From positions 12,228,984 to 12,292,983 of the forward strand of contig NZ_JAUSZI010000002.1 in assembly GCF_030817415.1 (NCBI RefSeq): a stretch of DNA of 64,000 nucleotides. The letters run 5' to 3'. The stretch is from Streptomyces umbrinus. Lineage in GTDB: Bacteria; Actinomycetota; Actinomycetes; Streptomycetales; Streptomycetaceae. Each line of letters opens with the position of its first letter. Position 1 is the first letter of the stretch. The position numbers were made by a program, and so were the translations under genes. Below, in pieces: positions 1 through 64,000 of this stretch. The notes below the pieces were generated by a model that did no database searches, was not told where the DNA came from, and worked only from the letters and a program-made list of their open reading frames with translations.

Positions 1-261
1 CATCGGCGCCTTCGCCATCGCCACACCGGGTTCGTGATCGCGGGACTGGTGCGGCGGCCGGTCTTCGGTGGCCTTGCGCACGTGCGGGAAGACTCTTGGG
101 CGCGGCTCGCGGCTCGTACAAAATTTTCGGGCTCACCAGTGGAGGCGACGGCGAGCTCCGCTACGTACCGGCCATGCCGCCTCCCGCGTCCAGGTTCGCC
201 ACTCGACGGACGCCGGCAACACGCCGGTAGGAGGCGTCCAGAAGTTCGGCCACCTCCTGCC
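1..261. other. Left-edge stretch with no recognisable gene
   Basis: No open frame here resembles a known family. The stretch ends exactly at the left inverted repeat of the IS3 element, so it may be the interrupted flank of an older locus. A gene truncated by the window edge cannot be excluded. Confidence 0.4.
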
Positions 262-294
262 TGAAGTTCCCCCCGCGAACTGGACAGCGGGTGT

Positions 295-1122
295 TTACGC
301 TGCCGGGGCGAGGTTCTGCCTGAGCAGGGATCTCGTTTCGAGCGGGGTGACGTACCCGTAGTCGGGGTGCCGACGGAGTCGGCTGCGGTTGTACTCGACC
401 TCGATGTAGCGGAAAACGTCGGCCCGGGCCGCCTCGCGGGTCTCCCACACGGTCGTCCCGATCTCCGCTTTCAGGATGGCGAACCAGCTTTCCGCGGCGG
501 CGTTATCGTAACAAGAGCCGACGCGTCCCATCGACTGCCTCATGCGCAACTTGCCTATTTCGGTGCGGAATTCGTCACTCGTGTATTCACTGCCGCGATC
601 CGTGTGCATGATGCAGCGGTACTCCAGGCCGCCACGCCCGGCCGCCATCCGCAGGGCAGCGACCGGCAGCTCGGCGCGGTGGTGGTCGGCCATCGCCCAG
701 CCGACCACCTCCCGCGTCGCGAGATCGATGCAGGTCGCCAGATACAACTTGCCTTCCAGCGTGACAAGTTCGGTCATGTCTCCGACCAAGCGCATCCCGG
801 GCCGGGGTGCGGTGAAGTCCCGGCCGATCAGGTCGAGCGCGAACACCGCCCGCTTCGCCTGCCGGGTCAGGCCCCGACGCCGGCGGCGGGTGATCCCGGC
901 GATCCGGTGTTTGCGCATCAGCCGCTCGACCTTCTTGGAGTTCACCGCCCGCCCGGCCCGCCGCAGGGCGGCGTGGACACGCGGGGCCCCGTAGGCACCG
1001 CGAGATCCGGCATGCAGCACCCGGATCTCGCCCACCAGCACCTCCTCGGCCCGCTCCCGCACCGCCCGGGCCGGCCCTGCCGCCCTGTGCGCGTAGTAGG
1101 TGGAACGGGACACCCCCAGCAC
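295..1122 (-). CDS. IS3-family transposase OrfB (DDE integrase domain)
   Basis: This is the catalytic half of the transposase (275 aa from a GTG). The N-terminal HTH_21-like part (LGVSRSTYYAHR) is followed by an rve integrase core with the DDE triad visible: D in LVGDMTEL, D in MHTDRGSEY, E in AAAESWFAILK. The frame stays open upstream into the end of orfA in the -1 register relative to orfA. The working product is therefore expected to be an OrfAB fusion made by programmed -1 frameshifting, with no independent OrfB start required. The reading frame is intact and the element could be active. Confidence 0.93.
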   Translation of the reverse strand: MLGVSRSTYYAHRAAGPARAVRERAEEVLVGEIRVLHAGSRGAYGAPRVHAALRRAGRAVNSKKVERLMRKHRIAGITRRRRRGLTRQAKRAVFALDLIGRDFTAPRPGMRLVGDMTELVTLEGKLYLATCIDLATREVVGWAMADHHRAELPVAALRMAAGRGGLEYRCIMHTDRGSEYTSDEFRTEIGKLRMRQSMGRVGSCYDNAAAESWFAILKAEIGTTVWETREAARADVFRYIEVEYNRSRLRRHPDYGYVTPLETRSLLRQNLAPAA

Positions 1123-1208
1123 ACGGCACAGAAACGCAACGCTGTGACCTGCGAGATTCCCCTCCGATGCCTTCTCCGCATCGATGAGGTGACACCGTGC
1201 CGCGGTGC

Positions 1209-1496
1209 CTACCTCATCTTGTCCTGAGCGAAGAAGGCGGTCGCTTTTCCCAGAACCTCGATCGTGGCCTCCTGCTCGCGGACCTTCCGCCGCAGCCGGA
1301 CCAGCTCCTCACGCTCCGCAGTGGTCAAAGCCCCGGCGGGCCCCTCACCGCGGTCGATCTTCGCCTGCTTCACCCACCCGCGCAGCCCTTCCGGACTCAC
1401 GCCCAGATCCCTCGCCACCTCGGTGACCGTCTTCTCCGAGGACAACGCCAAGGCGACCGCGTCCCGCTTGAACTCGGCCGTGTACCGCTTACTCAT
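1209..1496 (-). CDS. IS3-family transposase OrfA (HTH protein)
   Basis: A 95-aa helix-turn-helix protein starting MSKRYTAEFKRDAVALAL, with the motif VTEVARDLGVSPEGLRGWVKQ and a C-terminal leucine-zipper-like helix (VRLRRKVREQEATIEVL). OrfA proteins of IS3 elements bind the terminal repeats and supply the N-terminus of the OrfAB transposase. A GTG 18 bases upstream (1514) is an alternative start. The last codons overlap the -1 frame that continues into orfB. A run GGGAAAAG just before the stop is a possible slippage site, but it is not the canonical A6G heptamer. Confidence 0.92.
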   Translation of the reverse strand: MSKRYTAEFKRDAVALALSSEKTVTEVARDLGVSPEGLRGWVKQAKIDRGEGPAGALTTAEREELVRLRRKVREQEATIEVLGKATAFFAQDKMR

Positions 1497-1585
1497 GTTG
1501 CTCTTCTGGCTCACTACCTGTGACTGCTTCCTCCGGGACCATCCGTCCCAGTATCAAGCTGTCCGACCGGCAGGGGGAACCTCAG

Positions 1586-1651
1586 TTCTCGGAGTTCCGT
1601 GAGCTGGTATCGCTCGTGTGGGTGATGACAGCCGACGGATCCGGCGGGACG
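1586..1651 (+). repeat. Direct repeat A flanking the 12-residue-repeat gene
   Basis: Copy A runs from TTCTCGGAGTTC to CGGCGGGACG. It matches copy B at 3114-3181 at roughly 90% over its length, with one single-base and one three-base gap. The pair brackets the gene at 1766-3034. The repeat sits directly against the right end of the IS3 element. Confidence 0.85.
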
Positions 1652-1765
1652 TTCGTCAGAACGCCAACTGAGAGCCCGGCCGTGTGAGCGCGGCCGGGCC
1701 GCACGCCGCCAGGCGAGCATCAGGTTGGCTGCAACCGCTGGCCTCCGAGCCTTGTCTTCGTCGTC

Positions 1766-3034
1766 ATGGCAACCAGTCGAAGGTCGCGATCCCCGAACGA
1801 ACGAGAGCTTCAGCTGTCGAGGATCGGCCGGGCGCTGACCCTCACCTTCGCCGCCGCGGTCCTGGTCGCGGGCGGCGTCCTCTACGGGCTGGTGGTGCTG
1901 CTCGACTTTCAGGAGATCGACAGCACCGCCAAGCTCGACGCGAAGACGCTCTTCGACCTGGTGAAGCTCTCCTTCGGGGTGGTCGCCGGGGCCGGTGCGC
2001 TCGTCGCCCTGGTCGTCGCCTACCGCCGCCAGCGCGTCGACGAGGCCGGCGCCCACCGCGAAGCCACCCGACTCCACACCGAACGCTTCTCCCAAGCCGT
2101 CGACAGACTCGGATCCGACTCACCCGCCGTCCGGCTCGGCGGCGTCCACGCCCTGACCGGCCTCGCCGACGACGCCCCCGACCACAGCCTGCGCCAGACC
2201 TGCATCGACGTCCTGTGCGCCTACCTCCAACTCCCCTTCACCGCCGACCCCGGCGAAGACCCCGCCCACGAACAGGAACACCACCGCTACCTCGCCCTCC
2301 GCAAGGTCCGACACACCATCCTGCGCCTCATCGGCGACCACTACCGACGCCCGAAGGGAACCCACCGCTCCTGGCAGGGCTGCGACCTCGACCTCACGGG
2401 CGTGACCATCGACGGCAACATAGATTTTGAGGGCGCGAGCTTCTCCGACGGCAGAGTGTCCTTCCTCGGCGCAGGTTTCTCCGGCGGCACGGTGTCGTTC
2501 CGCCGCGCAGGTTTCTCCGGCAGCACGGTGTCCTTCTTCAGCGCAGGTTTCTCCGGCAGCGAGGTCTCGTTCGACCGCGCGGCGTTCTCCGGCGGCGAGG
2601 TCTCGTTCGCCGACGCGAGGTTCTCCAGCGGCACGGTCTCGTTCCGCGACGCAGGGTTCTCCGGCGGCGCGGTGTCGATCATGGGCGCGGCGTTCTCCGG
2701 TGGCGAGGTCTCGTTCCGCCGCGCGGTGTTCTCCGGCGGCGCGGTGTTCTTCGGCCGCGCGACATTCGCTGGCAGCGGGGTGTCGTTCATCGACGCGACG
2801 TTCGCTGGCAGCGGGGTGCCGTTCGTCGACGCGACGTTCTCCGGCGGCACGGTGTCATTCGACCGCGCGGCGTTCTCCAGCGGAGAAGTGTCCTTTCGTA
2901 GCGCAAGGTTCTTCGGCGGCGAGGTGTCCTTCACCGACGCGACGGGCCCAGCTCCCTCTGGGCTGCCCGCTGCCGTCAGCACTGCTTATGGGCCAGTCGC
3001 CCTTCCCTCCACTTGGCTGCCCCTGAATCCATAG
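1766..3034 (+). CDS. Membrane protein with fourteen 12-residue repeats (pentapeptide-repeat-like)
   Basis: The 422-aa protein has two membrane helices (about residues 22-46 and 68-86) and a soluble head (95-210) with the pattern TERFSQAVDRLGS...VRLGGVHAL. Residues 224-391 are fourteen near-perfect 12-residue repeats of consensus A-x-F-S-G-G-x-V-S-F-x-x, followed by a short Pro-rich tail. Regular Phe spacing suggests a stacked beta-helix, as in pentapeptide-repeat proteins, although the period here is 12. The same head occurs in the protein at 8714-9550, on the other side of the Qat operon. Function is unknown; membrane-anchored scaffold or interaction roles are inference. No clear ribosome binding site precedes the ATG. 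Confidence 0.85.
   Translation: MATSRRSRSPNERELQLSRIGRALTLTFAAAVLVAGGVLYGLVVLLDFQEIDSTAKLDAKTLFDLVKLSFGVVAGAGALVALVVAYRRQRVDEAGAHREATRLHTERFSQAVDRLGSDSPAVRLGGVHALTGLADDAPDHSLRQTCIDVLCAYLQLPFTADPGEDPAHEQEHHRYLALRKVRHTILRLIGDHYRRPKGTHRSWQGCDLDLTGVTIDGNIDFEGASFSDGRVSFLGAGFSGGTVSFRRAGFSGSTVSFFSAGFSGSEVSFDRAAFSGGEVSFADARFSSGTVSFRDAGFSGGAVSIMGAAFSGGEVSFRRAVFSGGAVFFGRATFAGSGVSFIDATFAGSGVPFVDATFSGGTVSFDRAAFSSGEVSFRSARFFGGEVSFTDATGPAPSGLPAAVSTAYGPVALPSTWLPLNP
2435..2938 (+). repeat. Tandem 36-bp coding repeats (14 copies)
   Basis: Fourteen consecutive 36 bp units encode the 12-residue repeats of the surrounding gene. The TTCTCCGG core is conserved while the last two codons of each unit vary. Unit number is likely to change by slippage or unequal recombination. 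Confidence 0.9.
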
Positions 3035-3113
3035 GAAGAGGGAGGCGGAATCGGTCGTCTAAGCCCCCCAGGGCCGATCCAGATGGACGTTCCCGTATTC
3101 CGAACCCTCCTTG

Positions 3114-3181
3114 TTCTCGGAGTTCGTGAGCCGGTAACGCTCGTGTGGGTGGTGATGACAGCCGACGGATCCGGCGGGACG
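3114..3181 (+). repeat. Direct repeat B flanking the 12-residue-repeat gene
   Basis: Second copy of the repeat at 1586-1651, in the same orientation and about 1.5 kb away, with the string GATGACAGCCGACGGATCC conserved in both. Recombination between the copies would remove the gene between them. Confidence 0.85.
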
Positions 3182-3324
3182 CTCCGTGGCGCGACGATGT
3201 CCCGTACCCGCCCTGTGAACCCGGGGAGGGACCCTCAACCGGTTCCAATCTCAGCGCCGATTCGTCTTCCGACTGTCGGCTGCGGGGCGCGCGGGCCGAA
3301 TTGAGTGCCGCATCGGCGGGGTGG

Positions 3325-3609
3325 GGTGTCCGGGTGGTCTGCTCCCTGCATGCGGGTTCGGTCTCGTACGAGGTCTGTGTAGGCGGCGGCACCTTGAGCG
3401 TCGCCGGCTTCTCCCCGCCAGTGGGCGAGCCCGTCCCGGGAATCCAGGATGTCAGGGTGGTCTGCTCCCTGTACGAGGGCCTGGTGATCTACGAGGTTCG
3501 TGAAATCGTCGGCGGCACCTTGGGCGTCACCGGCCTCCCCTCGCCAGAAAGCAGCGTTGTGCCGGGCATTCAGCGTGTCAAGGTGTTCTGGTCCCTGCAC
3601 GCGGCTCCG
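3325..3609 (-). pseudogene. Remnant of a tetratricopeptide-repeat protein
   Basis: The minus strand reads two near-identical TPR units of 41-42 residues, each with WRGEAGDAQGAA and (V/M)QGADHPD. This is the form LGPDHPDTL...LAYWRGEAGD common in actinobacterial NB-ARC/TPR and related signalling proteins. No start codon, N-terminal domain or family-like continuation is present on either side, so this is a decayed fragment of a much larger gene. Confidence 0.65.
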
Positions 3610-4142
3610 ACCCTCAATGCATCGAACCACCGCACAGCTCACGCCGGCACATCCGGCAGTTCCTCCGGCCGCGCTCGGCGCGGAAGTCCGGCATGGCGGC
3701 CGCCGCGAGCCTGCCGCTGCCTGCGGAGGTGGATGTCTTCGTGCCACGAGCAGGCCGGTGCTCTCCGCGGTGGCAGGGCCCCGGTGTTCGGGATGGCTGA
3801 GCATCCCGGCCGCGTGAGAGCCCGAGCCGGCCCAAGGGGCTTTTGACGCCGGTGCCGGAAGGGCACGGAGTGACCCTGTGACGGGACAGGTATTTGTCAT
3901 GGCGTGTCAGCTGCCGCGGCCATTGCCGCTGTTGTGATAAGTATGGCGGCCGAAAGGGGAGCCGTCGCGCGGCGCGGCCAGGGTGTCCGCCCCGGGGCTC
4001 CCGTGTGATGCCCGGGGCGGTGACGGCACAGGGGCCGGTGGCACATGCGGAGGCCTGTCCGGCTGGCCGGGGGTGTTCCGGTCACCGAGTGAGCTGTGCG
4101 CGCGGCGTTGGCGGAGCACTGCAGCAGGCTGGGGGACGTGTG
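3610..4142. other. Intergenic region upstream of the Qat operon
   Basis: No credible gene was found in these 533 bases. The qat promoter should lie here. A purine-rich GGGGGA about ten bases before the ATG at 4143 is the likely ribosome binding site. Confidence 0.4.
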
Positions 4143-5840
4143 ATGAGTGAAATGAGACTGTGGGACGACAATCCCACGGGTGTGGACCTGCTGGGCTTCG
4201 CATCCATCGTCGACACGGTGGTGACCACACTCGACCTCCCGTACCTGGACCCGGTGACGATCGGGATCGCCGCTCCCTGGGGCGGCGGGAAGTCGACGGT
4301 GCTGCGGCTGCTGCACAAGGAGCTGGACGCGCAAGACGGTTACCGGGTGATCCGTCTCGATCCCTGGGAGTTCGACGACCAGTTCGATGTGCGCGGTGGC
4401 GTGATCGGTGAAGTCCTGCAGGATCTCCTGACGGCCTACAAGGCGCAGGACGGCCTGCCGGACAGGATCAATGGGCTTCTTGAGCGGGTGAGCTGGTCAC
4501 GCGTTGCGGTCAGCCTGTCCAAGGGATCGCTGGTCGCTCAGTCCGCAGACCTGGTCGAGGCCCCCACACCCCGCTCGAAGAGCGATCCCAGGAGCCTGGC
4601 GGGTTTCCGGAAGGAGTTCGCCAGTCTGCTCAAGGACCTGACACAGCTCAAGCGCCTGGTCGTGCTCGTCGACGACCTGGACCGCTGTCTGCCCGACGCG
4701 GTGATGGCCACGCTGGAGGCCATCAAACTGTTCCTGTCGGTGGAGAAGGTCGCGTTCGTCCTGGCGGCGGACCAGGACATGGTGCGCGAGTCGATCGCAG
4801 CGAGCCTGGACGCCACGGGCCGGAGTGAGCGGTTCGCCCACCGCTACCTGGAGAAGATCGTCCAGGTGCCGCTGTCGCTGCCGCGGATCGGTGCCGACGA
4901 GGCAGCCACCTTCATCACGCTGCTGCTCTCGGCGCACGAATGCTCGCTGGAGCACTACACACGGCTGGTCGAGCACGCCCAGCAGCGGCGTGCCGCGGGG
5001 CAGTCCCCAGTCCTGTCGGACCTGCAGAATCTTCCGTGGCAGCCCGACGGGGCCTCGCTCGCCCTTGCCGACCGGCTGGCCACCGGTCTGTCGGCCGACC
5101 GGTCCGGAAGCCCACGCAGCATCAAACGCTTCCTCAACGCGTTCGCCCTGCGGACCCGGATCGCCGAGAGCCAGGGCATCAGCATCGACCCCTCGGTGAT
5201 CGTCAAGCTCATGCTGCTGGAAGACAGCCCGGGCAAGGACTTCGAGACCCTCGTCAAACTCCAGGACGCCGCCCGCAGTGAACTCCTTCAGCACTGGCAG
5301 GCCTGGGGGAAGGGGGAACGCGACGACAGACCGGACCAGGTCAGTGAGGCGAGCAGGCACTGGGCCGCGTCCGAACCCGATCTCACCACCGCCCCGATCG
5401 GCCCCTATCTCAGCCTGGCCGCCTCCCTGGTGAGCCTCACCGCGGCCGCCTCCCTCACCCAGGAACAGGTCACCTGGGTCTCCCACCTCGCTGGCCAGTC
5501 GGAGCCGCACCGGCGCACTGCGCAGCAAGAGGTGACGGCCCGCCCGGTCACGGAGCAGCAGGCCGTCGTCGAGGCCCTGCTGGAGCGCGGCCGCAGGGAA
5601 CAGCAGAGCGAGCCGCTAGTGGAGTCCCTCCTGTACATCGCGAACGCCACCGAGGATCTGCGCCGCCGCATCGCCGACGGTCTGTGGGACATGCGCAGCA
5701 ATCTCACCCCCGGCTCCGCCCTGGACATCGCCGACAGCGACAGCGGGGAACTGCGCGACCTGGCGGTCCGCTTGGCAGAGGCGACGGACATCGACCCCAT
5801 GGTGAGGGAAGCAGCCAAAGTGGAACAGGAGGGCCCCTGA
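4143..5840 (+). CDS. qatA: QatA: KAP-family P-loop ATPase of the Qat defence system
   Basis: The 565-aa protein is a KAP NTPase: Walker A APWGGGKST at residues 44-52, Walker B VVLVDDLDR at about 173-181, and FVLAADQDM after it. Qat (QatABCD) is a known four-gene anti-phage system in which a KAP ATPase is the first gene. The ATG at 4143 was chosen because it follows GGGGGA and because conserved sequence begins at once (MRLWDDNPTGVDLLGF). The frame is open upstream to 3894, but that part reads as non-coding. No membrane helix pair, common in other KAP proteins, is obvious. The stop overlaps the next start (TGATG), so translation is probably coupled to qatB. Confidence 0.88.
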   Translation: MSEMRLWDDNPTGVDLLGFASIVDTVVTTLDLPYLDPVTIGIAAPWGGGKSTVLRLLHKELDAQDGYRVIRLDPWEFDDQFDVRGGVIGEVLQDLLTAYKAQDGLPDRINGLLERVSWSRVAVSLSKGSLVAQSADLVEAPTPRSKSDPRSLAGFRKEFASLLKDLTQLKRLVVLVDDLDRCLPDAVMATLEAIKLFLSVEKVAFVLAADQDMVRESIAASLDATGRSERFAHRYLEKIVQVPLSLPRIGADEAATFITLLLSAHECSLEHYTRLVEHAQQRRAAGQSPVLSDLQNLPWQPDGASLALADRLATGLSADRSGSPRSIKRFLNAFALRTRIAESQGISIDPSVIVKLMLLEDSPGKDFETLVKLQDAARSELLQHWQAWGKGERDDRPDQVSEASRHWAASEPDLTTAPIGPYLSLAASLVSLTAAASLTQEQVTWVSHLAGQSEPHRRTAQQEVTARPVTEQQAVVEALLERGRREQQSEPLVESLLYIANATEDLRRRIADGLWDMRSNLTPGSALDIADSDSGELRDLAVRLAEATDIDPMVREAAKVEQEGP

Positions 5841-6670
5841 TGGGCACCTCGGGCTCCTATGGAGGCAGCGGCTCCGCCGAATGGAGCGCGGCCCATGACG
5901 CTTTCGACGCTCTGCCCGCCACCGGAACGGGATCCGCCAACTCCCCGGACACCACGGACCTGCCGGACAGCCAGCAGCAGTTCCTCGACGACGTTGTGCA
6001 GGCGCTGGCCAACGCGCTGAACAAGGATGACGCGGACCACGGCACGGTGCCGGCCGGAGGCTATCCGCTCTCCGCCCTGATCGCCCCGGCCCGCGGCGGC
6101 GGGGGAGGGGCTGGGGGAGCGGCAGGCCCGGGCCGTGTCGGTGGCGGATCGCAGCGCCAGGTACTCAAGGGTTCCTCGCGCGGTGCCGCGGCCCTCGCGG
6201 GGGCCTACGCCCTGCGCAACGGCGATGCCACGCAACTGCGCGAACTCGGCCTGGACTTCACCGAGCTGAGCGGCCTGCCACGGCGCACCCAGATCTCCCG
6301 CATCCTGCAGGCCGTCCTCGGCGACGCCGGGCACCCCGACGAGGCGGCCCTGCGCAGAGCCACCGTCAAGCACGTCAAGGATGTCCTCCTCGCCGCCGAG
6401 CCGCCCACCCCGGAAGACAGCCTGCGCAGTCTTGTCGCCGACTGGATCTATGAACTCGGCCTGGTCGAGCTCCAGTCCCAAAAAGCCAGCGACAACCTCA
6501 CCCCCGAGGAGGCCGTCCGCAAACAGGGCTGGCTGCGGTCCTGGCTGCAGCGCAAAGTACGCCACATCTCGGTGCCTGACACACGCCGTATGACCGTCAA
6601 GGAATTCACCGCCACAGCAGCGAGAGTGACGAGGGAGGCACTGCGTATTCTGCACGCAGGACGCTCATGA
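5840..6670 (+). CDS. qatB: QatB: Qat defence system protein of unknown biochemistry
   Basis: The 276-aa protein starts MGTSGSYGG, the glycine-serine opening usual for QatB. A Gly-rich linker (about residues 86-105) precedes a helical C-terminal half (about 110-275). No catalytic motif was recognised. The assignment rests on position between the KAP ATPase and the QueC-like gene and on the N-terminal signature. It overlaps qatA by one base and qatC by four (ATGA), as in a tightly coupled operon. Confidence 0.82.
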   Translation: MGTSGSYGGSGSAEWSAAHDAFDALPATGTGSANSPDTTDLPDSQQQFLDDVVQALANALNKDDADHGTVPAGGYPLSALIAPARGGGGGAGGAAGPGRVGGGSQRQVLKGSSRGAAALAGAYALRNGDATQLRELGLDFTELSGLPRRTQISRILQAVLGDAGHPDEAALRRATVKHVKDVLLAAEPPTPEDSLRSLVADWIYELGLVELQSQKASDNLTPEEAVRKQGWLRSWLQRKVRHISVPDTRRMTVKEFTATAARVTREALRILHAGRS

Positions 6671-7941
6671 CGACCGCCTACGAAGTACTGCCGCATGACG
6701 GACAGCAGCACGAGCCCTCCGCGCTGGCCCTGCGCTGGCCCCGTACCCGCACCGACAGCCCCACGCCGACCGTCACCTGCACCCTTGGCTGGGAACTCGA
6801 CCTCCTGGGCCCCGCACCGGCAGCCGCCGCCGACCTCGTCCGCATCGCCGCCTCCGCCTACCCCGCCGACCGCAGCGCCCGCCGCCCCATCACCACCTTC
6901 ACGCGCACCATCGACCTCACCGTCCACACTGTCGACCCCGCTCCCTGGAACGCCGCCTCCGGCCGGCTCGCCGAAGAACTGCTGTCCTGGCTCACCGGCG
7001 ACGCCTGGCACCTGCACGCCGTGCCCGCCATCCCCGGCAGCCACCCTCCGGCGCCTGTGCCCGACGCCGACGACGTGATGCTCCTGAGCGGCGGGCTCGA
7101 CTCCCTGTGCGGCGCCGCGGACCACCTCGGCGACACGACACGGCGCATCCACCTCAGCCACTACGACGGCAGCACCGTCATCCGCCACGCCCAGCAGCAG
7201 ACCAGCGCCTGGCTCAGCAACCGTGCACGACAGCCGCTGCGCCACCTCAGCGTGAAGCTCTGCCAGACCCACACCGCTGCGGAATCCTCCTCTCGCAGCC
7301 GCAGCCTGCTCTTCGCCGCCCTGGCCTCAGCGGTCGCCGCCGGCGCTTCGAGCCCGCAAGTGACCGTTCCGGAGAACGGCTTCACCAGCATCAACCCGCC
7401 CCTGACCGCCGCCCGGGGCGGCGCCCTGTCCACCCGCTCGACCCATCCGGGCACGTTCGCCTGCATCAACGAGCTCCTGGCGAGCCTGGACATCCCGGTG
7501 ACGCTGGCCAACCCCTACGCCTACCTCACCAAGGGACAGCTCCTGGCACGGGCCTTGGACCGTGCGGGCCCGTCCCTGCTGCAGGCGGGAGCGGAAACCC
7601 TCTCGTGCAGCAAGCTCGACGGCAATTGGTACCCCGGCGGAGACCCCACCCTCAACTGCGGCCTGTGCCTGGCCTGCCTGGTACGCCGGGGAGCATTCAC
7701 CGCGGTCCCCCACCACGATCCCACTACTTACCTCGTTGATCACCTCACCGGCCAAGCACACCAGCTGCTGCTGGAGCGCCGCCGCAAAGACGTCCACGAC
7801 GTGCGGCAGGCCATCGCCCGCGGCATCGACGACACCGACATCCTCGCCGTTGGTGAACTTCCCCCCGACACCGACCTCGACGCCGTCGTGGGCCTGTGCC
7901 AACGAGGCCTGCAGGAGCTGAACCATGTCCCGCCTCCCTGA
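6667..7941 (+). CDS. qatC: QatC: QueC-like PP-loop enzyme of the Qat system
   Basis: The 424-aa protein has the ATP-pyrophosphatase PP-loop SGGLDS at residues 141-146. A cysteine cluster near residues 313-340 (LSCSK, then NCGLCLAC) corresponds to the zinc site of QueC, the 7-cyano-7-deazaguanine synthase. An N-terminal extension of about 130 residues is absent from housekeeping QueC. In Qat systems this protein resembles a base- or protein-modifying enzyme; its real substrate is not shown by the sequence. No other queuosine genes are nearby, which argues against a role in tRNA modification. It overlaps qatB by 4 bases and qatD by 17. Confidence 0.88.
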   Translation: MTTAYEVLPHDGQQHEPSALALRWPRTRTDSPTPTVTCTLGWELDLLGPAPAAAADLVRIAASAYPADRSARRPITTFTRTIDLTVHTVDPAPWNAASGRLAEELLSWLTGDAWHLHAVPAIPGSHPPAPVPDADDVMLLSGGLDSLCGAADHLGDTTRRIHLSHYDGSTVIRHAQQQTSAWLSNRARQPLRHLSVKLCQTHTAAESSSRSRSLLFAALASAVAAGASSPQVTVPENGFTSINPPLTAARGGALSTRSTHPGTFACINELLASLDIPVTLANPYAYLTKGQLLARALDRAGPSLLQAGAETLSCSKLDGNWYPGGDPTLNCGLCLACLVRRGAFTAVPHHDPTTYLVDHLTGQAHQLLLERRRKDVHDVRQAIARGIDDTDILAVGELPPDTDLDAVVGLCQRGLQELNHVPPP

Positions 7942-8689
7942 AGGACTGCCACCGCTCGACTGCCACGCCCACATCGCACCCGATGTGACCCCCGCGCAGA
8001 TCGACGCCTTGAACGGAGCCGTCGTCTTCGCCGTCACCCGCACCCCGGCCGAAGCACACCGCGCCGGCCGGCGCGCCGACGCGCGCCTGGTGTGGGGATC
8101 TGGCGTACATCCCGGCGTTCCCGAAGCGCTCGATGCCTTCGACCTGGAGCAGTTCCGTGCCACCTTGCGGCACAGCTGCCTCATCGGGGAAGTCGGCCTC
8201 GACCGCCGAGGCAATCTCGAGCGGCAGCGCACCGTACTGGCCCAGATCCTGAATGCAGCACGCGACCAGCCCGTCCTGCTGTCGCTGCACAGTACTGGAC
8301 GGACCGGCCCCCTCCTCGACCTGCTGACCGACCAGCCGCACCCCGGAATGATCCTGCACTGGTTCCTCGGCGGCCCCACCGAGCGGCAACGTGCCATCGA
8401 CCTGGGCGCCTACTTTTCCGTCAACGCCGCCATGCCCGACGACATCCTGACCTCCCTGCCCCTGGCCTGCCTGCTGCCGGAGACCGACTTCCCGGCCAGC
8501 CGACGCACCACCGGCGCAGCGCGCCCCGGCCACATCGACCGGCTCGAACAACGGCTCGCCCAACTCCACGGCGTCACACCGGAACACCTCAGACGACGCT
8601 TCTGGCAGAACCTGCGCGAACTGACCACCCGCACACACGTCCTGGACAGGCTTCCCGAACACGTCGCGGACTGGGCCCTGGAAGCCTGA
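7925..8689 (+). CDS. qatD: QatD: TatD-family metal-dependent hydrolase of the Qat system
   Basis: The 254-aa protein carries the TatD metal site: HxH at residues 14 and 16 (LDCHAHIA), H62 (GSGVHP), E89 (GEVGLD), H122 (LHS), H145 (HWF) and D188 (ETDFP). TatD proteins are metal-dependent deoxyribonucleases, and in Qat the gene is last in the operon. All ligands are present, so the enzyme is probably active. The start lies 17 bases inside qatC. The operon ends here, with a minus-strand gene converging from 8714. Confidence 0.88.
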   Translation: MSRLPEGLPPLDCHAHIAPDVTPAQIDALNGAVVFAVTRTPAEAHRAGRRADARLVWGSGVHPGVPEALDAFDLEQFRATLRHSCLIGEVGLDRRGNLERQRTVLAQILNAARDQPVLLSLHSTGRTGPLLDLLTDQPHPGMILHWFLGGPTERQRAIDLGAYFSVNAAMPDDILTSLPLACLLPETDFPASRRTTGAARPGHIDRLEQRLAQLHGVTPEHLRRRFWQNLRELTTRTHVLDRLPEHVADWALEA

Positions 8690-8713
8690 CCCGCAGCCCG
8701 CGAGCCACCGGCG

Positions 8714-9550
8714 TCACTCACTCCGGCTGACCCGCTCGGCGACCCGTGGATCACTGCGCACGGGCTCCGGCAGCACACAGCCGTGCAAACCTCGGGCTGC
8801 AAGAACCTGTTCAACCGTCAACCCCCGCGCGTCGGACAAGTCCGCCCCCGCCAGATCGGCATCCGCCAGATCCGCACCGTCGAGCTGCGCCCGACACAGA
8901 ACGGCACCATTGAGCGTCACCCCTTGAAGATGAGCCCCCCGCAGGTCAGCCCCCGGCAGCCGGGCCTTCGCGAGATGACGCCCTGCGAGATCGACCGGCG
9001 GCCAGGAACCTCCCCGGCGCCGTGAACCAGGTGCGGTGAGCGCCCGCAGCGCCTCCTGAACCAACTCGCCGGGTTTCTCCGGAAGCCGCACGGACGCCAG
9101 ACCACCCGGCGTACCGGCAGGCTGTGTGCGGTCTCGAACCAACGCATTCAGCACCCGCGCGGCATGCCTCCCTTGGTCAGGAGCATCCTGGACGATCTGT
9201 TCCAGCGCCAGAACACCCCCGATGCGCACATACGACTCAGCCGACCCCAGCCGCTCCAGCGCCTTCGTGAAACGGTCCGTCACCTGCCCGCGACGGCTCA
9301 GCCGGTAGGACCGGGCGGTATAGATCAGGGCGACGCCGGCACCGACGGCCGCAACGACCTGCACCACGGCCAGCCGGACCTGTCCCACTGCCGCCGACCG
9401 GGCCGCGCCGTCCATCGACGACCAGTCCTGCCCGGCCAGCCAGCGCGCCAAGCGCCGGCTCAGCGGAGTGAACATCACGACCAGCACTCCAGCCAGCCCG
9501 GCCACGCCCAGCACAGCCGTCACGGCTGGCCACACCTTCTTCAACCTCAT
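8714..9550 (-). CDS. Membrane pentapeptide-repeat protein
   Basis: The 278-aa protein starts MRLKKVWPAV, with two membrane helices (about residues 5-27 and 50-75). Its head carries TDRFTKALERLGS...VRIGGVLAL, matching the head of the protein at 1766-3034. The C-terminal third holds classical A(D/N)Lxx pentapeptide repeats (ADLRGAHLQGVTLNGAVL and following). The frame is open 330 bases further upstream, but that part is Arg/Pro-rich and not protein-like, so the ATG at 9550 was taken. It converges on qatD with 24 bases between them. Function is unknown. Confidence 0.82.
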   Translation of the reverse strand: MRLKKVWPAVTAVLGVAGLAGVLVVMFTPLSRRLARWLAGQDWSSMDGAARSAAVGQVRLAVVQVVAAVGAGVALIYTARSYRLSRRGQVTDRFTKALERLGSAESYVRIGGVLALEQIVQDAPDQGRHAARVLNALVRDRTQPAGTPGGLASVRLPEKPGELVQEALRALTAPGSRRRGGSWPPVDLAGRHLAKARLPGADLRGAHLQGVTLNGAVLCRAQLDGADLADADLAGADLSDARGLTVEQVLAARGLHGCVLPEPVRSDPRVAERVSRSE

Positions 9551-9881
9551 GACCCGGCTTCTATCGCGTCCACCGCACCGAGGGCGACCCGCTCCCGCCC
9601 GCACACCAGTCCCCAGGGCGCAGGAAGTGCCTTCGCCTCCGCATGCCGCCGGCCGTCCTGGACGTGTGCGCATGCGGGAGGATCCGCAACTGGCGTGCAG
9701 GGTCAGCCTGTTCGTGGCCATCTGCGCGGAGGTGTTTACCGCAAGACCTGCCGCCGCGCAGCGGGTTCGTGACTTTCCGCCACCGGGAGTGAAGGCCCGG
9801 AAGGATGAGCTGTGGTACCAGGGAGCAGGCCTGTTGCGGGAGAGCCCATGGACAAGACGAACCGCGCCGACCATCGGCACG
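9551..9881. other. Divergent intergenic region
   Basis: These 331 bases separate the minus-strand pentapeptide-repeat gene from a plus-strand gene. No protein-like frame or strong hairpin was seen. Promoters for both directions are expected. Confidence 0.35.
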
Positions 9882-10325
9882 ATGCCGCGGCGCAGAGACT
9901 ACGGTCCAACCCGCCGTCCCCGGGCACACCTCATATGCGAACTGCCCGCACCGTTTCCCGAAGTACTGGACCGGCTGACCTACGCGACCATGGACGACTG
10001 CCGACAGTGCCGGCCCGCCCTGCTGGACCGTGTCGCGGGCGATGCGCGAGCGATGCTGGAGCTGGTGTCCTGGGCCTGCTTCCTGACGTCGGAAACCTAC
10101 TGCGGCATTCCGCCGGAGCTCGTCGCCGGCATCGAGCCGCCAGGCGCCCCGTTCCGCGCCTCGGCCACCTTCCGCGCACTGGCCCGGCAGTACGGCGCAC
10201 ACGGGCGGATCAAGGACACCGCCTGCATCCACCGCACAACAGCACAGCGCCGCGAAGCGGCGGACACCGCCGTCACCCTCGTCGTCGGCCTGTCCCGGTG
10301 GCAGGCGGACTTCCTCTACCAGTGA
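9882..10325 (+). CDS. Hypothetical protein with CxxC motif
   Basis: The putative product is 147 aa and starts MPRRRDYGP. It has acidic-hydrophobic helices and a CRQC pair near residue 44 (TMDDCRQCRPALLDRV). No family was recognised. The frame is open further upstream, but only the part from 9882 has protein-like composition. No convincing ribosome binding site precedes this ATG, so the start is uncertain. Confidence 0.5.
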   Translation: MPRRRDYGPTRRPRAHLICELPAPFPEVLDRLTYATMDDCRQCRPALLDRVAGDARAMLELVSWACFLTSETYCGIPPELVAGIEPPGAPFRASATFRALARQYGAHGRIKDTACIHRTTAQRREAADTAVTLVVGLSRWQADFLYQ

Positions 10326-10452
10326 CCCTGCTCCCCTGAACGCGCAAGAGGAGACAACCCGCTGTCGCCCGGCTTACCGGGCATCGCCGCGATGCAACTC
10401 CAGGCGGCGAGCGGGTACTTGGCCGGCGAACCAGCGCCCGGTCCCGCCACCG

Positions 10453-10629
10453 CTGAGCGACTGCCCCGCTCTGCAGTACGACGCCCTGGTGCTGCACTGC
10501 CTGCTCGACTACAGCAGCACCGCCGCCGCCGAGGCCATGGGACAGGACCCGAGCAAGATCCGCTACCTGGTGTGCTCGACACCCGCACAGTCGCGGACCG
10601 CGGCCCGCCGCCTGGCCCCCTCACACTGA
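10453..10629 (+). pseudogene. Possible sigma-factor region-4 remnant
   Basis: One plus-strand frame reads CPALQYDALVLHCLLDYSST, AAAEAMGQDPSKIRYLV and a basic tail ending in a stop. This resembles the region-4 helix-turn-helix of ECF-like sigma factors (RQxxALVLxYLxxYS...AAxxMGxxxxxVR). No start codon or region 2 accompanies it and the upstream frame is not protein-like, so it is treated as a fragment. The match is short and could be coincidental. Confidence 0.3.
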
Positions 10630-10693
10630 CGTTCCAGCCCGGCGACACCGGAGCCAGGCCTGGTGGTTGTGTCGTGGGAGCTCCGGTGGCTGC

Positions 10694-11317
10694 TCAGTCG
10701 GCTGCTGTCTCCGGCTGCGGCTCGGCCTTGGCGGACTGCGGGGCGGTGGCGGCGGTGTAGAAGACGGATGAACCCTGCTTGGTGCGGTGGGCGTGGCTCT
10801 TGGCGACCAGCCCTTCGACCGTGGTGCGTACCACGGTGGTCTTGATGGTGCGGTCGGGGTGGGCCTGGGTGAGTGCGGAGGAGATCTCGGCCGCCGACCG
10901 CGGCTCGTTCTGCTGCTGGAGGTGGTTGCGGATCAGATCGACGAGGGACGGCTTGCCGGCTGTCTTGGATGCCTTTGCGGACGGGGCCTCGGCGGTGGGC
11001 TTCTTGGTCGCCGCCTTGCCTGCACCCGCGGCGGCTGTTTTCTTCGGCCTGCTGCGCTTGGGCTCGGCAGCAGCTTGGCGGGGCACGGACACCGCAGTCT
11101 TGGTGGCCGCCTCGTCGGCGGGGCTCGCGCCGCCGAGCGCCTGCTGCATGTTCACCAGCACCGTGTGGTCATGCTGCAAGGTGCGCAGCTGCTCCTGCAG
11201 GGCCTCCACTACCACCCCGATACGTTCCTGCTCCTTGGTGTTGCGCTCCAGGTCACCTGTGATCTGGGCGGTGTACTGCGACGTCAATTCTGTACTGCTG
11301 GCCTGGATTTCAGACAT
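10694..11317 (-). CDS. Coiled-coil / winged-helix regulatory protein
   Basis: The 207-aa protein has three parts: an N-terminal coiled coil (about residues 1-65, NTKEQERIGVVVEALQEQLR), a Lys/Ala/Pro-rich linker like histone H1 tails (about 85-125), and a C-terminal winged helix (about 128-190, PSLVDLIRNHLQQ...AAEISSALTQAHPDRTIKTTVVRTTVEGL). The ATG at 11317 was taken because upstream sequence is not coding-like. It lies after the lanthipeptide genes in the same direction with a 217-base gap, so it may have its own promoter and could be a regulator or a DNA-bridging protein. Confidence 0.75.
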   Translation of the reverse strand: MSEIQASSTELTSQYTAQITGDLERNTKEQERIGVVVEALQEQLRTLQHDHTVLVNMQQALGGASPADEAATKTAVSVPRQAAAEPKRSRPKKTAAAGAGKAATKKPTAEAPSAKASKTAGKPSLVDLIRNHLQQQNEPRSAAEISSALTQAHPDRTIKTTVVRTTVEGLVAKSHAHRTKQGSSVFYTAATAPQSAKAEPQPETAAD

Positions 11318-11534
11318 GACATGGGCCTTTCTGCAGTGCGCGAGCACGGTGGTGAAGAGCCGGAACCGAATGCGCCAGTGGATGGAGATATTCCGTCTGT
11401 GGTGACCGGATGGCCCGCAGGACACCACTGCGGCAGCCTGCCGGAATCTAGAGATAGTACGCATGAGCGGAACCGGATGCTCCTGCTGAGTGATGTGTCA
11501 CTCTGCCGTGAAGGCAGGACAGTGCCTCAACTAC

Positions 11535-12629
11535 TCACACCACACTCCGGATGACGCGGTCACTGATGCGCAAGGCGGCCTCCACCTCGTCGTGTAGATC
11601 AGCGGGGAAGGTGCCCGTGCCGAGCGCGCAGGTGCGGAGGAGAGCACGGCAGTCCTGCGTCTCCCGATCGGACATCAGGGTGGTCAACGAGGGGTGCCCA
11701 AGGAGTTCCCGGGCAGCGTATCCGTCGGTCGCCTCTGTTGCCCGGCGGTGCAGGTCCGTGGCTACCTGGCGCGCGGCAGGGTCCTCGGGGGAGGTAATCG
11801 CGTCCAGCACTGTGAGGCCGAGCCGGGTGTTGAAGACGGTCATGCCCTGCTCGTCCCGGCGGACGAGGTAGGCGGCCGCCAAGTCCTGCAGCTGGCGGTG
11901 GAACGGTTGGCCGGCTGCCCGGCGGCTCAGCACGGTCAGGCAGCCCGTGACGGCGTCCTCCCATGACTCCCCGGGAGCTGTGCGAGCCAGGAGTTCCTCG
12001 GCTCTGAGCGTGTCACCTGTGGTGAGAGCGGCGAGGACGGCGACCTGGCGGCCGTCGAACATTCTCTGCCCGACGCCGCGGTGTTCCTCAATGTGGGCGA
12101 GTGCTTCGGCCCAGCGGCCAGTGGTCGTGAGGGTTCGTGTTCCGTCGGCGAGGAGGACCCGCCACAGCCAGGCGCGGACTTCTTGGCGGTCCTCGGGGCT
12201 GGTGGTGAGGTCGGCCGGTACGGCGATGCCGTCGAACTGTGCGGGGGCGCCGGTGCTGACGGCGTCGTACAGGGCGAGGAGGCGCTGGCGGCCGCCGTCG
12301 GCGTGTCCGGCGCGGATTTGGAGTCGCGCGAGGTTGACGACGGGTTCGAGGGCCCGGATCGCGGTCATCCCCGGCAGGGGGCGGGCGTGGAGGTAGGCGG
12401 TGGCGTGTTGGTGGCACATTGCGCGGGCGGTGGCGGGGGCGCCGATGTCGGAGGCGATCAGGGCGGCTTGGTTGTAGACCGCAGAGGCCACGCTCGGGTC
12501 GCCCTGTTTCGCCGCAGTGTCGGCGAGTTCGGCCAGCGCGTGCACGCGCTGGGGCAGAGGGAGGCAGGTGGGGCGGGGACGGGCGACGAGTGGGAAGCGC
12601 TGGGCTACGGCGTCAGGGAGCGTCCACAC
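11535..12629 (-). CDS. Helical TPR-like protein at the end of the FxLD cluster
   Basis: The 364-aa all-helical protein has TPR-like segments (ALAELADTAAKQGDPSVASA, LARLQIRAGHADGGRQRLLA). The GTG start overlaps the end of the upstream gene by 17 bases, indicating coupling. Sequence further upstream in the frame is a shadow of that gene. No catalytic motif is visible. Its place as last gene of the lanthipeptide operon suggests a regulatory or scaffolding role, but this is inference only. Confidence 0.72.
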   Translation of the reverse strand: MWTLPDAVAQRFPLVARPRPTCLPLPQRVHALAELADTAAKQGDPSVASAVYNQAALIASDIGAPATARAMCHQHATAYLHARPLPGMTAIRALEPVVNLARLQIRAGHADGGRQRLLALYDAVSTGAPAQFDGIAVPADLTTSPEDRQEVRAWLWRVLLADGTRTLTTTGRWAEALAHIEEHRGVGQRMFDGRQVAVLAALTTGDTLRAEELLARTAPGESWEDAVTGCLTVLSRRAAGQPFHRQLQDLAAAYLVRRDEQGMTVFNTRLGLTVLDAITSPEDPAARQVATDLHRRATEATDGYAARELLGHPSLTTLMSDRETQDCRALLRTCALGTGTFPADLHDEVEAALRISDRVIRSVV

Positions 12630-13443
12630 TGTCTGCGGCGCTCCTCTCGGTAGTGGGGTCGGGGCCGAAGACGACGGTCTTCGCGGCGGCGGTGAGCGTG
12701 GCTTGCGTGTCATGGGGTAAGCCGATCCGGTTCCAGGCGAAAAGCACATGATGGGCCAGGACATCGCGCAGGCCACGGTGCAGTTGTCCGGAGTCCGTGA
12801 GGTGGGCCAGTTCCCTGCCGGCGTCGGTGTAGGCGTCGGCCCATTCGGCGACATGGGCCAGTGGTCCACCCGCGCGCATCACGTCCTCGCCGTTCACGGA
12901 GAGCAGCCGGTGTACGGCGGCGTGCAGTCGGTTTTCGTTGTCGCGTTCCTTGTCGGCGGGCAGTGCGCGATGCGCGCCGACGCGCGCCCAGACGTCTCCC
13001 TGCTCGTACCAGTCCAGTCCGGCGGAGCGCATCATGAGGCTGCACAGCATGAGAGATGTCTCGCGTCGATGTCTGCCAGCGTCGCTCTGGAGAAAGCCGA
13101 TGAGGCTGCGGCTGTCGCGGTGGAAGAGACGGTGCACGGATGCCATGGCTTCGGCTCCGCCGAACGCGTGGACCTCGGGTTCGTAGATGATCTCCGTCCA
13201 CGCTGTGATGTCCTCCTCAGCCATCAGCTCGTCGAGGCCCCGGCCAATGAGGTCCTGCCCGTCGGCGGCGGGCAGGTAGCGCACGCGCCAGCAGGGGCGT
13301 TTGCGGACGATGAACCACGCCGTGACGGCGCCTTCGTCCTCTGCGGCGCGTAGAAGCGGGGCGAGTCGGGCCAAGGCGATGGTCTCGGCGCGTTCCCAGT
13401 CCGGGAACGCCACGTTGGCCTGGCACCAGGGCGGTGAGTTCAT
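12613..13443 (-). CDS. Stand-alone thiopeptide-type / SpaB_C-like elimination domain
   Basis: The 276-aa protein starts MNSPPWCQANVAFPDWERAE after a GGAGG box. It contains TAWFIVRKRPCWRVRYLPA, TAWTEIIYEPEVHAFGG and HRLFHRDS, the pattern of the thiopeptide-type bacteriocin biosynthesis domain (SpaB_C). That domain performs glutamate elimination from glutamylated Ser/Thr in class I lanthipeptide dehydratases. The full-length LanB in the same operon already carries this domain, so this is a second copy. It may act on particular residues or have another activity. It begins 22 bases after lanC. Confidence 0.82.
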   Translation of the reverse strand: MNSPPWCQANVAFPDWERAETIALARLAPLLRAAEDEGAVTAWFIVRKRPCWRVRYLPAADGQDLIGRGLDELMAEEDITAWTEIIYEPEVHAFGGAEAMASVHRLFHRDSRSLIGFLQSDAGRHRRETSLMLCSLMMRSAGLDWYEQGDVWARVGAHRALPADKERDNENRLHAAVHRLLSVNGEDVMRAGGPLAHVAEWADAYTDAGRELAHLTDSGQLHRGLRDVLAHHVLFAWNRIGLPHDTQATLTAAAKTVVFGPDPTTERSAADSVDAP

Positions 13444-13465
13444 GAGGCGGGCCTCCGGGGGGGGG

Positions 13466-14704
13466 TTACGCAAGGCTGAGGAAGGTGTCCCAGTGCGGTG
13501 CGGGTGCGCTATCCGTGCCGTAGGTGTGCAGGGCGAGAGCCGCTCCGGCGGCCCCGTCGAGGAGTTCCGGGGCATGGCCGTCCTGGTCGAGCGCGGTGAT
13601 CAGACGGTCGGCCAGGCGCGGCAACTCTGCAGTGATCTCGGTATTGCCCGTCTCGGTGGCCATCCGCCACGCGGCGTGAAGCAGTCCGGCCAGGCCGTGG
13701 CACAGCCCGATCTCGGGGACCTTGTCCAGTTGAAGCGGGTCGCGCAGGGTCGCGAGGATCGCGTTCTCGGCGGCCTGCACGCGCTCGGGGTCTTGGAGGG
13801 CGAGTCCGGCCAACTGCTGGGCGCGGGCGGTGCCGCTGACTCCGTAGCACCAGGAGGGGCGGGGGCGAAGGCCGGAATGGACGCGGTTGTCGGTCACCTG
13901 CTGCATCGAGATATACCCCGGCCACCACGGAGTGGTCTCGTCGCCGTGACACCATTGGTCGGTCCAGGTGCAGATCCGTTCCACAGCATCGGCCGTGCCG
14001 GGAACGCTGAGGTCGCGGAGCAGGGCCAGGGCCAGCACGGACAGGGCGGAGCCGATGCCGTGGGCGAGCCCGAAGTTCCCGTGCCCGCCAGGGTAGTCGG
14101 CGTGGGGCGTGCCCGTGGGTGCGACATTCATCCACCACGGCGGCAGTCCGGCCGGGTCGGGCAGGGGCTCGGTCAGGCGCACCAGGTAGGCCAGGACGTC
14201 CCGGGTGATCTCGTGATGGGGATGGCGGCTCAGGTGGTACGCGGCCAGCCCGGACAGGCCCTGGATCAGGTCGAACTCTTCCATTGGGGGCCGCTCGGCG
14301 CGGTCGATTCGCCGGTGGGCATCGGCCAGGCGGTTCCGGGTGACGGCACAGGTCGCCGTGTCCAGACGTTCCAGGGCGCGCAGGTACCGGCTCGATGCGC
14401 TGGCCGCTTGGTGTGTGATGAACGCCAGCGCGGGAGCGCCGAAATACAGGTTCGCGTTGGCCGCTGCGCTCACTTGGCCGTGCACGGCCGTGGTCAGCCA
14501 GGTGTGCGCGGTGTCCCAGTCGCCGCGGCCGGTCCGGGCTCGCTCGATGTGCAGAAGGGCGATGCCCGAGGCTCCTCCGGCGAGCGACTGTGGCCAGGCG
14601 CGAACGCCGTCGGGCCGGCCGCTGGGCCACGCGGTGCCCGGGTCGGCCAGCGCGCGGGCTATCTGGTCGGCGGTCGACAGCACGGCGGGGGCTGTCGTGG
14701 TCAT
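13466..14704 (-). CDS. lanC: LanC-like lanthionine cyclase
   Basis: The 412-aa LANC_like protein has seven-fold helical hairpin organisation. The zinc ligands C286 (WCYGVSG) and C335-H336 (LCHGLAG) are present, as is GHGNFGLAHG near residues 207-216. LanC enzymes bind zinc and catalyse Cys addition to dehydrated Ser/Thr, forming thioether rings. All metal ligands are intact. The start overlaps the lanB stop as ATGA, with GGAGG upstream. Confidence 0.92.
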   Translation of the reverse strand: MTTTAPAVLSTADQIARALADPGTAWPSGRPDGVRAWPQSLAGGASGIALLHIERARTGRGDWDTAHTWLTTAVHGQVSAAANANLYFGAPALAFITHQAASASSRYLRALERLDTATCAVTRNRLADAHRRIDRAERPPMEEFDLIQGLSGLAAYHLSRHPHHEITRDVLAYLVRLTEPLPDPAGLPPWWMNVAPTGTPHADYPGGHGNFGLAHGIGSALSVLALALLRDLSVPGTADAVERICTWTDQWCHGDETTPWWPGYISMQQVTDNRVHSGLRPRPSWCYGVSGTARAQQLAGLALQDPERVQAAENAILATLRDPLQLDKVPEIGLCHGLAGLLHAAWRMATETGNTEITAELPRLADRLITALDQDGHAPELLDGAAGAALALHTYGTDSAPAPHWDTFLSLA

Positions 14705-17604
14705 GGTGTCCTCCTTGCTCGCGCGGTCCGGCTCAGGGCGGCGGCTCTGGCCAGGTGCAGGTGGGTGCGCTCCTCGGGCAGTCCCGGCCCGCGCACGCGG
14801 ACGTGGTGGAGGTGCAGCAGGTCCGGCAGCAAGTCGTGGGGGTGCGTGGTCGTGTCCTTGAGTGCGTGGCGGTAGGCGCCCAGTGCCGTGCGGCGAGCGG
14901 ACCAGGCGGTGGTGACGTCCTCGTCCAGGCCTGAAGGTTCGGCGTTCACCAGGTCGACGGCTTGGCGGTAGACGGCGCGGGGCGGAGCGGCCTGGTCGGT
15001 GCGTGTGTGCTTGATGAGCCAGTTCATCGCCTCGGCGTCGTCGCCGAGCAGGCCGGTGGCGATGTCCACCATGCTCGCGGCGGTCATTGCACGGTCATCC
15101 GGTGCGTTCTTCCGGGCCTGGGCGGCGAGTTGGGCCAGCGCGGCGGTGGAGTCGGCGGCGAAGTACCGCTCGGCGGCGTCGATCGCTGCGGGGCCGCCGA
15201 ACCGTGCGGTCTCTGGGTGGTAGGTCTCCACGCTGGAGTGGGTGATCAGGCCGCTGTGCCGGAGCTGCTGGGTCCATTCGCCGATGCGCTCGATGGCGGA
15301 GCCGAGTGTGCCGGGTGCGCAGGTCAGACGAATGCGGAGGTGGTCGCCGGGGTCTGGGTAGCGGACGAACCACCATCGAGGGTCGCCCAGTTCGGTCAGC
15401 AGGGTCGGCAGGTGCCGGGCCAAAAGCGGGTTCTGCCGGTCGCGGTGTCCATGGAGTTGGAGGTAAATGCGGTTGCCGCAGCCGGGCAGGTGGCCGTGCT
15501 CGCGGGTGACGACGGGGCCCGCTGCCCGGACGGGGGCAACATTCTGTTCTGCGGTCAGGGGGATGACGACTTCGTGGGCGTGTCCGCTGGCCCAGCCCAG
15601 GTCTTGGGGTTCCGGTGCGGGGTGCAGTGTCACCTTGCCGTCGCGGTCCAGGTGGGTGCGCAGCAGGGCCCGGTGTGAGGGCTCCGTCAGGTCCAGGGCG
15701 ATGCGCTGGTCGGCCTCGCTCAGGTACACCCGTTCGGGCAGATGCACGTTGCGGCGCCATCGGGCCAGGGACTCGTCCCACTGCGGCCACGGTTCTGAAG
15801 CGGCGGGGAGGTCGTCTTTGGAGAGGAGCCAGCGGGCCGGGGACAGGATCGTTCGTCCGTAGCGCAGGGCGGGCAGGAACGGCAGGTTGGAGGCGGCGGT
15901 GCCCCACATGAATCCAGTGCACGGGATGGCCAGCGCGACGGGCGCCTCGGCCAGGAACCGGGCCATCGGATGGGTGTGGTAGCCCAGGTCTACGGCGTTC
16001 AGCAGCAACGTGTGCACCGGGCGCCGGTGGGAGAGCGAGACCAGGTGCAGCCGTTCGGCGTCGGCGGTCACCGCAAGGTCCGCCATGGGAATGAGGCTGG
16101 TATCCGAGCCCTGGTAGTCGCCGAGCGAGATCACCAACTCGGTTGTCTGCGGGGCGCGCGCGACGTTCTCAGCGGGTCCGGACAGCGGGGTAGAGCTGAT
16201 CTGCGCGACGAGCGCGCCCGGGTGCACTCCGGGCAGGCCTGCGTACACCCGAGCCATGCGGCGCCGATCAGCGTCGTCCAGGATGCCCAGGAAGCGGCCG
16301 GTTGTTGTTCCGGCCGAACGTGCCACCCCGACGACGTGCAGGGTGAACTTGCCCTGTTGCAGTGCCGGAACGCTCGCGGCGTCGATGCGGACCGTCACCT
16401 CGGTGCTCGGCTGGACGCAGTGGCCAGGATCTGTTGTGGCCAGGTTCTCAAGGGCGGCATCGTCGAGTTCGACTTCAAGGCGGCGCTGCATCCCGGCGGT
16501 GTGGGCGAGCTTGATGAGTCGGCTGTCGCGGTCGGGCAGCGGGGAGGGCGCCGGCGCGGTGGTGGACCCGAGGTACCCGGGTGGGTATCCGAGCGCGTCG
16601 ACGGCGTCCACGACGGGGACGAGCGCCCTTGGCCCGTACCGCGCAAGGAACCGGCTGTGCCACTCGGTCCAACCGGTCAGCGCCGCACGGGGCGCGAGAC
16701 GGGTGAGCGCCTTGGCTGCCGCTGCCGCCTCCCGGGCCACCGTCTCCGGGACGACCAGGTCCCAGTCCATCCGCAGGTCGAGCGCGGTTTTGGGGGCCTC
16801 GTGCACCTCTGCTGTCTCTGCGGGCACAAGATGCTGCGTGTGCATGCGGAGGACTGCGAGGGGATCGGTGGCCGTCATCGCCGGGCGGAGGCTGGTGAGT
16901 AGGAATCGTTGTCTGACCAGGCCCGCGAGCAGTTTTTCAATCGCGGTGGGCGGCGCGGTCGGGAAGCTGGTAAAGAGCTTTGCGGTGAGGTCGCTCCACA
17001 GAATCGGAGTCCGCGCGCTGTCCAGGGCTTCGCGGACCGGTCCGGTCACGCGTATCTGCACGTGCTCCGGAGCACCGTCGCGCGTGCCATGTGGGCGGTG
17101 CTCAATTGCCACGTAGCCGTCGCGCTCGATGACGAGGCTGGAGGCGAGCAGCATCAGATGGGGCCGCAGCCCACTGTGCTCTTCGAACCGGCCGATGAGG
17201 CTCGTGGTCCATGCCGCGTCGGGTCTGGCGGCTGACTGGTGCCTGGTGCCCCTGCGCAGCGCGGGGGCGGTGCCTATTCGCGCGGCCGCGACCCCGGCGA
17301 ACAGACCAAACGGAGTGGCACGCGTGTGGGCCCGCAGCAGATAGCGCAGCACGGACAGCACCGTGCGGCGTACAGCGGACTCCGGTAGCGGCTGGCCGGC
17401 ACAGACCTGGTCCACTCGATTCGCGAGGTCCGGGCTCGCAGCTTTGACGGCGGTCGCGAAGTCAGCTGCCTGCCAGGTCTGTTGCAGCCACGCCCGCCAC
17501 GATGCCGTGTTTGCGGTCTGGCCGGTCAACTCCGGCCAGACCACCTGACGGTCGGAGCTCAATGCGGCTGCCCGTATCACTGCTGCATCAACGTAGCGGT
17601 ACAC
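14701..17604 (-). CDS. lanB: LanB: class I lanthipeptide dehydratase, full length
   Basis: The 967-aa protein contains the N-terminal glutamyl-tRNA-dependent glutamylation domain (Lant_dehydr_N, about residues 20-650) and a C-terminal SpaB_C elimination domain (about 690-960) with WWFVRYPDPGDHLRIRLTCA and SVETYHPETARFGG. LanB dehydrates Ser/Thr of the precursor to Dha/Dhb using Glu-tRNA. The GTG at 17604 follows AGGAGGGG and was preferred over an ATG 60 bases upstream, which would fall in the hairpin after the precursor gene. The length is normal for an unsplit LanB. Confidence 0.93.
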   Translation of the reverse strand: MYRYVDAAVIRAAALSSDRQVVWPELTGQTANTASWRAWLQQTWQAADFATAVKAASPDLANRVDQVCAGQPLPESAVRRTVLSVLRYLLRAHTRATPFGLFAGVAAARIGTAPALRRGTRHQSAARPDAAWTTSLIGRFEEHSGLRPHLMLLASSLVIERDGYVAIEHRPHGTRDGAPEHVQIRVTGPVREALDSARTPILWSDLTAKLFTSFPTAPPTAIEKLLAGLVRQRFLLTSLRPAMTATDPLAVLRMHTQHLVPAETAEVHEAPKTALDLRMDWDLVVPETVAREAAAAAKALTRLAPRAALTGWTEWHSRFLARYGPRALVPVVDAVDALGYPPGYLGSTTAPAPSPLPDRDSRLIKLAHTAGMQRRLEVELDDAALENLATTDPGHCVQPSTEVTVRIDAASVPALQQGKFTLHVVGVARSAGTTTGRFLGILDDADRRRMARVYAGLPGVHPGALVAQISSTPLSGPAENVARAPQTTELVISLGDYQGSDTSLIPMADLAVTADAERLHLVSLSHRRPVHTLLLNAVDLGYHTHPMARFLAEAPVALAIPCTGFMWGTAASNLPFLPALRYGRTILSPARWLLSKDDLPAASEPWPQWDESLARWRRNVHLPERVYLSEADQRIALDLTEPSHRALLRTHLDRDGKVTLHPAPEPQDLGWASGHAHEVVIPLTAEQNVAPVRAAGPVVTREHGHLPGCGNRIYLQLHGHRDRQNPLLARHLPTLLTELGDPRWWFVRYPDPGDHLRIRLTCAPGTLGSAIERIGEWTQQLRHSGLITHSSVETYHPETARFGGPAAIDAAERYFAADSTAALAQLAAQARKNAPDDRAMTAASMVDIATGLLGDDAEAMNWLIKHTRTDQAAPPRAVYRQAVDLVNAEPSGLDEDVTTAWSARRTALGAYRHALKDTTTHPHDLLPDLLHLHHVRVRGPGLPEERTHLHLARAAALSRTARARRTP

Positions 17605-17624
17605 ACACCCCTCCTGTGGCGTGT

Positions 17625-17665
17625 GGTGCCCGGCCGCGCCCATGGGGCGGGCGCGGCCGGGCACC
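17625..17665 (-). terminator. 17-bp perfect hairpin between precursor and lanB
   Basis: Arms at 17625-17641 and 17649-17665 are perfectly complementary over 17 GC-rich bases around a 7-base loop. It lies 23 bases after the precursor stop and about 20 before the lanB start. Hairpins placed like this commonly act as partial terminators or mRNA stabilisers, so that far more precursor than enzyme is made. No U-tract follows, which is usual in Streptomyces. Confidence 0.8.
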
Positions 17666-17688
17666 GCGACAAACGCGGGTTGGTGGTG

Positions 17689-17868
17689 CTACGGGCAGCT
17701 CGTGCACGCGGTCGCGCACGTCGAACCGCAGCCGTCGCTCGTCAGACGGATGAGCTGGTCCGCGGCGGGGCCGCTTTCGACGATCGTGATGTCCAGGTCG
17801 AAGTCGTCCTGTCCGGGCCCTTGGTGGGCGACCGGCTGAGTAACCGGGCTCTCCAGTTGAACGGTCAT
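17689..17868 (-). CDS. lanA: FxLD-family lanthipeptide precursor peptide (LanA)
   Basis: A 59-aa peptide, preceded by GAGGAGG and starting ATG. The leader contains the FxLD signature as FDLD at residues 23-26, within DDFDLDITIVES. The C-terminus is a Ser/Thr/Cys core (SDGCGSTCATACTSCP) with cysteines at 47, 51, 55 and 58 and Ser/Thr at 43, 44, 49, 50, 53, 56 and 57, enough for up to four thioether rings. It sits between the methyltransferase and lanB, with a strong hairpin behind it. FxLD lanthipeptides are a known class I group whose products are mostly uncharacterised. The cleavage site is not evident. Confidence 0.93.
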   Translation of the reverse strand: MTVQLESPVTQPVAHQGPGQDDFDLDITIVESGPAADQLIRLTSDGCGSTCATACTSCP

Positions 17869-17932
17869 GCATTCCTCCTCGGTAGTGAGTGATGGTGCAT
17901 GGTTCCGGGGCCCGGAAGCGGGTCCCGGAGTC

Positions 17933-19138
17933 TTAGTGCCAGGACACCGCGACGATGCCGTGGCGCTTCAGCACGGTGTCCTGGGGCAGAGGGGACGGAG
18001 CAGGACCCGGCAGGAACCTGATCGTTGCCGCTCCCCGGCGGCGGTGGTCCTGAGCCCAGCGCCGAAGCAGATTCAGGTATTCGTCCGCGAGGCTTTCGGC
18101 CTGCGGACCGTGAGCGACCACGCCGCTCTCGAAACCGCCGGTGTCCTCGTTTTCGCGGCGGATGCGGTAGGCGATGCTGTCCTCGCTGACCAGCGCCGGC
18201 ACACCGAGCAGGGCTGATGCGTCCACGAGCCCGCTCTCGACGACGTCCTTGGACGCGTGTAGCCGTGCCGCACTCGACAGCTGGAGCGTGAGGTACAGCT
18301 CCAGCTCGTCGGGCAGGTCGTAGGCCGCCCCCGACCAGCTCTCCATCTTCGGGGTGTCCAGAGCATGGTTCAGAGCCTCTGCGTTGAGGCGTACCCGCAC
18401 GTCGTCGGTCTGCACGGCGACGCCGTCCCGCAGCACCGCTTTGGACTCCTTGGCAGCTCCCTCACCCTGCATGGGCACGAAACGCGCCAGACGATAGGAG
18501 TGGCTGACCAGACCCTCACCATCACGGTCGAACGCGATCGACCGGGTCGTGCCGCGTACCGTCAGCGGGACGACGAGCCTGCCGTTCCCGGTGAGCCCAC
18601 TGATCCACGACGGGGGGATGTCCCACGCGGCTGCGGTGACGATGATCCGGTCGTACGGCGTTCCGTCAGGGACACCGGTCTCGCCGTCGGCGAGGACCGT
18701 CTTCACCTGGCCGTACCCGGAGTCGTCCAGGCACAGGCGGGCGCGGTCGACGATGTCACGGTCAATGTCGACCGTGGTGACGACTCCGTCGCTGCCTACG
18801 AGTTCCTGGATGAGCGCGGCGTTGTAGCCACCGGAACCGATCTCCAGGACCTTCATGCCAGGCTCGATGTTGGCCTGTTCCAGCATCACGGCCTGGAGAT
18901 GAGCGGCGGACATCACGCTGATGTCCAGGCCGTGCTCGTCCTTCTTGACCGGAACGGTGCGGTGGAGGTCGTAGGCGAGGTCCAGGGGCGCGTCCGGTGC
19001 GAACCGGTGCCGGGGCACTGCGGCGAAGGCAGCGGCGACCGGTTCGGACGTGATCGCGTCCTGGTCACGGAGTGCACGGACCATGTCCGCGCGTAGCGCG
19101 TCGGGATCGTGGACATGCGGTTCATCAATGGTAGTCAT
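17933..19138 (-). CDS. FxLD-system methyltransferase (protein isoaspartyl O-methyltransferase-like)
   Basis: The 401-aa protein has a PCMT-like N-terminal half: VPRHRFAP (residues 41-48), SAAH (77-80) and SAM motif I LEIGSGGYNA (98-107). A roughly 180-residue C-terminal domain is specific to the FxLD methyltransferase family. Related lanthipeptide enzymes methylate an Asp side chain, which then forms aspartimide or isoaspartate; the core contains one Asp (D46). The ATG at 19138 was chosen. A TTG at 19195 lengthens the protein by 19 residues but lacks a better ribosome site. It is the first gene of the cluster, 64 bases before the precursor. Confidence 0.88.
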   Translation of the reverse strand: MTTIDEPHVHDPDALRADMVRALRDQDAITSEPVAAAFAAVPRHRFAPDAPLDLAYDLHRTVPVKKDEHGLDISVMSAAHLQAVMLEQANIEPGMKVLEIGSGGYNAALIQELVGSDGVVTTVDIDRDIVDRARLCLDDSGYGQVKTVLADGETGVPDGTPYDRIIVTAAAWDIPPSWISGLTGNGRLVVPLTVRGTTRSIAFDRDGEGLVSHSYRLARFVPMQGEGAAKESKAVLRDGVAVQTDDVRVRLNAEALNHALDTPKMESWSGAAYDLPDELELYLTLQLSSAARLHASKDVVESGLVDASALLGVPALVSEDSIAYRIRRENEDTGGFESGVVAHGPQAESLADEYLNLLRRWAQDHRRRGAATIRFLPGPAPSPLPQDTVLKRHGIVAVSWH

Positions 19139-19428
19139 CCGATTACCCACTTCTGTTGGGAGGTTGGTGCTTGCGGCAGCCGGCTTGGTGGTCAAGCGAG
19201 GACGCTAGCCAGGCCGTCATCGCTGGGAGGTGGCTTTGCGCCGCCGGAGCGGCAGCACTCGGTGTTCGACTGAACAGCAGTTCCCTGGCTCGTCACTGCG
19301 TTCGCTCTCCTCTCGTTGAAGCAGTTCGGGTGGGGAGGAGCCAGCGTGAGGGGGTACGTGAGGCCCTCGCCTGGAGAACGCGCTATTTCCGGTTCTGATA
19401 CTCCCGATGGCCAACTCGGCACGGGACG

Positions 19429-19493
19429 CCCGGCGTGGAGGGTTGCCATGCCGTCCGAGGCGAACCGGTGGCCGCCTGGCCCTCCACGCCGGG
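19429..19493. terminator. 14-bp perfect inverted repeat between two operons
   Basis: Arms CCCGGCGTGGAGGG (19429-19442) and CCCTCCACGCCGGG (19480-19493) are exact reverse complements separated by 37 bases. The position, after the GntR/protease operon and before the lanthipeptide operon, fits a transcription terminator. An operator is also possible. The remaining bases of the 19139-19562 gap show no gene. Confidence 0.5.
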
Positions 19494-19562
19494 AGCAGGA
19501 GCTGCCTGGTGCCGACAGCCTCTTATGCGGCGGCCACCGGGCGGGAACCACAGTCAGGTCAG

Positions 19563-19736
19563 CTACGGGTACCGGCGCCGACGGTTAGAACCGCTGGCGC
19601 CATCAGCAGGGTTCTCGGCGTGACTCGCGGTAGGAAGGAGCGTCCTGTCCTTCCAGACCTCATTGACCACTTGTGTGCCGAAGGCCTCCACGGCGTGTGC
19701 GATCAGGGCAGCTTGCTTCTCGTACGTCTCGCGACC
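19563..19736 (-). pseudogene. C-terminal remnant of a second HELVH-type zinc peptidase gene
   Basis: A minus-strand frame reads RETYEKQAALIAHAVEAFGT then VVNEVWKDRTLLPTA and stops. It aligns without gaps to the C-terminus of the intact peptidase at 21406-22257 (REAYDRGARFFADVTAATGT, then INRVWKDTTLQPTA). Only the last 50-odd residues remain. Its first part overlaps the 3' end of the CPBP protease gene in another frame, so the protease's last codons were built from peptidase sequence. Confidence 0.8.
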
Positions 19737-20833
19737 TGCGCCGTGCGGCTCTCCAGCCAGGACCAGCCGACCCCGGCGAGCATGATCACGCACACTCCTA
19801 GGAGCGGCGGCATCCCGAACAGGATGTTGACGACGTTGTAGGTGGCGTGGGCCAGGATGAGCGGGATCACCCGGCGGTAGCGGTGATACAGCCACCCTGC
19901 CGTGATGCCCAACGGCAGTACGGCCAGGGCCGGCCAAAGCCCCAGGTAGAGGTGCGGGAGGGCACGCATCAATGCTGTGACGAGCAGGACCTCCCACAAG
20001 GGCCGGCGTGCGGCCGTCAGCACGGCCACGACCACTGCTGTCGCCAGTACCTCCTCCACGGTCGCGGACCACAGCGCGTGGGCCAGATGCGGCCCGAGGT
20101 CTGGGACCCCGGCCGCGGTCGCCTGATCGCCCTTGAGGACGGGGCCCGGCAGCCGCGCCAGCACCCCGATGAGGAACACCGACGCGCAGATCGCTGCCGC
20201 GTGGGCATAGAAGACCAGCTCCCCCTGAGCCTTCTGCGCACGCTCGGCCTTGGTGCGCTTGCGGAACGGCCGCACTGGGTGAGCCAGATTCAGCCGTTGG
20301 AGAGTGATCCCGCAGCGGGCGGTCACCTCGACACACAGCCAGACCCAGACCACCAGCTCGGCGAGATGCCCGGCGATCTGCGTGGAGGCACGGTCAGCGG
20401 TGAACTCACCGGCCTCGTCCGCCACGATCACGGCGAGCGACCCGACCAGCACCGTCACCTGCCGCAACGGCCACCTCGTGCCCTGCGGGCGAGGGCGGGT
20501 GAGGATCAGCCCCAGCAGCCAGACCTCGGCCCCTGCGAGGCCGACCAGCCGGCCGATCTCCTCAATGCGGAGGACCTCGAGGGGGACCTCTGCGCCGGAC
20601 TGCTGCACGACAGCCACGACGGCGCCGGCCAGATGAGGACCGCCCGCGAGAGCGAACAGCGTGAGTACCAGTACGTACGCGCGTGCCGCGCTCCAGGACA
20701 CGGGCGGTCGGCCGGCAACCGAGGACTGGCTTGTGGAGTCGGTGGTGCGAGCGCCGGTGGCCCCCGCATCCTGCTCTTCATGGGCCAGATCCGCCAGGTC
20801 AGGCCGGCGGGCCGCTGCTGCGTTGTCAGGCAT
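19703..20833 (-). CDS. CPBP/PrsW-like intramembrane metalloprotease
   Basis: The 376-aa protein has about eight membrane helices. The C-terminal half carries CPBP (CAAX protease and bacteriocin-processing) motifs: TVEEVLA, ALPHLYLG and LILAHATYNVV, supplying Glu-Glu, His and His/Asn of the membrane zinc site. CPBP enzymes cleave or sense membrane and prenylated peptides, and some act in bacteriocin immunity. The usual EExxxR arginine is absent. The ATG overlaps the upstream GntR gene by 8 bases. The last 11 or so codons run through the peptidase remnant. As last intact gene of the operon it may release a target controlled by the upstream GntR proteins; this is inference. Confidence 0.78.
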   Translation of the reverse strand: MPDNAAAARRPDLADLAHEEQDAGATGARTTDSTSQSSVAGRPPVSWSAARAYVLVLTLFALAGGPHLAGAVVAVVQQSGAEVPLEVLRIEEIGRLVGLAGAEVWLLGLILTRPRPQGTRWPLRQVTVLVGSLAVIVADEAGEFTADRASTQIAGHLAELVVWVWLCVEVTARCGITLQRLNLAHPVRPFRKRTKAERAQKAQGELVFYAHAAAICASVFLIGVLARLPGPVLKGDQATAAGVPDLGPHLAHALWSATVEEVLATAVVVAVLTAARRPLWEVLLVTALMRALPHLYLGLWPALAVLPLGITAGWLYHRYRRVIPLILAHATYNVVNILFGMPPLLGVCVIMLAGVGWSWLESRTAQVARRTRSKLP

Positions 20834-21413
20834 GGAACAACCCCCGCTCGCGGTCGGCGTCAGGGACCTGGCCGCAATCCGTGTGCGCGCGACCAGTGCC
20901 AGGCTGGGGACAGGCCTCGGATGGGATGAGCTGGGCGACCACAGTGCCGTAGCGGGCGATCGGGCCTGCGCTCGTGAGAATGCCCCCGTCCTTGAGCGGC
21001 TTGAGGGCCAGCGAGATGGTGGATCTTGCGACGCCGAACTCCTTACTCAAGGCGGTGATGCTGGGGAGGAGTTCACCAATGGGGTAGGTGCCGTCACTGA
21101 TCCGCTTACGGATGGTGTCTGCGATGTCGTTCTTGCGTGCGCGCTCCTGCCATTTCGAGGGCGTGGTGCCGCACGGGGTGACACCGCCTCCGCCGCCGGC
21201 TCGTGTGGCGACGAGACCTTCGTCCCGGAGCTGCTGAAGGGTCTTGCTGATCACGTGCGGGGTGGTCCCGAAACGCCGTGCTAGCTCACCGGATCGGCGG
21301 ACTGTGCCGGGGGACCAGGTGCCATCGGTGATCTCTTTGCGCAGGGTGTCGGCGAACTCCGTGCTGGGATGGACCCGCAGCCTGCGGAGTACGGAGTTGG
21401 GCTCGTCACGCAT
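20826..21413 (-). CDS. Double winged-helix GntR-type DNA-binding protein
   Basis: The 195-aa protein has two GntR winged helices in tandem: residues 16-80 (ADTLRKEITDGTWSPG...ELARRFGTTPHVISKTLQQL) and 95-162 (ADTIRKRISDGTYPIG...ALSKEFGVARSTISLALKPL). No ligand-binding domain is present. The last 13 residues (VPDADRERGLFHA) are not GntR sequence and match the C-terminus of the glutamine-synthetase-like protein in the same operon (VPDTERERGFLRA). The start overlaps the peptidase gene by 8 bases. The first wing is Gly-rich and less conserved. Confidence 0.85.
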   Translation of the reverse strand: MRDEPNSVLRRLRVHPSTEFADTLRKEITDGTWSPGTVRRSGELARRFGTTPHVISKTLQQLRDEGLVATRAGGGGGVTPCGTTPSKWQERARKNDIADTIRKRISDGTYPIGELLPSITALSKEFGVARSTISLALKPLKDGGILTSAGPIARYGTVVAQLIPSEACPQPGTGRAHTDCGQVPDADRERGLFHA

Positions 21414-22257
21414 GGTCGCGCCCTCGTTTCCGCTCCACGTCCGTGACGCGGCCGAGCCAGGCGTCGGCGTCGGTGAACTCCCCTGCGGTGGGCTGCAGAG
21501 TGGTGTCCTTCCAGACCCTGTTGATCGTGTCGGTTCCGGTTGCGGCGGTGACGTCGGCGAAGAAGCGGGCCCCCCGGTCGTACGCTTCGCGGCTCGGGCC
21601 GAGACGACCGATGCCGGGCAGGCCGTTGTGAAGCCGGTAGCGCCAGGACTTCGAGGCATCCCGGTAGTGATCGACCGGCGCGCCGAACAATCGGCCTGTG
21701 ATGTGACGATCCGCCCAGGCGGCGTGACCCTCGCGGAGGGTGGTGACACTACGGGGGTCGATACCTCGGAGGTGGGGCAAGAGTGTCTTCCACACGGTCC
21801 CTACAGCCGCAGCGAACTGCAGATGGTGGACCAGCTCATGAGCGACCACCTGGAGAAGGGAGGGCTCGTGGGCGAGGACTCCGGCGTGGCGCAGGGCCTT
21901 GGGCGCCATGAGGGTCTCGTACGCTCCGCCTTCGACCTCCATGCTCGTTGCGAGCTTCAGAGGCCAAGTCAGTGCACTGGTGACGCGAGCAGTCTCAAGC
22001 ATTGCTATGCGGACGACGCCGATGGGTCCGGGCCCCAGGTCCAGATCCGCGATGTCCCGGGCCAGGATGCGCTGCGCGTGTTGGACCTGCGCGTGCCGCC
22101 AGGCCTTCGGGGTCAGTAGGCGAAAGGAGACGTCCGAAGGGATGGACAGGCCGGTGGTCGTCTCCATGTCCGGGGCCACCCTGTGGAGGGTTTCGGAGAT
22201 CCGCTCGCGCAACTCGTCGTGGCGGCGGGTGTCGTCATGGACGGTAAAGCTGGTCAC
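21406..22257 (-). CDS. Zinc metallopeptidase with HELVH motif
   Basis: The 283-aa soluble protein carries the gluzincin-type zinc motif HELVH at residues 140-144 and a downstream EGH (176-178) that could supply the third ligand. No signal peptide or membrane helix is present, so it should be cytoplasmic unless attached by partners. No named family was recognised with certainty. Its C-terminal 50 residues recur as a remnant at 19563-19736. It starts with an ATGA overlap on the triple-GntR gene and ends overlapping the double-GntR gene. Confidence 0.78.
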   Translation of the reverse strand: MTSFTVHDDTRRHDELRERISETLHRVAPDMETTTGLSIPSDVSFRLLTPKAWRHAQVQHAQRILARDIADLDLGPGPIGVVRIAMLETARVTSALTWPLKLATSMEVEGGAYETLMAPKALRHAGVLAHEPSLLQVVAHELVHHLQFAAAVGTVWKTLLPHLRGIDPRSVTTLREGHAAWADRHITGRLFGAPVDHYRDASKSWRYRLHNGLPGIGRLGPSREAYDRGARFFADVTAATGTDTINRVWKDTTLQPTAGEFTDADAWLGRVTDVERKRGRDHA

Positions 22258-23039
22258 TGATGGTCCTGTTCAGAGATTGCCGCGGCGTCGCAAGACACCG
22301 GATCACGGGTGGCGTTCCTGACGGGGGCAGGCGGTTCGGAAGTCGGCCGGGCGGAGTACGACCGCCCCGGTCCGTTGGCGATGAGTCCTTCCGTCCTGAG
22401 CGGTCTGATTGCCTTCGAAATCGTGGTCAGCCCCACGTCGAACTCAGTGGCCAGTTCCTGAATGGCGGGCAGTCGGCTGCCGGGCGGATAGATGCCATCA
22501 CCCAGCCGCTCCCGGAGTGCCTGCCCGACGTACGCCACGGTCTTCGACGCTCTGCCGGACGGAGGAACCCCCGGCTGTCCCGGGTCGACGACGTAGGTAC
22601 CCAGTGTTCTGAACGAGGCGAGGAGCTTCTCCTGATGCAGTGGCTTCAGGGCCGTTCGGATGCTGGTGGGAGTCACCCCGAACTCGACGGCAAAGTGCCG
22701 CAGCGACGGCAGCCACGTCCTGACGGCATACGTGCCGTCACCGATCCGCGAACGGACGATCTGCTCGATCTCACTGATCCCGGTGACCGGCACGAGAGAC
22801 TGCGGGTCCGGAACCCGGGTTCCGCGGCGGCCCACCGATGAGTGGAGATCGCCGTTGTCCCTCAGCGGTCGGAGAGCACGGCTGACCACCCACTTGGGCA
22901 CACCAAATTCAACGGAGAGAGTCCGCTCCGAGGGCAGCTGAGTCCCGGGACCGTACGTGCCATCGGCCAGCCGTTTCCGGATGACCTTCCTGACCAGTTC
23001 GGGGGTCATGCGGCGGCGATGCGATGGAGTTTCAGGCAC
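22254..23039 (-). CDS. Triple winged-helix GntR-type DNA-binding protein
   Basis: The 261-aa protein is almost entirely three tandem GntR winged helices, about residues 11-80, 84-155 and 163-234. Each has the pattern (I/V/A)xxRLxDGxY..G..LPS...L..EFGV....V/I..AL.PL. Normal GntR regulators have one such domain plus an effector domain; none is present here. The GTG at 23039 overlaps the upstream stop (GTGCCTGA). It is favoured over an ATG at 23009 because the CPBP gene begins at the homologous position as ATGCCTGA behind a copied upstream tail. A three-domain protein could bind a long or repeated operator as a monomer. Confidence 0.85.
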   Translation of the reverse strand: MPETPSHRRRMTPELVRKVIRKRLADGTYGPGTQLPSERTLSVEFGVPKWVVSRALRPLRDNGDLHSSVGRRGTRVPDPQSLVPVTGISEIEQIVRSRIGDGTYAVRTWLPSLRHFAVEFGVTPTSIRTALKPLHQEKLLASFRTLGTYVVDPGQPGVPPSGRASKTVAYVGQALRERLGDGIYPPGSRLPAIQELATEFDVGLTTISKAIRPLRTEGLIANGPGRSYSARPTSEPPAPVRNATRDPVSCDAAAISEQDHQ

Positions 23040-24438
23040 GGAGGAACCCCCGTTCCCGTTCGGTATCCGGGACGCGATGGCGGTGCCAACGGATCTCGTG
23101 CCGGGCCGCACCGGCGTAGTGCCGCACCACGGCCGGCCCGAACGCTTCCAGCGCGGTCTTGCTGGAGCGGAAGTCGGCCAGGGCCTCGACGAGGTCGGCT
23201 GGTACGGGCAGGCCATCATCCGTCTGGTACGCATCACCGGTGGTCTGGGGCGGGAGGTCGGGCCGCGCTGTGAGGCCGTGGTGGATGGCGGCGAGGGCCG
23301 CGGCCAGCGCGAGGTAGGGGTTGGCGTCGGCGCCCGGGAGACGGACCTCCAGGTGTGCCCCGTCTCCGTGCCCGGTGACCCGGATCGCGCAACCGCGGTT
23401 GTCGCGGCCCCAGGTGAAATGAGTGGGAGCGAACGAGCGCGCCACGAACCGTTTGTAGGAGTTGATGTGGGGCGCGAGGAGCGGGGTCAGGTGCGGCAGG
23501 CCGGAGATCAGCCCGGCAATGGCCTGCCGCATCGTGTCGGGCAGATCCCCCTCGTGCGGAACGGCGAAGGCGTTGCGGCCGTCGCGCCACAGCGACAGGT
23601 GCAGGTGCAGACCGCTGCCCACCCCGGTCTGCGGGGCGGCCATGAACGTGGGCACCATCGCGTGACGCTCTGCCAGGTGCCGTACGGCGTGCTGGTACAC
23701 GGTGTACGCGTCACAGGCCGCCAGCGCCCCACCGTAGGGGAATGTGACCTCGACCTGGCCGGCAGCGCCCTCGCTCTTGACCGCCTCGACCGGCGTGCCG
23801 GCGCCCCGCAGGACCTCCGCCAGATCGTCGAAGAAGTCCGTCAGCGCCACGGGATGGTCGAGGGCGTAGTCGAGGTTGTGCGGCGCCACCGGTTCCAGAC
23901 CCTGGTACCCGGCCGCGTGTGCCTGCTGCGCGGTGCCCTGGTAGAGCATGAACTCGCTCTCCAGACCCACCTTTACGTCCAGGCCGAGTTTCGTGAGGCG
24001 GTCGAGCTGGGTGCGCAGCATGGCGCGGGGCGCGACGCCGATCGGAAGACCGCTGTGGTGGAAGGCGTCGGCGTGGATGAGAACGGCGCCTGGCATGTAC
24101 GGCACGCGGCGGATGGTGGCCAGGTCGGGGACGACGCCCATGTCCCCGAACCCCGTCTCCCAGCCGGTCAGTTCGAAGCCGTCCAGCGGCTCCATGTCGA
24201 CGTTGGTGGCCAGGATGTAGGCGCACATCTCCGCCCCGGCCCTCGCCCCTGATTCCGCCCCGTCCTGCGTCTGCTTCGTGATCGTCTGCAGGAAGCCGGG
24301 GGCGTCGAGGCGCTTGCCCTTCAGCTGGCCGAGCATGTTGGGGACGGCGAGCAGCACCGTGGTGACGGCACCGCTGTCCACCGCGGTCTTCAGGTCGTCG
24401 AGGGACAGGCATCCGGCGTGCTGGTTGTCCTCGCTCAT
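23032..24438 (-). CDS. Glutamine-synthetase-like gamma-glutamyl ligase (GlnA3/GlnA4 type)
   Basis: The 468-aa GS-fold ligase has ESE at residues 160-162, GSGLHLHLSL (274-283), HINSYKRF (324-331), WGRDNRGCAIRV (343-354) and LEVRLPGADANPYLALAA (363-380), so glutamate and ATP sites are present. The adenylylation-site region of true GlnA is missing. In Streptomyces, GlnA paralogues of this kind attach glutamate to polyamines or ethanolamine rather than ammonia. The adjacent, 1-base-overlapping permease gene supports an amine or amino acid substrate. The exact substrate cannot be read from sequence. Confidence 0.85.
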   Translation of the reverse strand: MSEDNQHAGCLSLDDLKTAVDSGAVTTVLLAVPNMLGQLKGKRLDAPGFLQTITKQTQDGAESGARAGAEMCAYILATNVDMEPLDGFELTGWETGFGDMGVVPDLATIRRVPYMPGAVLIHADAFHHSGLPIGVAPRAMLRTQLDRLTKLGLDVKVGLESEFMLYQGTAQQAHAAGYQGLEPVAPHNLDYALDHPVALTDFFDDLAEVLRGAGTPVEAVKSEGAAGQVEVTFPYGGALAACDAYTVYQHAVRHLAERHAMVPTFMAAPQTGVGSGLHLHLSLWRDGRNAFAVPHEGDLPDTMRQAIAGLISGLPHLTPLLAPHINSYKRFVARSFAPTHFTWGRDNRGCAIRVTGHGDGAHLEVRLPGADANPYLALAAALAAIHHGLTARPDLPPQTTGDAYQTDDGLPVPADLVEALADFRSSKTALEAFGPAVVRHYAGAARHEIRWHRHRVPDTERERGFLRA

Positions 24439-25919
24439 CACACGACCCCCTCGGCCACGGCGGCGTGTTCCGCCGAGTTCCCGAGCGGGGGGATCTTGTA
24501 GGAGCGTCGCCCCTTGGTGATCCACATGATCCATGCAAGGAGCAGCACGACGAGCAGGGTGACGCCCGAGTAGTTGAACGACTTGAAGGTGATCGGATAG
24601 GTCTGCGGCAGAACGAGTACCCCGGTCAGGACGATCACGTAGACCACGGAGATCCAGCCCAGTGGCTTGCTCCAGGCGCCGAGGGTCCAGGGGCCGGGCT
24701 CGAAGCGTTCAGGGAAGCGCAGCTTCAGGAAGACCGGGATCACGTAGGCGGGCGTGATACCGATGACGTTGATCGCGGTGACGGCGGCGTACGCGGTCGG
24801 CGACCACAGATTCGGCAGCGCCAGCACGAGCGCGACGCCCACGGACAGCCACACCGCGGCGATCGGGGTGCGGGTGCGGGAGCTCACCCGCCGCCAGGTC
24901 GCGGAGAACGGCAGAGCCCCGTCGCGGGAGAACGCGTACACCATGCGGCTGGACGCGGCGGTTTCCGCATTGCCGCAGAACAGCTGTGCCACGATCACAA
25001 CGACCAGCAGCACCTTGGCCATGCCCGTGCCCAGGACGTCGATGAAGATCTGCACCGGCGGCACGCCCGTGCTCGTGTTCAGGGTGCCGGCGTAGTCCTC
25101 GATGGCGAACAGCAGCCCGGCCAGGAGCACGAAACCGGCCACCCAGGAGTAGAGGACGGCGCGGACCATGCCCCGGGGGGCCGCCATCTGCGCCTGCTTG
25201 GTCTCCTCCGACAAGTGGGAAGAGGCGTCGTAGCCGCAGAACGTGTACGCGGCCACAAGGATTCCGAGCACCCCCCAGAGCGGGTGGTTGAAGCCCGTGC
25301 CGTTGACGAACTCCGTGAAGACGAAGCCCACGCTCCGGCGCTCCCCTGGGGCCAGGGTCAGTGCACCGACGATCAGTGCAACGCCGCCCAGCTGCCACCA
25401 CACGGAGATCGAGTTGAGGATGTTGACCAGGCGCACCCCGAACGAGTTCAGCGTGCCGAACAGCAGCAGGATCCCCGCGAAGATCAGGATGGTTGTCTCG
25501 GGTGTGGGCTGCATACCCCACTGCAGGTTGGCGAGCGCGCCGACAAATACGGCGCATCCGTACGCGATGGCAGCGATGGCGGCGACCAGGCCCAGGAGGT
25601 TGAGCCAGCCCGTGGCCCAGGCCCAGCGGGGGCCGCCGAGCCGGTGGGCCATGAAGTACAGGCCGCCGGAGGTGGGATAGGCGGAGACGACCTCGGCCAG
25701 ACACGCAGCGAGCAGCAGCGTCATGAAGCCGATGCCGACCCAGCCCCACATGATGACCGCAGGGCCGCCGGTGACCATGCCGAAGGCGAACATCGTCAGG
25801 GCGCCGGCGAGAATGCAGATGACGCTGAACGAGCTGGAGAAGTTTCCGAACTCGCCTATCTTGCGGGCCAGTTCGGGCTGGTAGCCGTGCGAACGCAGCG
25901 CGGCGTCATCGTCCAGCAT
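24438..25919 (-). CDS. APC-superfamily amino-acid/amine permease
   Basis: The 493-aa protein has about 12 membrane helices and APC signatures: GEFGNFSSSFSVICILAGAL in helix 1, then AEVVSAYPTSGGLYFMA, FCGYDASSHLSEETKQA and NAETAASSRMVYAFSRDGALP. It is expected to import an amino acid, polyamine or ethanolamine across the plasma membrane for the ligase encoded next (TGATG overlap). The ATG at 25919 follows a TAA by four bases, consistent with coupling to the small upstream ORF. GTG 25949 or ATG 25964 in the same frame are alternatives. Confidence 0.9.
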   Translation of the reverse strand: MLDDDAALRSHGYQPELARKIGEFGNFSSSFSVICILAGALTMFAFGMVTGGPAVIMWGWVGIGFMTLLLAACLAEVVSAYPTSGGLYFMAHRLGGPRWAWATGWLNLLGLVAAIAAIAYGCAVFVGALANLQWGMQPTPETTILIFAGILLLFGTLNSFGVRLVNILNSISVWWQLGGVALIVGALTLAPGERRSVGFVFTEFVNGTGFNHPLWGVLGILVAAYTFCGYDASSHLSEETKQAQMAAPRGMVRAVLYSWVAGFVLLAGLLFAIEDYAGTLNTSTGVPPVQIFIDVLGTGMAKVLLVVVIVAQLFCGNAETAASSRMVYAFSRDGALPFSATWRRVSSRTRTPIAAVWLSVGVALVLALPNLWSPTAYAAVTAINVIGITPAYVIPVFLKLRFPERFEPGPWTLGAWSKPLGWISVVYVIVLTGVLVLPQTYPITFKSFNYSGVTLLVVLLLAWIMWITKGRRSYKIPPLGNSAEHAAVAEGVV

Positions 25920-25923
25920 GGCG

Positions 25924-26121
25924 TTAGCGGGTCGTGAGTGGGACACCGGGCACCTCTGCGGCATAGGGAGGGGAACAGAGCGTGTAGGAACGGGTGACAG
26001 CGGTGAGGGCGAGGCCCTGGCCGAGCAATGTCAGGCCGCTGACCATGCTGAAGGCCACCGCGATATGGAGCGCGCGGTTGCTGAACCTGCCCGGCCGGTG
26101 CCGGACGTGTCGTAAGAACAA
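25924..26121 (-). CDS. Small single-span membrane peptide upstream of the permease
   Basis: The putative 65-aa product has one hydrophobic span (LHIAVAFSMVSGLTLLGQGL) behind a basic stretch. A TTG start lies nine bases after AGAGGA. The stop is four bases before the permease ATG, favouring a translated leader or small partner protein. No family was recognised, and the TTG start makes the call tentative. Confidence 0.4.
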   Translation of the reverse strand: MFLRHVRHRPGRFSNRALHIAVAFSMVSGLTLLGQGLALTAVTRSYTLCSPPYAAEVPGVPLTTR

Positions 26122-26200
26122 CGGGGACGATCCTCTGGATGGGTCGTAGGAAGGGACGGCGGCGGGGCGCGGGGTGGTGGCGGAGGGCCTCGGGTGGTCT

Positions 26201-27202
26201 TCACCGGCGGCTCCGATCACCCATGGCTCTGTAGCGGGCAGAGCGGAACTCGTCCTGCCACCACGAGTAGCTCGGGGTGACCAGCGCCCACGGGGCGAGG
26301 GTCGCGTACGGGCCGATCGCCTCGAACACCTCGGCCGCGTTACCCACACCGGTGACGGTCAGCGCGTAGGCCAGGTAATTCAGGTCCAGCAGGGAGCGGG
26401 TATCGGGCTCGTCCTCTTCGGGCTGTGTCTGCTCGAACCAGTTGTAAAGAGCCTGCTCGGCGCAGCGGGCTGCGTCCTCACTGGACCAGTAGCCGATCAC
26501 GCCGGCGGTCTGGCGGCCCTGCAACTGCCTTCGGTAGGCCTCGACGTGGGCGTACAGCGGCAGCAGATGCAGCGCCGATCCCTCGGGGGCGGAGGAGACC
26601 ACCGCGTAAGCGAAATTGAAGCCCCCGCGGCCGCGGGCGTGAAACACGCCGAGCATCCGGTGATGGGCCTCGCGGCCGTACGGGTCCAGTCGGTTCGCCC
26701 GGTCCAGCAACTTCCACGGGCCCAGCGGCAGCGTGACGTCGAGCGGCCGGCTCCAGTTCACCTCGTTGTGCGGGACCGTCTCGTCGGTGTCGGTCTGTGC
26801 GAGGGCCAGCTGGCACACCGGCAGCACCGGATCCTTCGGCCACCAGTCTGCGGCGATCCGGCACGCGGCGTCGGCAGCATCGACAGCCCGCCTCAACGCA
26901 CGCCCGGACACACCGCCGCGGTGAGCGTTGAGGACACGCTCGGTGTTCACCCGGGCCCGCATCATCAGCGCATCCGAGTGGTTGGGCTCCTCCGCGCACC
27001 ATGCGTCGATCGCCCTGTTGTTGGCGGCAGCCCGCGCCAGAACCTGGCTGCGGGATGTGCGCAGTGTCCAGTCATGGCCCGTGTCTCGAAGCAGGCGCTT
27101 TGCTTCCAGCCACCGGTCCAGCTGGAGGTCTTCGCAGGCGAGACGCAGCTTTTCGTCCGGACCCGCCGGGTGGTCAATCAGGTTCATGTCATTGGAGGCC
27201 AT
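26201..27202 (-). CDS. Hypothetical helical protein
   Basis: The 333-aa protein starts MASNDMNLIDHPAG after GAGGGG. It is Trp/Arg-rich and helical, with TPR-like pairs (ACEDLQLDRWLEAKRLLRDT, LDRANRLDPYGREAHHRMLG). No signal peptide, membrane span or catalytic motif was found. It may be first in the permease/ligase operon, 79 bases ahead of the small membrane ORF. Function is unknown. Confidence 0.72.
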   Translation of the reverse strand: MASNDMNLIDHPAGPDEKLRLACEDLQLDRWLEAKRLLRDTGHDWTLRTSRSQVLARAAANNRAIDAWCAEEPNHSDALMMRARVNTERVLNAHRGGVSGRALRRAVDAADAACRIAADWWPKDPVLPVCQLALAQTDTDETVPHNEVNWSRPLDVTLPLGPWKLLDRANRLDPYGREAHHRMLGVFHARGRGGFNFAYAVVSSAPEGSALHLLPLYAHVEAYRRQLQGRQTAGVIGYWSSEDAARCAEQALYNWFEQTQPEEDEPDTRSLLDLNYLAYALTVTGVGNAAEVFEAIGPYATLAPWALVTPSYSWWQDEFRSARYRAMGDRSRR

Positions 27203-27364
27203 CGGAACTTCCCCTCGGGAGGCGAGGGACTTGCACCAGGGACGCGTCTGGCGTGCGTAAGAGGGACATGGGGGTGGAGTCCTCAAAGCAGGTGGGGTGG
27301 AGACCGCCGGGCAGCGGGGGCGATCCTGGGGAGGCTCGGCTGACAGCCGCAGCCCGGCGGTCGG

Positions 27365-27853
27365 TCAGTGGAAGTTGGCAGCCGGGGAGGGGTATCTGAT
27401 CCGGACCTGGACGGTCTTCGTGTCCCCGTCGTCGGACGGTCTCCAGGTGGTCTCGCCGCCAAGCTCACGGATGTTCGCAAGTCCGGTGCTCTTCTGCGCG
27501 GTGATGGCCGTGAGGAAGTCGGGGAACGCAGGGCTCGGGTCCGTCACGGCGATCAACAGCGTCTCGTCTTCGGTGACGATCAGATCCAAGGCGAGCTGAC
27601 CTTCAGGGTGCTGCGGTCCGACGTGCTCAATCGCGTTTTTCATCAGCTCCACCACTACCTGGGTGGCGTTCTCTTGGTCTCCCGGCCAGGCCATCATTGC
27701 GAACCGCGTACGGGCGTGCAGGCGAGCGAGACGCACCGCCTCCGACCGGACGGAGAAGCGGCTGCTCCACTCCTGTGGACGCTCGACCCGGAGGAAGGAG
27801 GGGGCATTGGAGTCATCATCTGAGACCGGGGCTGGCGCCGCGGCGGATTCCAT
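27365..27853 (-). CDS. Anti-sigma-factor-like ATP-binding protein (HATPase_c)
   Basis: The 162-aa protein has a GHKL ATPase domain: N box VVVELMKNAIEHVGP with N73, G1 box D105 (AVTDPSPAF) and G2 box TGLANIREL. It resembles the RsbW/SpoIIAB-type serine kinases abundant in Streptomyces that bind sigma factors or anti-anti-sigma partners. About 40 disordered residues precede the domain. No sigma factor lies next to it, so its target is unknown. Confidence 0.85.
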   Translation of the reverse strand: MESAAAPAPVSDDDSNAPSFLRVERPQEWSSRFSVRSEAVRLARLHARTRFAMMAWPGDQENATQVVVELMKNAIEHVGPQHPEGQLALDLIVTEDETLLIAVTDPSPAFPDFLTAITAQKSTGLANIRELGGETTWRPSDDGDTKTVQVRIRYPSPAANFH

Positions 27854-27907
27854 GTCGTTGTCCTACCTTTCAAGAGTGGTTGCTCTGGTCATTCGTAAGA
27901 TCGGAGG

Positions 27908-29306
27908 GCCCAGGGGCTCTGGGCATGGCTGTCATGTCGGCGCCGCTGGGATGGCTTAAGGAACTTGGCCACCCGGAGCCCCGCGACGACTCGACCGCCA
28001 ATTGGGAGATGCGACTCCGATCGCTGCTGTAGGACAACGTCGGCGAGGTCGTCTGCGGGATCGATGAACGACGAGCTGGCGGAGGGATACGTGCCCGAGA
28101 TCTGGGCCGGAGTGGACATCGGCAAGACGCACCACCACTGCGTGGTCATCGATACGGAGGGCAAGCGCCTGCTGTCCCGCCGGGTCGCGAACGACGAGAG
28201 CGAGCTCCTCGCCCTGATCAGCGATGTCCTGGAGATATCCCGGGAGGTGCTGTGGGCCGTCGACCTCAACCACGGCGGTGCCGCGCTGCTGATCGGCCTG
28301 CTGGTCAGCCACGGCCAGCCGGTCGCTTACCTCACCGGCCTGGCGGTCCACCGGGCCTCGGCCACCTACAAGGGCGGCGAGGGAAAGACCGACGCGAAGG
28401 ACGCCTTCGTCATCGCAGACCAGGCCCGCGTCCGCCGCGACCTCGGCCTGCTGCGGCCCGGCGATGAGATCGCCGTGGACCTGCGCACCCTGACCACCCG
28501 CCGCCTGGACGCGGTCTTCGACCGGACCCGGCAGATCAACCGGCTCCGGGCCCAACTGCTGGAGATCTTCCCCGCGTTGGAGCGGGCCCTGGAACTGACG
28601 AACCGGGGGCCGGTGATGCTGCTGACCGGATACCAGACCCCGGCCGGGATCCGCCGGGCTGGAGCGAGCCGGATCGGGACCTGGCTGAAGAACCGCAAAG
28701 TCCGCGGCGCCGCCACACTGGCCAAGACGGCCGTGGAAGCCGCCCAGGCCCAACAGACCGCGCTGCCCGGCGAGAAGCTGGCCGCCGCCATGGTGGTCCG
28801 CCTCGCGAAGGGGGTGATGGCCCTCGATGAGGAGATCGCCGAGCTCGACGCCCTGATCGAGGCCCGGTTTCGCGAGCATCCGCACGCCGAAGTGATCCGC
28901 AGCCTGCCCGGCATGGGCACGAAACTCGCGGCCGAGTTCATTGCCGCCACCGGTGGCGACATGGACGCCTTCGGCAGCTCGGACCGCCTGGCCGGCTTCG
29001 CCGGCCTGGCCCCCAGGCCGCGCGACTCCGGGCGCGTCAGTGGCAATCTGCGCCGTCCCCGGCGCTACCACCGCGGTCTGCTGAGAACCATGTACCTGTC
29101 GGCCATGGTGAGCCTTCAGTGCTGCCCTGTGTCGAAGGCGTTCTACGACCGGAAACGGAGCGAGGGCAAGGGCCACAAGCAGGCCCTGCTGGCTCTCGCA
29201 CGCCGACGCCTCAATGTCCTGTGGGCGATGATCCGTGACGGAAAGCAGTTCCATGCTTCACCCCCCGTCACACTGGCGGCTTGACATCACGATTGGGAAG
29301 TTCCTT
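27908..29306 (+). mobile_element. IS110-family insertion element (ends approximate)
   Basis: The element contains one intact IS110 recombinase gene at 28064-29284. The ends could not be fixed, since IS110 elements generate little or no inverted repeat. A 9-base inverted pair, AAGGAACTT (27958-27966) and AAGTTCCTT (29298-29306), and a hairpin GCCCAG...CTGGGC (27908-27924) lie near the presumed ends. IS110-group elements carry a bridge RNA in the non-coding segment before the gene; here about 150-180 bases are available. The element sits between two anti-sigma-type ATPase genes. Confidence 0.6.
28064..29284 (+). CDS. IS110-family DEDD recombinase
   Basis: The 406-aa protein has an N-terminal DEDD RuvC-like domain (D18 in WAGVDIGKTHHH, then WAVDLNHGG and GKTDAKDAFVIADQA). 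The C-terminal transposase_20 domain carries IRSLPGMGTKLAAEFIA and the conserved Ser in YLSAMVSL. IS110 recombinases cut and join through combined DEDD and serine chemistry, guided by an RNA from the element. Length and motifs are complete, so the enzyme may be active. The start at MNDELAEG was chosen because upstream in-frame sequence is not protein-like. Confidence 0.93.
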   Translation: MNDELAEGYVPEIWAGVDIGKTHHHCVVIDTEGKRLLSRRVANDESELLALISDVLEISREVLWAVDLNHGGAALLIGLLVSHGQPVAYLTGLAVHRASATYKGGEGKTDAKDAFVIADQARVRRDLGLLRPGDEIAVDLRTLTTRRLDAVFDRTRQINRLRAQLLEIFPALERALELTNRGPVMLLTGYQTPAGIRRAGASRIGTWLKNRKVRGAATLAKTAVEAAQAQQTALPGEKLAAAMVVRLAKGVMALDEEIAELDALIEARFREHPHAEVIRSLPGMGTKLAAEFIAATGGDMDAFGSSDRLAGFAGLAPRPRDSGRVSGNLRRPRRYHRGLLRTMYLSAMVSLQCCPVSKAFYDRKRSEGKGHKQALLALARRRLNVLWAMIRDGKQFHASPPVTLAA

Positions 29307-29307
29307 C

Positions 29308-29766
29308 TCAAAGGAGGAGGGTGCACCAGGTCGTTGTACCGTCGGGGCTGACGCCCCAGTCCTCGGCGATGACGGTTACGAGGAGCAGGCCACGGCCGTC
29401 CTCGTCATCAGGAGCAGCGGTGCGCGGCACAGGAAACTCATGAGAGCCGTCTCGCACCTCGATCCGGAGACGATCGGCAGTGGGGTACATGCGCACCCCG
29501 ACATCACCGCAGCCGTGTTTGAGCGCGTTGGTGACCAGCTCAGTGGCAAGGAGCTCGGCGGAGTCGGTGAGGTCCGGTCGGCACCAGTGCACCAGTCGCG
29601 CGCGGATGAGGCGGCGTACGCAGCGCGGCCAGACCTGGTCTGTTTCCGTAACGGCGCCGGCCGTGGAACCGCTGGCACGCACGAAGGACAGGTCAAGGCT
29701 GGTATATGCGCGGTCGTGAGAGCATGTTCTGTTGCCCTGCCGCGCAATCGTCGCAGTCGGTGTCAC
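29308..29766 (-). CDS. Second anti-sigma-factor-like ATP-binding protein (HATPase_c)
   Basis: The 152-aa protein has a GHKL fold: N box LLATELVTNALKHG with N80, G1 box D106 (EVRDGSHEFP) and GRGLLLVTVIAEDWGV. The GTG start follows GGAGGG with good spacing; an upstream ATG is weaker. It ends two bases beyond the IS110 region, so the insertion may have removed or altered sequence downstream. It differs from the ATPase at 27365-27853 and is not a duplicate. It is probably an RsbW-like regulator. Confidence 0.85.
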   Translation of the reverse strand: MTPTATIARQGNRTCSHDRAYTSLDLSFVRASGSTAGAVTETDQVWPRCVRRLIRARLVHWCRPDLTDSAELLATELVTNALKHGCGDVGVRMYPTADRLRIEVRDGSHEFPVPRTAAPDDEDGRGLLLVTVIAEDWGVSPDGTTTWCTLLL

Positions 29767-30172
29767 GACGAGCCCTCCGTGCGTCCGAGGGCTACGGACG
29801 CCAGCCGAGTGGCTGCTTGCTCGACGTAGCAAGTCACTGCGGGAGGAATTGTCTGCGCCTTCACGGGAAGGTCTGCGGTGCGCTGCATCTCCGGCTTCAC
29901 GGGGGACTCCCTGATTACACGCTCTCGTGCCTGGTCAAACACTCTCAGCGGGGTTGGCGATCAGGCTCCTCTAATCCCGCGTGGCCCCGCCATGGCCTAC
30001 AAGGTGTCCTCTGAGCCGCATGTGAGCGACGAACGTGGCGTCGGGATAGCTTTGAAGTGGCTTATCTTCGGGGACTGTTGCCATGGCGTGGTGTTGCGGA
30101 TTCCTCTTCTTAAAGAAGGGATCGATCCGAAGGTGCGCTGCGGGACCAGTGGCGCTGGAGACTGGGGGCGGT
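29767..30172. other. Divergent intergenic region
   Basis: These 406 bases separate the minus-strand ATPase from a plus-strand regulator. No credible gene was seen. Promoters for both genes are expected here, but none could be assigned with confidence. Confidence 0.35.
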
Positions 30173-31495
30173 ATGGGCGACACGCCGAGGACACTCCTGA
30201 AGTGGCTGTGTGATCGGGACAGGCTTCCCTACCGTCAGTTCGAGAAGAGGTTCACCGAGACGGGTGTTCGTCTCTTCGGGCGAGACCCCAGCAACCCAAC
30301 CCTTGGCGAGACACAGTTCCGGCGCTGGACAGGCGGCAAGCTCGTGACACTGCCCAGCCCCGAGAGCTGCCAGGTTCTTGAAGCCATGTGGCCGGGCTAC
30401 ACGGCGGAGCAACTGTTCGGGCCGCCGCTGGAGGTCGGTCCCCAGACACCCGTGTTTGACCTTGAAGAGCGAGTTCAGATGACTGCACGTGAAGCCCACG
30501 ACGGCGCCGACGCGACTGCCGCGGCGTCCATCTCCGACAACACCATCGACGAACTGCGTGACCAACTGGTGAGCCTCGCCCGCCGCTACCACGGCATGCC
30601 GGCGACACAGGCGTACAAGGCGGCCGACGACCTACGGCGAGAGGTCGAGCGACACCGTGACCGCACGCAGATTCCGGTCCAGCAGCAGACCCTGATGATC
30701 ATCAACGGACAGACGGCCGCGCTCCTCGCCGTTGCGGCTTTCGACCTGGGCTACTTCCCAAGCGCTCGAACCCTGGCCCGAGCCGCCGCTGTGTATGGCG
30801 AGAGCACGCGGTTCGTGCCCCTGCAGGCCTACGCCGACGGCACCCTGGCGTACATTGCCTACCACTCCGGCGAACCGAACGAGGCCCTGGCGAAGGCCCA
30901 ACGGGCGTTGTGCTACAGCGGCCTCGGCGACATCGCCCGGCGCCGTCTGCACGCCATCGTGGCCCGCGCGTACGCCTACCTAGGCGATGTCGCCTCGGCC
31001 CGGCACGCCATCCAGCTCTCCGAGGACGGCGGCCGGGACGTTCGCGACGACCTGCACGACGCCGTGGGCGGTGAATTCGGGTTCTCCGAGGAGCGACTGG
31101 CCATGTCCAACAGCACGACCGCACTGCTCATGGGCGATGCGGAGCAGGCCGAAGCGGAGGCTGGCCGTGCCCTCGTTCTCCTTGGAGAGAAGGCGCAGAG
31201 CGAGCAGTCCACCCACGTTCGCGCGGGCGCAGCCGCCGACCTCGCCCACGCTCGTCTCCTGTCCGACAACGTGGAGGGCGCGGCCGCCGCCCTGACACCG
31301 ATCTGGGAGGTGCCGCCCGAGGAGCGCAACACCGGGATCGTTGTGAGGGCGGCCCGTATCGGAAGGTACCTTGCCGCGCCGCGTTACCACGGCGCGCAGC
31401 TCCCCACGGAACTGCGCGAACAGATCGAGGATTTCACCCGGGTCTCCCCGCCGTACCGGCTCGGCTCGACGGTGCCTCTCTTGGCCATCGGCTAA
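30173..31495 (+). CDS. XRE/TPR-type regulatory protein
   Basis: The 440-aa protein starts MGDTPRTLLKWLCDRDRLPY after a GGGGGCGG box. The N-terminal 80 residues resemble a degenerate helix-turn-helix (LPYRQFEKRFTETGVRLFGR). The rest is TPR-like helical pairs with QAYADGTLAYIAYHSGEPNEALAKAQRAL and AIVARAYAYLGDVASARHAI. Such proteins are common Streptomyces regulators, sometimes responsive to small signals, but the target is unknown. It converges on the epimerase gene with four bases between stops. Confidence 0.78.
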   Translation: MGDTPRTLLKWLCDRDRLPYRQFEKRFTETGVRLFGRDPSNPTLGETQFRRWTGGKLVTLPSPESCQVLEAMWPGYTAEQLFGPPLEVGPQTPVFDLEERVQMTAREAHDGADATAAASISDNTIDELRDQLVSLARRYHGMPATQAYKAADDLRREVERHRDRTQIPVQQQTLMIINGQTAALLAVAAFDLGYFPSARTLARAAAVYGESTRFVPLQAYADGTLAYIAYHSGEPNEALAKAQRALCYSGLGDIARRRLHAIVARAYAYLGDVASARHAIQLSEDGGRDVRDDLHDAVGGEFGFSEERLAMSNSTTALLMGDAEQAEAEAGRALVLLGEKAQSEQSTHVRAGAAADLAHARLLSDNVEGAAAALTPIWEVPPEERNTGIVVRAARIGRYLAAPRYHGAQLPTELREQIEDFTRVSPPYRLGSTVPLLAIG

Positions 31496-31499
31496 CTGA

Positions 31500-32513
31500 T
31501 CACAGGGAGGCGAGGATCTGAGCCTCCTTCTCTGTAGCGATCCCGTGTTCCGCCCATCGCGGGTGGTCCACGGGACGCCCATCCGCCGCCCACCACTGCC
31601 ACGTGTCCCGGACCGTGTCAGCGATGGGACGGCAGCGAAGACCCGCATCAACCGCACGCTGGGAGTTCACTGCCCACACTCCGGCGTGGGTCCGCCACAA
31701 CGGGAGTTCGGTCCACTGCTTCACCCCGTGACTGGCCAGTACGGTCGGGTCCACCCAGAGCGGCGTACCGTCGCCCTCCGTGGACCGCAGGCACTCGTCG
31801 AGAAAGTCGCTGAACGAGATTCCTTCAGGATGCGTCACGTTGAAACCACCGCTGCTTGAGGCCCCCGCCTGATGGAGAGCGAAGGCCGCGACGTCGCGGA
31901 CGTCTACCGGCTGAATCCGCTGCTCGGCCGGCGCGGGAGCGAGGATGCGGCCGCCGCGCTTCGCCCGCTCCAGCCACCAGGGCAGTCGGCCGACGTACTC
32001 ACCGGGTCCGAGAACCACACCCGGCCGCAGGAACACCGCTCCGGCACCAAAGGCTTCCGCTACAGCACGCTCACCGCCAGCCTTCTGGAAGCCGTATTTC
32101 GTAGGGCTGCCGTCCTCGCCCGTGTAACCAAACGCCTCGTCAGCGTCGGCGGGACACTCCAACAGCGGAGAATCCTCCGTCAGCGGCTTGTGCGGCCACC
32201 CTTGGTAGACAGACACGGTGGAGATGTGGATCCAGCGGCGTACACGCGTCTGTAGCGTGGTGGTGGCCAAGAGGACGTCACGGGGCGCGAGTTCCGAGCT
32301 GGATGTGTCGATGACCGCGTCCCACGGGCCACGGCGTGCGAGCTTGTGCAGGTCTTCCCGAACCGTCCGGTCACCGTGTACGGGCTGAACTCCGGGTACG
32401 TCGGTTCCCGACCGGCCGCGGTTGAACGTGGTGACGTCCCACCCTCGCGATAGCGCGCTCTCCGCAATGGCCTTGCCCAGAAACCAAGTTCCGCCGATGA
32501 CGAGAATCCTCAT
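31500..32513 (-). CDS. NAD-dependent epimerase/dehydratase (extended SDR)
   Basis: The 337-aa Rossmann-fold protein has the dinucleotide motif VIGGTWFLGKAIA at residues 4-16 and the catalytic pair Y-x3-K in YGFQK. This fits the extended short-chain dehydrogenase family that acts on nucleotide sugars and similar substrates. A solo gene without sugar-pathway neighbours leaves the substrate open. The ATG at 32513 is immediately followed by the conserved Rossmann strand. Confidence 0.85.
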   Translation of the reverse strand: MRILVIGGTWFLGKAIAESALSRGWDVTTFNRGRSGTDVPGVQPVHGDRTVREDLHKLARRGPWDAVIDTSSSELAPRDVLLATTTLQTRVRRWIHISTVSVYQGWPHKPLTEDSPLLECPADADEAFGYTGEDGSPTKYGFQKAGGERAVAEAFGAGAVFLRPGVVLGPGEYVGRLPWWLERAKRGGRILAPAPAEQRIQPVDVRDVAAFALHQAGASSSGGFNVTHPEGISFSDFLDECLRSTEGDGTPLWVDPTVLASHGVKQWTELPLWRTHAGVWAVNSQRAVDAGLRCRPIADTVRDTWQWWAADGRPVDHPRWAEHGIATEKEAQILASL

Positions 32514-32646
32514 ACGCCGATCCTGCCCCGTTCGGGCGGAGGAAGACAAAGCAGCCGCCGGTCAGTGGGCAGGCACAGGGTCCCGGAGCTTCTTGGCGAT
32601 GCCGTAGGAGCCCAGACGTCGCAGGCCTTCCGCGTGGGCGACGCGG

Positions 32647-34443
32647 CTACCGAGGGGTGTGTGTCGGGGCTGCTCGTGAGCGTGGCTGGAGTGTGTTCCA
32701 GCGGCGTTGGAAGGTGTCGATGTATTTGTTGAGGTCGGATGGTTGGATTGGTTTGTTGTACTGGGCGGTGATTCCGCGTTGGGTGAGATCGCGGGCGACC
32801 TGGTCGAGGCGGGGGCTGGTTGTATGGGCGCGGTGGTCGGCCCATGTGGTGTAGATCCGGAATTCCAGGTAATAGCGCGTCAGCGCTCGCGGCTTGATGG
32901 GCCGGCCGTCACGGTCGAGTACGTTGCGTTCGGCCAGATATTGGGATAATTCGGGGCCTTGGGGTTCGTGGCCGTGCTGTTGCTGGAAGGTTTGCCAGGC
33001 CAGGTAGTAGCGGTCGACAGTGGGCAGCTCAGACAGGGCCGGGGGAGGCGCTGGCGTGTCGCCTGCCGGTGTGTTTGTGAGGGAGGCCTTCACCGGGCGG
33101 GTGTGCCGGTCCTGTGCTGGAAGAGTCACCAGAGGTGGTGCGGTTTCCTGATGCGGGCCTTGCGCGGGTTCCGGTTCCTGGGCGCTGCTCTGGCTGGGTT
33201 GGCGGGTGGGGCCGGTTCCTTTCGGGGTGGAGGGGGTGCCGGTGTCCTCGGGTGAGGGCTCGCGCTTCTCGTACTCCTGAAGCACCTGCCCGTGCCCGTT
33301 CTGGTATGCCTGGCGCTGCTCGGCCTCGTACTGGGCCTGCTGCGCCTGGTACTGGGCCCACATCTGGTCCGGTGCGTAGGAGGGGTCGTAGCCGCCCTCG
33401 TAGATGATCTCCTGTTGCGGGGGAGCGAACCACGGGCTCGACTCCGGCTCCTCCTCCAGGTACTCCGGCTGCTCTTGCGCGCGGTCCGACTGCTGCTGTT
33501 CGTCGGGGGCAGGGGTGCGGTCGGGTTCCTGGCGGCGCTGCTCTTCGTGCGGCGCTTGCGCACTTGCCTGTGTCGTCGCGTTCACGTGTGCCGTCGTGCT
33601 CGTCTGCGGTGTGGTGTGTCCATGAGCTGCTGGCTCTGTACGGGTGGCCGCGTCCGGGGGTGTGGCGGCTTGTGCCGGTTCGGTCTGTTGCCGGGGTGCC
33701 GGAGGCAGCAGGGCGGGCTCGATGCCCGCCGCGGCCAGGCCCGAAGGGGCCGTCTCCGCCAGGGGCACGCCGTAACGCGCCAGCCGCAGCGGCATCAGGG
33801 ACTCGACCGGGGCCTTGCGGCGCCAGGCGCGGCCGAAGCGCGAACGCAGCCGGGCCTGGTAGACGAGACGCTCCTGCTCCAGCTTGATGACCTGCTCGTA
33901 GGAGCGCAGCTCCCACAGCTTCATCCGGCGCCAGAGGAGGAACGTGGGGAGCGGGGAGAGCAGCCAGCGGGTGAGGCGCACGCCCTCCATGTGCTTGTCG
34001 GCCGTGATGTCCGCGATCCGGCCGATCGCGTGACGGGCCGCCTCCACGGAGACCACGAACAGGATCGGGATCACACCGTGCATCCCGACGCCCAGCGGGT
34101 CCGGCCAGGCGGCCGCGCCGTTGAAGGCGATCGTCGCCGCCGTCAGCAGCCACGCCGTCTGGCGCAGCAGCGGGAACGGGATCCTGATCCAGGTCAGGAG
34201 CAGATCGAGCGCGAGCAGGACACATATTCCCGCGTCGATACCGATCGGGAAGACGTAGCTGAACTTCCCGAAGCCCTTCTGGAGGGCGAGTTCGCGCACC
34301 GCGGCGTACGAACCGGCGAAGCCGATCCCGGCGATGACGACCGTACCGAAGACGACCACCCCGATGAGCAGGCGGTGGGCACGGCCGGCCTCCACGGCTC
34401 TGTTCGTGCTCCCGGCGCTCGTGCGCTGCTGCCCTTGATTCAT
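32647..34443 (-). CDS. DUF2637 membrane protein with long disordered tail
   Basis: The 598-aa protein has four membrane helices in the first 150 residues (LLIGVVVFGTVVIAGIGFAG, IGIDAGICVLLALDLLL, TAWLLTAATIAFNGAAAW, GVIPILFVVSVEAARHAIG), a basic helix, and about 250 residues rich in Gln/Glu/Pro/Thr. A folded C-terminal stretch of about 130 residues has conserved Tyr/Trp (DRYYLAWQTFQQQHG, ALTRYYLEFRIYTTW). DUF2637 proteins are typical of Streptomyces plasmids and integrative elements, near transfer genes. It is last gene of the Tad-like locus, 25 bases after the LysM/BTAD gene. Confidence 0.82.
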   Translation of the reverse strand: MNQGQQRTSAGSTNRAVEAGRAHRLLIGVVVFGTVVIAGIGFAGSYAAVRELALQKGFGKFSYVFPIGIDAGICVLLALDLLLTWIRIPFPLLRQTAWLLTAATIAFNGAAAWPDPLGVGMHGVIPILFVVSVEAARHAIGRIADITADKHMEGVRLTRWLLSPLPTFLLWRRMKLWELRSYEQVIKLEQERLVYQARLRSRFGRAWRRKAPVESLMPLRLARYGVPLAETAPSGLAAAGIEPALLPPAPRQQTEPAQAATPPDAATRTEPAAHGHTTPQTSTTAHVNATTQASAQAPHEEQRRQEPDRTPAPDEQQQSDRAQEQPEYLEEEPESSPWFAPPQQEIIYEGGYDPSYAPDQMWAQYQAQQAQYEAEQRQAYQNGHGQVLQEYEKREPSPEDTGTPSTPKGTGPTRQPSQSSAQEPEPAQGPHQETAPPLVTLPAQDRHTRPVKASLTNTPAGDTPAPPPALSELPTVDRYYLAWQTFQQQHGHEPQGPELSQYLAERNVLDRDGRPIKPRALTRYYLEFRIYTTWADHRAHTTSPRLDQVARDLTQRGITAQYNKPIQPSDLNKYIDTFQRRWNTLQPRSRAAPTHTPR

Positions 34444-34468
34444 CAACGGCCTCGTATCTGCAAGGTGT

Positions 34469-37400
34469 TCACGACGGCTCGTCGGGTGATTCGGCGGTCA
34501 CGCCTGTCCGGCGGACGGGCGCCTTGCGACCGCTGGAGCCAGACGACGTGAGGTGCGGGACGCTCACGGCTCCTCGCGCCTGATCGTCTAGGGTCGCGCC
34601 GAGCAGTTCGTCGATCAACTGTTCGGTGGCCGTCTCGAGTGAACAGTCCAGCGCCCTGTTGACCTGTTGGACGCGGGCAATCGCGGTGTGCAGTCCCTGC
34701 CGGTTGCCGGCTGCGTACTCGATCCGGGCCCAGTCCCGGTACAGGAGCTCCGCCGTGTCGTCGACGTCGAGTCCGGTCGCGATGGCCTGGCGGGCCGCGC
34801 TGAGGTTGTGGTGCGGGCCGGCCGGGGTGCGGAGGGTGGCTACGGTATGCGCCACGTCGACGATGCGGGTGATCATTTCCTGCTGGTGGGGCTGGGCCCA
34901 GGGCTGGGGCCGGCCTCCGAACGGCCTGCCCCGCACGAGAGTCAGCGCCTTCTCCAGATCGGGCAGGCCGGCCGGGCCCAACGGCAGGGCACGCTCGACG
35001 AGCTGGAGGAAGTCGGTCCAGTCGCAGTGCACGGCGGGGGAGAGGCGGTACGGATCCTCACCGGTCTTGCGGCGTGGCACGTAGGGGTTGCCGTCGGGAT
35101 CGTTGCCCAGGGTGCGACGCAGGCCCTGCAGCCGGGCGTTGAGGGTGCTCGACGACCACGGGCTGACCGGGTCCATGTCAGAGCACAGGATGTCCGCGCT
35201 GCGCCCGGGCCGGAAGTACAACAGGGCGGCCAGCTGCGCCATCCGCGGTCCGTGGCCGGTGCTGTCCACGCCGGTCACCTCGACCGGGCCCAGGACCCGG
35301 ATCTGCGGCGCGTGCCGGCCATGAGCCTCGCCCTCATCCGCCCCATCCACCGTGCCCGGCTCGACGTCGCCCTCGCCGTCAGCTTCTGCAGACTCAGCCG
35401 ACGGCGCGGACTGCGGGTCCGGGGGCATCGTCGGTGCAGGGCCCGCGTGTTCTTCCTCGGCCTGCGCCGACGTCTGGGCGGCGGGCCGGAGATGGAGCGC
35501 GGACGGATCGGTGGTGGCGGCGAGCAGGGCCGGGAAGACCTCGCCGCTCACCTCTGCTGCCGACGTCACCGAACCGCTCATGGGCGCGCCGGTCGCAGGT
35601 GCGGCGGACTCCTGCGGCGCGCTGCGCCTGGGCTGTTCCATGCTGTCGGGCTCGTCCGGAACAGCCTGCCAGGGACCCTCGGCCGGGTAGGCCGGCTGGC
35701 CGGACACCTGGAGGGCCGTGACGATCTGGAGGTAGGAGGCGTGGTCCAGGCGCTGCAGCGTGACGTCGGTGCCGGCGTAGTCGACGTGCTGCGGTTCGTC
35801 GAGCGAGGCGTTGAGGGTTTCCGCGTGGAGGAAATGCCCGGCCGCCGTACTGGCCGGGGCGACCAGCGTGACGGGAACTGGCCCGGCCCTGTCGATGACG
35901 TCGGCGAACTCCCAGGCCAGGTCCGGGTCCAGGGCGGACGCGCACAGCAGCAGATACGGCTGATGCCGGGTTTCGGGCAACTGGTGGGCTTCCAGCAGCC
36001 GTTCGCTCAGATCGCGCAACGCGTGCGCCGGCTGGCCCATGTGGGAGATCCGCGCCGTGGGAAGCAACTGCGGCATCTCCTCGCCAAACCCCACGACAAC
36101 GACCTCAACGTCGCTTGCCCACGGGCTCTTTCCGAGCTCCAGGGCGAGCGAGGTGCACACCTCGGTGATATGCACCGGGTCGCCCTCCAGCAGCAGCCCG
36201 GGCAGGTGCGCGAGGTTGAGAAGCAGAAGGTCACCCGACTCGGTACTGCCGACCGTGACCAACCCCGGATACGGCGCCGGGACCTCGCGGGCCGTCTCCT
36301 CGTCCAGGAGAGCGGCGTCGTCGGGCAGGACCCACCAGCCGCCCTGCCCGGACACGAAGGGCGTCTGCGGCTCACGGGATCGGTCTTCGGGCAGCACCTG
36401 AAGCGAGCGGGCGCCGATCCGCGCGGCCCGCAGCTCAGGCAGGCTCTGGCTGTCGGCCTGCCGCGGAGCGTGATGCGCCAGGGTTCGCAGGGCCACGTCC
36501 AGGCGGGCTGCGCTGCCCGTCTCGGCGGCCGCCGCCAACTGGGCTTCCGCCGTGGACGTCTCCGGCGCGATGGCGATCTTCTCGCCCGGCTTGCGGCGGC
36601 GGCGCTGCAGCGTCCGGCGCAGGGCGAGGGACGCTGTGACGGCGGCGGCCAGCAGCGCTCCGGCGCCGAGAACAGTGTGCAGGTTCAGGGGGCTGCCGTC
36701 CGGAGCCGACGCCGGCGTCCCGGACGCCGCGGCGGCGGGGGAGGAGGCAGCTGTACCGGACGGCCCGGCCGACGACGATGGTGATGCGGCAGAAGGGGCA
36801 GCGCTGGAACTGGGCTGCGGTCTCCCAGAAGTGGAACTCTGTTCCTCGCCTGGCCGTTCGGGGGGACGGCTGCTGGGTGTGGTGGGGGCCGACGACTCCG
36901 CGGTGGGAGCCGTGGTGTGGCTCGGCGGGGATGCCTGCCCATCGTCCGTGTCATCGCCTGGCTTCTGGGTGGCTGGGGGAGTGGTCTCCTGGCTGTCTGC
37001 CTCATCGTCCGGGGCGCTGTCGTGAGGCGGGCTGTGCTGGTCGGGCCGGGCGCCGGGCACGGTGACCTGCTGCCCGGCGTAGATGACATCCGGGTCGGTG
37101 ATGGTGGGCAGTCCGTCCGGCTGGGGCGTGCCCCGGCTGGCCTCGAACAGGGCGGGCCACTCGTCGCCGTCGCCGAGCTCCTCCTCCGCGATCTTTGACA
37201 AGTAGTCGCCCGGGTGGACCGTGACGACCTGCGCGTTCTCCTCGGCAGCAGCCGGGACGCTGTCACCCAACTGCGCACGGACATCTTCCGACGCTGCGGC
37301 GGAATCCGGCATCTGGAGCTGCCAGCCGGGCTGCAGAAAGCTGTTCGCCTTGAAGACCTGGCCGCCGGCCATGGTGCGGCCTTCGTTCAGCGCGGAGATC

Positions 37401-37996
37401 TCCCGCCACCGCTCGCCGTCGCCCAACTCCCGCTCGGCGATGCCCCACAGGCTTTCCGCCGGCCGCGTCTCGCGCACCGTGTACGAGGTACGGGACGTCT
37501 GCCTGTCCGCAGAGGACCGTGCGCCCTGATCGGCTTCGGCGGCCTGCGGAGCGTGGGCCTGGCCGGGCAGGCGGGGTGCGGTCGTCACCGGTGCGGCCTG
37601 GGCATCGGAGGCCAGGGCCGAACTCGTGGGCAGCAGTACCAGGATGCTGCCGATCAGGAGAGCCGCGGCGCGCTGCGAGGAGCCCATCCCGCGGGGGGCG
37701 TACCAAGTCCGGCCCCGCACCTGGGCGATCAGCTCACGGGCAGCGCAGAACGTGAACTGCATCCACCCGATCCAGCCCACCGCGACGAGCAGCAGCAGGA
37801 ACGCCGCTCCCGTGTCCTGCCGGTCCAGCAGGTGCGTGAGGTCGTCGTGGCTGGAAGCCCAGATGACCGGGGTGACCCAGGCGAGCAGAAATGGCAGCCC
37901 GGCGACCGCAGCGGCCAGAACCAGCAGACTCAGTACAGCCTTGATGACCCGGCCCAGGTTGCGGGCGGCCGCTGCGGCGGGCGAGGGGGTACGCAT
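34469..37996 (-). CDS. Membrane LysM / BTAD regulator-like giant protein
   Basis: The 1,175-aa protein has three N-terminal membrane helices (about residues 17-40, 61-81, 107-128) and two LysM-like domains (about 171-235 and 256-315), followed by a Ser/Pro-rich linker and a further helix near 440-460. A cytoplasmic-type middle region follows. From about 890 come an OmpR/SARP-like winged helix (IRVLGPVEVTG...STLNARLQGLRRTLG) and a bacterial transcriptional activator (BTAD) helical domain. LysM binds peptidoglycan and BTAD normally pairs with DNA binding, so it could link wall state to control of the pilus genes. That role is inference. It overlaps the upstream TadG-like gene by one base. Confidence 0.82.
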   Translation of the reverse strand: MRTPSPAAAAARNLGRVIKAVLSLLVLAAAVAGLPFLLAWVTPVIWASSHDDLTHLLDRQDTGAAFLLLLVAVGWIGWMQFTFCAARELIAQVRGRTWYAPRGMGSSQRAAALLIGSILVLLPTSSALASDAQAAPVTTAPRLPGQAHAPQAAEADQGARSSADRQTSRTSYTVRETRPAESLWGIAERELGDGERWREISALNEGRTMAGGQVFKANSFLQPGWQLQMPDSAAASEDVRAQLGDSVPAAAEENAQVVTVHPGDYLSKIAEEELGDGDEWPALFEASRGTPQPDGLPTITDPDVIYAGQQVTVPGARPDQHSPPHDSAPDDEADSQETTPPATQKPGDDTDDGQASPPSHTTAPTAESSAPTTPSSRPPERPGEEQSSTSGRPQPSSSAAPSAASPSSSAGPSGTAASSPAAAASGTPASAPDGSPLNLHTVLGAGALLAAAVTASLALRRTLQRRRRKPGEKIAIAPETSTAEAQLAAAAETGSAARLDVALRTLAHHAPRQADSQSLPELRAARIGARSLQVLPEDRSREPQTPFVSGQGGWWVLPDDAALLDEETAREVPAPYPGLVTVGSTESGDLLLLNLAHLPGLLLEGDPVHITEVCTSLALELGKSPWASDVEVVVVGFGEEMPQLLPTARISHMGQPAHALRDLSERLLEAHQLPETRHQPYLLLCASALDPDLAWEFADVIDRAGPVPVTLVAPASTAAGHFLHAETLNASLDEPQHVDYAGTDVTLQRLDHASYLQIVTALQVSGQPAYPAEGPWQAVPDEPDSMEQPRRSAPQESAAPATGAPMSGSVTSAAEVSGEVFPALLAATTDPSALHLRPAAQTSAQAEEEHAGPAPTMPPDPQSAPSAESAEADGEGDVEPGTVDGADEGEAHGRHAPQIRVLGPVEVTGVDSTGHGPRMAQLAALLYFRPGRSADILCSDMDPVSPWSSSTLNARLQGLRRTLGNDPDGNPYVPRRKTGEDPYRLSPAVHCDWTDFLQLVERALPLGPAGLPDLEKALTLVRGRPFGGRPQPWAQPHQQEMITRIVDVAHTVATLRTPAGPHHNLSAARQAIATGLDVDDTAELLYRDWARIEYAAGNRQGLHTAIARVQQVNRALDCSLETATEQLIDELLGATLDDQARGAVSVPHLTSSGSSGRKAPVRRTGVTAESPDEPS

Positions 37997-38448
37997 CAGT
38001 TTCCTTCGGGAGCGGTGACGCCGCGCAGGAGAGTGGCCTTGCCCTGGCCGGTCACTGACAACGAGCCGATCCCGACGGCCGACAGGAACTTCGTGTCGTA
38101 CCTGCCGGTGATGTTCACCGTGAGGGTCTTGCCGTCACCGGACACGCTGACCGTGCCGGTGGCGCCGGCCGATCGCAAGTAGGCCTGGGCCGCGGCCTGG
38201 GCATCTTGCGGATCCACGACGATCGCGTTGCCGCTGATGGCCTCGGCAGAGTCGATGGCCTGCCCGCCTGCCCGGGCGGCTTCGCCGGCGATGTAGGCGG
38301 CGCGTTCGGTGGCCCGCATTTTGCTGCCGCCGTCGACGGCGACGCCGATGATGCCTATCAGCGCGACGACACACACGGCGACGAACACGGTGACTCCGCC
38401 CCGGTCATCCCACCGCGCCCGGCGCAGCCCCGTCTGCCGGAACATCAT
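37996..38448 (-). CDS. TadG-like pilus-assembly protein
   Basis: The 150-aa protein starts with a basic head and the Tad_N-type hydrophobic segment (DDRGGVTVFVAVCVVALIGI, then GVAVDGG) in which TadG/TadE-like pseudopilins are anchored. A Ser/Gly/Ala-rich extracellular part follows. It overlaps the adjacent TadE-like gene (ATGATG) and the LysM/BTAD gene. It is probably a minor pilin of the Tad machine. Confidence 0.82.
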   Translation of the reverse strand: MMFRQTGLRRARWDDRGGVTVFVAVCVVALIGIIGVAVDGGSKMRATERAAYIAGEAARAGGQAIDSAEAISGNAIVVDPQDAQAAAQAYLRSAGATGTVSVSGDGKTLTVNITGRYDTKFLSAVGIGSLSVTGQGKATLLRGVTAPEGN

Positions 38449-38909
38449 CGGTCACCTCGCTCCCGGTACTGATCCACCACTGAGGTCGCTGTCGACGTGA
38501 GAGTCCGCGCCCCAGGCACGTCCGGCAGCAGGAGATCCGACAGATTCACCGTGCAGTTCACGGTCACACTGACCGTCCCTACTTGGCCCACCGGCACGTG
38601 GAGTCCCCCGGTGTTGATGCTGACGCTGGTCGACGCGCACGAGATGCCTTGGTCATTGAGGGAGTCGGCGGCCGCCGCCCGCGCGGCGCCCTGGGCGGCC
38701 CCCGCCGTACGGTGAATGGACGCCTCCCTGGCCGCGTCCTCAGCTGCCGCGTCGATCTTCGAGCCGGAGGTGACCAGGCGGCCCCCGGCGAAAGCCAGAC
38801 ACAGGAACATGATCAGCGACGGGAGGATGATGGCCGCCTCGATCGCGGCGCTGCCCTCATCACTGCGCAACCGGCGAGCCCATCGGGCCGTGTATCGCAC
38901 GTAGTTCAC
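38445..38909 (-). CDS. TadE-like pseudopilin 1
   Basis: The 154-aa protein has the TadE segment DEGSAAIEAAIILPSLIMFL at about residues 17-36, with the Glu typical of pilin-like N-terminal helices, and a secreted beta-rich tail. Two cysteines (C91 and C118) could form a disulfide outside the cell. The GTG start overlaps the preceding stop as GTGA. Confidence 0.83.
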   Translation of the reverse strand: MNYVRYTARWARRLRSDEGSAAIEAAIILPSLIMFLCLAFAGGRLVTSGSKIDAAAEDAAREASIHRTAGAAQGAARAAAADSLNDQGISCASTSVSINTGGLHVPVGQVGTVSVTVNCTVNLSDLLLPDVPGARTLTSTATSVVDQYRERGDR

Positions 38910-39331
38910 CCTCCCGGGACCGTCCAGCGCTCCACCGGACCGGACGCCGACTGGGTGACCTGCAGACCCGAAACGCCCGGGATCATCGACATGGCCGTGC
39001 CGGAGACCTGGAGCCGCACCCGCTGCCCAGTACTGCCGGCAGTGACGCTGTAGGCGCGCAGGCTGTCACCCGCGACGCGCTCCAGTACGTCCCGTGCCTG
39101 GGCCGCACCGGTGGCCGGGTTCGACTTGTAGGCGCGGGCCGCTGTGAGGCCTTCGCGGGCCGCGGTCAGGGCGATCTGCCGGGCGTAGTACCACATGGAG
39201 GCCTGGATGACGGCGATCGTGGCGAGGAGCACGAACGGGTAGATGATGGCCATCTGGATGGCTGTGTCGCCGCGGTCGTCGCGCCATCTTCGCCCCTGCC
39301 ACCAGTCCTTGAGCTGCTCGGGATGAGACAT
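38906..39331 (-). CDS. TadE-like pseudopilin 2
   Basis: The 141-aa protein has a TadE-like anchor (DDRGDTAIQMAIIYPFVLLA) and a secreted tail rich in Ala/Ser/Val. The ATG at 39331 overlaps the stop of the small Flp-like gene (TGATG); a GTG at 39334 is equally possible. Three consecutive TadE/G-type genes suggest a composite minor-pilin tip. Confidence 0.82.
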   Translation of the reverse strand: MSHPEQLKDWWQGRRWRDDRGDTAIQMAIIYPFVLLATIAVIQASMWYYARQIALTAAREGLTAARAYKSNPATGAAQARDVLERVAGDSLRAYSVTAGSTGQRVRLQVSGTAMSMIPGVSGLQVTQSASGPVERWTVPGG

Positions 39332-39546
39332 CACAGTCCGTTGAGCCGGCCGTTGTACTTGGCGATCACGACGGCGATGGTCCCGGCGATCAAAACGGCG
39401 CCGGTGACGGCGGCTACCCAGATGATGACGGTGGTGGTGCTGATGTCGCCGCGGTCCGGCCTGCGCTTTGCCTCCTGAAGGCCCTCCTGCACACGCGTGG
39501 TCGCCCAGTGCACCGCACGGTAGGTGCGGGCTGCGGTGTACTTCAC
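39331..39546 (-). CDS. Small Flp-pilin-like membrane protein
   Basis: The 71-aa protein has a basic N-terminal half, then RGDISTTTVIIWVAAVTGAV and a hydrophobic helix ending KYNGRLNGL. Size and position just after tadC suggest the major Flp-type pilin. The classical prepilin peptidase G/xxxxE site is not obvious, so it may instead be another inner-membrane component. A GTG start follows AAGGAG. Confidence 0.7.
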   Translation of the reverse strand: MKYTAARTYRAVHWATTRVQEGLQEAKRRPDRGDISTTTVIIWVAAVTGAVLIAGTIAVVIAKYNGRLNGL

Positions 39547-39592
39547 GATCTGTACTCCTTGCTCCTTGAGAGGTTCGTGACTCGGGGGATCT

Positions 39593-40477
39593 TCAGACGG
39601 TGAGCATGCGGATGACCGCGGGGAACGCCATCAGCAGCATCACCAGGACGGCCAACAAGGCGCCAGGGGCGGTCATCCTCTCGCTGGCGGCGTTCGCCTC
39701 CGCGGACTGATCGGCCAGCAGTTCGGCATTGAGCGCCGCGGTCCGGGCGCGTAGCGCCTTGTAGACGGCGGCGCCGTCGGTGGCCGAGCCGCGCATGATG
39801 TCGGCGACGTCGTCCAGGACGGGCAGCTTGTACTCGGCGGCGAGTTCGGTCAGCGCCTGATAGGGCGGGATCTTCTCCATCCGGGCCCGGCGCAGGGCGC
39901 CCTGCAGAAACAGGAAGGGCCAGCCGAGGCCCACCTCGGCGGCCTTCTCCAGCGCTTCGGCGGGTCCGGCGTCGGTGGCCCGCTTGAGCGCGACCAGGTC
40001 GAGGTAGGCGGACAGGGCGTGCGCGAACTCCTCCCGGGCCCGCTTGGCCTGGTCGCGGACCGCGAGATCCGGGGTGGTGAACAGCAGCAGCGCGATGAGG
40101 AGACCGGCACCGGCGGGCACGTAGAACGGCAGGGAGACGCCAGCGATGATCCACGGGATCGTCGCGATCACCGGGCAGAGCAGGCCCAGACCAGCGAGCG
40201 CGGTCTTCTTGAGCATGAACTGGCCCGGCCCCTGGCCGAGCAGGGCAAGGTTGGTGGTGGGGATCCGTACGCCGGGCAGGCGCTCGAGGCGGGCCAGCAG
40301 CCACCGGCCCCACATCTCCTCGCGGTCCAGTTCTGGCTCGGGCACGGTCAGGGTGGCCGGGGCACTGCGCTGCAAAGCTGGCCCCAACGCGGGCTGAGGG
40401 CGCAGGAGCTCCCGCACGAGAAGGGCGAGGCCGGCGCCTACCGTGCCACCGGTCAGGACGACGGGAAACAGGTTCAC
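39593..40477 (-). CDS. tadC: TadC-like type II secretion F-domain membrane protein
   Basis: The 294-aa protein has a T2SSF domain: cytoplasmic helices (LARLERLPGVRIPTTNLALL, AREEFAHALSAYLDLVALKR) between membrane helices at about residues 5-20, 92-130 and 270-292. TadC pairs with TadB as the inner-membrane platform of Tad pili. The GTG start overlaps tadB by four bases and follows AAGGAG. Confidence 0.87.
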   Translation of the reverse strand: MNLFPVVLTGGTVGAGLALLVRELLRPQPALGPALQRSAPATLTVPEPELDREEMWGRWLLARLERLPGVRIPTTNLALLGQGPGQFMLKKTALAGLGLLCPVIATIPWIIAGVSLPFYVPAGAGLLIALLLFTTPDLAVRDQAKRAREEFAHALSAYLDLVALKRATDAGPAEALEKAAEVGLGWPFLFLQGALRRARMEKIPPYQALTELAAEYKLPVLDDVADIMRGSATDGAAVYKALRARTAALNAELLADQSAEANAASERMTAPGALLAVLVMLLMAFPAVIRMLTV

Positions 40478-41424
40478 GGCGTAACTCCTTCCGGCTCACG
40501 GCCGGCGACCGGCACATCCGGATCTGCGGCGGGCGGGGGGAACCGGACGGTGCTGGCCGGGTCGGTGATCAAAAAGCGCGGGATGCGGCGGAAGGCACCC
40601 AGCTGCCGCATCAGGGCGAGGACCCCGATGAAGGCGGCCGTCAGGAAGGCGAGCACGAGCTGCCCCAGGAGCGTGGAGTACGGCTGTGTGTAGGACGGCA
40701 CGAAGAACCCGGCCACCACAATGCCCACGGTGATGATGGTCATCCACCGCACGGTGGTTCGCGGCTTCGCCCGGTCCGCCTCGATGGTGCGCCTCTTGGC
40801 GACCTCGTCGCGGACCGTGCCCGCCAGGTCCTCCAGCGCCTGGGCCAGGCCCGGGCCGCGATCGTTGACCGACAGGATGAGCGCAGCAACCACCTTGTCC
40901 GCGGTGACGTCGTCCAGCTCCTTGGCGAACGCGCGGAGAGCTCCCTGCGGCCGCCAGCCCAGACGCAGCCGGTCGGACAGATTGACGATCTGCGGGGAAA
41001 GTTCGTCCGGTGCACCCTGACGGCTGGTGACCATTGCCTGCTCAAGCCCCATGCCCAGCCGGAGCAAGCCCGCCAGCCGTTGAGTCCACTCGCTGAGGGC
41101 CTCCAGTTGGCCGATGCGTTCCTGCGCCATCTGCGCCGGGCTGATCAGCCAGGGCACGCCGATCACGGCCGCGCCGAGGAGCGCGCCGCCGACGAAGTTT
41201 CCCGAGACCAGCCACACGGCCACGAAGACCACGACCGCCAAGGCCGCCAGGGTCCGCCGGCGCAGCCGGACGTCCTCGCCCCGGTCCTTCCCGGCGCGCA
41301 GGGCCTGCCACCGCTGCCGCAGCGGAGCCCGGCGTGGCGCCGTCGTGCCCACGAGACCCGTCACGACGCCGATCAGCCCGCCGATGACGGCCATACCGCT
41401 CAACAACCCCCACAACAGGGTCAT
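40474..41424 (-). CDS. tadB: TadB-like type II secretion F-domain membrane protein
   Basis: The 316-aa protein has N- and C-terminal membrane helices and the T2SSF cytoplasmic region (LEALSEWTQRLAGLLRLGMG, ALILSVNDRGPGLAQALEDL). With TadC it forms the platform on which the TadA motor works. The ATG at 41424 overlaps the tadA stop as ATGA; the frame extends 39 bases further upstream but only into tadA. Confidence 0.88.
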   Translation of the reverse strand: MTLLWGLLSGMAVIGGLIGVVTGLVGTTAPRRAPLRQRWQALRAGKDRGEDVRLRRRTLAALAVVVFVAVWLVSGNFVGGALLGAAVIGVPWLISPAQMAQERIGQLEALSEWTQRLAGLLRLGMGLEQAMVTSRQGAPDELSPQIVNLSDRLRLGWRPQGALRAFAKELDDVTADKVVAALILSVNDRGPGLAQALEDLAGTVRDEVAKRRTIEADRAKPRTTVRWMTIITVGIVVAGFFVPSYTQPYSTLLGQLVLAFLTAAFIGVLALMRQLGAFRRIPRFLITDPASTVRFPPPAADPDVPVAGREPEGVTP

Positions 41425-42914
41425 CGGCTCACCCCCACCTTCAGCGGCAGCGGCGCCTGCCACGCCCCGTAGGGCTGCTGCAGGAGAGCGGAGTCGAAGC
41501 CGACGCGGCGCAGGTCGTCGATGCAGCCCGGGTCCATCCTCGGTACGGCGCGCAGATCGCCGAACTCGGCGCCGGGGGAGAAGACCGTATTGGTGGCGGG
41601 ACGGCCGTTCTCGCCGATCCCGGTCAGTTCCAGGACGTGGGAGACGTAGCGGTGGCGGCGGCCGCCGATCTGCGTCTCATCCGTCATGTCGACGTACACG
41701 ATGAAGTCCAGGCCGTTGGCGGTCTGGCGGTAGGCGAGCTGCTCGGACAGGTTGTCCTGGGCGAGCGCGTACAGCTCGGCGATCCGGTCGAAGATGATGT
41801 CCGGGCGCCGGGCGTGGATCGTGCACAGGTTGCCGCCTGACCCGTTCGTCAGCGCCTGCATCATGGCGACGACTTCCGGACCGCGGACCTCGCCGACCAC
41901 AATCCGCTCCAGCGACATCCGCAACGCGGGATGCATCAGGTCCAGCAGTGTGACCTCCCCGGCGCCGCGCCCGGTGACGTCCTTCTCACCGTTGGACTCC
42001 CGCCCGACCAGGGAGACGACTTGGCGGTGGTAGCCGTTGGCGTGGGCGAACAGCTCGTCCTCGGTCTGGATGGTGGCGAACCGGCACTCAGGGGCGAACT
42101 CCTTGAGCATCGCCCGCAGCAGCGTGGTCTTCCCGGCCTTCTGCTTCCCCGCGATCATGATGTTCTTCTCCGCGCGCACGCACGCACCGAGGAAGTCGCG
42201 CAGGATCGGGTCGATCGTGCCCAGCCGTACCAGGTCGTCGAGATCGGCGTGGGAGACCCGGTGCCGTCGGATGACCGCGTAGGTCATCGGCCCGAGACCG
42301 GTGATCGCCTGCAGGCGGGAGCCGTCTTGAAGAGACAGGGCGAGGGTCGGGTTCGCGGTGGAGATGGTGCGCTCGTTGTGCCCGGACCCCCTCGCCAACT
42401 CCCGTAACAGCTCCAGCAGTTCCTCTTCCGAGTCCGCGATCGGCCCGACCATGCGGCGCTCGCCGTCGCCGTAGTCGAGCCACACCTCGCCCGGGCCCTG
42501 GACGATGATGTCCTCGACCCGCTCATCGTCCAGATATGGCTGGAGCCGCCCGGCCCGAAAAAGCAGGTCATAGACGGCACGCCGCAGTACCTCGTCCTCC
42601 TGCGGCGCCATGGCCGCTGCGTCCGACCACAGCGCGACCGCCTCGTTGATCCAGTCCAGGCAGCGCTGCTCTTCGCTGGCCCGGTCCATATCCGGCGTCG
42701 TCTTCAGCAAGTCCTCGCGCTGCTTGGCGACCTGGCCGGCGATGTGCCGGGCCACCTTGTAGTCGACGGTGACCTGAGGCGTGGCGGTGCCGAGCGCGTG
42801 TGTACTCGCGGCAGCACCGGCCGTCATGCCGTTCGTCTGGTGGGGCCGCCCCTGCCGGGTGCTGCCGGGCGGCGGAGACACGAGGGGATCGTTGTGCAAG
42901 GGTCTACCGCGCAC
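41421..42914 (-). CDS. tadA: TadA/CpaF-type secretion ATPase
   Basis: The 497-aa hexameric motor ATPase has Walker A AGKQKAGKTTLLR near residue 255, the Asp/His boxes and Walker B (LRMSLERIVVGEVRGPEVV), and GNLCTIHARRPDIIFDRI. It powers pilus extension in Tad systems. The GTG at 42914 follows GGGGAGG, and the gene overlaps the upstream tadZ-like gene by 11 bases. All key residues are present. Confidence 0.92.
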   Translation of the reverse strand: MRGRPLHNDPLVSPPPGSTRQGRPHQTNGMTAGAAASTHALGTATPQVTVDYKVARHIAGQVAKQREDLLKTTPDMDRASEEQRCLDWINEAVALWSDAAAMAPQEDEVLRRAVYDLLFRAGRLQPYLDDERVEDIIVQGPGEVWLDYGDGERRMVGPIADSEEELLELLRELARGSGHNERTISTANPTLALSLQDGSRLQAITGLGPMTYAVIRRHRVSHADLDDLVRLGTIDPILRDFLGACVRAEKNIMIAGKQKAGKTTLLRAMLKEFAPECRFATIQTEDELFAHANGYHRQVVSLVGRESNGEKDVTGRGAGEVTLLDLMHPALRMSLERIVVGEVRGPEVVAMMQALTNGSGGNLCTIHARRPDIIFDRIAELYALAQDNLSEQLAYRQTANGLDFIVYVDMTDETQIGGRRHRYVSHVLELTGIGENGRPATNTVFSPGAEFGDLRAVPRMDPGCIDDLRRVGFDSALLQQPYGAWQAPLPLKVGVSR

Positions 42915-43731
42915 GGGCCACCTCCCCACCTGCGGCGAACGTGCCGTGTGGATCGAGGCGGGCCCGGCGCATCGCGGCCCGCTGGACCAGTAGGGTGCTG
43001 CTTGTCCTGGCGGCTTTCATCAGCGGCGACTTGGTGAAGTGGCGCGGCTGCTCGGTACCGTCGGACAGCACGCGGGCGTCTTTCGGCGCGTACGGCAGGG
43101 GCGCCACCACTGGCACCTGCAGAACACGCTGCACCTCGCCCGCGGGATACGGCCCTTCGTTGATCATCAGCACGCTGACGTCCCCGACCCGCTCCTCCAG
43201 CGCGCGCACCCGGCCCTCGGCCGCTTGAAGGCAGCGCAGCGTGTTGCGCACCACGACGATCACGGTGTCGGCCTGCTCGGCCAGGACACCGGAGGGGCCA
43301 AAGGCTCCCCGGCGGCCGAGATCGATCAGGATGTCGTGGCCGTGTTCGGCCTCGATGCCGCGGAAGATGACACCCAGCGCTTTCCACACCGAGCCCAGGC
43401 TTGCTGACTGCGCGGGATCGGTGATGCCTGGCAGGAGCAGCCGGTCGCGCGGTGACTCCGTCTTGCCTTCCTCGCTGCCCAGGTCGATCAACTGACGCCA
43501 GAAGGCGTCGCCGAGGTCGCCCTGGCGGGCGGCGACCGAGAGGTTGCGCAGGCCGTACCGGTCGCCGAGTGTGCCCTGCAGCAGACCGTGCAGCACGGCA
43601 CCGCCGTCCGGGTCGCATTCGGCAAGGATCATCCGCCGGCCCGGGTCCAGCGGCCACGACAGCAGCAGTGCGAGGGCGCTCGTGGTCACGCCGGGTGCGC
43701 CGCCGCAGCCTGCGAGCGCGATGACAGCCAT
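42904..43731 (-). CDS. TadZ/CpaE-like ParA-type ATPase
   Basis: The 275-aa MinD/ParA-fold protein starts MAVIALAGCGGAPGVTTSAL, a deviant Walker A in which the usual GGxGKT lysine is replaced, with ILAECDPDGG following. Loss of the lysine is frequent in TadZ/CpaE, which localise the pilus machine rather than partition DNA. It overlaps the SAF-domain gene by one base and tadA by 11. Confidence 0.85.
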   Translation of the reverse strand: MAVIALAGCGGAPGVTTSALALLLSWPLDPGRRMILAECDPDGGAVLHGLLQGTLGDRYGLRNLSVAARQGDLGDAFWRQLIDLGSEEGKTESPRDRLLLPGITDPAQSASLGSVWKALGVIFRGIEAEHGHDILIDLGRRGAFGPSGVLAEQADTVIVVVRNTLRCLQAAEGRVRALEERVGDVSVLMINEGPYPAGEVQRVLQVPVVAPLPYAPKDARVLSDGTEQPRHFTKSPLMKAARTSSTLLVQRAAMRRARLDPHGTFAAGGEVARAR

Positions 43732-44438
43732 CAGTTACCGTCCGGAGCAGCGAGAACCAGGCGCAGGGTGCTGGCCGACACCCAGGCGGCGGCGGTCGGG
43801 CCGTCCTCGGCGGTGGTGGCGACGTCGACGACCACGGTGCCGGTACCGGGAGCGGCGCTGGAAGCCTTTACGACCCGCCCGTCGACGGTCTCCGGCCCGG
43901 TCTCGAACGAGGTATCGGTGTCCGCCTGGCCCTGCGCCGGGACATGGACCAACTGCACCTTCTGGCCCGGCACCAGCGCGGTGGCCGGCACCTGCTCCGG
44001 CTTGAGCCCGATCGGCACCAGCTGCTCACCGGCCTTCACCAGCGAGTCCTTCGTCACCTGAGACGGGGCGAGCAGGGAACCCGGCCTGAGCTCCACAGCG
44101 GCCCGCTTGCCCACCACCGAGTCCAGGTCATTGCCCCGCACCGCCTTGACGGCCGGGTCCAGCGCGATGGACGCCTTGCCCAGGTCGTCTTCGGTCACGA
44201 CCTGGCCGACGTGGACGTCACGGACGACCGTCACCACCTCGGTGCGGTTGCCGACCTGCAGCAGCAGGACGGCAACTCCGGCCCCTCCGGCGGCGATCAG
44301 CGCCAGCGACAGGGCGATGACACCTGGCCGGCGACGGCGGGCCGACACCCGCGGGGGAGTGACGGGCCCGGCGACATGTCCCTGCTGGGGGACGCCGTTC
44401 GCGCTGACTGTGTCTGCACGTTCTTGGGTCCTGCTCAA
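43731..44438 (-). CDS. SAF-domain RcpC/CpaB-like pilus assembly protein
   Basis: The 235-aa protein has one membrane helix (VIALSLALIAAGGAGVAVLL, about residues 39-60) and a SAF domain (VVRDVHVGQVVTEDDLGKAS), as in CpaB/RcpC, which bridges motor and envelope in Tad systems. A TTG start is proposed at 44438 because GGAAGGA precedes it. It is co-oriented with the downstream tad genes. Confidence 0.83.
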   Translation of the reverse strand: MSRTQERADTVSANGVPQQGHVAGPVTPPRVSARRRRPGVIALSLALIAAGGAGVAVLLLQVGNRTEVVTVVRDVHVGQVVTEDDLGKASIALDPAVKAVRGNDLDSVVGKRAAVELRPGSLLAPSQVTKDSLVKAGEQLVPIGLKPEQVPATALVPGQKVQLVHVPAQGQADTDTSFETGPETVDGRVVKASSAAPGTGTVVVDVATTAEDGPTAAAWVSASTLRLVLAAPDGN

Positions 44439-44459
44439 CGTTCTATCCTTCCGGCGGCG

Positions 44460-45365
44460 TCATCTGACGACCTGCAGCTCGCCGATCGCCACCTGCACGT
44501 CGGTTTCCCGGATCTCGGTGAGCTGGCCGGCCGCTCCGCCGCCCTCCCAGTCGATCGTCCATGTCGAGGTCGCGGTGACCGGGAACTTGCCGCTCCTGGC
44601 ACCGGCTGAGGTCTTGGAATACACGTGGCCGCAGGTCGGGGACTGGGCCATGCCCTCGGGTGCCTGGTAGGGCGTACCGGGGCCGTTGCACGTCACGCTG
44701 GCGCCGTCGCCCATCTTCCACACGACCTTCGACACCTTCGCGGTCGCGGTCACGGTGATCCCGCCCGCCGACGCCGACGCGGTGTTGGGCCCGTAGGTCG
44801 TGGCGCTTTGGTTGACCCACATCCACAGCGGGACACCGACCGTGTACTTCCCGGCCGCGCGCGGGCTGGCGATGTCCGGGCCGAGCAGTGTCATCGAGTC
44901 GACTGCCCGCTGCGCCAAGACGGCCGGGTCGACGGTCTCTTGCTCGGGAGGCTCGGCCAGCCACACCATCTCAGCGACCCAGAGGTCCTCTTCGCCGTCG
45001 GGGGCTACAGAGCAGGACTTCTCGTACACGGCTCCGTCACCGGGTTCGTGGCCTTCCCAGTCCAGGCTGCCGGCGGGCGGCTGAGGGTCTGCGAGTGTGT
45101 ATGTGCAGACCCTGTCGTAGGTGCCGTCAGCGTTCTCGAGGGAGCCGTCATCATTGCCGCTTGATGATCCGCCTCCGCTCGTGCCGCCGCTGCCGCCTTC
45201 TTGGCCACCGGCCTGCCCGGGCACATCGACCTCGACCTCGCAGTCGTACAGGCCGCACTCGATACCGCCGCCTGTGGGGTCATCCTCCGCGTAGCTGCTG
45301 ACGGGGGCGGCGAGCGCCGTAGCGAAGACAGCCGCAGCGGTGATGGCGATGCGGAGGGTCAGCAT
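44460..45365 (-). CDS. Secreted protein of the Tad locus
   Basis: The 301-aa protein has a signal peptide (MLTLRIAITAAAVFATALA... with cleavage probably after SYA at about residue 26). A Cys pair (ECGLYDCEVEV), a Gly/Ser linker and a larger Trp-rich domain follow. Six cysteines may form disulfides outside the cell. No enzyme motif was found. Its position between lipoprotein and pilus genes suggests a surface component. It overlaps the upstream lipoprotein gene by 7 bases. Confidence 0.78.
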   Translation of the reverse strand: MLTLRIAITAAAVFATALAAPVSSYAEDDPTGGGIECGLYDCEVEVDVPGQAGGQEGGSGGTSGGGSSSGNDDGSLENADGTYDRVCTYTLADPQPPAGSLDWEGHEPGDGAVYEKSCSVAPDGEEDLWVAEMVWLAEPPEQETVDPAVLAQRAVDSMTLLGPDIASPRAAGKYTVGVPLWMWVNQSATTYGPNTASASAGGITVTATAKVSKVVWKMGDGASVTCNGPGTPYQAPEGMAQSPTCGHVYSKTSAGARSGKFPVTATSTWTIDWEGGGAAGQLTEIRETDVQVAIGELQVVR

Positions 45366-45955
45366 GACTTCCCCTGGGGGTCGTCGCGGGTGACGCGCCA
45401 GCCTTCCGCATACTTCTCAACGGTGCTGACGATCTGGTACTTCGTCAGCCGGTTCTCCGGGAGGGACACCGGCTTCTTGGCCTCGGCATCGACCCTTCGC
45501 CACTTGGAGATGTCCAGGCAGCTCGAGACGGTCGCGTTGGGGATCCGTCCCGAGGCATCGACCTTGGTGACCGTCTGGTCGGTGAGGGCGACCCTGCCGG
45601 TGTAGATGCGGCCGCGGTTATGAGCGCGCTTGGCGTCTGCCTCGGCATTCTTCAAGGCGGCGGACGCGGCATACTGATCAAGACGTGCGCTCTTGCCCGT
45701 TCGGTCGGCGTAGAGCTTTTCCATCTCCTGCCAGTAGGCCGCGTAGGTGGCGATCGCTTCCTTCTTCGCGGTCTCCTCCGGATCAGCGCTGGCAGAAGCC
45801 GTCGGCGAATGCGCGACAGTCGGTGACTCGTCGCTCGCCTCGTCGTTCCCGTCGGACGAGCTGCACGCGGTCAGGGTGAACGCGGCGCACAGCGCGAGAG
45901 ACGCGGCGGCAGTCTTTCGGAAATGAACAGCGGAGCGGTGTGCGCGGCGTTTCAC
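45359..45955 (-). CDS. Lipoprotein of the Tad locus
   Basis: The 198-aa protein has a basic head, a hydrophobic stretch and the lipobox FTLTAC, followed by an acidic Ser/Asp/Glu linker and a folded domain rich in Lys/Tyr. The GTG at 45955 follows GGGGAGG; a start 45 bases upstream is possible. It resembles the small Streptomyces lipoproteins with a steroid-isomerase-like fold (AIATYAAYWQEMEKLYAD). Function is unknown. Confidence 0.78.
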   Translation of the reverse strand: MKRRAHRSAVHFRKTAAASLALCAAFTLTACSSSDGNDEASDESPTVAHSPTASASADPEETAKKEAIATYAAYWQEMEKLYADRTGKSARLDQYAASAALKNAEADAKRAHNRGRIYTGRVALTDQTVTKVDASGRIPNATVSSCLDISKWRRVDAEAKKPVSLPENRLTKYQIVSTVEKYAEGWRVTRDDPQGKSC

Positions 45956-46134
45956 GAAGCCTCCCCGTGGGGCGCTGTATGACATGGCCACTGCCGCCAC
46001 CGGTGCACGGCAGCCCGGATCCGCGGCACGGTCAAGCCGCGGTGGTGCGTTTGCGTAGCGAGAAGATTACGCATATGCCAGCCAACTTCCCAGTGCGCTA
46101 GGCGAGTTGATCTCAGTAGTTTGGATGCCTCCGC

Positions 46135-46524
46135 TCACCTGCCGAGCAAGGCCTTCAGCGGGTCGATCGGCGGCTTGGTTGCGGCGGGATGGAAGGACAT
46201 TTCCCACGCGGGATGGCCGGCCCAGATACTGTGAGCGACGCTGCGCAACGCCCAGCCAAGGGTGTTGACCTGGTTAAGGCGCAGGTCGTCGGTGTCCTCG
46301 GTGGCGAGGTCGCGTAGGGCGAGCCATTCGGCGAAGACGTCCTGTACGCCGGCCAGGGCCTTGAGTTCGGCGAGGCAGCAGCCGAGTGCCTCGGCCTCGG
46401 CCAGCCGCTTGGTGAGGAACCGTGCGAAGCGCTGGTCGCGGTTGCGGGCCCACTCGTCTGGGGTCGCGAACGTTTGCCTCAGCGATTGCGGGATGCGCGG
46501 TGAGGATGTCTGGGCGGGTCTCAT
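46135..46524 (-). CDS. Small hypothetical protein
   Basis: The 129-aa helical protein has LAEAEALGCCLAELKALAGV and DDLRLNQVNTLGWALRSVAH. No signal peptide or membrane segment was seen. It overlaps the upstream lipoprotein gene by four bases (ATGA), so the two are probably co-translated. No family was recognised. Confidence 0.68.
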   Translation of the reverse strand: MRPAQTSSPRIPQSLRQTFATPDEWARNRDQRFARFLTKRLAEAEALGCCLAELKALAGVQDVFAEWLALRDLATEDTDDLRLNQVNTLGWALRSVAHSIWAGHPAWEMSFHPAATKPPIDPLKALLGR

Positions 46525-47543
46525 CGGGAGTTCACCATCGTGTACCTGTGGGTGAGCACCTGGGGCTTGCCCGTCGGCGTCAGCGCCGCGAGGGCCTGGC
46601 CCTGGTACTCGTCCGTGATCAGGGGCCGCTGCTCGGCGTTGTAGACCGCCTCGGCCGGGCCGGGGATGATCCTTCCGCCGTTCATGAACCGCTTGTGGAG
46701 GTATTCGATGGTGTACGCGCTCGGGAACAGCGCGAGGACGCCGCCATCGGCCAGGCGCAGCGCGTACACCTCCCGGTGCGCCGGCTTTCCGTCGAAGTGC
46801 TTGACCGTGGCGAAGCTGGCCTCCTTGGCCTTGGTGCGGTCCGTGTAGCGCGTGGTGAACTCCTTGGTGGCCTTGGTGGGGGCCAGCTGCTGGCCCGCCT
46901 TCTTGCCGCCGGTCTCCGCGAGGTCCTCGAAGGCGTCGGCGAGCTGGTTCGGGGCGAGCGTTCCCACGCGCTTGGACGGGTCGACGGCCGTGGCGAGTCC
47001 GCGGTCGACAGCGATCTCGGGTATCGCGGTCTTCTTGTCCGCGTACATGGCGGCGACCATCTTGAAGCGGCCGCCGACCTTGTCGAAGATCATGAGGCCT
47101 TGTGACTTGGTTTCGCTGACCGTCGCGGTGACCGCGAACCAGCTCTGATCAGCGTGCGGGATGTAGTACTTCCGGGCCGTGTAGAACAGGGGCGTCCCGT
47201 ACCCCTTCTGCTCGGCCTTCGACCAGGTCTTGCTCTGCTTGTAGTCCGCCTGGGACTGCTCGTGCACCTGGCCCGCTTCTACCGTGCCCAGGAGCTCTTC
47301 GCCCTCCGCGCCCCGGATCCTGTTGGCCTCGTTATTGGCCTTCTCGAACGCGTCTACGGTGGCGCGCGCGGCGTCGACGGTGACTACGCCCTTCGGGGCG
47401 GGGCGCGCGGCGGCATGGTCGTTTCCGGGCTCGTCGGTGTCGACACTGCACCCGCTGAGTGCGGCGGCCGCCAGCACGCTGAGCGAGAGCAGCGTCGTAG
47501 GGCGCCTGCGCGGGGGGTGGGCGGGGCGGGAGGGGGAGGTCAT
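46521..47543 (-). CDS. Large lipoprotein
   Basis: The 340-aa protein has a twin-arginine-like basic head (PPRRRPTTLLSLSVLAAAAL) and lipobox LSGC, then two alpha-beta domains (TVDAFEKANNEANRIRG near the mature N-terminus; TVKHFDGKPAHREVYALRLA later). Surface exposure and proximity to the Tad genes suggest a pilus or conjugation-related envelope protein. No enzymatic motif was recognised. Confidence 0.78.
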   Translation of the reverse strand: MTSPSRPAHPPRRRPTTLLSLSVLAAAALSGCSVDTDEPGNDHAAARPAPKGVVTVDAARATVDAFEKANNEANRIRGAEGEELLGTVEAGQVHEQSQADYKQSKTWSKAEQKGYGTPLFYTARKYYIPHADQSWFAVTATVSETKSQGLMIFDKVGGRFKMVAAMYADKKTAIPEIAVDRGLATAVDPSKRVGTLAPNQLADAFEDLAETGGKKAGQQLAPTKATKEFTTRYTDRTKAKEASFATVKHFDGKPAHREVYALRLADGGVLALFPSAYTIEYLHKRFMNGGRIIPGPAEAVYNAEQRPLITDEYQGQALAALTPTGKPQVLTHRYTMVNSR

Positions 47544-47600
47544 CAGGGGTGTTCTCTCTCGTGGATGGGCGAGTGGCGTCGAGCGGGTGACAGCCTGGGG

Positions 47601-48854
47601 TCATCGCGTGCTGACCGGGCTGGAGGCGGGTTTCGCGATGCGTGCGGTGACGTGTTCGGTGATGCGGCTGAGCCGCGATGTGCATTCCGCCGCGTCGGCT
47701 CCTGTAACGACCCAGTGCGCAAGGCGGTCCTCGCGGCCGCTGCGCGGCGGGCCGAGCACTGCGTTGCCGGTCCGTTGTGTCCAGGTGAACCGGTCCAGCC
47801 ACGGCAGTGTGAAGAGGTCAGGGGCTTTGAGCCGGACCAGACGGCCCGAGGTGCCCGGGTAGAGGTAGCGGATCGCCGCGGCCGCTTCCCGTGTGGGGGA
47901 CAGATCGGGGGTGTCGCCGACGGCCAGGGCGGCTGCCGCGCGGGCCAGGTCGATGCCCCGGGCGCGGGCCGCCAGCAGCGGAATGAGGTCATCGGCCAGA
48001 CAGGCGCTGACCTGTAGGACGAGCGGACCCCGCGCGGTCAGCCGCACATCGGCGTGCACGACGCCGACGGTGAGCCCGAGCGTGGTCGTTGCCTGGGCGA
48101 CGAGGCGGGTGAGCGTGTCGTCTTGGAGCAGCTCGTCGTGTGCATCGATGCTGTAGCCGACCGCGGCCTGGGAGCGGTCCGGGTAGAGGGTCTTGCGGGT
48201 GACGGCGACCGTGCGCACCTCGTCGGGGGAGAGGACCACGGCCTCGACACCGACTTCCGGGCCGTCCAGCCCGACTTCCTCTATGTTCAGGGTCGCGGCG
48301 AACGGCTCAGCGGTGCTGGCTCGGCGCAGGGTCCGGTACGCGCTGCGCACCTCGCTAGCGCAGTCCGCGCGCAGTGGATCGGTGCCCACTGCGGGTGCCG
48401 TGAGGGAGACCGGGAAACCGAGCGTGCGCGCGGCGTCGAGCGCAGCGCGCACGTCATCGACCGCGTGTACCTGCACGGAGGGGACGTCAGCTTCCCGCAG
48501 TACGTGCCGAGCTCTGGCCGGGGCTTGGCATGTGGCGACGGTTGCAGGCGAGTTGCCGGGCAGGCCCAGGTGCTGGGCCAGGTGGGCGGCGAGCCTGGCA
48601 TGGCGGGGCTCGTAGGTGACGAGCCCGCCGACGGAGTGGTCGACGAGGAACTTCCCGACCGCTGCGGTGACTTCGCCAGGGTCGGACAAACCAACGGTGA
48701 CCTCTCCTGCCAGATATGGGCGCGCCCAGGGCGGCACGGCACGGTCGACCAGGACCACGGGATGCGCGGCGGCGATCTGCAGGAGACTGTGTGCGTGGTA
48801 CTCGCGGATGCCGGCACCCACTAACAGAAGTGGGCGGCGTGGTGAGGTGTGCAC
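47601..48854 (-). CDS. ATP-grasp ligase
   Basis: The 417-aa protein has an N-terminal Rossmann-like domain (LLLVGAGIREYHAHSLLQIA), a central ATP-grasp fold (AALDAARTLGFPVSLTAPAV, then VGVEAVVLSPDEVRTVAVTR and VVHADVRLTARGPLVLQVSA) and a C-terminal extension. Related proteins are carboxylate-amine ligases forming amide or peptide bonds. The GTG start follows GGAGGG. It begins 17 bases after a small Cys-containing ORF, a layout that recalls enzyme-substrate pairs, but no known ATP-grasp peptide class was matched. Confidence 0.78.
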   Translation of the reverse strand: MHTSPRRPLLLVGAGIREYHAHSLLQIAAAHPVVLVDRAVPPWARPYLAGEVTVGLSDPGEVTAAVGKFLVDHSVGGLVTYEPRHARLAAHLAQHLGLPGNSPATVATCQAPARARHVLREADVPSVQVHAVDDVRAALDAARTLGFPVSLTAPAVGTDPLRADCASEVRSAYRTLRRASTAEPFAATLNIEEVGLDGPEVGVEAVVLSPDEVRTVAVTRKTLYPDRSQAAVGYSIDAHDELLQDDTLTRLVAQATTTLGLTVGVVHADVRLTARGPLVLQVSACLADDLIPLLAARARGIDLARAAAALAVGDTPDLSPTREAAAAIRYLYPGTSGRLVRLKAPDLFTLPWLDRFTWTQRTGNAVLGPPRSGREDRLAHWVVTGADAAECTSRLSRITEHVTARIAKPASSPVSTR

Positions 48855-48871
48855 GGCGGGCCCTCCGGAGG

Positions 48872-49168
48872 TCAGGGATCAGCTGTGACGGGGCTGAGGC
48901 CAGCGGCCACTGAGCGCGGCGGACGCGCAGGGACCCTGGGGGCGCTGACCTGGACTGTTGGCTGGGCACCCTGGTTGGTGCGCAGGCGACAGCCGCAGGC
49001 GCATGGTGGCCGCGACAATGGCGCGGCGCTGGCTGTGGTGGACCAGTGATCCCACTCGGGGCCGACAGTGTGTGGCGCCCGGACATGGGCGCGCAGGAGC
49101 CGGACCCTGCCGAAGCGCTGGTAGTTGATTTCGTCGGCAGGCACACCGAACCGGTCACGCCTTTCCAT
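48872..49168 (-). CDS. 98-aa unknown protein upstream of the ATP-grasp gene
   Basis: The ATG follows GGGAGGACGC, a strong ribosome binding site. The protein is basic, with an ordered head (MERRDRFGVPADEINYQRFG) and a CACGC motif near residue 60, then a Pro/Ala/Arg-rich tail. No family was recognised. Position, size and the cysteine cluster make it a possible substrate or partner of the ATP-grasp protein; the sequence does not prove it. Confidence 0.55.
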   Translation of the reverse strand: MERRDRFGVPADEINYQRFGRVRLLRAHVRAPHTVGPEWDHWSTTASAAPLSRPPCACGCRLRTNQGAQPTVQVSAPRVPARPPRSVAAGLSPVTADP

Positions 49169-49410
49169 GCGTCCTCCCGATCCTGTCCCACAGGCGGCGA
49201 CCGCACCCGACTTACTCGCAGTGCGGCGCGACGGCACGTATACGAACGGAGCCCCCGTTGGCGGCCGACCGCGATCTCGCGGCTTGCCGTCACCCGCAAC
49301 TGTGTGTCGGCTGAGGCGGGTTAGACATACTCAAAGGGTTGTGAACGAAGATTGCAAGGTACAGAGTTTGCAATAACAGCAGGTTGTAGAAAGTGCCGGA
49401 AGGGGGTTCT

Positions 49411-50256
49411 GTGGCTCGCGAGAGGTCTGGCAGGACCGTCGCGCACCTCGTTCTGGCCACCCGGCTCAAAACGTTGCGTGAGGCGGCAGGAATGTCCCGA
49501 GGCGAGGCCGCCAATGCACTCGGGGCCCACACCGCAACTGTCCGCCGCATCGAGCAGGCTGAGACATCCCTGGATGAGGGTCAGGTCCATGCCCTGCTCA
49601 CGGCGTACGGCGCGGGCGCTGCCGAAATCGGATCGTTCCTCGGAGAGCTAGCGGCCGCCAACCTCCCGGGGTGGTGGCATCCGTGGCGGTCCGTCATGGA
49701 CCCATGGCAGCTGGACCTCATGAGCGTGGAATCCGCAGCCCGGATCATCCGCGTGTGGGAGCCGGCACTTGTTCCTGCCCTGCTGCGTACACCGTCCTAT
49801 GCTCGCGCCGTCGACAACGTCCGCAGACCCGACTTGTCCCCTGCGGACAAGGACCGGCGCAGTGAGCTGCTCATGGAGCGCCAGAAGCGGTTGCGTCACC
49901 AGAACACGAGCATCTGGGCCATCATGTCCGCCGCGGCGCTGCATACGTCCGTAGGCGACGAGGACGTGATGGCCGAGCAGCGGCAGGCACTGAGGGCAGC
50001 CGTCGCACGCCCCGATGTGACCTTGCAGATTCACCCTCTGGATGGTCGGTGCCACCCCATGACCGGCATGCCGACCGTGTCCCTGTACCGGGTCGACGTG
50101 CCGGAGATCCCCGACCACGTGGTCCGTGAAGGAGATCTGCACGGAAGCGCCGACGTCTTGAACAGCCTGCACGCGGTGTCGGCGTATCACTTGTTGATGG
50201 ACCACACCTGCGTCATCGCGCCCCATCCCAACGAATCGAAGGACGTACTGACATGA
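49411..50256 (+). CDS. XRE-family regulator with DUF5753
   Basis: The 281-aa protein has an N-terminal helix-turn-helix (LKTLREAAGMSRGEAANALG, VRRIEQAET) and a C-terminal DUF5753 domain (PALVPALLRTPSYARAV, ILQIHPLDG-type core, GDLHGSADVLN). Such regulators are abundant in Streptomyces and are usually followed by a DUF397 gene. Here a DUF574 methyltransferase takes that place, with an ATGA overlap. The GTG at 49411 has the best upstream GGAAGGGGG; 49393 is the alternative. Confidence 0.85.
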   Translation: MARERSGRTVAHLVLATRLKTLREAAGMSRGEAANALGAHTATVRRIEQAETSLDEGQVHALLTAYGAGAAEIGSFLGELAAANLPGWWHPWRSVMDPWQLDLMSVESAARIIRVWEPALVPALLRTPSYARAVDNVRRPDLSPADKDRRSELLMERQKRLRHQNTSIWAIMSAAALHTSVGDEDVMAEQRQALRAAVARPDVTLQIHPLDGRCHPMTGMPTVSLYRVDVPEIPDHVVREGDLHGSADVLNSLHAVSAYHLLMDHTCVIAPHPNESKDVLT

Positions 50257-51047
50257 CCGAACCGACCCGCCCGCATCAGCCGATCGACACGTCCGTCGCG
50301 CACAGTGCGCGCGTCTGGAACTACTGGCTGGGCGGAAAAGACCACTACCCGGCCGACCAAGCCGCCGGCGACGCCTACAGCAGCAAGTACCCCAGCATCG
50401 TTCCGTTCGCCAAGGAATCGCGGGACTTCCTGCGGCGTACCACCGCCTTCCTTGCCAAAGCAGGGGTCCGGCAGTTCATCGACCTGGGTGCCGGGCTGCC
50501 GACCAGCAACAACACCCATGAAGTCGCACAGCGGGTCTCACCGGACTGCCGCGTGGTCTACATAGATCACGACCCGATCGTGCTGCTGCACGTCCATGCG
50601 CTGCTCACCAGCAGCCCTGAGGGGGCCACCAACTATGTGCAGGCGGACATGCGGGACACGGACGTCGTATTAGCCGGCGCGGCCAAGACGCTGGACATGA
50701 CCAAGCCGATCGCTCTGGTCATCAACGACGTGCTGGGACATATCGAGAACTGGTCCGAAGCCCGGGGTCTGGTGCGTCGGCTGGTCGAGCAGCTTCCGTC
50801 GGGCAGCTACCTGTCCTTGAGCCACTCCACAGCCGCAGACAAGGAACACCAAGCGGTCCAGGACGAGTACAACAGCTCCGGTGCGATTCCCTACATCTTC
50901 CGTGAGCCGTCGGTGGCCGTCGAGCTCTTCGAGGGCACCGAACTGGTCGAACCGGGGTTTACGAGCTGGCCGCGCTGGCGTCCTGACGCGAACACCGGTG
51001 GTCTCACCGACCGTGCGGGCTGGGGAGGGGTGGCGCGGATCCTATGA
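50253..51047 (+). CDS. S-adenosyl methyltransferase of the DUF574 family
   Basis: The 264-aa protein has the family opening DTSVAHSARVWNYWLGGKDH, the SAM-binding strand FIDLGAGLPTSNNTHEVAQ and VVYIDHDPIVLLHVHALL. PF04672-type methyltransferases are very common in actinomycetes and their substrates are unknown. The gene lies between an XRE regulator and a PucR-type regulator, overlapping both by four bases, which points to co-regulation. Confidence 0.88.
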   Translation: MTEPTRPHQPIDTSVAHSARVWNYWLGGKDHYPADQAAGDAYSSKYPSIVPFAKESRDFLRRTTAFLAKAGVRQFIDLGAGLPTSNNTHEVAQRVSPDCRVVYIDHDPIVLLHVHALLTSSPEGATNYVQADMRDTDVVLAGAAKTLDMTKPIALVINDVLGHIENWSEARGLVRRLVEQLPSGSYLSLSHSTAADKEHQAVQDEYNSSGAIPYIFREPSVAVELFEGTELVEPGFTSWPRWRPDANTGGLTDRAGWGGVARIL

Positions 51048-52486
51048 CGACGGGCAGTGCGGGGCCCGTGTCTGGCCTTCCCGTGAAGGTGACCCGGTAC
51101 CAGGTGGTGCGACGACTCACCCGTGCAGCGGCCCACTCGGACGCCCAGCTGATTGCCGAGGCCGCGGGCCTGGCTGAGGGCTGGGCGGTTCTGGCGGACC
51201 TCATGGGCGGCGTTGTGTGCAGTACCCCAGACTCCGCCGGACCTGAGGGGGTGCGTGTCGCAGCGCACCCCCAGCTCTACCCGCAACTGACGATCCGCAA
51301 GATGGCGGGTGCTGTCCTCGTGGTCCGTCCAGGCACGGCATTGCCTTCATCCCGCATCGACCTGATCACGCGGACCTGCGTCGATCTGCTCAGAATGCGG
51401 GCGCGGGCCCGTCGGGAGGAGGACACTCACCACGCTGAGCAGAGACTGCACACCGCCGTCCTGCATCTCCTGCTGAGCGGCCAGCCCCATCTGGCAACTG
51501 ACGTGCTGGGCACCGCCGCCACACACGCCACGGTGTTCCGGCTGTCCGGTAAGTTGGTACATGCCGCCTATCAGACTCATTGGCGAGCAGCGCAGCCCAG
51601 CGTGTCTCCCCAAGTCCCCCGCATGCTGGTGTGCATGGAGGGAAGCGAGTTGGTGGTCGTCGCGCTCCACGGCCTCGACCAGGGCCGCCACGTGGCGCGC
51701 CCCGTCGTCGCGCGCATCGCGGCCCGGCATCAACTGGCCGGCGGCGTCTCAGACCCGTTGCCGCTGGACATGGTCGCTACGGCGTGGGCCGAGGCAGGGA
51801 ACGCTCGGCACAGCGCAACGTCTGGCTGCCTGGCGTCCGCGACCTTCCTGGGGTCGCACGGGCTGCTCGGCGTCGTGCCCGCCGGCCGGCTCGCCCGTTG
51901 GTCCGCCGCCGTCCTCAAGCCCCTCAACCGCGAGCAGCACCGGACGCTGGAGGCATACCTGCGGTCGGGGTCCGCTCAAGCCGCCGCGGCAGTGCTCGAC
52001 GTGTCCGAAGGTACGGTTCGTGCACGCCTGCGCTGGATCGGCACCCTCTTGGCCGCCGAACTGGACACCCCCACCGTGCAGGCGCAACTCCTGCTGGCTT
52101 TGCGAGCCCCGGCTCCTTCCCAACGAGTCAGCACATCCGCACGTCTTGGTCCCGACCGCCCGCTGCCCACCGATCTGCTCGACCCCGACGACGCCTATCG
52201 CTGGGCCTCTGCCCTCCTCAGACCTCTGGACAAGCCGCTGCGTATCGCCCTTCGATGTTGGCTCCAACACCGTGGCCGCACGGCACCCGCTGCCTCCGAG
52301 CTAGGCCTGAGCCGGAGTACGCTTACTGACTGGCTGAGTAAGTGCGGCAGGGCACTGTCCCTCGACCTGTCGTCCGCGACAGTGCGGGCGGAACTCCATC
52401 TGGCCGCCGAGACGATCGCGACCCCCGAGGACACCCCGGCTCGGTTGCCGCGGCGAGGAGGCAGAACATATCGGGGACAACCTTGA
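51044..52486 (+). CDS. PucR-like double helix-turn-helix regulator
   Basis: The 480-aa protein has an N-terminal sensor-like region and two PucR-type C-terminal helix-turn-helix units (about residues 311-336, AAAVLDVSEGTVRARLRWIG; about 410-436, SELGLSRSTLTDWLSKCGRA). Many PucR family proteins sense purine- or amine-related signals, but this N-terminus is not diagnostic. It is the last gene of the three-gene operon. Confidence 0.8.
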   Translation: MTTGSAGPVSGLPVKVTRYQVVRRLTRAAAHSDAQLIAEAAGLAEGWAVLADLMGGVVCSTPDSAGPEGVRVAAHPQLYPQLTIRKMAGAVLVVRPGTALPSSRIDLITRTCVDLLRMRARARREEDTHHAEQRLHTAVLHLLLSGQPHLATDVLGTAATHATVFRLSGKLVHAAYQTHWRAAQPSVSPQVPRMLVCMEGSELVVVALHGLDQGRHVARPVVARIAARHQLAGGVSDPLPLDMVATAWAEAGNARHSATSGCLASATFLGSHGLLGVVPAGRLARWSAAVLKPLNREQHRTLEAYLRSGSAQAAAAVLDVSEGTVRARLRWIGTLLAAELDTPTVQAQLLLALRAPAPSQRVSTSARLGPDRPLPTDLLDPDDAYRWASALLRPLDKPLRIALRCWLQHRGRTAPAASELGLSRSTLTDWLSKCGRALSLDLSSATVRAELHLAAETIATPEDTPARLPRRGGRTYRGQP

Positions 52487-52724
52487 AGGAGCGTTCTTTC
52501 CGCAGCCAACTGCAGCACGGACTTCAGCCGGACCTGTGGATCCTGCGGAGCGGATGTCCATTCTCCTCACCGCCCTCGGCGTGGGCATCGAGGGCGGTCT
52601 CCTACTCCACGTGGGGCGTGGGCACTGGCCTTTCTCGACTGCCGACTGTCTGGACCCGCCGCAGCCGCCGACCGGCACATTCGCACCAGAGATTCCGAGT
52701 GAGGGGCCATGGCAGTGACGCCGA

Positions 52725-53009
52725 TCAGTCGCCGACGAACCAGAGGTACCGATGGGACTCTTCCTCCGCGGTCCGGCACATGGCGCGCACCCGATCGACC
52801 CAGGGGCCCCGCTCCGCGGGCAGTCGATCCAGCTCCTCCAGCAGCATGGGTCTCTGCCAGCTGTTGAAGATCGTGTCCGCGTATGGGCACAGCCCGGCGA
52901 TCATGGGGAGGTCTGCTCGGTCGATTTCTACGAGCGACTCGTCCCAGGACACACCGGCGGAATGCGCCAGGATGTTCCCGATCTCATCGCGGACCTGCAG
53001 GTCGATCAC
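52725..53009 (-). CDS. Small hypothetical protein
   Basis: The 94-aa protein starts GTG, with an acidic helical sequence (MIDLQVRDEIGNILAHSAGV, LLEELDRLPAERGPWVDRVR). No family was recognised. Its composition is protein-like, unlike the opposite strand. The gaps on both sides (52487-52724 and 53010-53264) show no other gene. Confidence 0.55.
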   Translation of the reverse strand: MIDLQVRDEIGNILAHSAGVSWDESLVEIDRADLPMIAGLCPYADTIFNSWQRPMLLEELDRLPAERGPWVDRVRAMCRTAEEESHRYLWFVGD

Positions 53010-53233
53010 CGATGCACGTTACCGCGCAATCATCCAACGGCCTCACTGGTGTCCCAATCGTCGCGCGTCACACAAGGTCAGCGCCGGACCCCGTTCATCC
53101 GTACGCGGCTGGGGCGCTCAGCTCGTGCTCCGACAACCTTGTGCCACGGCCAGCTCAGGCCGGATAGATCGAGCCTGCAGACCGCTGGTTGGGGCGGGCG
53201 GCGGTCGAGGCTGGAGCCCGGTAACGGTTGGAC

Positions 53234-53261
53234 CACTCCCTCGCCCGCGGGTGAGGGAGTG
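53234..53261 (-). terminator. Terminator-like hairpin at the end of the secretion operon
   Basis: Arms CACTCCCTC (53234-53242) and GAGGGAGTG (53253-53261) enclose a loop that itself contains CCCGCGGG. It lies four bases after the stop of the last minus-strand gene, a natural end for the type IV secretion operon. Confidence 0.65.
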
Positions 53262-53264
53262 TTG

Positions 53265-53516
53265 TCAGGTGGGCGGGGCAGCGATCTCTTCAAGGAGGGC
53301 CTGCAGCTGGTTGAGGAGGCCTTGGGTCCGGTGGGTGTTCCGGTCCACCCACAGCCGCAGTTGGGCCTCGCTGACGGTGCTTCCGTCCGGGAGGAGAAAC
53401 CTCTCCGGTGCCTGGCTGAGCCGGAGGGCGGTCTCCAGATGACGCATAGCCGCACTGAGTTCGGTGACGAACCAGATCTCATCTGAGGGCTCATGGGAGT
53501 CGGCTGGGGTTGTCAT
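53265..53516 (-). CDS. Small helical protein at the end of the secretion operon
   Basis: The 83-aa protein starts ATG after GAGGAGAA. It has helices EIWFVTELSAAMRHLETALR and HRTQGLLNQLQALLEEIA with FLLPDGSTVSEAQLRLWVDR between. No signal or membrane segment was seen. The frame runs open upstream as a shadow of the VirD4-like gene. Function is unknown. Confidence 0.65.
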   Translation of the reverse strand: MTTPADSHEPSDEIWFVTELSAAMRHLETALRLSQAPERFLLPDGSTVSEAQLRLWVDRNTHRTQGLLNQLQALLEEIAAPPT

Positions 53517-53650
53517 TCTTTCTCCTCGTCGGTGTTGAGGCCGTCCGGTCACACCGATGGCGCCCGGGCAGCGTGCGCGTAGTCGCCAGCGGAGACTGGC
53601 CGTGGCAGCCGGTCCCAGCTCTGCTCTGGCCGGGTGGCTGGCGGTGGGGG

Positions 53651-56260
53651 TCACTGGTATCCGTGTGTGTGCTGGCTCAGGCGTACGTCCGCCGTGGCGG
53701 CGGGAGCGCGCTGGTTGAGGAATTCGCCGACACGGGCCTGCTGAGCGGCAGCGGTGGCGGTGAGCTCGTCGAGTGGCAGAGCCCCGGCGGTGACCCGGGC
53801 GGCGTGCTCCAGAGCGGCGACTTTCCCAGGACGTGCGTAGTCGGCGAACGCCTCGTCCAGGTGCGGGCCGGTGATCCTGACGGGCCCGATGCGGCGGCCG
53901 CTGATGGTGAGGGACATGTAGTGCTCGAACCGGTCGAGTACGGCCACTTCGTCCGCGCTCGGCTTGTCTCCCCATTCCGCGGTGATCGGAGCGATCGCGG
54001 ATCTGGATCCTGCCGTGGAGGCCAGGGTGGATGCGTTCTGCGTCAAGGACATCCGCACCGGGGCGGGCAGACGGCCCAGCAACTGGGTCATTCCGTGCAC
54101 CGTGACCCTGTACTTGCGGAAGTCTTCGAACATCGACGCGATCGTCTCCGGAGCAGCTCCGGTCAGGGTGATCAGTTCGTCGAAGTACAGGCGGAAGGGC
54201 CGCCGTTGCTCCTCGGGCGTGTCCCGCCGTGAGCGCACCGCCCGCAGCAGGTCCCTCGCGATGAGCGCGGTCAGTAGCCGGTCGGTGGGCCCGTTCCCGG
54301 CCGGGCACACCCACACCACCAGCCCGTTGTCCATGGCGGCCCGGCTGTTGTAGACGCCGACTGGCTGGCCGAGAAAGGCGCGGGTGACTGGGTTGGCGGC
54401 CAGCCGGGCGAGCGGGTTGAGGACGACCCCGAACGCGTCCGGGGGGAACGTCGGGAACACCGTCCGCCACCATGACCGCGTCTCCGCGTCCAGCCGGTCC
54501 GCCACGGCGGCCAGCGCCGCTGCCCGGAAGCCGGGGTCGGAGAGCAGTGACCGCACGTGGAAGATGGTGGTCTGGTCTTCGCGTCGGTCGGCCTGGCAGG
54601 CGGCCTGGTTGATGGCGACCAGCACGGCCAGGGACGATGTGAGGATGGTCAGCGCGCGGGGAGCGGCGGCATCGTCCCAGCCGAGGATGGAGGCGAAGGC
54701 GTCGGTGACCGCCTCGACGATGTCGTGCGGAGCCTGCCCGTGGTGCATGGCGATCGGATTCCATGAGCTCAACTTGGGGGAGGGGCCTGCTGCGTTGAGG
54801 TCGATCAGCGCGATCTTCTGCATCAGGTGGTCGTGTGCGAGGAACGTCGCGGCGCGTGGCCAGGAGTCGCGGTGTGGGTCGACGAACATCAGCCCGCCGC
54901 CGGCGTGTGCCCACGCGATCGCCTGCGCCAGAGCACGTTCCGTCTTGCCGCCCCCGGCCTTGCCGACTCCGCACTCGAACAGCGTCTCGGCCGTGTGGGT
55001 GGCGACCAGACGCCTCCGGCCGTCGGGGCCCCGGTAGATGCCCTGCAGGAGCAGCTCAGGATTCCCGAACTCGAAGGTCGGCAGGTCTCCGGCGAGCAGT
55101 GGAAGCCGGCAGTGGACGGTGGGCGGTTTGAGTAGCCCGAGTAGTTCGTCCAGTCGTACCCAGTTCGCGCGGGGCGGCTGGCATTGCCCCAGCTCCCAGC
55201 GCCGCTCGAAGCTGCGCCGGGTGGGCCAGTGATCGGCACCGAACCGCCACGGGCCCAGCCGGAATCCGCGCATGGCCCACCGTGAGCGGCCGCCGAACAC
55301 ATCAACCCCGGCTTGGAGTTGGGCGAGGCGGGCCTGAGGACGGCCTTCGATGTTGGACGCGCACATCACGAGCAGCTGCACACGGACGAGGTGGTCGTCG
55401 TGGGCGAGCTTGCCGAGCGCCTCGGACGGTTCCACCCGGCGTGGCACCGGGGGCATCACCAGCCGCCGCCCGGCTGATCCGTCCTTGCCGGTGACCAGGG
55501 CCTGCAGGTTCCAGGCCAACGAGTCCTCCATTCCGGTGGCGTCCTGGCGCACCCAGCGCGCCGCGCGCTGGGTCTCCCGGCGCTCCTGGCGGCGTGCGGC
55601 GCTCATGAGCTGCAGACGGCGAGCGCGCAATACCCACTTGGGGGCGCGCTGGATGGCGAGGCGGATCTCGGCGAGGTCGCCCAGTTCGGCGCGCAGGTCG
55701 GACACAGCGTCGACCAGGGGCTGCAGCGGGTCGGGCTCCAGCGGCACCTCCCGCAGGGGAGAGTTGAGCTTGCCGCGCAGGATGAACTCCGCCCGCACCA
55801 CGTGGTCGCGTGGCTTGTCCACGATCGGACGGACCCGGTCGACGGTGATGTTCGGCCCGAACGGGGTGATGGACAGAAGCCGTTCACCGCCCGCGGGGCC
55901 CTCGATGCGGTAGCGCAGTGGGCTGGAGCCGTCCGCGCGCAGCCTGATCTGCACCGTCTTCGACCGGCGCGGCGCCCACCACGGCATGCTCACCGAGGCC
56001 CGCGCCAGCTGCACCCCGCGGCGGAAGATCTCCTCGATGCTCGGGTCGAAGTGCCGGGTGGGGGTGAGCTCCAGGGCCATCCGCTCGGCATGGGCCCGTT
56101 GCGCGAGGCGACGCATCACCATCTCGCCCACGCCGTAGGTCACTGCGATGACCAGGGCGAGCAGGTACCAGTGTTCGTAGAGCCAGCCAGCGGCGTTGAC
56201 CAGGCCGGTGAGCAGGCCGAATACCTGCCCGGGCGCCGTCTCATCGGCCCGGTCGGTCAC
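53651..56260 (-). CDS. VirD4/TraG-type coupling ATPase
   Basis: The 869-aa protein has an N-terminal membrane pair (VFGLLTGLVNAAGWLYEHWY, LALVIAVTYGVGEMVMRR), a long cytoplasmic region, Walker A GVGKAGGGKTERAL near residue 430 and Walker B FRLYFDELITL near 690. Coupling ATPases of this shape bring DNA or proteins to a type IV secretion channel. The GTG at 56260 overlaps the preceding stop as GTGA. The protein is larger than typical VirD4, with a domain between membrane and ATPase parts. Confidence 0.85.
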   Translation of the reverse strand: MTDRADETAPGQVFGLLTGLVNAAGWLYEHWYLLALVIAVTYGVGEMVMRRLAQRAHAERMALELTPTRHFDPSIEEIFRRGVQLARASVSMPWWAPRRSKTVQIRLRADGSSPLRYRIEGPAGGERLLSITPFGPNITVDRVRPIVDKPRDHVVRAEFILRGKLNSPLREVPLEPDPLQPLVDAVSDLRAELGDLAEIRLAIQRAPKWVLRARRLQLMSAARRQERRETQRAARWVRQDATGMEDSLAWNLQALVTGKDGSAGRRLVMPPVPRRVEPSEALGKLAHDDHLVRVQLLVMCASNIEGRPQARLAQLQAGVDVFGGRSRWAMRGFRLGPWRFGADHWPTRRSFERRWELGQCQPPRANWVRLDELLGLLKPPTVHCRLPLLAGDLPTFEFGNPELLLQGIYRGPDGRRRLVATHTAETLFECGVGKAGGGKTERALAQAIAWAHAGGGLMFVDPHRDSWPRAATFLAHDHLMQKIALIDLNAAGPSPKLSSWNPIAMHHGQAPHDIVEAVTDAFASILGWDDAAAPRALTILTSSLAVLVAINQAACQADRREDQTTIFHVRSLLSDPGFRAAALAAVADRLDAETRSWWRTVFPTFPPDAFGVVLNPLARLAANPVTRAFLGQPVGVYNSRAAMDNGLVVWVCPAGNGPTDRLLTALIARDLLRAVRSRRDTPEEQRRPFRLYFDELITLTGAAPETIASMFEDFRKYRVTVHGMTQLLGRLPAPVRMSLTQNASTLASTAGSRSAIAPITAEWGDKPSADEVAVLDRFEHYMSLTISGRRIGPVRITGPHLDEAFADYARPGKVAALEHAARVTAGALPLDELTATAAAQQARVGEFLNQRAPAATADVRLSQHTHGYQ

Positions 56261-56913
56261 ATACGGGGCTGCCAAGTCCACGAGGCCCCTCCCTTCTTGT
56301 TCGAAGTCGTGCGGGTGAAGTACAGGTCGGTGATACGGCCGTCGGTGTAGGTGCCACCGCGGTCGGTGCCCGCCCACACCAGGTGCACCACCGCCTGGTC
56401 GTCGGCGTCGTCGCGGCGGGCGATGACGGCCTGGACGCGAAAGCGGGCCGTGGCGAACGCCGGCGCGATCGCCTGCTCCGGGTTGCCGAAGAGCGCGGGC
56501 CACTTGGTGCGGCCGATCCCGGTGGCGTCCGCTCGCAGCAGGCCGCGCCCGGCCGTGAGCAGCTGCCGCTCGTCCCCAGTGGCAAGGTCCGCGGGCCAAG
56601 AGGCCTCCAGGGCCTGCTGGATGGCCCGATCGCCGGCCACTCCTTCGCCATGCGGCGGCAGCGCCGGCGCGATCGCCGACCCGGTCGGCGTAGCAGCCGT
56701 CGTTGTCGACGGCCCTGGGCCGCTGGCCGCAGAGTTCTCGCCGGTGGAAGGTGGTGAAGGGCGGACCGCCGGGGACGCCGCCGGGGGAGGAGTCCCGGAA
56801 TCGGTGGCGGTGCTGGACCTGTTCGGCAGCATCAGCAGGACCACACCGGCAACCGCCAGGACCAAGGCTGTGACCAGTAGCAGGCGAGGCGCGCGTGATG
56901 AGGGCGTCGTCAT
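56257..56913 (-). CDS. Membrane-anchored conjugation protein (VirB8/TcpC-like possible)
   Basis: The 218-aa protein has one N-terminal membrane helix (LLLVTALVLAVAGVVLLMLP), a Ser/Thr/Pro linker and a folded alpha-beta domain at about residues 100-218 with Trp/Tyr (TKWPALFGN, AVVHLVWAGTDRGGTYTDGR). Topology and length resemble the VirB8-type or TcpC-type bitopic proteins of type IV systems, but no diagnostic motif is present. It overlaps the wall-hydrolase gene by four bases. Confidence 0.68.
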   Translation of the reverse strand: MTTPSSRAPRLLLVTALVLAVAGVVLLMLPNRSSTATDSGTPPPAASPAVRPSPPSTGENSAASGPGPSTTTAATPTGSAIAPALPPHGEGVAGDRAIQQALEASWPADLATGDERQLLTAGRGLLRADATGIGRTKWPALFGNPEQAIAPAFATARFRVQAVIARRDDADDQAVVHLVWAGTDRGGTYTDGRITDLYFTRTTSNKKGGASWTWQPRM

Positions 56914-58061
56914 AGCAGCCTGGCCCCTCCGGCAAAACCCGACATCGCACTGACAGCGTCCAGCCGGACAACAGTGCCGGGGCGGGCGGCGTTGATCATC
57001 TGACCGCTTCCGACATAGATGCCGACGTGATAGATAGTCGAGTCGCGGCCCGGGGCATAGGCGTAGAAGACCAGGTCGCCGGGCTTGAGCGCGATGGTGC
57101 CGAGACGGGCGGGTATCCGCTGTCCGACGCCGGCCTGCGCGGCCGCGGTCCGCGGCAGGCGAATGCCGGCCTTGGCGTACGCGTAGGTGGTCAGCCCCGA
57201 GCAGTCGAAGCCCATGATGTTCGCGCCGCTCTTCCCGCTGGGCGAGCAGCAGATCCCCGTCGACTTGCCGTTCGCGTTGCCGCCGCCCCACGAGTACGGG
57301 ACACCCCGCTGGGAGAGCGCGGCCTCGATGACCGTGCGGATCCTCCCGGTCACGTTCTTCAGGTTCGGGTCCTTGGCGGCCGCCGTGTACTGGTCGATCC
57401 ACCCGAGCACGTTGGCGACGTACTCGCCTGAGTGGTTGTACTGGAAGATTGCTGCCTTGAGCTGGCCGCGTTTGGTCAGGTCGCGACCGTTGCCGCACAG
57501 GTAGATCGCGGCGCCGAGGGCGGCGTCGTCGGCGTTGTGCGGGTCGGCGGTTGTGTCCCCGCTCGCGTCCTTGCCGACGCCCTCCCAGGTGGAGGGCAGG
57601 AACTGGAAGGGGCCGACGGCACGCTCGCCGTTCGCGGTGCCGTCCCACTTGCCGCCATCCGTGTCCGGGAAGACCGTGGTGTTGCCGCCTGCCCCGGAGC
57701 CGTTGAGGAGCACTCCGTAGATCTTCGGGCGGATGTCACCGTCCGCCGTGATCTTCCGGCCCACAGCGTGGTTGGACTCGACCTTGGCTATCCCGGCCAG
57801 GATCGGCCAGCGCATGCCCCGACACTTCGGCACATGCCTGCCGACCTGCTGGACGGCCTTCTTGTAGGCGGTGAGCATGCGCGGCGGGAGGTCCGCGGCC
57901 GAGCCGCCTTCGGCGATTCCGCCGTCGTTGCTCGCGCCCGTCTGCAAGGCCACGAACGCGCCGATCGCGCCTGCGACGGGAGCCGCGCAGCACACGGCGG
58001 CGAACAGCAGCAGCGCGACCACGCATCCCCACCGCCGGATGCGGTGCCTGGGTGGCCTCAC
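56910..58061 (-). CDS. Bifunctional wall hydrolase (SLT lysozyme-like + NlpC/P60)
   Basis: The 383-aa protein has a signal anchor (residues 10-40), a soluble lytic transglycosylase-like domain with the catalytic Glu in GIAKVESNHAV (E95) and GPFQFLPSTW, and a C-terminal NlpC/P60 domain with GFDCSGLTTY (Cys near 286) and HVGIYVG. Such two-domain enzymes open peptidoglycan for Gram-positive type IV machines, here in line with the VirB4 and VirD4-like genes. The GTG overlaps the VirB6-like gene as GTGA. Confidence 0.9.
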   Translation of the reverse strand: MRPPRHRIRRWGCVVALLLFAAVCCAAPVAGAIGAFVALQTGASNDGGIAEGGSAADLPPRMLTAYKKAVQQVGRHVPKCRGMRWPILAGIAKVESNHAVGRKITADGDIRPKIYGVLLNGSGAGGNTTVFPDTDGGKWDGTANGERAVGPFQFLPSTWEGVGKDASGDTTADPHNADDAALGAAIYLCGNGRDLTKRGQLKAAIFQYNHSGEYVANVLGWIDQYTAAAKDPNLKNVTGRIRTVIEAALSQRGVPYSWGGGNANGKSTGICCSPSGKSGANIMGFDCSGLTTYAYAKAGIRLPRTAAAQAGVGQRIPARLGTIALKPGDLVFYAYAPGRDSTIYHVGIYVGSGQMINAARPGTVVRLDAVSAMSGFAGGARLL

Positions 58062-60787
58062 CCGTCCTCACCGTCCTCGGTCAGCCACCGCTGCCGCATT
58101 GCGCGCAGGCTTTCGGCTTGGCGCATCAACTCCCGCATCCGGGCCGGGTTGTCGGCGCCCGCTGATCCGTCCGCGCTTTCACCGCCGGGCGGCGGCGTCC
58201 GCTCCGGGCCGCCGCCTGCGAGGCGAGGGGACGACGTCGGGCCAGAGGGCGTTGCCCCGGTACCTCCAGCCGGTGGTGGCCCTGACGCGCTGGTGGACCT
58301 GGTCCGCCCGGGTACCGTAGCCGGGCGGGTGGGGGCCGCTGATGGCGCCGCGGGCAGGCGGCGGCCGGTGAACGGACCGGGCCCGCCACTGTCGTCCGTG
58401 TTCTCCCGCAGGACACGGGAGACGTGCCGTCCGGTGTCTGCCCAGGCCCGAACGTCCTCGCGGACCGTGTTGCCCCATACCCTCCGCTGCTGGCGGGCGT
58501 CTTGTCTGAGCTGCGAGCCACCCGACCGGGCCCGGCGGACGTTCTCCGGCAGCCCGACCATGGTCCCGTAGGCGGTGCGGCCACCCCGGTTGAGGATGCG
58601 GTAGCCGCGGAAGCGCACGAGGCGGTTGTGGGCGCGTGTGGACAGCAGGGTGCGGTCGGTGTTCTGGTCGTGAAGCACGGCCCCGGAGTTGCGGTCGACG
58701 ATCTCGCCGTCGGCGTTGCGGTAGCGGTCGGGCGGCCCGCCGGGCCGACGCGGCCCCCCGCCTCCGGGACCGCCGCCTCCGGCGTCCGGCGGGCCGCCGG
58801 TGTTCGGGTCGCCTTCGGCGGTGGCCTTGCGCCACTTGGCCAACTGCTCCCGGTCCGGCCGACGGCCGATCAGCAGCCAGTGCGCGCCCTTCGCGCCGAG
58901 CCGGGCTCCCAGCCCGCCCACGGCTGCGGCCGCGGTGAGCGGGGCCAGCCCGCGGCCGGCTTCGGCGCCTGCATCGGCGAGCACCCCGCCGGTGTCCACC
59001 GGCATGCCCGCGCCGTCGGTCAAAGAGGTGAGCGCACCCATCAGCCGCTGGCGGGTGCCGAGCATCCCGTACCGGCCCCCACCGCCGCCGGTGAACACGC
59101 GCAGGCCGCCGCCGTATCCGCCCATCGCGGCGGGGGAGTTCATGGCGAGGGCGGCCCCGAGCTCGGAGGTGTCGCCGGGCAGGTGGGTGCCGCCGACCTT
59201 GGCGTAGCGCATCCGCATGGCCATGCGCCGGCCGAAGGAGGTGATGCCGGTCAGCAGCCTGCGATGCCCGGCCGCACCGGCGATGGCCAGCACATCGATC
59301 AGCAGGATCCGCTCCACCATCAGGTCGGGGCCTTCTGTGATGGTGGCGTCCACGGCGATGCCGAAGAACGGGATGAAGGCGCAGACCGCGACCAGAGCGA
59401 GGACGGCGATGCCCCACAGCGACAGCCATTTCCACACGCTTTGGCGCGCGGGCCCGGGCAGCATGCCGGCGACGAAGACGACCCCGCCTGCGGCGGCGGC
59501 GGCCGCGCAGATGCCCTGCGTGCCGAGCAGCACGATCGCGGAGGACAGCAGCATGCCGCAGATGAACAGTGCGCCGATCAGCAGCAGGACGGCGCCGCCG
59601 ACCCGCCACCAGGTGGGCTTTGCGGCGTACTCAGCGCAGGCCTTGCCGACCGGTCCGGCCTTCTTCAGATCGGCGAGGAACGCGGCGAATTCCTGGTCCT
59701 CTTCGCTGACGACCGGGGCGACTGCGTCCAGCAGTTCGCCGCCGGGAGTCAACGACGGCAGACCGCCGTCGCCGTCGCGCTCACACTGCCTCTTGGCCTC
59801 GCCCTTGAGCAGCTTGCAGGTGTTGTCGTCGTTGTCGTTGTGGCGCTCGCAGTACGCCTTCCCTGGGCCGACGATCTTCTCGCAGGGGTCGTTCTTGTCC
59901 TCTTTCTCGGTGCCGGCCTTGTAGCCGCCGACGACCCACTTCAGGTGGATGGCGTAGGCCTTGCGGTCGGCAGTCTTGGCTGGGTCGAGGATGCGCCCGT
60001 ACTGCAGCAGCATGTACGGCTTCACGATCAGTGCGTTGGTGATCGAGTCCTGGAGAGGGCGGGCGATGTCCGTGGAGGAGACGGGGGCTTCGTTCTCCCG
60101 TTCCTGGCACTTGATCTCCTGCATGCCGGCCATGCCGTCGCAGGGTCCGCGGCTGGCGAGTTTGCCGCCCCAGTCGTAGGAGTTGACGCTCTCCTTGGCG
60201 ACCTCGGCGGCCACCTGCTGGGACTGCCCCAGCGGTCCGTCCTGGGTGAGCAGGTAGTCGGGCCGTACGAACGCGGATGCGGCGAGCGCCCCGATCAGCA
60301 GGGTCAGGAAGATTTCACCCAGACCGCGGCCGACGCGGCCGCGCACGATCATGAACCCGGCGAACACGAACGCCCAGGCGAGCAGGAGCCCCTTCAGCCC
60401 CAGCGTGTCGACGACCACGGTGTCGTAGGCGTCCGCGACCTTCTGTGCCGGAGCGGTGAGGATCTTCAGCAGCGGGAACCTCAAGGCGACCTCGATCGCC
60501 CACCCTGCCATGCCGACCAGCAGCCTGATGAGGGTGAACAGGCCGGACAGGGCGAAGGCGAGGGCCTGGGTCTTGAAGGCGACGATGGAGCCGCCTTCGG
60601 AGTTGAGTTCGTAGCCGTTGATCGGCACCCCCTCGGAGGAGGTGATGTTCAGCGGCGCGAGCAGGTCTCCGGTCTCGCTGTCGCTGCCCGCTGCGTGCAC
60701 GACCTGGCTGTTCACCATCACGAAGACGCCGGTGAGCAGCCCGACGAAGCTGGCCGAGCGGAGGGTTGCGCGCTCTGGACGCCACAT
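58058..60787 (-). CDS. VirB6/TrbL-like polytopic membrane protein
   Basis: The 909-aa protein has a signal-like N-terminus, about eight membrane helices between residues 65 and 530 and a long Gly/Arg/Pro-rich tail. The extracytoplasmic loop near residues 299-335 has two C-x(n)-G-x-x-K-x-x-C-E-R motifs (DPCEKIVGPGKAYCER, NTCKLLKGEAKRQCER). Position after the wall hydrolase and before VirB4 suggests the channel protein of the transfer system. The ATG is one base after the stop of the 118-aa gene, which carries a related motif. Confidence 0.83.
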   Translation of the reverse strand: MWRPERATLRSASFVGLLTGVFVMVNSQVVHAAGSDSETGDLLAPLNITSSEGVPINGYELNSEGGSIVAFKTQALAFALSGLFTLIRLLVGMAGWAIEVALRFPLLKILTAPAQKVADAYDTVVVDTLGLKGLLLAWAFVFAGFMIVRGRVGRGLGEIFLTLLIGALAASAFVRPDYLLTQDGPLGQSQQVAAEVAKESVNSYDWGGKLASRGPCDGMAGMQEIKCQERENEAPVSSTDIARPLQDSITNALIVKPYMLLQYGRILDPAKTADRKAYAIHLKWVVGGYKAGTEKEDKNDPCEKIVGPGKAYCERHNDNDDNTCKLLKGEAKRQCERDGDGGLPSLTPGGELLDAVAPVVSEEDQEFAAFLADLKKAGPVGKACAEYAAKPTWWRVGGAVLLLIGALFICGMLLSSAIVLLGTQGICAAAAAAGGVVFVAGMLPGPARQSVWKWLSLWGIAVLALVAVCAFIPFFGIAVDATITEGPDLMVERILLIDVLAIAGAAGHRRLLTGITSFGRRMAMRMRYAKVGGTHLPGDTSELGAALAMNSPAAMGGYGGGLRVFTGGGGGRYGMLGTRQRLMGALTSLTDGAGMPVDTGGVLADAGAEAGRGLAPLTAAAAVGGLGARLGAKGAHWLLIGRRPDREQLAKWRKATAEGDPNTGGPPDAGGGGPGGGGPRRPGGPPDRYRNADGEIVDRNSGAVLHDQNTDRTLLSTRAHNRLVRFRGYRILNRGGRTAYGTMVGLPENVRRARSGGSQLRQDARQQRRVWGNTVREDVRAWADTGRHVSRVLRENTDDSGGPGPFTGRRLPAAPSAAPTRPATVPGRTRSTSASGPPPAGGTGATPSGPTSSPRLAGGGPERTPPPGGESADGSAGADNPARMRELMRQAESLRAMRQRWLTEDGEDG

Positions 60788-60788
60788 G

Positions 60789-61145
60789 TCAGCGCCGCCT
60801 TTGCCCGGCAGCGCTGTGGCGCCGCCACACCACGAGAGCAGCCACGCCCGCACCGGCCGGCAGCAGCCTCCACGCCGTACTGGAAATGCCGGGATGCCTG
60901 GCGGAGGCGGTCGTCGTGGTGTCCCGCTCGCAGTAGTCCTTGGCCGGGCCCACGATCAGGGCGCAGGGATCCGGGTCCGTCGGGCGGGCGTCAGTGGCGA
61001 AGGCTTGCCCTGTCTGTGGCCACCACGCCCCCGGGACACCCGCCCCGACGGTCAGGAGGAGCACGCCGAGGACAACCGCGGTCACAGTGAGGACACACGC
61101 GGCCGCGGCCAGGCGCCGGGAGCGGTCCCAGGAGGAACGGGTCAT
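60789..61145 (-). CDS. Small membrane protein sharing a Cys motif with the channel protein
   Basis: The 118-aa protein has two membrane helices (LAAAACVLTVTAVVLGVLLL and LLPAGAGVAALVVW) and a central outside loop with DPCALIVGPAKDYCERD (about residues 58-74). This closely matches the motif in the adjacent 909-aa channel-like protein, in both protein and DNA. It may be a small partner, or a duplicated loop module. The stop and start around it overlap VirB4 and the VirB6-like gene tightly. Confidence 0.78.
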   Translation of the reverse strand: MTRSSWDRSRRLAAAACVLTVTAVVLGVLLLTVGAGVPGAWWPQTGQAFATDARPTDPDPCALIVGPAKDYCERDTTTTASARHPGISSTAWRLLPAGAGVAALVVWRRHSAAGQRRR

Positions 61146-63832
61146 CAGATGAGTTCCTTCGGACGGGTCCTTGCGCTCGCGCCGTCCAGCGGCTCAGACC
61201 CTGACGAGGCAGCGCTTGTGCGGCGTCCGGGTGTGGTGGTGATGGACGTGGTGATGCGCTCGATGCGGGGGATGGAGACCTTGACCCGGCCGGTGTTCTG
61301 CCGAGGGCAGGTCAGCAGGAACTCGCCCTCCCGGCCCTTGCGGCCGACGGGGGACAGACCGGTGGTCACCAGCCGCAGCAGCTCCGAGTCGTTGGGGTCG
61401 AGCCCGACGAACTCCAGGCCACGGCGGGCGCGTTCGCGATCGGCGGTGCGGGCGAGCGCCCGGTAGGCCATCAGGCCCCGGTCGGGGCCGAGCTCCTCGG
61501 CATCGTGGGATCCGGCGAGGAGTCCGGCGCCGTGCTTGCGGCCGTCGTGGAGGATCTCGTGGACCAGCGCGGTGCCCTCGGCCGACGAGGTCAACCAGTA
61601 CAGCTCGTCCGCGACGACCGCGGTGAACCGGGCGGGGTCCTCGAACGCGGTCTGCCGGGCGATCGCAGCGATCAGATACAGCACGGCGCGCCCGATCAGC
61701 GCCTCCAGCGGCTGCTGATGCAGGACCTCCGGATTGTTGAACGCCGCCTTCGGCGGCAGCTTCAGACCTGCCGTCGTGATCACGATCATGTCGGAGGTGC
61801 TGGAAGCGTCCAGCTGTACTGGCGGCAGCGTGGGGTCGAAGACCATGCGGGCCAGGGGATTGCTGGCCACGACCCGGATGAGGCCAGCGAGGGTGGCGGC
61901 CGCGTCCTGCCGCTTGCCCGCCTCCCGCGTGGCCATCTCCTCAAGGACCTGAAGCACGCGGTGCATGGACGGCTGCTCGCTGGCAGCGGCTTGCTCGACG
62001 GCGTGGTGCAGGACTTCGCCGCCTGTACTCATCGGGCCGATGCCAAGCTGCAGGGTGAGGTAGGACAGGGCGTAGTGGCGGCCTTCGGGGCCGTGGAACA
62101 TCCGCAGCGGGTCGATGGACACCTCGGCCTTGGCGGCGTCGATGATCTGGACGCGGCCCTTGGCGGCGGTCCGGGCGAAGGTGGCCCACTCGCGTACGGG
62201 GGTGCGGTCGATACAGATCGCGCAGCCGCCGCGCGCCCACACCGCCTCCGCGATCAGCTTCTGCAGGACGCTCTTGCCCGCCCCCAAGTCCCCGACGATC
62301 CCCATCGACGCCGAAGCGTCCACCTTCGGAGCATCGGCGACGTTGATCATCACGGGACGAGTGGTGCCGCAGTCCAGGTCGAGGCCGAGGAACATCCCGT
62401 TGGGGTCGCCGACCTCGCCCACGGTGAAGGCCCCGCCCAGCGCCCAGTCCTCGGAGACCTGATGCTGGGTGAACTCCCGCACCACACCGGGCCGTACGGT
62501 GCCGGGCAGGCCGAGGGTGAACAGGGCTTCTTGCAGGCCGGCCGGGCGCACGGCCCGGTAGTCGGCGCCACCCAGCAGCGCGGCCAGGGCCCTGGCCCGG
62601 GCGTCGCAGACGGCGGCGGTCGGTCCCCACACCGTCAGCACGGTCACCGACTGCACCTCGACCTCGACCGAGGTGCGCGACAGGCGGGCGTCGAGCTCGC
62701 CCAAGTCGCGGGCGGCCTCGGACAAGGAGGCGGGCATGCCGGTGGGGCGGGCGTCGTACTGGTCGGCCTGGTCGATGAGCTCGTTTTTCTTGCGCCTCAC
62801 CTGGTCGCGGGCCTTTTCCGCGGGCACCAGGGTGAGGTCGACGGTGTAGTCGACGGGGAAGTCGAGCGTCTCCAGCTGGGCGAACAGATCGGCGGCGTCC
62901 TGGCTGACCGCGGGCGGGCACTCCGCCAGCGCCAACTGCGCCTGGTAGCCCACCCCGGCATCGGATTCGACCTGCAGCCAGCGCCGCCCGAGCGGCGAGC
63001 CGGTGTTCAGCCGCCACCAGGCCTTGCGGCCCGACCGCGTGAGCCGGCCCGCGCTCTTGAGCTCGTCGACGTCGTCGAGTTCGGGGTCGATACCGCCTTC
63101 CTGTAGGCGGACCTGGCCGAGGTCGGCGTAGCTGGGGGAGCGCAGAACTCCGTCACGCAGGCGCCCGCCGTACAGGTCGCTGGTTTCGGCTTCGGCCAGC
63201 AGCGGCTCGGCAAGGCCGCGGTGCAGGGCGTGCTGGATCATCCACACGATCTCCGCCGGGCGGGCCGGGCGGAAGGCGATGCCGCCGGCGAGCGCGGCTT
63301 CCACCCGGGCGGCCTGTTCGCGGTAGGAGGTCACCTCGCGGCGCGCCACGGGCGCGGCCCGCATGCCCAGCACCGGAGAAAGCTCCGCCCACGCGGCCCC
63401 GAGGGATGCCGACATCTGCAGGCCGGCGGTCTCGGTCTGCAGTGGCACCGCCAGCCACAGGGTGCGGCGGTGCATCTCCTGACCGTCCAGCAGATCCAGC
63501 GTCGCCTCGACGTTCTCCACCCACGGGTGCGGCCCGTCATCCGGTGCGGTGTCGGCCGGCTCGATGTCTTCGATCATCTGCAGGGCGATCTCGCCGGGAT
63601 CGACCTGTGCACACAGACCGAACAGCCGCGGCGCCCCGGACAGCGACCGCACCAAATGTGTGATCTTGGCAAGCTGTTCATCGCGGACCGCGGCGGGCAC
63701 ATAGGTGCCTTGGACGGTCTCCTCGGACTGCCCCCGCGCGTCCGGGCCCGGGTGGAGGCGGTAGAGGGACCACACGCTGCCCTGCGTCGACCACACCAGG
63801 TGTCCGGCGATATGACGGATCGGTACCTTCAT
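61145..63832 (-). CDS. VirB4-like type IV secretion ATPase
   Basis: The 895-aa protein starts MKVPIRHIAGHLVWSTQGSV and contains Walker A GDLGAGKSVLQKL near residue 515 and Walker B FTAVVADELYW near 737, with the VirB4-type C-terminal tail ending KELI. VirB4 ATPases power assembly and transport of type IV systems. The start overlaps the upstream gene as ATGA. It is intact in this window. Confidence 0.9.
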   Translation of the reverse strand: MKVPIRHIAGHLVWSTQGSVWSLYRLHPGPDARGQSEETVQGTYVPAAVRDEQLAKITHLVRSLSGAPRLFGLCAQVDPGEIALQMIEDIEPADTAPDDGPHPWVENVEATLDLLDGQEMHRRTLWLAVPLQTETAGLQMSASLGAAWAELSPVLGMRAAPVARREVTSYREQAARVEAALAGGIAFRPARPAEIVWMIQHALHRGLAEPLLAEAETSDLYGGRLRDGVLRSPSYADLGQVRLQEGGIDPELDDVDELKSAGRLTRSGRKAWWRLNTGSPLGRRWLQVESDAGVGYQAQLALAECPPAVSQDAADLFAQLETLDFPVDYTVDLTLVPAEKARDQVRRKKNELIDQADQYDARPTGMPASLSEAARDLGELDARLSRTSVEVEVQSVTVLTVWGPTAAVCDARARALAALLGGADYRAVRPAGLQEALFTLGLPGTVRPGVVREFTQHQVSEDWALGGAFTVGEVGDPNGMFLGLDLDCGTTRPVMINVADAPKVDASASMGIVGDLGAGKSVLQKLIAEAVWARGGCAICIDRTPVREWATFARTAAKGRVQIIDAAKAEVSIDPLRMFHGPEGRHYALSYLTLQLGIGPMSTGGEVLHHAVEQAAASEQPSMHRVLQVLEEMATREAGKRQDAAATLAGLIRVVASNPLARMVFDPTLPPVQLDASSTSDMIVITTAGLKLPPKAAFNNPEVLHQQPLEALIGRAVLYLIAAIARQTAFEDPARFTAVVADELYWLTSSAEGTALVHEILHDGRKHGAGLLAGSHDAEELGPDRGLMAYRALARTADRERARRGLEFVGLDPNDSELLRLVTTGLSPVGRKGREGEFLLTCPRQNTGRVKVSIPRIERITTSITTTPGRRTSAASSGSEPLDGASARTRPKELI

Positions 63833-64000
63833 CGCATACCCCCGCCGCGGTCGGCGTGCGTGAGCAGTTGCTGTACACCCGACACCGGCTCCACCGGCGC
63901 TGCGGGAGCAGCCGGCTGCGCACGGCGGCGCCTGGACGGCCGGCCCGCGGCCGGGTTCGGGCCCGGAACCCGGACGGCACGCCGGCGAGCTGCACGGGAC
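63829..64000 (-). CDS. C-terminal fragment of a gene entering at the right edge
   Basis: Only about 56 codons of the end are visible: an Arg/Pro/Ala-rich stretch, then VEPVSGVQQLLTHADRGGGM and a stop overlapping the VirB4 start as ATGA. In comparable Streptomyces loci small type IV membrane proteins precede VirB4. The identity of this one cannot be told from the fragment. Confidence 0.55.
   Translation of the reverse strand, partial: SRAARRRAVRVPGPNPAAGRPSRRRRAQPAAPAAPVEPVSGVQQLLTHADRGGGMR

Follow-up and report, generated by a model that had tools for sequence, protein, structure and literature searches.

The stretch of DNA analysed here (64,000 nt, referred to as the window) contains a co-directional run of genes on the minus strand, which leads from a HATPase-type protein over an all-helical protein (c25), an APC permease and a glutamine synthetase (GS)-family ligase to a varied series of genes (Table 1). 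We here call c25, permease and ligase the head, and whatever lies 3' of the GS stop codon the tail. In the direction of transcription, that tail consists of a triple GntR array with a zincin, a double GntR array, a CPBP protein followed by the remnant of a second zincin, and finally an FxLD lanthipeptide cluster. The original prediction of six co-directional genes with overlapping ends, from permease to CPBP protein, was borne out, with overlaps of 1, 8, 4, 8 and 8 bases for the starts used here. Seen in addition were GS-like C-termini on two of the genes, the zincin remnant, the FxLD cluster, and the c25 and ATPase-type genes upstream.

Table 1. Features of the locus. Positions refer to the whole 64,000-nt window; genes lie on the minus strand unless marked +.
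Feature	Position	Strand	Remarks
R2, divergent gene beside head	30173..31495	+	No Pfam family; in 14 loci of first cluster table; homologue in L107 69% identical, annotated DNA-binding protein
HATP15, HATPase-type protein, opens co-directional run	27365..27853	-	HATPase_c 1e-05, just under cut-off
c25, all-helical head protein, weakly TPR-like	26201..27202	-	No Pfam family
APC permease (head)	25964-24438	-	AA_permease_2 1.7e-58 (Pfam)
GS-family ligase (head), 3' end = seam	24438-23032	-	Gln-synt_C 1.6e-82 (Pfam); alternative ATG at 24441 possible
Triple GntR array	23039-22254	-	Pfam GntR, 3 passing stretches; GTG start at 23039, 8 bases within GS end; ATG at 23009 possible
Zincin, HELVH peptidase	22257-21406	-	Zincin_2 1.2e-07 (Pfam), C-terminal 44 residues only
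Scar 1, GS-like tail ending zincin gene	21406..21450	-	HMM 15.5 bits, iE 0.016
Double GntR	21413-20826	-	Pfam GntR, 2 passing stretches; ATG 8 bases within scar 1
Scar 2, GS-like tail ending double GntR gene	20825..20874	-	DNA match to L093 GS end
CPBP protein	20833-19703	-	Rce1-like 7e-11 (Pfam); ATG 8 bases within scar 2
Remnant, second zincin C-terminus, 3' of CPBP	19614..19742	-	HMM iE 2e-12
118-bp match (80%) to the stretch 3' of the L093 s65 gene (L093 +210 to +323)	19429..19546	-	
FxLD-system methyltransferase	17933..19138	-	TIGR04364 530 bits, cut-off 320
FxLD lanthipeptide precursor, FDLD leader motif	17689..17868	-	
Lantibiotic dehydratase LanB	14701..17664	-	PF04738 1.3e-179, PF14028 6.9e-43
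LanC-like cyclase	13466..14683	-	PF05147 1.7e-38
Stand-alone Lant_dehydr_C protein	12613..13443	-	PF14028 1.5e-23
Family-less protein recurring in FxLD clusters	11535..12629	-	No Pfam family; 10 loci of first cluster table

For c25, an AF2 model (pLDDT 89.9) was compared using Foldseek, which gave mostly TPR folds with a best E of 0.035. The ligase, with 5dm3 as its nearest solved structure (8.6e-82), reached none of the NCBIfam equivalog cut-offs for polyamine or other GS types, scoring 166.6 of the 650 bits required for gamma-glutamylputrescine synthetase (NF045547). GlnA2, GlnA3 and GlnA4 of S. coelicolor are reported to be gamma-glutamylpolyamine or gamma-glutamylethanolamide synthetases (PMC8998196, PMC5403932, PMC6529630). 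These are likewise GS-fold ligases in Streptomyces, whereas the window protein, a predicted ligase, reaches no curated GS cut-off. Judging from the protein families, permease and ligase are likely to import an amine and to gamma-glutamylate it.

The zincin passed the gathering score of Zincin_2/DUF2342 (PF10103, 31.9 bits against 25) with a match covering positions 301-344 of 344 rather than the whole profile, and it stayed below the subfamily cut-offs of TIGR03624 (34.6 of 136 bits) and TIGR03883 (38.7 of 171 bits); its fold resembles 3cmn (E 3e-05). Its profile (A2) found matches in 384 of 392 genomes at E 1e-6, mostly a housekeeping Zincin_2 paralogue, and in 14 of 392 at the E 1e-40 defining the subfamily. 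This peptidase may perhaps process leaders of the neighbouring RiPPs. For both GntR arrays Pfam listed winged-helix domains only and none of the effector-binding C-terminal domains of ligand-sensing GntR proteins (FadR, HutC or other), and among the NCBIfam matches listed it was the N-terminal parts of profiles that aligned. The CPBP protein passed the gathering score of CPBP/Rce1-like proteins (PF02517, 42.7 against 22.4). Proteases of that family carry the motif EExxxR; at this site the window protein has EE without the R, and its aligned relatives have ED. The last tail is an FxLD lanthipeptide system, having a methyltransferase above the TIGR04364 cut-off, a precursor with the FxLD motif and a Cys/Ser/Thr core, LanB and LanC. 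It thereby resembles the FxLD or methyltransferase-containing class I lanthipeptide clusters of Actinobacteria, grouped as families I 1-4 (PMC7268733), with the difference that the head carries something else in 20 of 26 loci. An anti-phage role of the lanthipeptide is a lead only, taken from the title of a preprint that PMC13343842 cites.

The c25 profile (A3) matched 370 of 392 genomes and describes a wide family. Head loci were chosen from the strongest 26 c25 matches listed (E below 1e-105), of which 19 were newly added, five were already included (window, L020/L067, L066, L069 and L070) and one lay in the L088 stretch, while the match G575:C20 was left out. Before the count of 26 loci used throughout, we excluded L099 (GS cut by the contig end), L067 (from the same strain as L020), L033 (a partial copy) and L104, a lower-scoring control having c25, APC permease and a conservon with no GS. 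Within the 26, a single genome contributes both L020 and L094, L035 starts inside the APC gene and has an incomplete GS, and the GS stop of L096 was placed by hand from an HMM hit because its GS and CPBP were predicted as one continuous frame. Plasmid records were matched by c25 in 11 cases, the best four of which were examined, and by zincin also in 11.

Across these loci the conserved unit is the head, c25-APC permease-GS-family ligase, usually behind an ATPase-type gene (5' of c25 in 21/26), so that the permease and ligase do belong together as had been proposed. The tails behind it vary, among the 26 Streptomyces loci as well as the four plasmids, and include FxLD lanthipeptide, ATP-grasp RiPP and radical-SAM clusters, zincin/CPBP, GntR arrays and others (the ATP-grasp call for L069 derives from clustering and the radical-SAM call for L098 from similarity to L097). 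Head and tail histories differ in several locus pairs. The window and L085 have tails 86.1% identical over 5281 bp with heads at 70.6%, and L086 and L101 have tails at 92.5% over 5718 bp with heads at 75.1%. The FxLD match shared with L085 starts at window position 19279, 3753 bp past the GS, and in L085 only 231 bp past it. Less favourable to exchange, L096 and L098 have a common tail, and among the 25 pairs matching in both head and tail, the tails were more alike than the heads in 12, equally alike in one and less alike in 12.

Similarity between close heads breaks just past the GS stop. In 11 of 12 pairs of such heads (one alignment of at least 4 kb at 80% identity or more) it ended +1 to +199 bp past that stop. 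Against this, when all aligned head pairs are taken, 202 of 259 ended before -30 and not at the seam; two of these 202 were at least 80% identical, both involving L035 with its gap inside the GS. The first tail gene started at -8, that is 8 bases within the GS end or a scar, in 8/26 loci, roughly one in three, compared with 24/1039 other genes, and the first genes concerned come from unrelated families. A hairpin 3' of the GS was also considered as a general seam and dropped: folded spacers gave strong hairpins in some loci (z -5.8 in L091, -5.3 in L103), the mean z over 26 loci was -1.3, coupled junctions had hairpins too (-3.3 in L087, -2.6 in L070), and hairpins did not go with any one junction type.

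Some tails are furthermore preceded by a leftover GS 3' end, here called a scar. The C-termini of the window zincin and double GntR protein resemble that of the GS, with the next gene beginning 8 bases inside each. Scar 2 is 86% identical over 50 bp to the GS end of L093 (E 1.6e-10) and 79% over 42 bp to the GS of its own locus, a match equalled in 0/2000 shuffles. Scar 1 was missed by the GS-end DNA scan; its region has a 58-bp stretch matching the zincin-scar junction of L069 at 78%. The HMM hits to the two window scars are weak when taken alone (iE 0.016 for scar 1, 0.06 for scar 2). The GS-end DNA scan found scars in three genomes, namely L066 (211 bp, 78%), L069 (129 bp, 87%) and the window (50 bp, 86%), and L066 retains an old GS end, spacer and zincin arranged as in L020 (77% over 369 bp). 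The genome of the window has, moreover, a second locus without a GS gene, where a 150-bp GS end (92.0% identical) sits amid GntR arrays behind a conservon; a paralogue of the double GntR gene there gives an 85% DNA match that begins at scar 1 (window 21451). The conservon cvn8 is reported to adjoin a lanthipeptide cluster (PMC8510531, PMC13343842). The likeness is that zincin relatives and the GS-end-bearing GntR arrays of this genome sit behind conservons, and the difference that conservon genes are absent from the head in the window.

We consider the region to be, with a probability of roughly 0.7, a composite expression locus for RiPP and accessory genes, with recombination at the 3' end of the GS gene exchanging and stacking the tails. 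The original prediction read the six genes as one system instead, with a glutamylated or imported compound being sensed and two proteases acting on a factor under GntR-array control. Gene overlaps agree with that reading, as do recurring sub-orders, which is the part of the proposed gene combination that stood: GS-GntR-zincin in 3/26 head loci (window, L066, L070), adjacent zincin, s65 and CPBP in another 3/26 (L020, L022, L035) and in L017, and a GntR-zincin fusion (P0041). The six genes as one unit did not hold up. Their order is absent from all 25 head loci mapped besides the window, a mapping that left out S. phaeochromogenes P0001, the closest relative (88% zincin); in the nearest order, that of L070, transposase-like genes lie between the zincin and a CPBP-related frame. 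Nor are the parts tied to one neighbourhood, with zincins found behind conservons, GntR arrays behind the conservon in the same genome and CPBP directly 3' of the GS in L098, and the gene ends bear seam scars. We therefore set the six-gene mechanism aside as highly improbable. A DNA search with 19560-23039 over 100 genomes matched its own genome only, and is weak evidence because divergent zincin copies known otherwise were also missed.

Two further explanations were weighed. All of the genes could belong to one FxLD cluster, with permease, ligase, zincin, CPBP and GntR proteins serving import, processing, immunity and control, as suggested by FxLD clusters behind 6/26 heads and by a methyltransferase above cut-off within 15 kb of a zincin in 6/18 genomes tested. 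We hold this to be improbable, since 20/26 heads carry a different tail or no tail, FxLD clusters without a head occur near zincins (L025, L075, L078) and the L085 head joins its FxLD cluster with no zincin, GntR or CPBP. Slightly less improbable, and still unlikely, is ordinary turnover at an operon end, in which case the GS-end copies would be chance tandem duplications by unequal crossing-over and neither seam nor head would be special. The first tail genes uncoupled at -8 in 18/26 loci, the unequal scars (50 to 211 bp) and the transposase-like genes in some tails would fit such turnover; against it stand the RiPP-type maturases in 12/26 tails, the excess of -8 starts and the recurrence of scars in three genomes and the second locus.

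If tails are indeed exchanged, they would have been gained and stacked at GS 3' ends through recombination that was probably homologous and aided by plasmids, with the head supplying transcription and coupled translation to whichever tail is attached and with zincin-s65-CPBP itself being a candidate recurrent accessory tail. Homologous recombination is tentatively favoured over site-specific because the scar lengths differ. No recombinase was tied to the seam, which is a point against exchange. More tentatively, and with less than even odds in our view, the GS 3' end might be a dedicated insertion seam, such that cassettes of payload plus GS 3' end stack, ride plasmids and enter conservon-headed loci.

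Known cassette systems offer partial parallels. In Rhs/CDI systems tails are replaced behind a conserved core, and displaced orphan tails are preceded by a leftover piece of the core's 3' end, as was also found here before displaced tails. The tails described here differ in being separate genes in their own frames, which begin either 8 bases within the GS end or beyond a spacer (a joined core-tail frame occurs in L096 alone), in having biosynthetic and regulatory cargo, and in having a permease-ligase operon as core. In integron cassette arrays, units are stacked behind a fixed 5' part with recurring sequence at the boundaries, as in the window, whereas the boundary here is a protein-coding GS end of variable length. 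Within the open-access literature searched, we found no report linking glutamine synthetase, amino acid permease and a RiPP cluster in Streptomyces.

Should the composite reading be right, it would provide a testable route by which whole RiPP pathways (lanthipeptide, ATP-grasp, radical SAM) are exchanged behind one conserved unit, the region 3' of this GS clade would be a place to seek unrecognised peptide clusters, and stacked cassettes would account for gene combinations that resemble new systems. Should the seam prove to be dedicated, Streptomyces would swap RiPP clusters, peptidases and winged-helix arrays of variable number behind a shared expression head.

Family scans confirmed that the six genes at 19703–26121, which lie together on the minus strand and overlap at their junctions, encode an APC permease, a GS-family ligase (GS), a triple GntR array of tandem winged helices, a zincin peptidase with a HELVH motif, a double GntR array and a CPBP protein. 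Genes for an ATPase-type protein and for c25, which is helical, matches no family and is only weakly TPR-like, lie upstream on the same strand, and an FxLD lanthipeptide cluster lies downstream, again on the same strand. The original prediction had tentatively taken the six genes as one system of sensing and proteolysis; the structure was real, but its meaning is instead that of a conserved head, comprising c25, the permease and GS, with exchanged and stacked tails, a tail being whatever follows the GS stop codon. The GntR arrays of the window showed no effector domain.

Relatives were gathered using two queries, the zincin and c25, and 26 loci were picked for presence of GS. The permease preceded GS in all of them, with a zincin between the two in L023, and c25 was present in 25, the remaining locus (L035) beginning inside the permease gene. 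An ATPase-type gene lay ahead of c25 in 21 loci, and a divergent gene, R2 or c18, was found in 14. Classifying the tails by first-look annotation (see the table), we found RiPP-type maturases behind the head in 12 of the 26 loci. The complete c25-permease-GS head was also carried by all four plasmids examined, all linear and the best four of 11 c25-matching records; tgmABC was annotated behind it on L106, L105 looked like L106 but without the annotation, L107 had an annotated FxLD cluster, and L108 had neither. The window stretch at 30173–40000, with divergent R2 and the genes beyond, resembles that beside the head on L107 (plasmid NBC_01462), where TadE/TadG pilus genes and an NAD-dependent epimerase are annotated and the R2 homologue is 69% identical to that of the window. 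Judging from this likeness, that part of the chromosome end may be plasmid-derived.

Features and tail classes of the compared loci (iE, value for matches of the GS-end HMM)
Feature	Location	Strand	Remark
IS110-family transposase gene (PF01548)	window, 28064–29284	+	inserted between two ATPase-type genes adjoining head
Second locus (L115)	G000:C2:10186000–10205900		tandem GntR array genes behind conservon
s65	L020:10821–11018 and relatives		conserved, 58–90 residues, either next to zincin and CPBP or immediately behind GS
GS-end HMM match	L069, after zincin		iE 1.1e-07
GS-end HMM match	L066, end of GntR array		iE 3.5e-06
GS-end HMM match	window, zincin end		iE 0.016
GS-end HMM match	window, double GntR end		iE 0.06
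FxLD lanthipeptide tails	window, L020, L023, L085, L095, L102		6 loci
ATP-grasp RiPP tails	L069, L093		2 loci
Radical SAM with TIGR04188-like methyltransferase tails	L097, L098		2 loci
B12-radical SAM tail	L092		1 locus
Radical SAM with STM4013 hydrolase tail	L100		1 locus
TauD with glycosyltransferase tails	L086, L091, L101		3 loci
Exo-endo-phosphatase tails	L087, L094, L103		3 loci
Zincin, s65, CPBP or GntR only	L022, L035, L066, L070		4 loci
Other, no tail or CPBP only	L088, L089, L090, L096		4 loci

Similarity between closely related heads ended shortly past the GS stop codon, from which offsets are counted here. The heads of L101 and L102 were 95% identical across 6.0 kb, with similarity lost at +29/+25, and it stopped at +1 for L086/L087, +83/+89 for L091/L092 and +50/+52 for L069/L088. 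Among 12 pairs whose heads aligned in one piece over 4 kb or more at 80% identity or higher, which are not independent but derive from five groups of related loci, 11 ended at +1 to +199, the exception being L096/L098 with a common CPBP tail. For all 259 aligned head pairs, 202 ended before −30, 56 at −30 to +200 and one later; all but two of the 202 were below 80% identity, and both of these involved the gapped L035. Conversely, some loci matched better in the tail than in the head, as with the FxLD clusters of the window and L085 (86.1% over 5281 bp, heads 70.6%) or the tails of L086 and L101 (92.5% over 5718 bp, heads 75.1%). Across the 25 pairs matching in both head and tail, tails were more alike than heads in 12, equal in one and less alike in 12.

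The first tail frame began 8 bases inside the GS end in 8 of the 26 loci and on three of the four plasmids (best four of 11 c25 matches). The same overlap was seen in two window cassettes behind scars, i.e. short copies of the GS 3' end at the end of another gene, and in three frames of the second locus. In the background, 24 of 1039 other genes predicted in the loci compared had such a frame at that offset, a pool that includes the window's own scarred genes. The families represented among the first tail genes are unrelated to one another: GntR arrays, s65, exo-endo-phosphatase, CPBP, a methyltransferase and a 69-residue frame.

An HMM of the last 32 GS residues, scanned on six frames of 60 sources, gave four non-GS matches above 9.0 bits. 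At the DNA level, the repeat of the GS end covered 211 bp at 78% in L066, where the old GS end with its spacer and zincin survives in the arrangement of L020 (77% over 369 bp), and 129 bp at 87% in L069. That of the window double GntR gene (50 bp, 86%) best matched the GS of L093 and not its own. The scar at the window zincin end was not found by the GS-end DNA scan; it is supported by the HMM match, by a stretch of 58 bp that matches the junction of zincin and scar in L069 at 78%, and by the second locus. The FxLD match started 231 bp past GS in L085 versus 3753 bp in the window, and GntR, zincin, GntR and CPBP are therefore interposed relative to L085. A second zincin C-terminus sits after CPBP, as expected for a degraded older tail.

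The second locus, 2 Mb off in the same genome, was matched in a DNA search with 19560–23039. Its arrays, preceded by a conservon that has GAF and acyl-CoA dehydrogenase genes, contain 3, 5, 2 and 3 winged-helix domains, the number differing between neighbours. The GS profile matched there with only its last 52 positions, a 79-residue chimera joined a GntR start to a GS end, and the GS end was 92.0% identical to that of the window over 150 bp. The two-domain GntR gene matched its window counterpart at 85% over 611 bp, beginning at window position 21451, which is the scar; the same scar follows the zincin in the window and a GntR array at the second locus. Pieces bounded by GS ends are thus found in two loci of this genome.

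The confident AF2 model of the zincin (pLDDT 94.5) had 3cmn as its best structural match. Zincin relatives repeatedly lie close to RiPP genes: an FxLD methyltransferase over cut-off lay at most 15 kb from a zincin in 6 of 18 genomes (14 with the zincin subfamily and four with weaker matches), and genes assigned to the ATP-grasp type by clustering lay near zincin relatives in L019, L069 and L076. Relatives also followed cvnABCD-GAF-acyl-CoA dehydrogenase blocks (L018, L026, L029, L030, L034 and L079). Zincin, CPBP and s65, which has no Pfam family, occurred together in L017, L020, L022 and L035, and the trio therefore seems to be a separate, recurring tail. Separately, P0041, a 493-residue Streptomyces protein, carries GntR and Zincin_2 domains on one chain, and L075 and L077 (genomes G341 and G338) have tandem sets of two or three divergent zincin genes beside D3, a family of 239-residue proteins with no Pfam match. 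Zincins in ATP-grasp loci are reported in PMC8939145, PMC8510531 and PMC13343842 place conservon cvn8 next to a lanthipeptide cluster, and class I lanthipeptides with a methyltransferase are described in PMC7268733. We hypothesize that the zincin acts in RiPP leader removal. Recombination would have exchanged and stacked the tails, and a head of putative chemistry would be co-expressed with the tail that it carries.
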